Source: Armatimonadota bacterium (lineage in GTDB: Bacteria > Armatimonadota > Chthonomonadetes > Chthonomonadales > CAJBBX01). Taken from it: a DNA stretch of 33,585 nucleotides. Of this stretch, positions 1 to 33,585 are shown one piece after another. Every line of letters begins with the position of its first letter. Within the stretch, counting starts at the first letter, position 1. The notes under the pieces were generated by a model. The model did not search any database and was not told the DNA's origin. It saw only the letters and a list, made by a program, of their open reading frames with translations. The position numbers and the translations under genes are program-made. The stretch lies in the NCBI GenBank assembly GCA_026392115.1, contig JAPLCQ010000025.1:1-33585 (forward strand), written 5' to 3'.

Positions 1-91
1 GGATCCTTCCGCTTCGCGTCAGGATGACGGCGGGGCGGGCGCAGGCGACCGGGGGCCGTCATCCTGAGGCCGCCGTTTGGCCGAAGGATCC
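1..91. repeat. Inverted intergenic repeat at left edge
   Basis: The left arm (1-31) and right arm (55-91) are imperfect inverted copies. Both carry GGATCCTTC at the outer end and CAGGATGACGGC or its complement at the inner end, separated by a GC-rich spacer. A further direct copy of the CCTTCCGCTTCGCGTCA core lies at 200-216 and continues to 223 with one mismatch over 24 bases. From memory, repeats of the CCTTCGC...TCAGGATGAC type are scattered between genes in several high-GC phyla. Copy number in this genome cannot be judged from one window. Confidence 0.55.
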
Positions 92-232
92 CCCGTAGGC
101 CGCCCGCCGCGCGTCCGCGTTGCACGGCGCTTCCGTTGGCGTCGCGCTGAACGGCGGGGCGGACTGGTCCCGCAGGTGCGGCGGCTCAGGCCGGGGGACC
201 CTTCCGCTTCGCGTCATGATGACGTCAAAGGC

Positions 233-259
233 TTGACGGTGTTGACCGTGTTGACGGCG
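233..259. repeat. Three-copy 9-bp tandem repeat
   Basis: Three consecutive 9-bp units, TTGACGGTG, TTGACCGTG and TTGACGGCG, sit about 170 bp upstream of the WD40 gene. Each begins with a -35-like TTGAC, but no -10 box follows at a suitable distance. Function unknown. Confidence 0.5.
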
Positions 260-356
260 GGTGTGCGCCTGGATGGCGGGGGCCCGCCCCGGGGCCTGCC
301 CCCGCAGACTCGGGCACGGAGGCCCGAGCCACCGCCTCCTTGGTGCGGAACTGCCG

Positions 357-390
357 ATCTTGGGGGCCGAGTAGGTAGCATTCTTATGGC
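357..390 (+). promoter_or_regulatory. Conserved upstream block of the WD40 gene (candidate promoter)
   Basis: The block ATCTTGGGGGCCG, then four bases, then GGTAGCAT, is repeated at the same internal spacing upstream of the fucosidase gene (3868-3901), with 25 of 34 positions identical. TAGCAT (376-381) is a plausible -10 element; CTGCCG (351-356) would be a weak -35 with a 19-base spacer. Conservation ahead of two unrelated exported-protein genes suggests a shared promoter or regulator site. This is inference from two copies. Confidence 0.45.
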
Positions 391-427
391 CCGTCGGATG
401 GGCCGGGAGCGGGGCTGGGAGGTGGGC

Positions 428-3418
428 ATGGGACGTGGCATCGTTGGTTGGGCGGCGGCGTTGGCGGTTGTGGCCTGGGGCGGCGCGGCTCGGGCGCAGG
501 GGCCCGTGAGCGCGGCGTGGGTGCGCGGCGGACACGCGTCGTTCATCTATGCGGCGGCGGTCTCGCCGGACGGCAAGTCGCTGGCCTCGGGAAGCGCCGA
601 CGGGACCGTGAAGATATGGCGCACCTCGGACTGGACCCTCCTCCGTACGCTCCGCTACTGGGCCTGGGGCGCCGTGGAGGGCTTCGGCCTGGCCTGGTCG
701 CCCGACTCGACGATGCTTGCCGCCGCCCAGTCCTCGCTCACCCTCTGGCGCGCCTCCGACTGGCAGATGCTCAAGTCGGTGAGCGGTCCGGGCGGAAGCG
801 TCTACGGCATGGCCTTCACGCCGGACGGCTCCCGCATCCTCACCGCCGGGACTGCGGCGTTGGCCGCCCAGGTCTGGACCGTGCCGGACCTTGCGCTGGA
901 GCGGACCATCGGCTCCCACACGGCGTGGCTCTACTCGGTGGCCGTCTCGCCGGACGGCGCCATGGTCGCCACCGGGAGCCGCGACAAGACCGCGAAGATG
1001 TGGCGCTTCTCCGACGGCGCGCCGCTCCACGACCTGGGCGCGCAGACCACCTGGGTCAGCTCCGTGGCCTTCTCGCCGGACGGGCTGCGGCTGGCGACCG
1101 CCGTGGGACTCGGAAGCAACTTCGTGCGCCTCTGGGAGGCGTCTACTGGCCGGCTGCTCGGCGGCGCGGGCTCGGGAACCTGGTGCGAGTCGGTGGCGTT
1201 CCTGCCCGGCACGAACCTGCTGCTGGCCGTGGGCGACGCCGCGCTGGGCGCCTTCAACGCCACGACCGGGGCCCTGATCGGCTCCATCCCGGGCGGCGAG
1301 GGCATGGGCTACTCGGTGGCGCCGCTGCTGGACGGCAAGACCGTCGTGCAGTCCTACCGCTTCCTGAACGCCTTCGACGCCGTGGCCCGCACCCACGCCG
1401 GCCCGGTCTCCTACTTCGCCGGGAGCCTGAACTCTGTGGCTGTTTCGCCGGACGGGACCACCGTGGCCGCCGCCGCGTTCGGCGACGCCCTGAGCCTCTG
1501 GTCGGCCCCGACCGGCGGCCGCATCGCCCGGGTTCAGATGGGCGCCGCCGCCGCGGCCTTCTCGCCCGACGGCGCGACCACCGCCTGCGCGGACGCCGCC
1601 ACGAACGTCGTGGGCCTCTACCGGTCCAGCAACGGCGCCTTCATCCGCAACCTGTCGGGCCATACCGACCGCATCACGTCCGTGGCCTTCCTGCCCGGCG
1701 GCTCCGCGGTGGTCTCGGCGAGCTGGGACAAGACCGCGCGCTTCTGGAACGCCTCCACGGGCGTGCAGAGCTCCAAGCTGACGCTGGCGGGACCCATCAG
1801 CGCCATGGCCGTCTCGCCGGCGGGCGACATGGCGGCCTTCTCCACGCAGGACGGCAACATCACCGTGCGGCGCATCCCCGCCGGCGACGTCGTCTTCACG
1901 GCGCCCTCGCCCTTCTCGCAGCCCGGCGACGTGGCTTTCTCACCCGACGGCGCCTACCTGGCCGGCCACATCGGAACCACGCTGAACCTCTGGCGCACCA
2001 GCGACTGGAGCTCCGCCGGCGCCATGCCCAAGTGCGGCCACATCGCCTTCTCGCCCGACAGCCGTGCGGCCCTGATCGGCGGCGGGACGGACCCGAACAA
2101 CTGGCTGAAGCTGGTCGGCATCCCGTCGCTGACGGTCCTGCGCACGTGGGACCAGGACCTGGGCACGGGCGTGGGGTCGGTGGCCTACCTGCCGTCCGGC
2201 GCCGGCGCGGCCGTGGGACGGCTCGACGGCACGCTGGCATTGGTGGTCCTGCCCGCGCCCACCACGCTCACGCCGGCCCCGGCTTCCGGCAAGCCCGCCG
2301 CCACGGTGACGCTGGACGCCCTGCTCACCCGCTCCTCCGGCGCCGTGGGCGGCAAGCAGGTGACCCTGACGCTGGACGGCTCGTCGGTCGCGTCGCCCAC
2401 CACCGGCGCCGACGGCCACGCCACCGCCGCCTACGCCATCCCGGTCGACACGGCGCCCGGCGACCATGCGCTCGGCGCCTCGTTCGCGGGCGACGCCGAC
2501 CTGCTGGCCAGCGCCGGCTCGGCCATCCTCACCGTGGCCAGGACCGACACCAGCCTCTACGTGCCGGACCGCACCGCCACCATCACCGACGCCACCTACC
2601 TGCGCGGCTACCTGACCCGCCTCAGCGACAAGACCCGCGTGGCCGGCCGCAGCCTCGCCTTCGCCGTGGCGGGCACCGAGGTCGGCTCCGCGACCACGGA
2701 CGCCACCGGCGCGGCCAGCCTCGCCTGGATCGTGACCGACGGCGCCGCGTCGCGGCAGATCACGGCGACCTTCGCCGGGGACGCCGCCTACACGGGCTCC
2801 GCGGGCCACGGCGCCCTGACGGCCCAGACGCTCTCCACCAAGGTCTACGTGCCCAACCGATCCGGAGCCATCGCGGGATACACCGTCCTGAAGGGCTACC
2901 TCTACCGGATGGACAGCTCGCCGGTGGCGGGCAAGAGGGTCGCCTTCACCGTGGACGGCGTCGCCGCGGGCTCCGACACGACCATCGCCGACGGCCGCGC
3001 CCAGGCGGGGTACACCATCCCCGAGGCGGGCGGCGCGGGCAGCCGCACCATCATCGCCGCCTGGGCGGGCGACGGCGGGTACAGGGCCTCGTCGAACAAG
3101 GCGACGCTGACCGCCGGCGTCGCGCCGGTCTACCTCTGGCCCTATGCGCGCTCCATCAAAGCGGGGGCGGCCTTCACCGCGAGGGCCTATGTGCGCCGCC
3201 TGCCGGACTATGTCATCCTTCCGGGCAAGAGCATCGCGTTCGCGGTGGACGGCACGGAGATCGGCTCGGGGATCGCGGCCGCGGACGGCTGGGCGGCCGC
3301 CACGGCTTCGAGCACTGCGGGCTGGGCCGCCGGCAAGCGCACCCTCACCGCCCGGTTCGCCGGAGACGGGGCCTATGCGGCCTCCTCGGCGTCCACGAGC
3401 TTCACGGTGGTTCCATAG
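428..3418 (+). CDS. Exported WD40-repeat protein with four C-terminal Ig-like domains
   Basis: A 996-residue protein. An N-terminal signal peptide (MGRGIVGWAAALAVVAW, cleavage near ARAQG) predicts export. Residues about 30-610 hold 14 WD40-like repeats, each with a loop of the SPDG(K/A)xLA(S/T)G type and most with a following (L/M)W(R/N) strand, enough for two seven-bladed propellers. Residues about 615-996 hold four Ig-like domains of 90-95 residues, with the repeated pattern GK.(V/I).F.VDG...DG.A...Y...FAGD..Y.AS. Such proteins usually act as surface scaffolds or ligand binders; no catalytic motif is visible. Start chosen at 428 because GGGAGG lies five bases upstream and the signal peptide begins there; in-frame ATGs at 386 and 398 would add a charged extension. 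A TfoX-domain gene follows after 23 bases. Confidence 0.88.
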   Translation: MGRGIVGWAAALAVVAWGGAARAQGPVSAAWVRGGHASFIYAAAVSPDGKSLASGSADGTVKIWRTSDWTLLRTLRYWAWGAVEGFGLAWSPDSTMLAAAQSSLTLWRASDWQMLKSVSGPGGSVYGMAFTPDGSRILTAGTAALAAQVWTVPDLALERTIGSHTAWLYSVAVSPDGAMVATGSRDKTAKMWRFSDGAPLHDLGAQTTWVSSVAFSPDGLRLATAVGLGSNFVRLWEASTGRLLGGAGSGTWCESVAFLPGTNLLLAVGDAALGAFNATTGALIGSIPGGEGMGYSVAPLLDGKTVVQSYRFLNAFDAVARTHAGPVSYFAGSLNSVAVSPDGTTVAAAAFGDALSLWSAPTGGRIARVQMGAAAAAFSPDGATTACADAATNVVGLYRSSNGAFIRNLSGHTDRITSVAFLPGGSAVVSASWDKTARFWNASTGVQSSKLTLAGPISAMAVSPAGDMAAFSTQDGNITVRRIPAGDVVFTAPSPFSQPGDVAFSPDGAYLAGHIGTTLNLWRTSDWSSAGAMPKCGHIAFSPDSRAALIGGGTDPNNWLKLVGIPSLTVLRTWDQDLGTGVGSVAYLPSGAGAAVGRLDGTLALVVLPAPTTLTPAPASGKPAATVTLDALLTRSSGAVGGKQVTLTLDGSSVASPTTGADGHATAAYAIPVDTAPGDHALGASFAGDADLLASAGSAILTVARTDTSLYVPDRTATITDATYLRGYLTRLSDKTRVAGRSLAFAVAGTEVGSATTDATGAASLAWIVTDGAASRQITATFAGDAAYTGSAGHGALTAQTLSTKVYVPNRSGAIAGYTVLKGYLYRMDSSPVAGKRVAFTVDGVAAGSDTTIADGRAQAGYTIPEAGGAGSRTIIAAWAGDGGYRASSNKATLTAGVAPVYLWPYARSIKAGAAFTARAYVRRLPDYVILPGKSIAFAVDGTEIGSGIAAADGWAAATASSTAGWAAGKRTLTARFAGDGAYAASSASTSFTVVP

Positions 3419-3441
3419 CCGCCGCACACAAGGAGCAGCCA

Positions 3442-3828
3442 ATGGCCCAGGCCAATCTGGGGGACTGGAAGAAGGTCGCGCCGCAGCTGGCGGAGGCGCT
3501 GGAGGAGGCGGCCGCGGAGCTGCCGGACGTGGAGCGGCGCTCCATGTTCGGATGTCCCTGCCTGTTCGTCAACGGCAACATGCTGGCAGGCGCGCACTTC
3601 GCGGGCGTCTTCGTGCGGCTGGGAGACGCCGACCGGGAGGAGTGCCTGGCTCTGGACGGGGCCGCGCACTTCGAGCCCATGCCCGGTCGCGCCATGCGCG
3701 AGTACGTCGTGCCGCCGCCCCCGGTAGTGGCCGACGCCGCTGCCCTTGGCGCATGGCTGGCGCGAGCCCACGCCTACGTCTCCCAGCTCCCGCCGAAAGA
3801 GCCGAAGCCCCGGCGGCCGAGGCGGTAG
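3442..3828 (+). CDS. TfoX N-terminal domain protein
   Basis: A 128-residue cytoplasmic protein matching the TfoX/Sxy N-terminal domain family: RRSMFGCPCLFVNGNM near residue 32, then a FVRLGDADREE strand-helix segment and a MPGRAMREYVVPPP segment near residue 75, followed by a basic, proline-rich tail. Length is usual for stand-alone TfoX_N proteins. Proteobacterial TfoX/Sxy regulates competence, but most stand-alone members have no known function, so a competence role should not be assumed. AGGAG lies six bases before the ATG. The 23-base gap to the WD40 gene suggests co-transcription, although the two products have no obvious link. Confidence 0.85.
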   Translation: MAQANLGDWKKVAPQLAEALEEAAAELPDVERRSMFGCPCLFVNGNMLAGAHFAGVFVRLGDADREECLALDGAAHFEPMPGRAMREYVVPPPPVVADAAALGAWLARAHAYVSQLPPKEPKPRRPRR

Positions 3829-3829
3829 A

Positions 3830-3876
3830 CCTCAAGATTGTCAGTTCCCGGACCTGGGAAAGTGACAATCTTGAGG
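3830..3876. promoter_or_regulatory. Perfect 14-bp inverted repeat ahead of the fucosidase gene
   Basis: CCTCAAGATTGTCA (3830-3843) and its exact complement TGACAATCTTGAGG (3863-3876) flank 19 bases that hold an inner 5-bp inverted repeat, TTCCC/GGGAA (3845-3849 and 3856-3860). It begins one base after the TfoX stop codon. The outer arms are much more AT-rich than their surroundings. The right arm overlaps the candidate -35 (GTGACA, 3862-3867) and the conserved block before the fucosidase gene. It could be an operator for a dimeric regulator or a terminator hairpin for the upstream operon. The lack of a T-tract and the overlap with the promoter favour the operator reading slightly. Confidence 0.6.
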
Positions 3877-3892
3877 GCCGGTACGGTAGCAT
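3862..3892 (+). promoter_or_regulatory. Candidate promoter of the fucosidase gene
   Basis: GTGACA (3862-3867), a 19-base spacer and TAGCAT (3887-3892) form a plausible sigma-70-like promoter. The TAGCAT and the ATCTTGAGGGCCG before it are conserved, at the same spacing, upstream of the WD40 gene. The 5' leader would be about 85 bases. Confidence 0.4.
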
Positions 3893-3982
3893 CTCCATGG
3901 CGCGGACGGGCCGCGGCGCCTGGCCGTCGATGTCGGCGCGTTTCGCGGCGGTCCCAGTGTTATCGCACGGGAGGTGCATCTC

Positions 3983-5647
3983 ATGGTCAGGGCGCTGGCG
4001 GCAGTCGGCTTGGCGGCGATCCTCGGATTGCCCGCCGCGGGTCAGTCGGCGTCCGGAGTTCCGGCGCCCAACGCCGCCAAGCTCCAGTGGTGGCGCGACG
4101 CGCGGTTCGGGATGTTCATCCACTGGGGCCCCGTGAGCATCAAGGGGACCGAGATCGGCTGGTCGCGCGGGGCCGATGTGCCGCAGGCGGAGTACGACGC
4201 GCTCTACAAGCAGTTCAACCCCACCGGGTTCAACGCCGACGAGTGGGTGCGCATCGCCAAGGCGGCCGGCATGAAGTACATGGTCTTCACCACCAAGCAC
4301 CATGACGGCTTCTGCATGTTCGACACCAAGCAGACCGATCACAACATCATGGGTTCGCCCTTCAAGCGGGACGTGGTGAAGGAGCTGGCCGAGGCGTGCC
4401 GGAAGGGCGGCCTGGCGTTCGGAACCTACCACTCGGTCTGCGACTGGCGCCACCCCGACTTCCCCTACGGCAGCCCCGGCGGCAGCACCAACAAGCCCAA
4501 TCCCAGCCTCGACCGCTACGAGGTCTACCTGCGCAACCAGGTCTCCGAGCTGATCAACAACTACGGGCCGCTGCTCGTCATGTGGTTCGACGTCCCGCAG
4601 GGCTTCTCGCCCGAGCGCGGCAAGCGCGTGGTCGACTTCACGCGGATGCTGCAGCCGGACATCCTCGTCAACAACCGCAGCTCCGTGCCCGCCGACTTCG
4701 ACACGCCGGAGCAGACCATAGGAGCCTATCAGGACTCGCGCCCCTGGGAGACCTGCATGACGATCTGCAACCAGTGGGCATGGAAGCCCGGCGACGCCAT
4801 GAAGCCCCTGTCGCAGTGCCTCCAGACGCTGGTGAAGTGCGCCGGCGGCGACGGCAACCTGCTCTTCAACGTGGGCCCCATGCCCACCGGCGAGATCGAG
4901 GCCCGGCAGGTGAAGCGGCTGGCCGAGATGGGCCGGTGGCTCGGCAGCTTCGGCAAGACCGTCTACGCCACCCGCGGCGGCCCCTACCGGCCCGGAGCCT
5001 GGGGCGCCTCCACGCGGCGCGACAAGACCATCTACCTCCACCTGATGAAGTGGGCCGACGGCTCCGCGACGCTGCCGGCGCTGCCCGCGCGGGTGCGGGG
5101 CTGGACCGTGGTGACGGGCGGGTCCGCCCATGTGAAGCAGACCGCCGAGGGCCTCCGCATCACGGCGCCGCGCTCCACGAGGCGCGCCATCGACACGATC
5201 ATCGCCCTCCACCTGGACCGCCCGGCCGCCGCCATCAAGCCCATCACCGTGGCGGGCGCCCTGAGCGCCAACGGCAGGGCGTCGGCCAGCAACGTCTACC
5301 AGAACATGGACGAGTACGCCGCCGAAGCCGCCATCGACGACAACCCGGCCTCGCGCTGGGCCACCGACGCCGGCACGCACAGCGCATGGCTACAGGTGGA
5401 CCTGACCAAGCCGCGCACCGTCGGCAAGGTGCGCATCCTGCAGCAGGCGCTCTACGCCGAGCGCATCCGCCGCTTCGAGCTGCTGGCCCGAGACACCGGC
5501 GAATGGACGACGGTCGCCACCGGCACGACCATGCCCGCCGAGTACGTGGCCGCCTTCCCGGCCGTCACCGCCCGCAGCATCAAGCTGAGCATCCTCGAAG
5601 CCACCGACGGCCCCACCATCGACGAGCTGCAGGTCCTGCCGCCTTAG
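3983..5647 (+). CDS. GH29-type alpha-L-fucosidase with C-terminal F5/8C (CBM32-like) module
   Basis: A 554-residue exported enzyme predicted to hydrolyse alpha-L-fucosides. After a signal peptide (MVRALAAVGLAAILGLPAAG) the GH29 barrel shows typical segments: WWRDARFGMFIHWG (about residue 35), FTTKHHDGFCMFDT (about 105), YHSVCDWRHPDFPYG and LLVMWFDV. Asp203 in MWFDV is the expected nucleophile position of this family; the acid/base residue is poorly conserved in GH29 and was not assigned. Residues about 430-554 form a discoidin-like F5/8C module (SRWATDAGTHSAWLQVDL), probably sugar-binding. GGGAGG lies eight bases before the ATG at 3983; an upstream in-frame GTG at 3974 overlaps that ribosome site. 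It converges on the NPCBM gene. A related GH29 specificity cannot be excluded. Confidence 0.92.
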   Translation: MVRALAAVGLAAILGLPAAGQSASGVPAPNAAKLQWWRDARFGMFIHWGPVSIKGTEIGWSRGADVPQAEYDALYKQFNPTGFNADEWVRIAKAAGMKYMVFTTKHHDGFCMFDTKQTDHNIMGSPFKRDVVKELAEACRKGGLAFGTYHSVCDWRHPDFPYGSPGGSTNKPNPSLDRYEVYLRNQVSELINNYGPLLVMWFDVPQGFSPERGKRVVDFTRMLQPDILVNNRSSVPADFDTPEQTIGAYQDSRPWETCMTICNQWAWKPGDAMKPLSQCLQTLVKCAGGDGNLLFNVGPMPTGEIEARQVKRLAEMGRWLGSFGKTVYATRGGPYRPGAWGASTRRDKTIYLHLMKWADGSATLPALPARVRGWTVVTGGSAHVKQTAEGLRITAPRSTRRAIDTIIALHLDRPAAAIKPITVAGALSANGRASASNVYQNMDEYAAEAAIDDNPASRWATDAGTHSAWLQVDLTKPRTVGKVRILQQALYAERIRRFELLARDTGEWTTVATGTTMPAEYVAAFPAVTARSIKLSILEATDGPTIDELQVLPP

Positions 5648-5666
5648 GTGGCGGGCAGGAAGAGAC

Positions 5667-5693
5667 GGGACCTATGGGACGGATGGGACGGGG
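5667..5693. repeat. Short 9-bp tandem GGGAC repeat
   Basis: GGGAC recurs with a 9-base period (5667, 5676, 5685), as GGGACCTAT, GGGACGGAT and GGGACGGGG, directly after the fucosidase gene. It is one of several short tandem arrays in the intergenic regions of this window. Function unknown. Confidence 0.45.
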
Positions 5694-5719
5694 CCAGCAG
5701 GTCCCCTGCCGCCTGGCCC
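5691..5719. terminator. Hairpin between convergent genes
   Basis: GGGCCAG (5691-5697) pairs with CTGGCCC (5713-5719), and CAGG/CCTG can extend the stem inside it across a small bulge. It lies 43 bases after the fucosidase stop and just after the minus-strand NPCBM gene ends, so it could end transcription in both directions. No T-tract. Confidence 0.45.
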
Positions 5720-5721
5720 GG

Positions 5722-8184
5722 CTACCGCGCGATCTTCACCATGGCGCAGCCCCGGTGCAGGGGCACTCGGAGCGTGAGGGCGCCGCCCACCGGGACGCCG
5801 CGCAGCGTGACGACGGCCTGCGCGGCCTCGCCGCCGAACGCCACCGGCAGCGCCCAGCCCTCGGGCGTCTCGAAGAGGTTCGCCCTCGCCGTCGAGCCCG
5901 CCACCTCCACGCAGCCCGGCGTCAGCACCCACCGCTTGCCGCGCATGGCGTCCATGAGCGGGCCGTAGTCCATGTAGTACCGCTCCGCCCAGGCGTCCGG
6001 CCCGATGCAGTGGTTGTTGTACGGGTAGGGCGCCGTGGGGAAGGCGCCCATGTAGAGATGCCGCTGGAAGAAGCCGTCGGGGTCCGGGTCGCGCAGCGTG
6101 CCGATCTGCGTCCAGGCCAGCACGTGCTTGCGGAGGCCCATGAGCGCCGCGCCGTTCAGCGCGCCTCCGTGGTCGCCGTGCTCGGTGTAGATGCCGTCCA
6201 GGTGGCGGCACAGCTCCAGGCGCATGGTCATGGTATTGGCGAAGATGACCTTGTCGGCGGCGTGCATGAGCGGCCCGAGGCGGTCGGTGAAGGCCATCCA
6301 GGAGCGGTAGAGCGACCGCGCGGGCTTTCCGTCGACCCAGCTCGCGCCGTCGTCGCCAGCCGGGTTGTAGAGCCGCAGCCAGTCCAGCCGGTCGATGCAG
6401 ACGCCGTCCGTATCGGGCAGCAGCGCGATGTTGCGCCGCGCCTGCTCCAGCATGAAGTCGCGGTAGGCCGGGTCGCCCACGTCCACGATCCAGGCGTTGT
6501 AGCAGGTGCCCATGGCGGGCCTCAGCGCGGCGTTGGGCAGCTTCAGCTTGAGGAACGCGAGGCCGTCCTTCCAGAGCGCCGGGTCGGCGGCTCGGGCGGC
6601 GTCCACGGGGCCGTCGACGAGATTGCGGCCGTACTCGGTGACGTTGAAGTAGCTCAAGACGTGGAAGCCCCGCGCCTTCATCCAGATCGCGTAGTCGTTC
6701 ATGCGGCGCGCGGTGGTCCAGCCCTCCTTGCCGGGCGGGCAGGGCTCGTCGGCGGCTCGCGACCACTTCTCGTCGGGTGTGCGCACGGGCGGCAGGAACT
6801 GGCCCATGTAGGGGAAGTCGTCCGAGAGCTTCCAGTTCGTGCGGAAGGCCATGGCGCGGAGCTTGTCGGCATCCACGGGCTGCTCGGAGCCGGAGTAGGC
6901 CGCCGTCCCGGCCAGTTCGTGGGCCCGGGGGTTGGGCGCGTCGAAGAAGGCCGGGTAGCGCGTCGCCAGCGTCCGCAGCGCTCCGCGCCAGTGGGCCTCG
7001 TGGGGCGCCAGCTCCATGGCGAACCGCACGGTCTTGCCGCCGCCGAAGCGGTGCCGCGACCGCGTCAGGCGCACGTCGCCGGAGGCCGTCAGGGCCAGCG
7101 AGAGGTCCAGCAGCACGCCGTCCGGCGGGATGAGGAGCGTGACGCCCTGGTCGGCGCGCGACGAGAGGAGCGACACCAGGGGCGCCACGATGAAGTCCGC
7201 GCCCACGGGCCCCGCCTGCGTCACGTTGCCGTAGCGCCACGACCGCGACGCGAAGGCGATGGGCTCCAGCGGGTCGCGCCAGCACCCGGGCTTCCGCTCG
7301 GGGTCGGACCAGGCGGCCCAGACCCGCGTGCCGGCGGTGTCGGAGCAGGCGAGGGTCGTGACCGCCGCCGCCGTCCACGGCTTGCCGTGCGACGTGACGG
7401 CCGTCTCCCAGCGTAACGCCCCGCCCGCGGGCCGCCAGGTAACGGCGATGGTGCACGCGCGGCCGTCCGACGCGGCCCAGCCGCGCGTGAAGGTGACGCC
7501 CCCGCCCGACCGGCGCATCCTCGCCGGGCCGGTGGGCCGGAACCCCGCCAGCCGCCACTTGCCCGAGACGCGCGGTTGCCCGCCGCCGTCGATGCCCGCC
7601 AGGTCGCCGTCGTCGTCCAGCGACACCTTCAGCCCCGCGACGGAGAGCGTCGCGCGGACCGGGCCCGGCGCATCGGCCGCCGCCGGAGGGCCGAGGAGCA
7701 GGGCGTCGCCCCAGTCGGCGTGGTCGCCGTTGATGTTGTCGCCGCCGTCGGTGGCAATGAGCCGCAGCTCCCGTGCGCCCGTCAGGTCCACGTCCACGCG
7801 CCGGGCCGCCTCGCCGAAGCTCACCAGGCCGCTACGATAGGCCTCGCGCCCGTCCACGGTGACGATGAACTCCACGGTGCCGAGCTTGTGCGGGATCATC
7901 GAGTCGTCGACGCCCACCCACGCCTGGAAGCGCCGGTACGCTCCCTCCAGCTCGTAGACGATCTCCGACGGAGCGTGCGCGCCGATCCCCGTCTCGAACC
8001 CGCGGCCGGCGACGCGCATGGGCGGTCCCACCACGTCGGTGTCCATGGCCGCGGCGGCGTAGCCCTGCTTCTCGGCCGACGGCGTCAGCGTGCTGAGCGG
8101 CGTGGACTGGAGCGGCTGGGCCGCCGTCGGGAGGGCGGCGACCAGGGCGATGAGGGCCGGCAACAACGGGGCGCGGTGACGCAT
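5722..8184 (-). CDS. Exported NPCBM-domain putative glycoside hydrolase
   Basis: An 820-residue protein with a signal peptide (MRHRAPLLPALIALVAALPTAAQ). Residues about 24-165 match the NPCBM (NEW2) carbohydrate-binding module: GRGFETGIGAHAPSEIVYEL, then FQAWVGVDD and a DHADWGDALLL segment near its end. Next comes a beta-rich region (about 170-400), then what looks like a TIM-barrel glycosidase domain with DGVCIDRLDW, where Asp598 or Asp601 is a candidate catalytic residue. The end is a small beta-sandwich. The catalytic family and substrate are unresolved; a galactosidase-like clan is possible but unproven. AGGAG lies seven bases before the ATG. The membrane zinc-ribbon gene lies 57 bases upstream in the same orientation, so they may share a transcript. 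Confidence 0.85.
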   Translation of the reverse strand: MRHRAPLLPALIALVAALPTAAQPLQSTPLSTLTPSAEKQGYAAAAMDTDVVGPPMRVAGRGFETGIGAHAPSEIVYELEGAYRRFQAWVGVDDSMIPHKLGTVEFIVTVDGREAYRSGLVSFGEAARRVDVDLTGARELRLIATDGGDNINGDHADWGDALLLGPPAAADAPGPVRATLSVAGLKVSLDDDGDLAGIDGGGQPRVSGKWRLAGFRPTGPARMRRSGGGVTFTRGWAASDGRACTIAVTWRPAGGALRWETAVTSHGKPWTAAAVTTLACSDTAGTRVWAAWSDPERKPGCWRDPLEPIAFASRSWRYGNVTQAGPVGADFIVAPLVSLLSSRADQGVTLLIPPDGVLLDLSLALTASGDVRLTRSRHRFGGGKTVRFAMELAPHEAHWRGALRTLATRYPAFFDAPNPRAHELAGTAAYSGSEQPVDADKLRAMAFRTNWKLSDDFPYMGQFLPPVRTPDEKWSRAADEPCPPGKEGWTTARRMNDYAIWMKARGFHVLSYFNVTEYGRNLVDGPVDAARAADPALWKDGLAFLKLKLPNAALRPAMGTCYNAWIVDVGDPAYRDFMLEQARRNIALLPDTDGVCIDRLDWLRLYNPAGDDGASWVDGKPARSLYRSWMAFTDRLGPLMHAADKVIFANTMTMRLELCRHLDGIYTEHGDHGGALNGAALMGLRKHVLAWTQIGTLRDPDPDGFFQRHLYMGAFPTAPYPYNNHCIGPDAWAERYYMDYGPLMDAMRGKRWVLTPGCVEVAGSTARANLFETPEGWALPVAFGGEAAQAVVTLRGVPVGGALTLRVPLHRGCAMVKIAR

Positions 8185-8241
8185 GGCGGGCTCCTGTCTG
8201 GAGGATGCCCCATGCTACCAGAACCAGCCCCCGGCGCGCCG

Positions 8242-8856
8242 CTACGGGTCGTCGAAGTCGAGGGGCGGCGGAGGCGGCGGGGCGGCGGCGGGCGGCGCCA
8301 CGGACGTGAACCGCTGGTTGCAGCGCGCGCAGCGCACCGCCGGAACGACGCCTTGCCCGTCCGGGCCAGCGGCCACGCCGTCCGGCGCCAGCTGCCCGCC
8401 GCACTTGGTGCAGAAGATCGAGCCGGTCGTGACGTAGCGCGGCGGCACGGGTTGCGACGGCGGGTTCACGGCCTCCTCGCCGCCGTACATCCGGAGCCAC
8501 TCCGTCTGCGTCCACGCCCGACCGTGCTTGAGTCCCGCAACGGAGAGGACGGCGGCGCGGAAGAAGTAGAACGCGGCGATGAAGTAGATGTAGAGCATGG
8601 TGAGGTTGGCGCAGCCGCTGCAGAAGGGCACCAGCATATCGCCCAGCGCCATGGGGAAGGAGCGCCCCGGCAGGTTGCACATGTACGTGGTGAGGACCAG
8701 CAGGGCGGTCCCGGCCAGCGCGGCGACGACGGTCGCCACGTCGAGCGCCGTGCCGATGCCGTCCAGCAGGTTCCCGGCCGACGCGAACAGCCCGGCCATG
8801 GCCAGGCAGAAGAGGATGATCAGAAACAGTGGCCCGTACGCGACCCTCGGGATCAT
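8242..8856 (-). CDS. Membrane protein with C-terminal zinc ribbon
   Basis: A 204-residue protein of unknown function. The N-terminal 120 residues hold three or four hydrophobic helices (YGPLFLIILFCLAMAGLFA, a second around ATVVAALAGTALLVL and another at LYIYFIAAFYFF). The C-terminal half is soluble, with two CxxC pairs, FCTKCGG and VRCARCNQRF, spaced like a zinc ribbon, then a proline-rich tail ending LDFDDP. Start at 8856 because GGAGG lies six bases upstream and the hydrophobic segment begins at once; the longer open frame upstream is basic and low in complexity. The gene diverges from the acetyltransferase gene and precedes the NPCBM gene by 57 bases. Confidence 0.75.
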   Translation of the reverse strand: MIPRVAYGPLFLIILFCLAMAGLFASAGNLLDGIGTALDVATVVAALAGTALLVLTTYMCNLPGRSFPMALGDMLVPFCSGCANLTMLYIYFIAAFYFFRAAVLSVAGLKHGRAWTQTEWLRMYGGEEAVNPPSQPVPPRYVTTGSIFCTKCGGQLAPDGVAAGPDGQGVVPAVRCARCNQRFTSVAPPAAAPPPPPPLDFDDP

Positions 8857-8951
8857 GGAGCGCCTCCGCCCGGCTGTGCTGCCTGCGTGGTCACATTCGA
8901 CGCGCCGCCGGGAAATCCTCCCGCCGCCCGCAGCGCGGTTCGCGGAGCAGG

Positions 8952-8957
8952 TATCAT
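8952..8957 (+). promoter_or_regulatory. Possible -10 box of the acetyltransferase gene
   Basis: TATCAT lies 44 bases before the ATG within GGTATCATCC, resembling the GGTAGCAT of the WD40 and fucosidase promoters. No good -35 is visible at 16-19 bases. Weak evidence. Confidence 0.25.
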
Positions 8958-9001
8958 CCTCCGCGCCACTGCTCGGGCAGGGCCGCAGGGAGGGACGAGG
9001 C

Positions 9002-10228
9002 ATGACCATTCGACCGCTGGAGATGGAGCGCGACCGCATCGCGGCCCGGCGCATCTGGCAGGAGGTGGGTTGGATATCCGCCGCCCAGGCCGACAAGATC
9101 GATCCCTACATCACCGCGGGCAACGCCTGGGTGGCCGAAATGGGAGGCGAGGCCGAGTGCCTGGTCTGCACCGTGCCCGGCAGCATGCGCTACCAGCGGA
9201 CCGATTTGCAGGCATCGTTCGTCACCGGGGTCACCGTGAGCCGCGTGGCGCGCAAGCAGGGGCTCGCGGGACGGGTGCTGGCGCGCGCGCTACGGCAGGA
9301 CGCCGAGCAGGGCTCCCTCGTCTCGCTTCTGGGTATGTTCGAACAGGGCTTCTACAACCGGCTGGGCTACGGCACCGGCGGCTATGTGCACCGCATCGCC
9401 CTCGACGGCTCGATGCTCGACGCCGGCGCCGACGCCCGCCCGCCGCTGCGCCTTACGCCCGCCGACGCCGAGCGGATGCATGCCCTGCGGATGCGGCGCC
9501 ACCGGGGGCATGGCGGCTGCTGCCTCGCCGCACTGGCCGTCACGGTGGGCGAGCTCAACGAGGAGGACAACGGCTTCGGGCTGGGCTACGCGCGTCCCGG
9601 TACGGACGAGCTGACCCACTTCGCCTGGTGTACCGCCAAGAACGTGGAGTCGGGACCTTATCGCGTCATGCTCTGCTTCGAGGAGCTGTCGCAACTGAAG
9701 GAGCTGCTGGCCCTGCTGGGCTCGCTGGGCGACCAGGTGCGGGTCTTCAAGCTCATCGAGCCGCCCGGCGTGCAGCTCGAGGACCTCGTGCGGAAGCCGA
9801 TCCGCAGCCGTCACGTCACCTACAAGAGCGAGTTCGAGACGGGCAACCGCGCCAGCGTCTACTGGCAGGCGCGCATCCTGGACCTGCCGCGGTGCGTGGC
9901 GGCGACAAGCCTGCGCGGCGACCCGGTGCGCTTCAATCTGGACCTGGCGGACCCCATCGAGGCGTTCACCGAGCCGGGATCATGGTGGCGCGGAGTGGGC
10001 GGCCGGTACCGGCTGGAGCTCGGACCGGAGAGCCGCTGCGAGCCCGGGACCGACGCGAGCCTGCCGACCCTGACCGCTTCGGTCGGCGCCTTCACGCGGC
10101 TCTGGCTCGGCGTCAGGCCCGCCGGCGGCCTGGCGGTGACCGATCGGCTCTCCGGCCCGCCGGAGCTGCTCGACGCGCTGGATGACGCGCTGCGCCTGCC
10201 CCCGCCCACGCCCGACTGGGACTTCTAG
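9002..10228 (+). CDS. Eis-like GNAT N-acetyltransferase
   Basis: A 408-residue cytoplasmic protein with Eis-family architecture: an N-terminal GNAT domain (residues 1-150), a second degenerate GNAT-like region, and a C-terminal sterol-carrier-like domain. The acetyl-CoA loop is visible as VTVSRVARKQGLAGRVLARAL near residue 79, followed by LGMFEQGFYNRLGYG. The protein ends in DWDF; in mycobacterial Eis (about 400 residues) the terminal Phe carboxylate takes part in catalysis, so the matching end supports the assignment. Members acetylate amines, including aminoglycosides in Mycobacterium, but the substrate here is unknown. GGGAGGG lies seven bases before the ATG. The upstream region is shared with the divergent zinc-ribbon gene, and a strong hairpin follows the stop. 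Confidence 0.88.
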   Translation: MTIRPLEMERDRIAARRIWQEVGWISAAQADKIDPYITAGNAWVAEMGGEAECLVCTVPGSMRYQRTDLQASFVTGVTVSRVARKQGLAGRVLARALRQDAEQGSLVSLLGMFEQGFYNRLGYGTGGYVHRIALDGSMLDAGADARPPLRLTPADAERMHALRMRRHRGHGGCCLAALAVTVGELNEEDNGFGLGYARPGTDELTHFAWCTAKNVESGPYRVMLCFEELSQLKELLALLGSLGDQVRVFKLIEPPGVQLEDLVRKPIRSRHVTYKSEFETGNRASVYWQARILDLPRCVAATSLRGDPVRFNLDLADPIEAFTEPGSWWRGVGGRYRLELGPESRCEPGTDASLPTLTASVGAFTRLWLGVRPAGGLAVTDRLSGPPELLDALDDALRLPPPTPDWDF

Positions 10229-10253
10229 CCGGCCGGCGCGGCACACAGGCAAA

Positions 10254-10280
10254 GGGCCCCGGCAGCCGTCGCCGGGGCCC
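10254..10280. terminator. Bidirectional hairpin between acetyltransferase and ferredoxin
   Basis: A perfect 10-bp stem, GGGCCCCGGC/GCCGGGGCCC, with a 7-base loop sits in the 72-base gap between convergent genes. AAA precedes it, giving a short T-run in the minus-strand transcript. Confidence 0.75.
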
Positions 10281-10300
10281 CGGTGCGGACGGGACGGAAC

Positions 10301-10558
10301 CTACTGCGCGTGGAAGGCGCTGTTGATCTGCTCGAAGTGCGCCTTGTCGGCGGGCAGGTCGACGTCGGCGAAGATGGCCGCGGTCGGGCATCCCGGCTCG
10401 CAGTTGCCGCAGTCGATGCACGTGTCCGGGTTGATGAACAACTGGTCGTAGGTGTTGCCGTCAGCATCCGTGAAGACGCCTTCGACGATGCTGTCGGTCG
10501 CACAGACCTGGATGCACTCGCCGTCCTTGGTGCAGCCGTCCGTAATCACGTAAGCCAT
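10301..10558 (-). CDS. Dicluster ferredoxin with Asp in the first cluster motif
   Basis: An 85-residue electron carrier. The second motif is a canonical CxxCxxCxxxCP (Cys47, 50, 53, 57). The first is Cys9-Thr-Lys-Asp12-Gly-Glu-Cys15-x3-Cys19, so Asp occupies the second ligand position, as in Pyrococcus furiosus ferredoxin, and Cys19 is followed by Ala rather than Pro. Cluster I should therefore be a [3Fe-4S] or an Asp-ligated [4Fe-4S] cluster, and cluster II a normal [4Fe-4S]; this is inference from ligand spacing. The start MAYVITDG is typical of the family; AAAGGTGG lies eight bases upstream, and a GTG 12 bases earlier overlaps that site. It lies 125 bases downstream of rex in the same orientation. 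Confidence 0.9.
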   Translation of the reverse strand: MAYVITDGCTKDGECIQVCATDSIVEGVFTDADGNTYDQLFINPDTCIDCGNCEPGCPTAAIFADVDLPADKAHFEQINSAFHAQ

Positions 10559-10683
10559 TCTGTGATCCACCTTTCTGGCTCAGGCCATTGGTTTGTTGTA
10601 CGCCTCGCCGCGGGGCGTCCATCGGCCCTTTGGGGAGGCTGGTCTGGCACATCTGCCGCCGGATCGCGCCGCGGGGAAGGCCG

Positions 10684-11325
10684 CTAGTCCTGGGGACCGC
10701 GGGCGATGTCCTGGTTGCGCTTGGCGATGCGGAACGAGAGGGCCATGAGCCCCTGCTCGAGCCGCTGGTTCTCCACAATGATGCCGGCCGGGACGTCCAG
10801 GTCGATGAGGGCGAAGTTCCACAAGGCGCGGACGCCCGCGTCGACCAACCTGTCCGCCACGGCCTGGGCCTTGTCGGCCGGAAGGGCGAGGCACGCCGAC
10901 TCGATCCCCTGCTCCTGGATGAACCGCTCCATGATCGCCGCATCGCGCACCGGCAGGCCGGCCACCGAGGTCCCGATCAGCGCGGGGTCGTTGTCGAAGA
11001 GAGCCACCAGGTCGAAGCCCGCGTGGCTCCAGATGTCGCTCAGGACGAGGGCGCGCCCGAGATTGCCGATGCCCACCAGCGCCACGGGCTTGGCGGAGAG
11101 GATGTCGAGCATGGAGCTGATCAGAATCTCCAGGTCCGCGATGCGGTAGCCCTGGCGCGGCTTCCCCAGGATGCGCAGGGCCGACAAGTCCTGCCGCACG
11201 CGTGAGCCGGTGACGCCTTCCCGCACGGCCAGTTCGTCGCTGGTCACCGTGGCGCGGCCCTCGCTCTTCAGCTTCGTGAGCAGGAGCAGGTAGTTCATGT
11301 ACCGCTGAAGCGTCTCTCGATGCAT
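10684..11325 (-). CDS. rex: Redox-sensing transcriptional repressor Rex
   Basis: A 213-residue cytoplasmic regulator. The N-terminal winged helix (residues 1-80) includes VTSDELAVREGVTGSRVRQDLSALRILGKPRQGY, the characteristic Rex DNA-binding segment. A Rossmann fold follows with VALVGIGNLGRAL near residue 82, the NAD(H)-binding loop, and LFDNDP near residue 108. Rex senses the NADH/NAD+ ratio and represses fermentation and respiration genes when NADH is low. Length is normal. AAGGAG lies before the ATG with a spacing of about seven bases. The ferredoxin gene downstream is a plausible redox partner or target. I could not find a clear Rex operator in the flanking intergenic regions. Confidence 0.95.
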   Translation of the reverse strand: MHRETLQRYMNYLLLLTKLKSEGRATVTSDELAVREGVTGSRVRQDLSALRILGKPRQGYRIADLEILISSMLDILSAKPVALVGIGNLGRALVLSDIWSHAGFDLVALFDNDPALIGTSVAGLPVRDAAIMERFIQEQGIESACLALPADKAQAVADRLVDAGVRALWNFALIDLDVPAGIIVENQRLEQGLMALSFRIAKRNQDIARGPQD

Positions 11326-11368
11326 CGTTGTCTCCTTCGGTAGGGCCCCGCCGCAGCCGCGACGCTGC

Positions 11369-11375
11369 TATTATA
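11369..11375. promoter_or_regulatory. Overlapping divergent -10 boxes between rex and the LamG gene
   Basis: TATTATA reads as a consensus TATAAT on the minus strand (11375-11370), about 45 bases before rex, and as TATTAT on the plus strand toward the LamG gene. It stands out in GC-rich surroundings. -35 boxes are weak on both strands. Confidence 0.45.
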
Positions 11376-11513
11376 GTTGATGAGCCGCCGCTCTCGGTAC
11401 CCGGTTATCGATTCTACGTGCATCAGACGCCGGCTGTGCCCCAGATTCGACGGCATGGCGGCCCCGGGCGGCGCTCGCCGCGTAGCCGGCGCCCCACCGG
11501 CCAGGAGGTTGCC

Positions 11514-14500
11514 ATGCGCTCGTTGCCTCGGTTACGGTTCGGCGGACCCGCCTGCGGCGCCCTCTGCCTGGGCGTCGCACTCGCGGCCGCGATCCCGGCG
11601 GCGGCTCAGCGGCCCGCGACGCGGCCGTCCATGGCCTCGCTCATGCCCTCGGCGCGCGACTACGTGCTGCAGTACTGGCGCGACGGCTGGCGCGGCCGCA
11701 CCGCCGACGGCCGCAAGCTCCGCGTGGTGCAGACGGGCAGCTACGCCATGGCCCTCGACGCCGAGCGCATCGCCATCCCCCACCTCGGCCCCGTGCGGGC
11801 GCCTGCGCCCTACGCCCGGGCGGGCGCCGAGGGGCTCCCCGGCCTCGCCAAGCTGCCGCCCGCGGCCCTGACGCTGACGCTGGAGGTGGACGGGCGCACC
11901 TACCGCTGCACCGGCGCCGAGCCGCCCAGCCTCCACGGCGGACCGCGCATCGTGGAGGCCGGCCGCCTGCTGCAACGCTCCGATGTGACGGGCCTCGTCT
12001 TCAAGGACGACGGCGGAGCGCGCCTGCCCGTGGAGGCCCGGCTGGAGACCATCGCATGGCCCGACCGCCTGGGCCTGTTGCTCGAGGCCGCGCCCGCCGC
12101 GGGCGACCTGACCGCCGGCCCCGGATTCGGCCGCGTGGGCGGGGGATGGGTCTTCGACGGCGCCGGCGCCATCGTCGACGCGGCCGCCCCGGAACTCGAC
12201 CCAGCGGCTTTCACCGTGGAGATGTGGGCCTACCTCCCGGACGCGCCCGAGGCCACCAACGCCTACCCGTGGCTCTTCTGCAAGGGCGGCAACGAGTGGG
12301 TCGACGGCGCCTACGGGTTGGCCCTCATCAACGGCACGCCCACCGCGCGCATTTGCATCGGCGGCGGACGCGACAACGCCTTCGACCTGGAGGCCCGCTA
12401 CGAGAACGGCGGACGCCTCACCGTCCAGCGCGAGCGGTGGACGCACCTGGCGATGACCTACGACGGCGGCGACCTGCGCATCTACGTCGACGGCCGCCCG
12501 GCCGGCTCCATGCCCGTGAACCGCGCCCGCAAGCCCCGCCCCGACGGCATCGCCCTGGGCCGCCGCCTGGACGACTCGGGCGACGGCTACCACTTCCGCG
12601 GCGCGCTGGACGAGGTGCGGCTCACCGGCCGCGCCCTCGCCGCCGCCGAGATCGCCCGGCGCTTCGCCAAGCCCGAGGCCGCTGAGCCCGACGCCGCCGA
12701 AGTGCGCGCCTGGCTGTTCGACCCCAAAGGCCCTGCCATGGAGCGTCGGCCCGTGCGCTCGTGGCGCGGCGCCTCCATGCGGCTGGAGCTGCGAACCGGC
12801 GGCCGCGCGCACGTCGCCCGCCTCGCCCCCGAGCCCGGCAGGGAGTGGCGCACCGGCGAGCGGCGCTCCGTGGCCGTCGCCCTGGACCCGGCCACCGGCG
12901 CTCCGGCCGCCGAGGAGCAGGTCCAGGTGGCAGCGAGCGAACGGACAAGCGGGCGCCTCCTGCCCGTGACGGCCGATCCGATCCGCGGCTGGGTGCGCGT
13001 GAACCTCGACGACCTGCAGGCGCAGGGCTCTGGCAACGACCTGCTCGACCGCGCGCGGCTCACGCTCACGAACCCCACCGACCGGGCGCTGCCGCTCCGG
13101 CTGCTGCTGGAGAAGACCGACCGCGGACTCCAGGCGCCCGGTATGTCGCAGGTCACAGGCATCTCGCCCATGCTCCGGGACGCCGACGGCAACCCCACGG
13201 GCCTCCACGTGCAGCTGAGCAAGAACTGGCACTCGCAGCCGGGCCGCGACCTGGTCTACCAGGGCGCCTGGCTCCACGCCGCGGCCTACCTGCGCCTGCC
13301 GCCGCACGCCACCGTGGATCTGGAGGCGACGCTGGCCTATGCCCGGTGGGGGGGAGTGCCGGCGGCGTCGCATGCCCAGCTCTGCCTCATCGGCTGGGGA
13401 TCCAACCAGGAGTGGAACCAGTCGGCCATCGGCGCCTGGGGCGAGAGCATCTGCTATGAGCCCGACCAGGCGCAGGCCGAGTGCCTCATCTGCGACGTGC
13501 GGCCCCTGCTGGTGGCGAGCCGCTTCGCCGGGAAGCCCGTGCGCTGGACCTGGACCGGCAACGTCGGCGGCGGCGACCTGGTCCGCTGGTTCGACGCGCG
13601 TGGCAAGCGGCGCTTCCCGGACCGCATGAACACCGTGGTGCGGCGCATCGGCCCGAACCTGACCGAGGTGACCTACGCGGGCGGCTTCGGGCAGGGCGCC
13701 ATCCGCCACTCGGTCACCGTCAGCCTCCACCGCACCGACGACCTGGTGCGCGGCGTCTACCGCCTCTCCATGCGCGTGCTGCGGCCGGTGGAGTTCAGCC
13801 GGCTGGTCCTCTTCCAGATAGGCGCGGATACCTACAGCTATACGGGCGAGCGGCGCATGGCCGTCGGGAACGCCTCGGGCCTCGCCCGCGAGTGGGAGAC
13901 GCGGTGGGGCGGCGACACCTACCGCACCCGGCCCGTGCCGCTGAAGGGGCCTGCCGCCTGGGTGGCCATGCAAGGCTGCGCGCCGCGCAGCGACGGCGCC
14001 GACTGGCTGGCGCTGGCCAACCGCGGCCTCGTGGTCCGCTCGTGGAAGGCCCGCCTGGGCGGCAGGCCCGCCGAGCCCTGGTTCGCCGAGCACGGCGCCC
14101 GGGTGGGCGGCGCCGACACCTCCACGGCGGACATCCTGCCGCCGCCGGGCGTGGCGCGGCTGCTGCCGGGCGACGGCGTCGAGGCCGTCTTCGAGCATGT
14201 GATCGTGCCGCAGCGCGCCGAGGACTACTACGGACCGAACGCCGCCTTCAGGGCCGCGCTGGAGAGGGACCAGGACACCTGGCGCATCATCCGCCGCGAG
14301 GCCGCCGGCAACGCGTTGACCGCGAAGGCGACGGTGGGCCGGATCGCCTCGGCCTGGCCGCTGAAGGTCGCCGCGATCGGCGACCGCGCCCGCTTCAGCG
14401 TTACGGGAGGGCTCGGCTACGTGCCGATCACCTTTACGGGCCTCACCGGCTTCCGCGACCCGGTGCTGGAGGTGCGCGAGCCCGGCGGCCCCTGGAAGCG

Positions 14501-14648
14501 CGTGGACCAGACCCTCCACGGCAAGGACTACTGGCAAGCCGACTTCGACGCCGAGGCCCGGACGTGGGAGATTACCTACACGATCCCCCTCGACACGCCC
14601 GGCGACGCGCCCACGCCAAGGGAGATGCGCTTCCGCCTGGGCCCCTAG
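11514..14648 (+). CDS. Large exported LamG (concanavalin A-like) domain protein
   Basis: A 1044-residue protein with a signal peptide (MRSLPRLRFGGPACG, hydrophobic core GALCLGVALAAAIPAAAQ). Residues about 200-385 form a LamG/concanavalin-like jellyroll: AFTVEMWAYLPD, RWTHLAMTYDGGDLRIYVDG and FRGALDEVRLTGRALAAAEI are diagnostic strands. Residues 40-190 and 400-1044 are beta-rich and not recognised; the C-terminal part has aromatic-rich segments such as GWGSNQEWNQSAIGAWGE and could be a sugar-processing or binding domain. No catalytic site assigned. The preferred start has AGGAGG five bases upstream. It is divergent from rex and followed after 133 bases by the URO-D gene. The fucosidase and NPCBM genes nearby suggest a glycan role (inference). 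Confidence 0.85.
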   Translation: MRSLPRLRFGGPACGALCLGVALAAAIPAAAQRPATRPSMASLMPSARDYVLQYWRDGWRGRTADGRKLRVVQTGSYAMALDAERIAIPHLGPVRAPAPYARAGAEGLPGLAKLPPAALTLTLEVDGRTYRCTGAEPPSLHGGPRIVEAGRLLQRSDVTGLVFKDDGGARLPVEARLETIAWPDRLGLLLEAAPAAGDLTAGPGFGRVGGGWVFDGAGAIVDAAAPELDPAAFTVEMWAYLPDAPEATNAYPWLFCKGGNEWVDGAYGLALINGTPTARICIGGGRDNAFDLEARYENGGRLTVQRERWTHLAMTYDGGDLRIYVDGRPAGSMPVNRARKPRPDGIALGRRLDDSGDGYHFRGALDEVRLTGRALAAAEIARRFAKPEAAEPDAAEVRAWLFDPKGPAMERRPVRSWRGASMRLELRTGGRAHVARLAPEPGREWRTGERRSVAVALDPATGAPAAEEQVQVAASERTSGRLLPVTADPIRGWVRVNLDDLQAQGSGNDLLDRARLTLTNPTDRALPLRLLLEKTDRGLQAPGMSQVTGISPMLRDADGNPTGLHVQLSKNWHSQPGRDLVYQGAWLHAAAYLRLPPHATVDLEATLAYARWGGVPAASHAQLCLIGWGSNQEWNQSAIGAWGESICYEPDQAQAECLICDVRPLLVASRFAGKPVRWTWTGNVGGGDLVRWFDARGKRRFPDRMNTVVRRIGPNLTEVTYAGGFGQGAIRHSVTVSLHRTDDLVRGVYRLSMRVLRPVEFSRLVLFQIGADTYSYTGERRMAVGNASGLAREWETRWGGDTYRTRPVPLKGPAAWVAMQGCAPRSDGADWLALANRGLVVRSWKARLGGRPAEPWFAEHGARVGGADTSTADILPPPGVARLLPGDGVEAVFEHVIVPQRAEDYYGPNAAFRAALERDQDTWRIIRREAAGNALTAKATVGRIASAWPLKVAAIGDRARFSVTGGLGYVPITFTGLTGFRDPVLEVREPGGPWKRVDQTLHGKDYWQADFDAEARTWEITYTIPLDTPGDAPTPREMRFRLGP

Positions 14649-14670
14649 CCCGCGCGTCCATGCCGGTCCG

Positions 14671-14710
14671 CCCGTCCGTGTCCGTCCGTGTTCGTCCGTG
14701 CGGGTCCGTG
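14671..14710. repeat. Four-copy 10-bp tandem repeat
   Basis: Four consecutive 10-mers end in GTCCGTG: CCCGTCCGTG, TCCGTCCGTG, TTCGTCCGTG and CGGGTCCGTG. The 10-base period is close to one DNA helical turn. The array lies in the 133-base gap between the LamG and URO-D genes. Function unknown. Confidence 0.6.
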
Positions 14711-14781
14711 GAGCGCCCGCGGCAGGGAAACCGCGCGCGCACAGCGAACTTGCGCGCATCGCCCACAGGCAAGGAGCCGCC

Positions 14782-15846
14782 ATGACCTCCAAAGAGCGCG
14801 TCCTCACCACCTTCGCACGCCGAGAGGCCGACCGCGTGCCCATCAACTACTCGGCAAACCCGGGCATCGACCAGCGGCTCAAGGCCCACTTCGGGCTGGA
14901 GCCCGGCGACCACGAGGGCCTGCTCGTGCGGCTGGGCGTCGACTTCCGAGGCGTCGGCGCCCCTTACGTCGGCCCGAAGCTCCACGACGATATCCCCGAC
15001 CGCCACGTCGACATCTGGGGCATCCACCGGCGCTACATCGAGCACCCCTCCGGCGGCTACTGGGACTACTGCGACTTCCCGCTGAAGGAGGCGACCGAGG
15101 AGGAGATCGCCGCCTGGCCGCTCCCCTCGGCCGACGACTTCGACGTCTCCGGCGTCTACGAGGCCTGCCGCCGCCAGTCGGAGTACGCCATCAACGGCTC
15201 GGGCGGCTTCGGCGACATCATCAACGGCAACGGGATGCTGCGGAGCATGGAGCAGACCCTCGTCGACCTGGTCACCGAGGACCCCGCGGGCCTCCTGCTC
15301 GCCGACCGCCGCATGGCCATCCAGATGGAGCTCACCGAGCGTATCCTGGAGGCTGCCGGGGGCGGCGTCGACTACATCTACATGGGCGAGGACCTGGGCA
15401 CCCAGATCGGCCCCATCATCGGCATGAAGACCTTCCGCCGCCAGATTCGCCCGCGCTACGAGAAGTACTGCGCCCTGGCCCGGGCCTACAACGTGCCCGT
15501 GATGATGCACTGCTGCGGCTCCAGCAGCTGGGCGTTCGACGACTTCGCCGAGATCGGCATCCACGTGGTCGACACGCTCCAGCCCGAGGCCGCCCTGACG
15601 GCGCCGGAGTACCTGAAGGCCCGGTACGGCGACAAGCTGGCCTTCCACGGCTGCATCTCCACGGCGGGACCCGTGGCGAGCGGAACGCCGGAAGATGTGG
15701 TGGCCGACTGCCGCCGGACGCTGGAGATCATGATGCCCGGCGGCGGCTACTGCTTCGCGCCCACGCACTCCCTGCAGGACAACTCCCCCACGGAGAACGT
15801 GGTGGCCATGTACGAGACCGCGCACAAGTTCGGCCGGTACGTGTAG
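14782..15846 (+). CDS. Uroporphyrinogen decarboxylase (URO-D) family protein, methyltransferase-like
   Basis: A 354-residue cytoplasmic protein of the URO-D superfamily. It begins MTSKERVLTTFARREADRVP, a hallmark of the non-HemE branch that includes corrinoid methyltransferases such as MtaA. A likely zinc site is His243-x-Cys245 in VMMHCCGSSSW plus Cys324 in GGGYCFAPTH, matching the HxC...C ligands of that branch. The HemE substrate residues are not evident, so heme synthesis is unlikely. Probable role: methyl or demethylation chemistry of an unknown substrate; no corrinoid protein gene is adjacent. AAGGAG lies five bases before the ATG. It may be co-transcribed with the LamG gene and is followed by a strong hairpin. 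Confidence 0.87.
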   Translation: MTSKERVLTTFARREADRVPINYSANPGIDQRLKAHFGLEPGDHEGLLVRLGVDFRGVGAPYVGPKLHDDIPDRHVDIWGIHRRYIEHPSGGYWDYCDFPLKEATEEEIAAWPLPSADDFDVSGVYEACRRQSEYAINGSGGFGDIINGNGMLRSMEQTLVDLVTEDPAGLLLADRRMAIQMELTERILEAAGGGVDYIYMGEDLGTQIGPIIGMKTFRRQIRPRYEKYCALARAYNVPVMMHCCGSSSWAFDDFAEIGIHVVDTLQPEAALTAPEYLKARYGDKLAFHGCISTAGPVASGTPEDVVADCRRTLEIMMPGGGYCFAPTHSLQDNSPTENVVAMYETAHKFGRYV

Positions 15847-16163
15847 GGGCGGCCTGGTAACAGTCTGGTACTGATCGCCTCCCCTGCCGCGCGGCCCGGG
15901 AGGCGATTTCGCAGGATATCGCCCGCCGACCGGCGTACTCTGGTAACCACACGAGCGCCCACGCTGGTACCTCCTGATCTCCCTGCCGATTGGGGCGCAA
16001 CACGGGTTGGCCTCGCCTCTCGTGACGGTCGGTTGTTCCGACGAATCCGCTTCAGCTAGCCCCGAGCCCGGCATCCGCCCAGGACCGTGCGTGGTACGGT
16101 CGGCTTTGTCCGAGCAGACACTCCTGCGAATGTGGGGGCATCGGCCCTCTGGGTGATCGAGAC
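15847..16163. other. Intergenic region without a gene
   Basis: The region holds a terminator (15874-15909), four copies of CTGGTA(A/C) at 15854, 15865, 15940 and 15964, and a GACCGT/ACGGTC inverted repeat (16083-16101) close to the kinase start. I see no coding sequence and no convincing -35/-10 pair. Confidence 0.55.
15874..15909 (+). terminator. Terminator of the URO-D gene
   Basis: A 10-bp stem, ATCGCCTCCC (15874-15883) with GGGAGGCGAT (15898-15907), has a 14-base loop and ends in TTT, 28 bases after the stop codon. Confidence 0.7.
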
Positions 16164-19100
16164 ATGGTGTACTTCAGGTATTCCCCGCGCCCGCGCGCCG
16201 AAGCCGCTTCTATCTGCCGCATCCTCGGTGCGGCTCTGTTCCTCGCCTCGCTCGTCGCATCGGCGCCATGCCGCGCAGCCGATCCCGTGACGGCCGGCAG
16301 CGAAGTGGACTATCCGCCGTTCTGCATCGTCGACGCACGCGGACGCGCGACCGGCTTCTCCGTGGAACTGATGGAGGCGGCGCTCCGCTCCATGGGGCGT
16401 GGCGTCGCCTGGAAGACGGGCGTCTGGGCCGATGTGAAGACATGGCCGGCCCGCGGCGTGGTGCAGGCCCTGCCCATGGTGGCGCGCACCCCTGAGCGGG
16501 AGCCCAGGTACGACTTCACCTTCCCATACATGACCCAGCACGGCGCCATCGTGGTGCGCCAGAACCAGACGGGCATTCGCCGCATCGACGACCTCGCCGG
16601 CCGCGACGTCGCGGTGATGAAGGGCGATATCTCGGAGGAGTTCATGCTCGGCGCCGGCACGGGCGCCCGACTGCACTCCGTGGCGACTTTTCCCGAGGCT
16701 CTCAGGCAACTCGCCGCCGGCCGCTACGACGCCGTGGTGATCCAGCGCTTGCTGGCGGCGCGGCTGATAGGCGAACTCGGCCTGACCAACCTTGCGATAT
16801 CGGACCAGCCCCTGGAGGGCTTCCAGCAGGTCTTCTGCTTCGCCGTCAAGGAAGGCGACCGCGATACGCTGGCCGTCCTGAACGAGGGGCTCTCGCTCGT
16901 CATCGCCAACGGCGCCTATGCCCACCTCCACGCCAAGTGGTTCGCCGCCCTCGAGCTGCCCACGCGGCGGCGGCTGGTGATCGGCGGCGACGATCGCTTC
17001 CCGCCCTACGAGTTCCTGGATGCCCACGGCCTGCCCGCCGGTCTGAACGTGGACCTGGCGCGCGCCGTCGCCAGGGAAGTAGGGCTCGACATCGAGATCA
17101 AGCTGGGCCCGTGGGAGGCCGCCCGCAAGGGATTGGAGACGGGCCAGTTCGACGCGCTGGGCGGCCTGGCCTACTCACCGGATCGGGCGCTGAGGGTGGA
17201 CTTCGCTCCTCCGCATACCATGCTCAACTATGTCGCCGTGGTCCGCCCGGCAAGCGGCGCGCCGCCCGAAACGGTGGCCCAACTCCGAGGACGCAGCCTG
17301 GCGGTCCAGCGCGACGACATGGGCCACGATATGATCCTCCGCCTGGGTCTGGGCGACCGCGCCGCGGCGGTGGGCTCCCAGAAGGAGGCCATACAGCGGG
17401 TCGTCGTCGGCACGTCCGATTGCGCCGTCGTAACGCGGCTGGCAGCCCTCGAATGGGAGCGGGCGCACGGCTCGGCGGAACTCCGGATCGGGCGGCGCCC
17501 CGTCCTATCGGTTCCGTACGGCTTCGCCGTGGCCAAGGGGAACGGCGCCCTCCTGGCCCAGATCAGCGAAGGCCTGAAGACCCTGGCGGAGCGGGGCGAG
17601 CTGCGGCGCATCCACGACAAGTGGCTCGGACCCGACGACGAGCCCAACGTGGCGGTCGTGCTCCGCTACGCGGCCATGGTGGCCGGGCCCCTCCTGCTGG
17701 CGCTGCTGGGCGGGGTCCTGTGGGTCCGGTCGCTGCGTCGCCAAGTCGCCCTGCGCACGGCGTCGCTGAGCCAGAGCGTTCGCCAGTTCCAGCTTCTCCT
17801 GGAGGGCGCCCCGGAGGCGATCTTCATTCAGACCGACTACCGGTTCCACTACGTCAACGCGGCCGCGTGCAGGCTGTTCGGCGCGGCGGGGCCGCAGGAG
17901 TTGATCGGTCGCCCCGTCATGGAGCGCTTCCACGCCGACTACCACGCCGCCATCGCCGATCGCATACGCAGGCTCAACGAGGAGCGCGAGCCGGCGGCGC
18001 GCATCCGGCAGACATGGCTGCGCCTGGACGGGAGCGAGGTCCCGGTCGAGGTCTCCGGCGTGCCCGTGACCTTTGAGGGCAGCGACGGCGCCCTGATCTT
18101 CGCGCGCGACATCACGGACCATGAGCGCATGGAGGCGCAGCTGCGGCAGGCCCAGAAGATGGAGGCGGTCGGGCGGCTTGCCGGAGGCGTGGCGCACGAC
18201 TTCAACAACATGCTGATGGCCGTGCTCAACTACGTGGAGTTGGCCCGCGACGCCGTGGAGCGCGACCACCCTGTCCGGGAGTGCCTCGACGAGATCGAGG
18301 GCGTTTCGCAACGCTCGGCCAACCTCACGCGGCAACTCCTGGCGTTCGCCCGCAGGCAGACCATCGCGCCGGCTGTGCTGGACCTGAACGCCGAAATCGG
18401 GCGCATGCTCAAGATGCTCCGCAGCCTGATCGGCGAGGACATCGAACTGGTCTGGAAGCCGGGCGACGGGCTCTGGCCGGTCAAGGCCGACCCATCGCAG
18501 ATCGACCAGGTGCTGGCCAACGTCAGCGTCAACGCCCGCGACGCCATGGGCGGACCCGGCACGCTGACCGTCGAGACCGCCAACGTCACGGTCGATGCGG
18601 CCACCGCGTCGAAGCACGGCGACGCGCTCCCGGGCGACTATGTGGCCCTGACGCTGACCGATACCGGGCGCGGCATGGACGCGGATGCCCTGCAACATAT
18701 CTTCGAGCCTTTCTACACCACCAAAGGCGTTGGCGAGGGGACCGGGCTCGGCCTGGCGACCGTGTTCGGGATCATGCAACAGAACGGGGGCTTCGTGAGC
18801 GTATCGAGCACGCCGGGCAGCGGGACGACACTGAGGATGCACTTCCCGCGGGAGGCCCACGAGGCGCCTGAGGCCCCTCCGCCGACCGCCGCCGCGGAAC
18901 GGCCCGGCGGCGGAGAGACGATCCTGCTCGTGGAGGATGAGCGGGCCATCCGGCTCTCGACCAAGCGGTTGCTCGAGCGCCTCGGGTACCTGGTGCTCGT
19001 CGCCGACGCGCCCGGCGAGGCGCTGAAGGTCGCCTTGGCGTGCGCGGGCGTGATCGACCTGCTCCTCACCGACGTCGTCATGCCGGAGATGACGGGCCGC

Positions 19101-19283
19101 GAGCTTGCGGCGCGCCTGGTGGAGCAGCGGCCCGGCCTCCGGTGCATATTCATGTCCGGCTATACCGCCAACGTGATCGCCCAGCACGGCGTCCTGGACG
19201 AGGGCGTCCGGTTCCTGCCGAAGCCCTTCACGCGGGACGGCCTCGCCGCCGCCGTTCGCGCCGCGCTCGACGACGCGCCGTAA
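16164..19283 (+). CDS. Hybrid sensor histidine kinase with two periplasmic solute-binding domains
   Basis: A 1039-residue membrane sensor. After a signal segment come two tandem SBP_bac_3 periplasmic domains (about 42-265, beginning at SEVDYPPFCIVDARG; about 270-490, beginning at GGDDRFPPYEFLDAHG). A single transmembrane helix (about 495-520) is followed by a PAS domain (about 540-650), a HisKA domain with phospho-acceptor His678 in GGVAHDFNNML, a HATPase domain with DTGRGMD and GEGTGLGL, and a receiver (about 918-1035) with Asp970 in LLLTDVVMPEM. It probably binds amino-acid-like or other small ligands and phosphorylates its own receiver; no output regulator is adjacent. The HDFNN-type H-box is common in kinases of this architecture. 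The ribosome site is weak (GGGTGA); a GTG follows the ATG immediately. Confidence 0.93.
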   Translation: MVYFRYSPRPRAEAASICRILGAALFLASLVASAPCRAADPVTAGSEVDYPPFCIVDARGRATGFSVELMEAALRSMGRGVAWKTGVWADVKTWPARGVVQALPMVARTPEREPRYDFTFPYMTQHGAIVVRQNQTGIRRIDDLAGRDVAVMKGDISEEFMLGAGTGARLHSVATFPEALRQLAAGRYDAVVIQRLLAARLIGELGLTNLAISDQPLEGFQQVFCFAVKEGDRDTLAVLNEGLSLVIANGAYAHLHAKWFAALELPTRRRLVIGGDDRFPPYEFLDAHGLPAGLNVDLARAVAREVGLDIEIKLGPWEAARKGLETGQFDALGGLAYSPDRALRVDFAPPHTMLNYVAVVRPASGAPPETVAQLRGRSLAVQRDDMGHDMILRLGLGDRAAAVGSQKEAIQRVVVGTSDCAVVTRLAALEWERAHGSAELRIGRRPVLSVPYGFAVAKGNGALLAQISEGLKTLAERGELRRIHDKWLGPDDEPNVAVVLRYAAMVAGPLLLALLGGVLWVRSLRRQVALRTASLSQSVRQFQLLLEGAPEAIFIQTDYRFHYVNAAACRLFGAAGPQELIGRPVMERFHADYHAAIADRIRRLNEEREPAARIRQTWLRLDGSEVPVEVSGVPVTFEGSDGALIFARDITDHERMEAQLRQAQKMEAVGRLAGGVAHDFNNMLMAVLNYVELARDAVERDHPVRECLDEIEGVSQRSANLTRQLLAFARRQTIAPAVLDLNAEIGRMLKMLRSLIGEDIELVWKPGDGLWPVKADPSQIDQVLANVSVNARDAMGGPGTLTVETANVTVDAATASKHGDALPGDYVALTLTDTGRGMDADALQHIFEPFYTTKGVGEGTGLGLATVFGIMQQNGGFVSVSSTPGSGTTLRMHFPREAHEAPEAPPPTAAAERPGGGETILLVEDERAIRLSTKRLLERLGYLVLVADAPGEALKVALACAGVIDLLLTDVVMPEMTGRELAARLVEQRPGLRCIFMSGYTANVIAQHGVLDEGVRFLPKPFTRDGLAAAVRAALDDAP

Positions 19284-19309
19284 CGCGAAGGCCGCGCGCG
19301 CGCCGTTCA

Positions 19310-19341
19310 GCGCCCCAGGAGGATTCGGCCAACGGGGGCGC
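19310..19341 (+). terminator. Degenerate hairpin after the histidine kinase gene
   Basis: GCGCCCC (19310-19316) and GGGGCGC (19335-19341) pair around a loop containing GGAGG and TTCGGC. It matches the layout of the hairpins after the propeller genes (22542, 25803, 28976) but with imperfect inner pairing, so it looks like a diverged member of the same element. Confidence 0.5.
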
Positions 19342-19373
19342 GCGTCCCGTTCGACATCGGCTGGAGGGGCCTC

Positions 19374-19402
19374 TTGCGCCGACCTCCGATCCGTGTTACC
19401 AT
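19374..19402 (+). promoter_or_regulatory. Promoter of propeller gene 1
   Basis: TTGCGC (19374-19379), exactly 17 bases, then TACCAT (19397-19402). The same -35 and spacer length occur before the other three propeller paralogs. The leader would be about 135 bases. Confidence 0.7.
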
Positions 19403-19542
19403 GTTGCTACCGCGGCTCATCAGCGGCAGCCACGCAAGCACACCGCGGCATGGCGCACACGACCGAGCCCACGGCGGGCCGCCCACGTTGAGCATTGCGC
19501 TCCGGGGCGCCGACACTTCACGCTGTTACGGGAGTATGACTC

Positions 19543-22506
19543 ATGTCCAGACGGCTGAGACCCTATCGCGCGCCTGTCGTCGTCACGCTGGCTGCTTGCG
19601 TCGCCGTCCTGGCGCCGGCCGGCGCCCTGCCGACCCGCGCCTCTCTGGCCGGCCTTCCGCTCACCTTTGAGCGGAACACCGGACACTGGCCCGAGCAGGT
19701 CGAGTTCGTGGCCCGTTCGGGGCAGGGAACCCTCTTCCTCACGAAGCGGGAGATGGTCCTGTCGTTGCGCAAGGGCGACAAGGGCGCCGCGCTCCGGCTC
19801 AAGCTGCAGGGCTCCAACCCGAAGGCCGTCGCCTCGGGCCTTGAGAAGCAGCCCGGCATCGTCAACTACTTCATAGGCAACGACCCGAAGAAGTGGCGCA
19901 CGAGAGTGCCCACCTACTCCCGCGTCAAGCTGGCCGGCGTCTACCCCGGCGTGGACCTGGTCACCTACGGCGCGGGCAAGTCGCGCACGCTGGAGTATGA
20001 CTTCGTCGTGAGGCCGGGCGCCGACACGAAGCGCATCCGCATGGCCGTCTCCGGCGCGAAGTCGCTGCGGAGCGTGGGCGGCAGGCTGATCGCCTCGACC
20101 TCCTGCGGCGATGTGACGCTCAACCGGCCCTACGCCTACCAGACCATCGACGGGGTCCGCAAGCAGGTCGCCTGCTCCTTCACGCTGGAGCGGAACACCG
20201 TCGCCTTCGAGGTCGCACGCTACGACGCGAGCCGGCCGCTCGTGGTGGATCCGACGCTGGAGTACAGCACCTTCCTGGGCGGCGCCCTCGACGACAGTTG
20301 CCAGGGAATCCAGGTGGACTCGACAGGCGCCGTCTACGCCTGTGGCTACACGAGCAGCTCTGCCTTTCCCACCAGCGGCACGGGCTTCGACCGAACCTTT
20401 GGCGGGACCGAGGATGGCTTTGTAACCAAGCTCAGTTCGTCCGGCGCCGGGCTGGTCTACAGCACGTTCCTGGGTGGCGCCGGTGGCGACTACTGCTGGG
20501 ACATCGCGGTGGATGCCGCGGGCCAGGCAGTCGTCACCGGTGGCACCGATAGCGGCGGGTTCCCAACCACACTGGCGGCCTATGACAGGTCCTTGGGCGG
20601 CAGCAGCGATGCCTTCGTGACCCGGCTCAACGCCACGGGCTCCGTGCTGATGTTCAGCACGTTCATAGGCGGGACGGGTACCTACTCAGAAGAGGGCCAC
20701 GGCGTTGCCCTCGATAGCACGGGGAACGCCGTTGTGTGCGGCTCCACGCAGAGCCCCTCGTTCCCGACCACCATCGGAGCCTATGATCGCACACATGGCG
20801 GCGGTTGGGACGGCTTCGTCGTCAAATTGACCGTTACCGGCGGCGAACTCCGCTACGGCACATTCCTGGGCGGCGCCGGTGAAGATTCCGCCAGGTGCCT
20901 CGCGCTGGACGCTGCCGGCGCTCCCATCGTCTGCGGGCAGACGGCAAGCGCGGCTTTCCCTACCACGCCGGGAGCGTACGACACGGCGCTGGCCGGCGCC
21001 GATGGCTTCGTGACCAAGCTCAGCGCCGACTTCGCCTCGCTGGTCTACAGCACATTCCTGGGCGGCAGCCTGTATGAGGACGCCAAGCACATCGCGGTAG
21101 ACTCCGCCGGCGCCGCCTACGTCTGTGGCAACACGAGCAGTTCCGACTTCCCGACCACGACCGGAGCGTACGACGAGACCCACAACGGCGGATCATATGA
21201 CGCCTTCGTGGTGAAGCTGAGCCCCGACGGCTCGTCGCTGAACTACGGCACACTCCTGGGTGGCTCCGGCACCGATTACGGCTTGGCTCTCGCCCTCGAT
21301 GCCGATGGGTCGCCGTACGTCTGCGGCTACACCGCCAGCACAGACTTCCCCACCACCGCCGGCGCGTATGACACCACCCACAATGGCGTCGCTGATGTCT
21401 ACGTCGCCAGGTTGAGCGCCGACCTCTCCGCACTTCGGTACAGCACGCTGATGGGCAGCCCCAACTGGGACATCTGCGAGTGCATATCAGTGAACAGCGC
21501 CGGCGTGGTTGCGCTGGGCGGCAGGGTCGGCACGGGCTTTCCCGTCACCACCGGCGCGTACGATACGAGTTTCAACGGGGCCAGCCAGTACGACGCCTTC
21601 GTGGCCAGATTCGGGTTCGCGCCGGCCACGACCTCCCTCTCCGCCACCGGAGCGACCGGGCAGGTGGGGGAGATGGTGGAGTTCACGGCGACGCTCACCT
21701 CGGGCGGCTCGCCCGTGGATGGGGCGACGGTGGAGTTCACCACGCCCGACAGCGTAACCACCTCCCGCACAACCAATGCGTCCGGTGTCGCCAACCTCTG
21801 GTACGACATCCCGGTCGGCGCCGTCACGGATACCGTGGCTGTGGCCTATCAGGCGACGGACTCCTACCAGGCCGCCGACACCACCGCTGCGCTGACGGTG
21901 AGCGCGGTAGCCACGGTCAAGGTCTCGTCGTTCACCGGCAAGCAGGGCGAGGCGCTGACGCTCTACGCCTACCTCTGGCAGGGAAGGACCACGGCGGGCC
22001 TCACGGGCAAGCAGCTAACCTACAGGATCGACGGCGGACCGGCCGTCGACTTCGCCTCGCTCACCGCCGGGACCTTCGGCATGACGACCACCCCATACAC
22101 CGTCCCCGGCGCCATGTCGGCGGGAGCGCACACTCTGACCGTGGACTGGGCGGGCGGCGGCGGCTACCCGGCCTCGCAGGGGACAAGCACGCTGACCGTG
22201 AACGTGCCGGCGCGGACCTATCTCTGGGTCCACAGCCACGGCGCCACGCGCAACGCCGCCACCAAGCTCACCTGTTATCTGTATGACTACAGGCGCAACG
22301 GCGACCTGGTGCCCGTGCCGGGCAAGTCCATCAGCTTCAGCGTGGGCGGCACGCCGGTGGGCACGGCCGTCACCGCCACCGACGGCAAGGCGTTCCGCGT
22401 CTATACGCCGGTCGCGACGGGCGCCCTGACGCAGACCCTCTCCTTCGCCGGCGACGCGGCATACTCCGCCACCAGCAACACCGGCGCCCTCACCGTCACC
22501 CCGTAA
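19543..22506 (+). CDS. Exported seven-bladed SBBP propeller/Ig-like protein 1
   Basis: A 987-residue protein. After a signal peptide comes a DUF7948-like domain (about 40-240), beginning PLTFERNTGHWPEQVEFVARSGQ and containing TSCGDV...QVACSF, two Cys conserved in most paralogs here. Seven SBBP repeats follow (about 240-690), each starting with a strand like YSTFLGG and carrying AVDxxGxxYVCGxT...FPTTxGAYD and VxKLxxxG segments, enough for one seven-bladed propeller. Three Ig-like domains of about 95 residues end the protein, the last with YLWVHSHGA and GKSISFSVGGTPVG. No enzyme motif; a surface or secreted binding role is inferred. GGGAG lies eight bases before the ATG. Its C-terminus and terminator closely resemble those of gene 2. 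Confidence 0.9.
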   Translation: MSRRLRPYRAPVVVTLAACVAVLAPAGALPTRASLAGLPLTFERNTGHWPEQVEFVARSGQGTLFLTKREMVLSLRKGDKGAALRLKLQGSNPKAVASGLEKQPGIVNYFIGNDPKKWRTRVPTYSRVKLAGVYPGVDLVTYGAGKSRTLEYDFVVRPGADTKRIRMAVSGAKSLRSVGGRLIASTSCGDVTLNRPYAYQTIDGVRKQVACSFTLERNTVAFEVARYDASRPLVVDPTLEYSTFLGGALDDSCQGIQVDSTGAVYACGYTSSSAFPTSGTGFDRTFGGTEDGFVTKLSSSGAGLVYSTFLGGAGGDYCWDIAVDAAGQAVVTGGTDSGGFPTTLAAYDRSLGGSSDAFVTRLNATGSVLMFSTFIGGTGTYSEEGHGVALDSTGNAVVCGSTQSPSFPTTIGAYDRTHGGGWDGFVVKLTVTGGELRYGTFLGGAGEDSARCLALDAAGAPIVCGQTASAAFPTTPGAYDTALAGADGFVTKLSADFASLVYSTFLGGSLYEDAKHIAVDSAGAAYVCGNTSSSDFPTTTGAYDETHNGGSYDAFVVKLSPDGSSLNYGTLLGGSGTDYGLALALDADGSPYVCGYTASTDFPTTAGAYDTTHNGVADVYVARLSADLSALRYSTLMGSPNWDICECISVNSAGVVALGGRVGTGFPVTTGAYDTSFNGASQYDAFVARFGFAPATTSLSATGATGQVGEMVEFTATLTSGGSPVDGATVEFTTPDSVTTSRTTNASGVANLWYDIPVGAVTDTVAVAYQATDSYQAADTTAALTVSAVATVKVSSFTGKQGEALTLYAYLWQGRTTAGLTGKQLTYRIDGGPAVDFASLTAGTFGMTTTPYTVPGAMSAGAHTLTVDWAGGGGYPASQGTSTLTVNVPARTYLWVHSHGATRNAATKLTCYLYDYRRNGDLVPVPGKSISFSVGGTPVGTAVTATDGKAFRVYTPVATGALTQTLSFAGDAAYSATSNTGALTVTP

Positions 22507-22541
22507 CGCTAAAGCCGCAACAACCGCATACGGACTACACA

Positions 22542-22573
22542 GCGCCCCCGGCGGCTTCGGCTTCCGGGGGCGC
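22542..22573 (+). terminator. UUCG-capped hairpin after propeller gene 1
   Basis: GCGCCCCCGGCGGC, a TTCG tetraloop closed by C-G, then GCTTCCGGGGGCGC: a 14-bp stem with one C-T mismatch and a G-T pair. It starts 36 bases after the stop codon. No T-tract follows. Confidence 0.75.
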
Positions 22574-22608
22574 CGGCACGGCTCGGGGAAGAATCCCCCG
22601 CGCCCCCC

Positions 22609-22637
22609 TTGCGCCGTCGGTCATTGTGCTGTATGAT
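22609..22637 (+). promoter_or_regulatory. Promoter of propeller gene 2
   Basis: TTGCGC (22609-22614), 17 bases, then TATGAT (22632-22637), the best sigma-70-like match of the four paralog promoters. It starts 35 bases after the hairpin of gene 1; leader about 130 bases. Confidence 0.75.
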
Positions 22638-22772
22638 TTCCTCAGGGACGTGGGTACTGCTGGCTCACTGCCGCGGGGGCACGCCACGCCGGACCGGCGA
22701 TGTGCCGGACTCGGCGCCGAGGCGCCATATGGCGGGCGCGTCCGCATCACTGACATTGGAGAGGACAAGCAC

Positions 22773-24380
22773 ATGCCAAAAGCCAAGCTGTACGGTCTCG
22801 CCGCCGCGGTGGCGCTGTCGGCACTTGCCGGCGTAGCGGGGGCCTCGCCGTCCGCTCCGCGATCCGGCTGGCCGATCGCGCCGCCGTTGACCTTCGAGAA
22901 GAACACGGGGCGCTTTCCAGCCCAGGTGAAGTTCGTGGCCCGCACCGGCGGAGGCACGCTCTTCCTGACGAACCGGGAGGCGGTCCTTGCGCTGACGGGC
23001 CGGGACAAGGCCGCGGCGCTCCGGCTGAAGCTGGCCGGATCAAACCCCGGCGCCGTCGCCGCCGGCCTGGACAAGCTGCCGGGCCATGTCAACTACATCG
23101 TCGGCGATGACCCGGCGAAGTGGCGCACCAACGTGCCCACCTACTCGCGCGTCAAGCTGACGGGCGTCTACCCCGGCATCGACCTGGTCTACTACGGCGC
23201 CCGCAAGAGCCGCGCGCTGGAGTACGACTTCGTCGTGAAGCCCGGCGCCGACCCGTCGAGAATCCGCATGGCGGTCTCCGGCGCGAAGTCGCTCCGCTCC
23301 GCCGGCGGCCGTCTCGTCGCCTCCACGGCGGTCGGCGACGTGGCGCTGAACACGCCGTACGCCTACCAGACCGTGAACGGCGTGCGCCGGCAGGTGGCCT
23401 GCTCCTTCAGCCTGGAGAGCAACACCGTGGCCTTCCGGGTCGCCCGCTACGACGCGACCCGACCGCTGGTTGTGGACCCGACGCTGGTCTTCAGCACCTA
23501 TCTCGGCGGCTCCGGCGCCGACTATCAGACCCCCGGCGTCTACGGCCCGCCGAACGGCATCGCCGTCGACTCCGCCGGCGCCGTCTACGTCACCGGCTGC
23601 GCCGGCTCGGCCAACTTCCCCACGACTGCGGGCGCGTACCAGACGGCCAGGGCGGGCAGCCAGACCGACGCCTACGTGACGAAGATCAACCCCGGCGGCG
23701 CCACGCTTGCCTACAGCACCTACCTGGGCGGCACGGGCGCGGATTACGGCTATTCCATTGCCGTCGACTCGCTGGGGTCGGCCTACGTTACCGGCGCCGC
23801 CAACGCGGGCTTCCCGACCACGGCCGGCGCCTTCTCCACCACCAACACCGGGTTGCTCGACGTCTTCGTTACGAAGCTCAACCCGGCGGGCAGCGCCCTC
23901 GTCTACAGCACCTATCTCGGCGGCGATGCTTCTGAATACGGCCACTGCATCGTGCTGGACGCCGCCAACAACGCCGTCGTCGGCGGCTACGCGACGGCCC
24001 CGACCACGGTTCAGTTCCCCACGACGGCAGGAGCCTTCCAGGTCCTGCCCGCCGGCAACACGGAGGGCTTTGTGGCCAAGCTCAACGCCGGGGGGACCGC
24101 CCTGCTCTGGAGCACGCTCCTGGGCGGCACGGGCGTCGACTCCGTGACCGGCGTGGTGGTTGAGGCGGTGACGGACAACGTCTTCGTCTCGGGCATGACC
24201 AACGGCGGCGGCTTCCCGAGCGTACCCGGCAGCTACGATGCCACCGCCAACGGCGCCGCCGACGGCTTCGTGGCCAAGCTGAACTCCACGGGCTCGGCGC
24301 TGATCTACGGGACCTTCCTCGGCGGCACGGGCGACGACCGCGTGCTGTCGTTGGCCACCGATACCTCCGGCAACGCCTAA
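22773..24380 (+). CDS. 5' part of propeller gene 2, as truncated by the stop
   Basis: If the TAA is real and not read through, translation gives 535 residues: signal peptide, DUF7948-like domain and about four and a half of seven propeller blades. An incomplete propeller without the Ig-like domains is unlikely to fold normally. Promoter and ribosome site are intact, so transcription probably continues. Confidence 0.6.
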   Translation: MPKAKLYGLAAAVALSALAGVAGASPSAPRSGWPIAPPLTFEKNTGRFPAQVKFVARTGGGTLFLTNREAVLALTGRDKAAALRLKLAGSNPGAVAAGLDKLPGHVNYIVGDDPAKWRTNVPTYSRVKLTGVYPGIDLVYYGARKSRALEYDFVVKPGADPSRIRMAVSGAKSLRSAGGRLVASTAVGDVALNTPYAYQTVNGVRRQVACSFSLESNTVAFRVARYDATRPLVVDPTLVFSTYLGGSGADYQTPGVYGPPNGIAVDSAGAVYVTGCAGSANFPTTAGAYQTARAGSQTDAYVTKINPGGATLAYSTYLGGTGADYGYSIAVDSLGSAYVTGAANAGFPTTAGAFSTTNTGLLDVFVTKLNPAGSALVYSTYLGGDASEYGHCIVLDAANNAVVGGYATAPTTVQFPTTAGAFQVLPAGNTEGFVAKLNAGGTALLWSTLLGGTGVDSVTGVVVEAVTDNVFVSGMTNGGGFPSVPGSYDATANGAADGFVAKLNSTGSALIYGTFLGGTGDDRVLSLATDTSGNA

Positions 24381-24389
24381 GTGGCCGGT

Positions 24390-25769
24390 ATGACCTCCTC
24401 GGCGGCATTCCCCACCACGCCGGGCGCCTACGACACCACGCATAACGGCGGCTACGACGTCTTCGTCGCCAAGCTCAACGCCGCCGGGACCGCGCTCGGC
24501 TACAGCACGTTCATGGGCGGCACGGGCACGACGCTGGACCGGGCCTTCGGGATCGCGGTGGACTCGGCGGGCGGCGCGTGGGTCACTGGCGGCACCCCGA
24601 GCTCGGCCTTCCCGGTCACCGCGGACGCCTACCAGGGCACATTCGGCGGCGGACCCCTGGCGGACGCCTTCGTCTCCCGCCTCAGCCCCACCGGCGCGTC
24701 GCTCACCTACAGCACCTTCCTCGGCGGCTCGGCTGAAGACGCCGGACGCGACGTGGCCATCAGCAGCACGGGCCAGGTCTTCGTGACCGGCTATGCCGGC
24801 GCCGGGTTCCCGACATCGGCCGGGGCCTTCCAGACGGTCTACGGCGGCAGCACGGCGGACGGCTGGGTCGCCCAGTTCGACGGTCGGGCGAGCACCGCCA
24901 TCGCGGTTGCGCCGGTCACCGGGCAGGTCGGTGAGCGGATTTATGTCACCGCCACGCTGACCTCGGGCGGCAGCGGCGTCTCCGGCGCGACGGTGACCTT
25001 CACCATGCCGGGCGGCGCCACCATCGACCGCACCACCGATGCCACCGGCATCGCCGACTACTACTGGGACATCCCCGTGGGCCAGGCAAGCGCCACCATC
25101 GGGGCGGCGTTTGCTGGCGATGGAACCTACGGCCCCTCGAGCAACACCGGCGCGCTGACCGTCACGGTGGCCTCCAAGATCAGCGTCAACGGCGCTTCGG
25201 GCACGGCGGGCTCCACCGTCGGCATCGTGGCCTACCTGTGGGACGGCAAGTCGATGTCCGGCCTCACGGGCAAGCAACTGACCCTGAAGATCGACGGCGG
25301 CTCGGCGTCCAACTTCCCGGCGCTCACGGCCGGCGCCTACGGCAAGGCGACCTACGCCTACGCCATTCCCGGCGCCATGTCCATCGGCGCCCATTCGACC
25401 ACGGTGGACTGGGTCGGCGGCGGCGGCTACCCCGCATCGCAGGGGACCGGCACGCTGACGGTGTCGGGAGTCGCGAACACCTACCTCTGGGTCCACAGCC
25501 ACGGCGCGACCCTGAACCAGGCCACCAAGCTCACCTGTTACCTGTATGACTACAGGCGCAACGGCGACCTGATCCCCGTCGCGGGCAAGTCCATCAGCTT
25601 CAGCGTGAGCGGCACGCCGGTGGGCTCGGCAGTCACGGCCGCCGACGGCAAGGCGTTCCGCGTCTATACGCCGACCGCCCTGGGAGCCCTTCCGCAGTCC
25701 TTCGCGTTCGCCGGCGACGGCGGCTATGCGGCGGCAAGCAACACCGGCACGCTGACCGTCGCCCCGTAG
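24390..25769 (+). CDS. 3' part of propeller gene 2
   Basis: The same frame continues to 25769, encoding the rest of blade 5, blades 6-7 (YSTFMGGTG and YSTFLGGSAED) and three Ig-like domains ending TGTLTVAP. The first ATG is at 24390 and a GTG abuts the stop at 24381; neither has a ribosome site or signal peptide, so independent expression is doubtful. The last Ig-like domain is nearly identical to that of gene 1. Confidence 0.4.
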   Translation: MTSSAAFPTTPGAYDTTHNGGYDVFVAKLNAAGTALGYSTFMGGTGTTLDRAFGIAVDSAGGAWVTGGTPSSAFPVTADAYQGTFGGGPLADAFVSRLSPTGASLTYSTFLGGSAEDAGRDVAISSTGQVFVTGYAGAGFPTSAGAFQTVYGGSTADGWVAQFDGRASTAIAVAPVTGQVGERIYVTATLTSGGSGVSGATVTFTMPGGATIDRTTDATGIADYYWDIPVGQASATIGAAFAGDGTYGPSSNTGALTVTVASKISVNGASGTAGSTVGIVAYLWDGKSMSGLTGKQLTLKIDGGSASNFPALTAGAYGKATYAYAIPGAMSIGAHSTTVDWVGGGGYPASQGTGTLTVSGVANTYLWVHSHGATLNQATKLTCYLYDYRRNGDLIPVAGKSISFSVSGTPVGSAVTAADGKAFRVYTPTALGALPQSFAFAGDGGYAAASNTGTLTVAP

Positions 25770-25802
25770 CGCCGCGGCCGCGACGACCGCATACGGACCG
25801 CA

Positions 25803-25838
25803 CAACGCCCCCGGCGGCTTCGGCTTCCGGGGGCGTTG
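25803..25838 (+). terminator. UUCG-capped hairpin after propeller gene 2
   Basis: CAACGCCCCCGGCGGC, TTCG loop, GCTTCCGGGGGCGTTG: 16 bp with one C-T mismatch. The outer pairs differ from the gene 1 copy but stay complementary (AACG with CGTT in place of GCG with CGC), consistent with selection for pairing. Confidence 0.75.
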
Positions 25839-25947
25839 GCGCGGATGGGCGGGTAGGGCGGATGCGTCGCCCCTGTCGCCCGGCCCCCCCTGCTTCGCCG
25901 ACCGCGTCGGTGGGGCCTGCGATCTCCCGCCGCGATGGGGCGGAGGC

Positions 25948-25976
25948 TTGCGCCCTTGCTTCTAAGCTGATATCAT
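25948..25976 (+). promoter_or_regulatory. Promoter of propeller gene 3
   Basis: TTGCGC (25948-25953), 17 bases, then TATCAT (25971-25976). The leader is about 65 bases, shorter than for the other paralogs. Confidence 0.72.
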
Positions 25977-26046
25977 ATGCGCGGTCGGCGCGTCGATGCG
26001 GCGGCGGCCCGGTGCAGTCTATCCTGCAGAAAGAAGGTTCAGGCCC

Positions 26047-28950
26047 ATGGTTCCACGTCCGCTGTCCCTCGCTTTGCCAGCGGCCCTGCTCGCGCTGACC
26101 GGCGCGGCCGGCGCCTCTCCCGCCGCTCGCGGGTCGGCCTCGCGTATGCTCAACCGGCCTCTGACGTTCGAGAGGAACACGGGACGCTACCCGAAGGATG
26201 TCCAGTTCGTCGCTCGCTCCGGTCAGGGCGCGCTCTCGCTGACGAGCCGCGAGGCCGTCCTGACGCTCAGGAGGGCGGGCCGGACCGCGGACCTTCGGCT
26301 GACGCTGCGGGGCTCCAACCCGAAGGCCGCGGCCTCGGGGCTCGACAAGCAGCCCGGCGTCGTGAGCTACTTCATCGGCAAGGACCCGGCGAAGTGGCGC
26401 ACCCACATTCCGACCTTCTCGCGCGTCAAGCTCGCCGGCGTCTACCCCGGCGTGGACCTGGTCTACTACGGCGCCGGCAAGTCGCGCACCCTGGAGTACG
26501 ACTTCGTCGTGAAGCCCGGCGCCGACCCGTCGAGAATCCGCATGGCGGTCTCCGGCGCGAAGTCGCTCCGCACCGTCGGCGGCAGGCTCGTCGCCTCCAC
26601 ATCCTGCGGCGACGTGACGCTGAACCGGCCCTACGCCTACCAGACCGTGGGCGGCGTCCGCAAGCAGGTCGCCTGCTCCTTCGCGCCGCGGGGCAACACC
26701 GTGGCATTCCGGATCGCGCGCTACGACGCTTCGCGTCCGCTCGTCGTGGACCCCACGCTGACTTACGAGTACTATATCGATAGTACCGGCGAAGACTACG
26801 CGGCCGGCGTCGCGGTCGACTCCACCGGGGCATGCTACACCGCGGGCGCCCTGGGCGTGGGCGCTTACGGCCTCTCAGACGCCTTCGCCGTGAAGGTCCG
26901 TGCCGACGGCGCCCTCGACTACCTGTCCTTTGTTGGCGGCGCCGATGACGACCGCGCCTGCGGCCTCGCGGTGGACGCGTCAGGCTGCGCCTATCTCACG
27001 GGTTCGACCTACAGCACGGACTTTCCGGTCACCCCGGGCGCAAAGTTCACCACGTTCGGCGGCGGCACGGACGCCTACGTCGTCAAGCTCGGCGCGGCCG
27101 GTTCCACGATCGAGTATGGCACCTACCTCGGCAATGACGGCTTCGACGACGCCTGGGGGATCGGCGTCGACGCCGCGGGCAACGCCTACGTGGCCGGCAA
27201 CACCAGCGCCAACTTCCCCGTGACGCCCGGCGCGTTCCAGACCGCGGGCGGCACGTCGGGCGAGGGGTTCGTCAGCAAGTTCAACGCCACCGGATCCGAC
27301 CTCGTCTACAGCACCTACCTGGCGGGCTCCGACAGCGACCTCGTCAACGGCATGGCGGTCGACGCGGCGGGCTGCGTCTACGTCACGGGCTGCACCTGCA
27401 GCTCCGACTTCCCCGTGACCCCCGGCGCGTTCCAGACGACGTTCGGCGGAGGGTCCAACTTCGGCGACGCCTTCCTCACGAAGCTCAAGGCCGACGGAAC
27501 CGGGCTCGTCTACAGCACCTACATCGGCGCGGCGGGCGAGGACACCGCCTACTCCGTCTCGGTGGACGCCGGCGGATACGCCTACGTCTGCGGCACCGCG
27601 GAGACAGGTTTCCCGACGACCGCGGGCGCGTACCAGACCGCGTTCGGCGGCTCGACGGACGCCTGGGTGGCCAAGGTCGACACCGACGGCTCCAAGCTGG
27701 TCTACTGCACCTATATCGGAGGCGCCCAGTGGGACGCCGCCTACGGCGTCTCGGCCGGGCCCGACGGAACGGCCTATGTGTCCAGCTACACGGCCGGCGA
27801 CTGGCCGGTGACGCCGGACGCCTACCAGGGCGCCTACGGCGGCGGGGACAGCGACTGGGCCATCACGGCGCTGAACCCGGCGGGTTCCGCCCTCACCTAC
27901 AGCACCTACTACGGCGCGGCCTCCTACGAGAGGTACCCGCTGATCGCCTTCTCGGGCGGCGCCGCCCATGTGGCCGGCGAACGTTCCAATGGCAGCAACG
28001 GCGACGCCCAGTTGGTCAAGTTCACCTTCACCACGGCTTCGACCTCCCTGGCCGTCGACAGCCTCAGCGCCACCGCGGGCGCGCGCGTCACGCTCCGCGG
28101 CCGCCTGACGGATGGGGCGGGCGCGGGCATCGCCGGTCAGCGGCTCCAGTTCAAGGTCGATGGCGGCGCGTGGGTCGCATCTGAAGTCCTCACCAGCGCC
28201 CTGGGCTACGCCACCCTCACCATCACGGCCCCGGCCGCCGGCTCCCACCCGCTGGCCTGCAAGTTCGACGCGGCCGGCTCGTACCCCGCGGCCGATGGAA
28301 CCGGCACGCTGGTTACCACCTCCCTCCTGGCCACCGCCGCCAGGGTGAACGCGGTGACGGCGGGCCCCGGCGACGGCGTGGACCTCGCCGCCTACCTCGT
28401 GACCCCCAACGGAACCAGCCCCGGCGCCGGCATCGCCGGTAAGCAGATGGAGTTCCAGCTCAACGGAGGGTCCTGGACCCCGGCCGCGGCGCCCACCGAC
28501 GCCGTCGGCAAGGCCACGGTCGCCGCGACGGCGCCGGCCGCGGCGGGCGATTACACCATCAACGCCCGCTTCGTGGGCGACGCCACGCACGCCGCCTCCA
28601 GCGGCACGGCCAAGCTCACGGTGGCGGCCAAGCGGAACGTCTACGTCTACACATTCAACCGTACCGTGGCGGGCGGCCCCACCAAGCTGATCGCCATGCT
28701 CTACTGGCGCCAGCAAGACGGCACGCTGACACCGCTCCGCGGCAAGTCCCTTCGGTTCCAGTGCCCGCGCGCCGCGGGCGTGGACGCGACGGTTGCCACG
28801 GACGCCTCAGGCAAGGCCGCCGCCGCGGTACCCGCGCTCGCGTCGGGTACCTATCCCTTCACCGTCGACTTCGCCGGCGACACGGACTACAACGCCGGCA
28901 CGGCTTCCGGCACACTGACGGTCGCGGGCGGGCCCAACCCTCCCGACTAG
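26047..28950 (+). CDS. Exported seven-bladed SBBP propeller/Ig-like protein 3
   Basis: A 967-residue paralog of genes 1, 2 and 4. Signal peptide MVPRPLSLALPAALLALTGA; DUF7948-like domain beginning RPLTFERNTGRYPKDVQFVARSG with both conserved Cys; seven SBBP repeats starting at YEYYIDSTG and ending near YSTYYGAAS; then three Ig-like domains. The last Ig-like domain (NVYVYTFNRTVAGG...GKSLRFQ) is divergent from those of genes 1 and 2, while an 81-base stretch of the N-terminal domain is identical to gene 2, so the gene looks mosaic. AGAAGG lies nine bases before the chosen ATG; an in-frame ATG at 25996 would add 17 basic residues before the signal peptide. Surface or secreted binding role inferred. 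Confidence 0.9.
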   Translation: MVPRPLSLALPAALLALTGAAGASPAARGSASRMLNRPLTFERNTGRYPKDVQFVARSGQGALSLTSREAVLTLRRAGRTADLRLTLRGSNPKAAASGLDKQPGVVSYFIGKDPAKWRTHIPTFSRVKLAGVYPGVDLVYYGAGKSRTLEYDFVVKPGADPSRIRMAVSGAKSLRTVGGRLVASTSCGDVTLNRPYAYQTVGGVRKQVACSFAPRGNTVAFRIARYDASRPLVVDPTLTYEYYIDSTGEDYAAGVAVDSTGACYTAGALGVGAYGLSDAFAVKVRADGALDYLSFVGGADDDRACGLAVDASGCAYLTGSTYSTDFPVTPGAKFTTFGGGTDAYVVKLGAAGSTIEYGTYLGNDGFDDAWGIGVDAAGNAYVAGNTSANFPVTPGAFQTAGGTSGEGFVSKFNATGSDLVYSTYLAGSDSDLVNGMAVDAAGCVYVTGCTCSSDFPVTPGAFQTTFGGGSNFGDAFLTKLKADGTGLVYSTYIGAAGEDTAYSVSVDAGGYAYVCGTAETGFPTTAGAYQTAFGGSTDAWVAKVDTDGSKLVYCTYIGGAQWDAAYGVSAGPDGTAYVSSYTAGDWPVTPDAYQGAYGGGDSDWAITALNPAGSALTYSTYYGAASYERYPLIAFSGGAAHVAGERSNGSNGDAQLVKFTFTTASTSLAVDSLSATAGARVTLRGRLTDGAGAGIAGQRLQFKVDGGAWVASEVLTSALGYATLTITAPAAGSHPLACKFDAAGSYPAADGTGTLVTTSLLATAARVNAVTAGPGDGVDLAAYLVTPNGTSPGAGIAGKQMEFQLNGGSWTPAAAPTDAVGKATVAATAPAAAGDYTINARFVGDATHAASSGTAKLTVAAKRNVYVYTFNRTVAGGPTKLIAMLYWRQQDGTLTPLRGKSLRFQCPRAAGVDATVATDASGKAAAAVPALASGTYPFTVDFAGDTDYNAGTASGTLTVAGGPNPPD

Positions 28951-28975
28951 TCCGACGTCACCAGCAACCGCACCC

Positions 28976-29009
28976 AGCGCCCCCGGAGGCTTCGGCTTCC
29001 GGGGGCGCT
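28976..29009 (+). terminator. UUCG-capped hairpin after propeller gene 3
   Basis: AGCGCCCCCGGAGGC, TTCG loop, GCTTCCGGGGGCGCT: a 15-bp stem with no mismatch (one G-T pair) closed by a C(UUCG)G tetraloop, and ending CTT. It begins 26 bases after the stop codon. Confidence 0.8.
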
Positions 29010-29149
29010 TGGCGTCGTGGATCGCCCTGGTTGCCCCTTCGCCGCCATCCATCCGCGTCCAGGCAGGAACCCGGGGCGGGCGCGGAGAACCCGTGTCCCG
29101 GGCGGCGGGATCTCGGCGCCGCCCGGCCCAGGCCGACAGGGAGGTCGAC

Positions 29150-30886
29150 ATGCTCGTTTCAGCCCGATGGGCGATGCCCGCCATCGCCATGGCGGTGTTG
29201 AGCGCCGCCGCAACGCCGGTCGCCGCCCAGTCCGTGCTTCTGGTCCCGGTGAGCGCCAACGGCCTCGCCTTCGATCCCCACGGCCGCAAGCTGTGGGCCA
29301 CCGTGGGCTCGGGCGGCGGAGCCATGGCGAACAGCGTGGTGAGCATCGATCCCGATACGGGGAGCCTGGGCAAGGCCACCTATATCGGCAGCGAACCGAA
29401 CCGGCTCGTGGTGTCGGACAAGGGGAAGTACCTGTACGTCGTCATCACCGACGGGCGCACCATCCGGCGGTTCGACATCGCCAGGCAGGAGGCCGGGCTG
29501 CAGTTCCCGGTCGGCGAGGGGCTGGCGGTCACCACGCTGGCGCCGATGCCCGGAGCGCCCGAAGCCGTCGTGGTGATGCGCCACCGTCCCGGCATCAGCC
29601 CCAACGACGCCGGGGTCGCCGTCTACGACAACGGGCAGCCCCGCCCGAGGACCGTCGGCACCGGGCACCACCTCGCGCCGGGCATCCATCCCACCCGCCT
29701 CTTCGGCTACGAGAACCAGATCTCATCCTGGGGTTTCACGACGGTGAACCTGACCAGGGAGGGCGCCGAGGGCGGCGGCTCCACGGGCAGCCTGCTCTCG
29801 GGCAACGTGGGACTGGGAAGCAGCGCCAACGGCCTCATCGTGGCCGGCGCGGCGAACGTCATCGACCCCGAGGCGCGGCAATCGGTCGGCTCCATCCCCG
29901 GCGGCGACGGCTGGATCACGCTGGACGCCCAGACCGGCCGCGCCCTGCGGTTGAGCGGCGGCAAGAACCAGTTCCTCCTGACGGCGTACGACCTGAAGAC
30001 GTTCGCCGAGGTCGGCTCCATCCCGATTATGAACATCGGCGCAAGCGGCGGACCCGGCGCCCTCCTGCGGTGCGACGACAAGACCCTCGCCTTCTCGGCC
30101 GGCGACCGGATCGTCATCCTCAAGGTCGATGTGGGACCGAAGCTGCCGCAGGTCGATCTCAGCGTCTCGCGGTCCGCGTTTCCTGAGCCGCTGCCCCGGA
30201 ACGGCCAACTAAAATACACGCTCACCGTCACGAACAACAGCCCCTTCGCCTGCACCGGCGTACACCTCACCGACGCGCTGCCTCCGAGCGCCGAGGTGCT
30301 GGGCACGAAGATGAGCCAGGGCAGCGGCGTGGCGGCCGACCACATCGTCCGAGCCGACCTCGGGAGCCTGAAGGGCGGCGCCAGGGCCACCGTGGAGGTC
30401 TCGCTGCAGGTGAACCGGCTCGACGACTTCGCGTTCGCCGCCGTTGTCCGCGCCTTTGAGCCGGACCCATCCACCTCCAATAACATCAGCCTCACCAGCC
30501 CGGCGCCGTTGGCCGTCGCGCTGCCCGACCTCGGCGGCGCCTGGCGGGGGCTCGAGCAGCGGTCGGTCGGCGCCGGCGTCAACCTGAGGGCGGGCCTCCG
30601 CGGCGTCTTCGAGATCGCGAATCTGGGCGAGCGCCCCTCCGGCCCGTGCCTTGTCCGCTTCTACCTCTCCGCCGGCCCCCGGCTCGTGGTGTCGATGTCG
30701 CAGCTGCTGCAAGAAGCTCCGATCCCCGCGCTGGCGAAGGGCCGTTCCTACCTCGTCAACCTGGAGGCCCCGCTGGAGCGCGGCGACGACGCGACGGGCC
30801 TCTACGTCATCGCGGTCATCGATCCCGGCGGCGCCGTGGCGGAGAAGACCAAGGACAACAACGTGGTGGGAACAGCCATCCCCTAG
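29150..30886 (+). CDS. Exported beta-propeller protein with DUF11 and CARDB-like domains
   Basis: A 578-residue protein not homologous to its SBBP neighbours. Signal peptide MLVSARWAMPAIAMAVLSAA. Residues about 27-325 resemble a YncE/lactonase-type propeller: LAFDPHGRKLWATVG, VVSIDPDTGSLGKATYIG, VVSDKGKYLYVVITDG. Residues about 330-443 form a DUF11 domain (VDLSVSRS...LKYTLTVTNNSPFACTGVHLTDALP...DPSTSNN), and residues 456-578 a CARDB-like domain ending VAVIDPGGAVAEKTKDNNVVGTAIP in pattern. No catalytic residues evident; an extracellular structural or binding role is inferred. AGGGAGG lies five bases before the ATG. It lacks the TTGCGC promoter of its neighbours and ends at its own hairpin. Confidence 0.87.
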   Translation: MLVSARWAMPAIAMAVLSAAATPVAAQSVLLVPVSANGLAFDPHGRKLWATVGSGGGAMANSVVSIDPDTGSLGKATYIGSEPNRLVVSDKGKYLYVVITDGRTIRRFDIARQEAGLQFPVGEGLAVTTLAPMPGAPEAVVVMRHRPGISPNDAGVAVYDNGQPRPRTVGTGHHLAPGIHPTRLFGYENQISSWGFTTVNLTREGAEGGGSTGSLLSGNVGLGSSANGLIVAGAANVIDPEARQSVGSIPGGDGWITLDAQTGRALRLSGGKNQFLLTAYDLKTFAEVGSIPIMNIGASGGPGALLRCDDKTLAFSAGDRIVILKVDVGPKLPQVDLSVSRSAFPEPLPRNGQLKYTLTVTNNSPFACTGVHLTDALPPSAEVLGTKMSQGSGVAADHIVRADLGSLKGGARATVEVSLQVNRLDDFAFAAVVRAFEPDPSTSNNISLTSPAPLAVALPDLGGAWRGLEQRSVGAGVNLRAGLRGVFEIANLGERPSGPCLVRFYLSAGPRLVVSMSQLLQEAPIPALAKGRSYLVNLEAPLERGDDATGLYVIAVIDPGGAVAEKTKDNNVVGTAIP

Positions 30887-30893
30887 CCGCCGC

Positions 30894-30915
30894 GAAGTCG
30901 CCGAAGGGCGACTTC
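30894..30915 (+). terminator. Hairpin after the propeller/DUF11 gene
   Basis: A perfect 9-bp stem, GAAGTCGCC/GGCGACTTC, with a GAAG loop starts eight bases after the stop codon. No T-tract. Confidence 0.6.
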
Positions 30916-30958
30916 CCGCCGTTCGTTGCCGCGGTTTCAACCGCCGTTCGTTGCCGCG
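30916..30958. repeat. 18-bp direct repeat
   Basis: CCGCCGTTCGTTGCCGCG occurs exactly at 30916-30933 and 30941-30958, a 25-base period, directly after the hairpin. Function unknown. Confidence 0.65.
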
Positions 30959-31073
30959 CCCGCGGACCCGAGCCATCGACGACGATGGCTTGCGCCGTCC
31001 TCCGGGATGGACCCATCTGGGGCGATGTTACGCGTCAGACGCTTGGGAACCCTTGATGAGTCCGCAAGAGGGC

Positions 31074-31102
31074 TTGCGCTCCGCCTCCGAACGTGATATC
31101 CT
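31074..31102 (+). promoter_or_regulatory. Promoter of propeller gene 4
   Basis: TTGCGC (31074-31079), 17 bases, then TATCCT (31097-31102). It shares the TGATATC context of the gene 3 promoter. The leader would be about 125 bases. Confidence 0.7.
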
Positions 31103-31232
31103 ACGCATGGTGGGCGCGCCGCGCGGTCGGCGGTCCGATGCGTGAGCTGCTCAATCTGAACTGAGGTCCTACGCGGACGGCTCCCTCAACGGTGGGGAAG
31201 CCTCTTGTTGCATAGATGAGGAAAGGTGGCGC

Positions 31233-33585
31233 ATGTTCCGGATCGCCATGCTGCGTCGGGTCGCACTCGCGTGCCCGGCGGCCCTCCTCGCGCTGGCCGC
31301 ATCGGCCGGCGCGGCCCCTCACGCGGCCCTTCGAGCGCCGCGGACGGCGACCCCCCCGCTGACGTTCGAGCGGAACACGGGCCACTGGCCCGGCGAGGTG
31401 CAGTTCGTCGCCCGCTCGGGCCAGGGAATGCTCTTCCTGACGAAACGCGAGATCGTCCTGTCGCTGCGCAAGGGCGACAAGGCCGCCGCTCTGCGCTTGA
31501 AGCGGCGGGGCTCCAACCCGAAGGCCGTTGCCTCGGGGCTGGAGAAGCAGCCCGGCATCGTCAACTACTTCATCGGCAACGACCCGAAGAAGTGGCGCAC
31601 CAAGGTCCCCACCTACTCCCGCGCCCGGCTGGCGGGCGTCTACCCCGGCATCGATCTGGTGACCTACGGCGCGGACAAGTCCCGGACGCTGGAGTACGAC
31701 TTCGTCGTGAAGCCCGGCGAGGACCCGAAGCAGATCCGTATGACGGTCTCCGGCGCGAGGTCGCTGCGAACCGCGGACGGCAAGCTCATCGCCTCCACCT
31801 CCTGCGGCGACGTGACGCTCAACCGACCCTACGCCTACCAGACCGTGAACGGCGTGCGCAAACAGGTCGCCTGCTCGTTCAGCCTTGAGCGCAACACCGT
31901 CGCATTCCAAATCGCGCGCTACGACGCCTCGCGGCCGTTGGTGGTGGACCCGACGCTGGAGTACTGCACCTTCCTGGGGGGCGACGCGACCGATAATGCC
32001 TACGGGGTCGCGCTGGATGCGGCGGGCGCCGCGATCGTCTGCGGGAGAAGCTACAGCGCCGCCTTCCCAACCACATCGGGGGTCGCTCAAACCAGCAACG
32101 GCGGCGGCTACGATGCGTTCGTCACCAAACTGAACTCGGACGGCACGGCGCTGGCCTTCAGCGCCTACCTGGGCGGCGCGGGCGCCGACCAAGCCCTGGC
32201 TATTGCAGTCGACACGGCCGGGGTCATCACCGTCTGCGGCTATACCTCCGGCGCATTCCCCACCACCACAGGCGCATTCCAGACCGCCTACGGCGGCGGC
32301 CAAGATGCGTTCGTCACCAGACTGAACGCGGCCGGCACGGAGTTGGTCTACAGCACCTACCTGGGCAAGGCGGGCGGGGACAATGCCAATGCCATTGCCG
32401 TGGACTCCCTCGGCGCCGCGTACGTCTGCGGCAATACCAACGGCGCGTTCCCAACCACCCCCGGCGCGTATGACAGCACGCTTGGCGGCTCGAATGACGT
32501 CTTCATAACGAAGCTGAATGCGACGGGAACGGCGCTGGTCTACAGCACCTTCGTGGGCAGCACGGGCAGTGACACTGGGTACGGGATCGCCGTCGACTCA
32601 GCCGGGTCCGCCACCGTCTGCGGAAACACCAGCACCGGCGCGTACCCCACGACCACCGGCGCGTTCCAGACCGTCAGAGGCGGTCTCACGGACGGCTTCG
32701 TCACCAGGCTGAACCCCGACGGTACGGCGCTGGTCTACAGCACCTACCTGGGCGGCTTGGGTGCGGACTACCCCCGAGCCATCGCCATCGGAGCCGACGG
32801 CGCAGTCGTCATCCACGGCTATACCAGCAGCAGCGACTTCCCAACCACGGTCGGCGCCTATCAGACGACCAGGGCAAGCGGTTCCGACGGCTTCATCACG
32901 AAGCTCGATGCGACGGGCACGGCGCTCGTCTACAGCACCTACCTGGGCGGCACTTCCACGGAGTACAGCTACGGCCTCGCCCTCGACGCGGTCGGCGCCC
33001 CCGTCGTCTGCGGATACGTAGGCGGCGCCGGCTTTCCCGTCACCGCGGATGCGCTCCAGGCCACGTCCGGCGGCGCGGGCGACGCATACATTGCGAAGCT
33101 CGACGCGAGCGGCGCGACAATGCTCTACGGCTCCTATCTGGGCGGCTCGGGCGGCGAGTATGGGCTTGGCGTGGCCCTCGACGCGGCCGGCGCCGCCACG
33201 GTCGTCGGATACACGGCCAGCACCGGCTTTCCCACCACCGCGGGTGCGTACCAGACCACGTATGGCGGCGGGACTTTCGACGGATACGTCACCAAGATCT
33301 CCTTCGGTGCGACGGCACAGCCCACCACCATCACCGCCGACGCGGTGACCTGCTATGCGTCGGATACGATCACGCTCACCGGTACACTGACGAAGACATC
33401 GGACAGCAGCGCCCTCTCGGGCAAGACGATCCTGTTCAAGGTCGATGCCGGCGGGACCTGGACCGACGCCGCGGCCGCCACCGGCGCCGACGGCAAGGCC
33501 ACCCTCTCGGCCACGGCGCCCGCCACCACCGGGGCGCATACCATCTACGTGCGGTTCGAGGCGGACACCGACTACGCCGCGTCGG
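31233..33585 (+). CDS. Exported SBBP propeller/Ig-like protein 4, cut by the window edge
   Basis: An open frame runs from ATG 31233 to the right edge (784 full codons) without a stop. Signal peptide MFRIAMLRRVALACPAALLALAA; DUF7948-like domain beginning PPLTFERNTGHWPGEVQFVARSG, with both conserved Cys (TSCGDV, QVACSF) and closest to gene 1; seven SBBP repeats from YCTFLGGDATDN to YGSYLGGSGGEYG; then the start of a first Ig-like domain (GKTILFKVDAGGTW...FEADTDYAAS). By analogy one to two more Ig-like domains and a UUCG hairpin should lie just outside. AAAGGTGG lies about three bases before the ATG and GAGGA about ten; an in-frame ATG at 31248 is an alternative start but has no better site. Confidence 0.88.
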   Translation, partial: MFRIAMLRRVALACPAALLALAASAGAAPHAALRAPRTATPPLTFERNTGHWPGEVQFVARSGQGMLFLTKREIVLSLRKGDKAAALRLKRRGSNPKAVASGLEKQPGIVNYFIGNDPKKWRTKVPTYSRARLAGVYPGIDLVTYGADKSRTLEYDFVVKPGEDPKQIRMTVSGARSLRTADGKLIASTSCGDVTLNRPYAYQTVNGVRKQVACSFSLERNTVAFQIARYDASRPLVVDPTLEYCTFLGGDATDNAYGVALDAAGAAIVCGRSYSAAFPTTSGVAQTSNGGGYDAFVTKLNSDGTALAFSAYLGGAGADQALAIAVDTAGVITVCGYTSGAFPTTTGAFQTAYGGGQDAFVTRLNAAGTELVYSTYLGKAGGDNANAIAVDSLGAAYVCGNTNGAFPTTPGAYDSTLGGSNDVFITKLNATGTALVYSTFVGSTGSDTGYGIAVDSAGSATVCGNTSTGAYPTTTGAFQTVRGGLTDGFVTRLNPDGTALVYSTYLGGLGADYPRAIAIGADGAVVIHGYTSSSDFPTTVGAYQTTRASGSDGFITKLDATGTALVYSTYLGGTSTEYSYGLALDAVGAPVVCGYVGGAGFPVTADALQATSGGAGDAYIAKLDASGATMLYGSYLGGSGGEYGLGVALDAAGAATVVGYTASTGFPTTAGAYQTTYGGGTFDGYVTKISFGATAQPTTITADAVTCYASDTITLTGTLTKTSDSSALSGKTILFKVDAGGTWTDAAAATGADGKATLSATAPATTGAHTIYVRFEADTDYAAS

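Follow-up and report, generated by a model that had tools for sequence, protein, structure and literature searches.

Proteins that join an N-terminal DUF7948 domain to SBBP repeats (PF25778 and PF06739) are widespread, with representatives in Acidobacteriota, Nitrospirota, Planctomycetota, Methylomirabilota and other phyla. Elsewhere in the Armatimonadota they usually occur in few copies and diverge evenly along the gene. No mention of DUF7948 was found in the literature searched, and the term "SBBP repeat" was encountered there in one Leptospira transcriptome paper. CylK, the Friedel-Crafts alkylating enzyme of Cylindospermum (PDB 7fh7, 7ron), has a propeller with calcium between the blades and long internal top loops, and an N-terminal calcium-binding domain that supplies the catalytic Arg105 (PMC8916777). 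Most known examples of recombining families with conserved ends and exchangeable bodies come from pathogens exposed to host immunity; the parts of two reports available to us describe Neisseria opa and Anaplasma msp2/p44 as loci whose exchangeable variable sequences are diversified by recombination (PMC2265424, PMC11946796).

The stretch of DNA analysed here (the window, 33,585 nucleotides) belongs to a 5.7 Mb genome in 181 contigs (G000) and was compared with two sister species of the same genus, MAGs Loc090907-8-6m_bin-692 (G001) and LaPlata-b_bin-0775 (G002; uncultured Chthonomonas sp., Armatimonadota). Cross-species comparisons rest on these three genomes, which are metagenome bins or multi-contig assemblies with many family genes at contig ends. 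The preliminary description had proposed a tandem array of one unit repeated four times, consisting of a promoter, a leader of about 100 bases, a DUF7948-like domain, seven SBBP blades, Ig-like domains and a closing hairpin. Four genes of this type are indeed present, all on the forward strand, and profile matches placed all three kinds of domain in each of them, with DUF7948 scoring 194–211 bits in every copy (curated Pfam cut-off 27) and SBBP repeats 54–74 bits (cut-off 20.5). Copy 1 (19543–22506) is intact and encodes 987 residues comprising a signal peptide, DUF7948 (19666–20256), a seven-blade propeller (about 20257–21615) and Ig-like domains. Copy 2 (22773–25769) is broken by an in-frame TAA at 24378–24380, in blade 5, beyond which the frame stays open; it is otherwise complete, with DUF7948 at 22893–23483, seven blades and Ig-like domains, and its relative at G001:C183 (body 79%) is an open frame. 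Copy 3 (26047–28950) is intact, with about 967 residues counted from the ATG at 26047, a ribosome-binding site (AAGAAGG) directly upstream of that codon, DUF7948 at 26167–26757, a propeller and Ig-like domains; six blades were scored in it, the first being shortened. Copy 4 (31233–33585), with DUF7948 at 31365–31955 and seven blades, is cut within its first Ig-like domain by the contig end at 33585, so that the array could not be followed further to the right. Two of its successive blades still form a 192-bp tandem repeat with 76% identity (32098–32467), the mark of blade amplification. The picture of one unit in four copies is therefore qualified by the broken copy 2, the truncated copy 4 and an unrelated gene between copies 3 and 4 (29150–30886, forward strand), which by Pfam encodes a different secreted protein with a propeller-like N-terminus, DUF11 and CARDB. 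This gene has an 83% ortholog on G002:C179, a contig with no DUF7948 match, and a mere remnant in G001:C71, adjoining a family gene.

A motif search identified a promoter-like element, TTGCGC-N17-TAYSMT, upstream of each copy, as had been proposed: TTGCGC-N17-TACCAT at 19374–19402, TTGCGC-N17-TATGAT at 22609–22637, TTGCGC-N17-TATCAT at 25948–25976 and TTGCGC-N17-TATCCT at 31074–31102, all on the forward strand. There are no further sites in the window, where 0.03 would be expected, an expectation that is not independent of the result because the pattern was derived from the same four sites. The same element occurs at other family members, many of which have related promoters and hairpins. Leaders, measured from about 7 nt past the second hexamer, are about 134, 129, 64 and 124 nt long in copies 1–4 and are not of the uniform length first suggested; they gave no Rfam match at gathering score, and two sub-threshold matches look like chance. 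Terminator-like hairpins close copies 1–3 (22542–22572, 25805–25835 and 28977–29007, forward strand), the fourth copy being cut before its end. These hairpins are nearly identical, and 13 such sites occur genome-wide at three or fewer mismatches. The conserved gene ends of the preliminary description apply to copies 1 and 2, whose C-termini are 79% identical in amino acids; that of copy 3 differs (35%), and that of copy 4 is cut off. Read from the sequence, the predicted products begin with Sec-type signal peptides ending in AGA or similar motifs. The sequences revealed neither a lipobox common to the copies nor a sorting motif or membrane anchor, which leaves a surface location unproven.

Upstream of the array, at 3974–14648, the window has carbohydrate-related genes, which encode an alpha-L-fucosidase with an F5/8 domain, an NPCBM protein and a laminin-G-like protein. 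The gene adjoining copy 1 encodes a hybrid sensor kinase (SBP3-PAS-HisKA-HATPase-receiver by Pfam; 16164–19283, forward strand), which served as the anchor for identifying the locus in the sister species. This kinase, which has solute-binding domains, has 43–47 matches per sister genome and thus belongs to a large kinase family.

An AlphaFold2 model of copy 1, built from a 47-sequence alignment (mean pLDDT 88.9), comprises the DUF7948 domain, a propeller and Ig-like domains. The propeller has seven four-strand blades and is closed by the N-terminal strand that follows DUF7948. It matched the C-terminal seven-blade propeller of CylK with a Z score of 48.8 and an rmsd of 1.5 Å over 387 residues (23% identity), the next-best propellers reaching a Z of about 32. 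The alignment begins at CylK residue 251, and DUF7948 stands in place of the N-terminal calcium-binding domain with its catalytic arginine, so that the enzyme activity of CylK is not expected here. The internal top-face loops of the model are as long as those of CylK, and an acidic residue is conserved in the inter-blade loop of the blade consensus, which together with the calcium seen in CylK makes calcium binding by the family propeller plausible. DUF7948 modelled alone (pLDDT 92.6) resembled mutarotase-like beta-sandwich or supersandwich folds, with Z scores of 12.3 for GLMP, 11.4 for a GH95 domain, 10.6 for the YidC periplasmic domain and 10.4 for galactose mutarotase, all at no more than 10% identity, and a Foldseek search of the model against the PDB gave no match at E ≤ 0.001. 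We regard this predicted resemblance as a lead only.

DUF7948 matches number 28 in G000, 31 in G001 and 21 in G002, as compared with 0–5 in other genera of the same taxonomic family and mostly 0 or 1 in the remaining Armatimonadota genomes. The majority of the G000 matches lie on contigs other than that of the window, so that the family as a whole is mostly dispersed and only in small part a tandem array. In a phylogenetic tree, the four window copies fall inside a 41-row clade confined to one genus (16, 16 and 9 rows per genome; supports 100/100).

Two other elements recur in G000. One, seen at about 3960–4150 of L063, is a stretch of about 170 bp that encodes a prepilin-type N-terminus (FTLIELLVVIAIIAILAAILFPVFAQARE) and is found at about 40 places. 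G000:C178:75298–77340 (L133 15299–17341) encodes an RCC1-type repeat protein whose C-terminal Ig-like domains, by reading, look similar to the ones found in the family. More than 20 further sites in G000 are similar to the end of this gene, and a second propeller-Ig family may therefore exist.

Divergence among the window copies is strongly non-uniform along the genes. As the preliminary description had noted, the N-terminal domain is well conserved (74–86% identical, dS about 0.4–0.55) and the blades differ strongly (40–49%, dS about 0.7–1.2); the even divergence that it had named as an argument against a repertoire was not seen. Averaged over all G000 paralog pairs, identity climbs from about 55% to about 79% where DUF7948 begins and drops from 81% to 61% where it ends, the limits of conservation coinciding with the domain edges. 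If DUF7948 were merely the more conserved domain and the blades tolerant of change, it should be the more similar part of these genes, and in every window pair it is. The pattern should then also accompany the domain elsewhere. The ratio of mean column entropy between DUF7948 and the propeller is 0.98 for 40 homologs from other phyla and 0.38 for the clade. Among the DUF7948 genes of these three genomes that fall outside the clade, 20 comparisons placed the body between 17 points below and 11 points above DUF7948, and the body/DUF7948 dN ratio had a median of 1.07 in these controls as compared with 4.3 in the clade (Mann-Whitney p = 0.0004, with comparisons that are partly non-independent). 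In G036, which is also rich in copies, identities of the two parts are correlated (0.79) and none of 28 pairs is decoupled; the corresponding counts are 7 of 28 in G063, which is intermediate, and 83 of 91 in the clade. Intrinsic constraint is equally unable to explain a gene with a body 98% and a DUF7948 segment 87% identical to those of its counterpart (see below). As a full explanation it is refuted by the other phyla, the outside-clade genes and G036, and we consider it very improbable. The controls outside the clade and in other phyla show that the conserved front results from recombination and is not intrinsic to DUF7948, and the combination of conserved front and variable blades is specific to the genus-restricted clade of about 41 genes. 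Tree comparisons with 30 genes gave separate histories for the two parts, each of which rejects the tree of the other (AU test; p = 0.0008 for the DUF7948 data on the propeller tree and about 3e-35 for the propeller data on the DUF7948 tree).

Loci were paired between species by their flanking DNA. In 9 of 11 informative clade comparisons, drawn from six loci and non-independent where they share one, DUF7948 is 75–99% identical but the body only 42–61% in amino acids; the other two retain their body. In five positional pairs, the drop in identity lies no more than about 30 nt from where DUF7948 ends. At G000:C12/G001:C23, the gene is mostly 80–100% identical from the leader through DUF7948 and about 55–62% in the propeller, and the last 230 nt together with the downstream flank return to 73–90%. 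At G001:C43/G002:C160, DUF7948 and the downstream flank are 84–94% identical and the intervening body is very different, and the second gene at G000:C134/G001:C83 combines a DUF7948 segment of 99% with a body of 50%.

Close relatives of these bodies were found at other loci. The copy 1 body is 83% identical to G001:C115 but only 57% identical to the gene that occupies the position of copy 1 in G001. The copy 3 body matches G001:C73 (76–78%), that of copy 4 matches G001:C59 (72%) and G000:C84 (69%), and the body at G000:C51 matches G001:C83 (85%). Between G000:C84 and G001:C59, the body is 99.7% identical in amino acids and the upstream flanks are different. The reverse mosaic also occurs: the first gene at G000:C134/G001:C83 has a body of 98% and a DUF7948 segment of 87%, with a dS of 0.04 in the propeller as compared with 0.29 in DUF7948. 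Segments of 2.2–4.0 kb at family loci are 98.0–99.0% identical between G000 and G001 (L040, L045 and L046 as compared with L058, L066 and L078), whereas matched flanks are mostly 82–93% identical, a difference that points to recent transfer between these two species; no such segments were found at family loci between G000 and G002 or between G001 and G002.

Mosaics of this kind could also be produced by assemblers joining different copies within the repeated DUF7948 segment, and contig ends do indeed cut more than 12 family genes across the three genomes. Exact matches within a genome are short, however, with a median of 26–27 nt, a maximum of 141 nt and three pairs over 80 nt, which makes wholesale misassembly unlikely. 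At G000:C12/G001:C23 the exchanged body lies between two collinear flanks, and at G001:C43/G002:C160 the downstream flank is collinear; joins within DUF7948 would also have to account for the reverse mosaic. Individual junctions may be misassembled, but an assembly artefact as the source of the pattern seems to us improbable. The arrangement instead shows a DUF7948 segment that either is homogenised across paralogs or stays where it is, and a propeller-Ig body that is swapped from locus to locus and from species to species.

The number of genes at the locus of the window also differs between species. Orthologs of the kinase, 84% identical at G001:C149 and 79% at G002:C192, are each followed by a DUF7948 gene. 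The locus holds exactly one family gene in G002, contiguous with both flanks, at least two in G001, separated by a contig gap, and at least four in G000, together with the inserted gene. Constant copy number across strains had been named as evidence against a repertoire; it was found neither here nor genome-wide, and comparison with the sister species makes a stronger case for a diversifying and exchangeable repertoire than could be made from the sequence alone. The far flank of the locus lies in G000 on contig C178 (92% identity to G001), where it stops exactly at a leftover family terminator hairpin (69593–69623), beyond which lie unrelated genes and no family gene. A breakpoint at the end of a gene fits recombination at the cassette edge. 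At least 4 of about 16 clade copies in G000 are broken (copy 2, C84, C134, C96 and others), which plain birth and death of genes fits as well. At L065 2562–3434, the frame of a truncated DUF7948 closes with residues that read like the final part of the Ig domain of another gene (AVTATTGFNVVP), apparently an internal deletion that joined two conserved ends.

We considered whether variation is focused on a binding face, with top and bottom faces assigned from strand order and from the fit to CylK and WD40 propellers. Propeller dN/dS in ortholog pairs is 0.12–0.65, in keeping with purifying selection, and pooled values are 0.38 for top loops and 0.33 for bottom loops and below 1 in all loop classes, with no difference in nonsynonymous change between top and bottom loops (p = 0.29). 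Columns in the upper quartile of variability comprise 51 of 165 top-loop and 12 of 70 bottom-loop positions in the clade, and 59 of 165 and 17 of 70 in homologs from other phyla. The check on variable surfaces that the preliminary description had recommended thus gave a top-loop bias no larger than in ordinary homologs, and focused variation of the top face was rejected on this similarity and on the missing dN/dS excess. Diversification proceeds through the exchange of whole bodies rather than through changes concentrated on a binding face. A diversity-generating retroelement was also rejected, as all four RVT_1 matches lie on contigs without family genes and the exchanged unit is far larger than the variable region of such elements. 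No short simple-repeat tracts that would indicate phase variation were found at the gene starts.

Taken together, these data are best explained by a genus-restricted recombining family with exchanged bodies and a putative binding or adhesion role with renewed specificities, a reading that we hold to be probable, though well short of certain. The decoupled histories of front and body, in-place replacement, relocation of bodies, variable copy number and decay of copies are the features of this family that the data show. Each gene carries its own promoter and encodes a Sec signal peptide, DUF7948, a seven-blade CylK-type SBBP propeller and Ig-like stalk domains. Exchange would occur by homologous recombination, with the DUF7948 segment as left anchor and the shared C-terminal Ig domain or the terminator as right anchor. 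The product would serve in binding or adhesion outside the cell, and its set of binding specificities, directed perhaps at glycans, particles, phage or grazers, would be renewed by exchange. Of the binding and display repertoire first proposed, diversifying exchange is borne out and display is not, the signal peptides being of Sec type and no anchor or sorting motif having been found; binding, for which the propeller fold speaks, is the most likely reading of the repertoire and one that we infer.

The principal alternative is neutral birth and death of genes with ectopic gene conversion. Duplicated genes would then recombine wherever they remain similar, as in DUF7948, while the drift and shuffling of bodies would be incidental and diversity itself would not be selected. 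A unit that is alike recombines and thereby stays alike, a process that could by itself yield sharp edges, and neither the many decayed copies nor the lack of any dN/dS above 1 calls for more. Yet the bodies are under purifying selection, some are nearly unchanged between species despite differing flanks, which suggests selected exchange, and the family has expanded in all three species of the genus. Neutral turnover is on balance unlikely, while deserving serious weight. A stronger version of selected exchange would make DUF7948 a constant docking module as well as a recombination handle, with the bodies of secreted propeller receptors circulating as cassettes among about 16 loci and among lake species and renewing recognition of glycans, phage or grazers, much as antigenic-variation families do in pathogens; we offer this as a tentative proposal, slightly more doubtful still. 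The recombining family with a putative binding role is the reading carried forward below.

The family shares the N-terminal domain and the seven SBBP repeats of other DUF7948-SBBP proteins but differs from them in its 21–31 matches per genome and in the decoupling of front from body. With CylK it shares the propeller. The SBBP propeller region of Leptospira LipL53 (NCBIfam NF047494) matches copy 1 at 54 bits, the family cut-off of 400 being far above. Bap1 and RbmC, biofilm adhesins of Vibrio cholerae, contain propellers, and to our knowledge they are not known as a recombining family. They are modular, with glycan-targeting domains, according to the part of one report available to us (PMC10102183). 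The parallel with the window family is functional only. If different bodies bind different targets, the family would constitute a natural panel of propeller specificities in a constant frame, and a testable case for what drives repertoires outside hosts, whether phage, grazing or particle attachment.

As far as the available parts of the sources describe them, opa and msp2/p44 resemble the window family in occupying several loci and in exchanging variable parts between conserved flanks. In contrast to these systems, every copy in the window comes with a promoter-like element and a signal peptide of its own, and there is no single expression site; broken copies exist, but promoterless donor cassettes were not identified. 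There is likewise no simple-repeat switch. Whereas opa and msp2/p44 belong to host-bound pathogens, the same pattern is found here in lake bacteria, uncultured freshwater Armatimonadota, and the exchanged unit is the whole propeller-Ig body.
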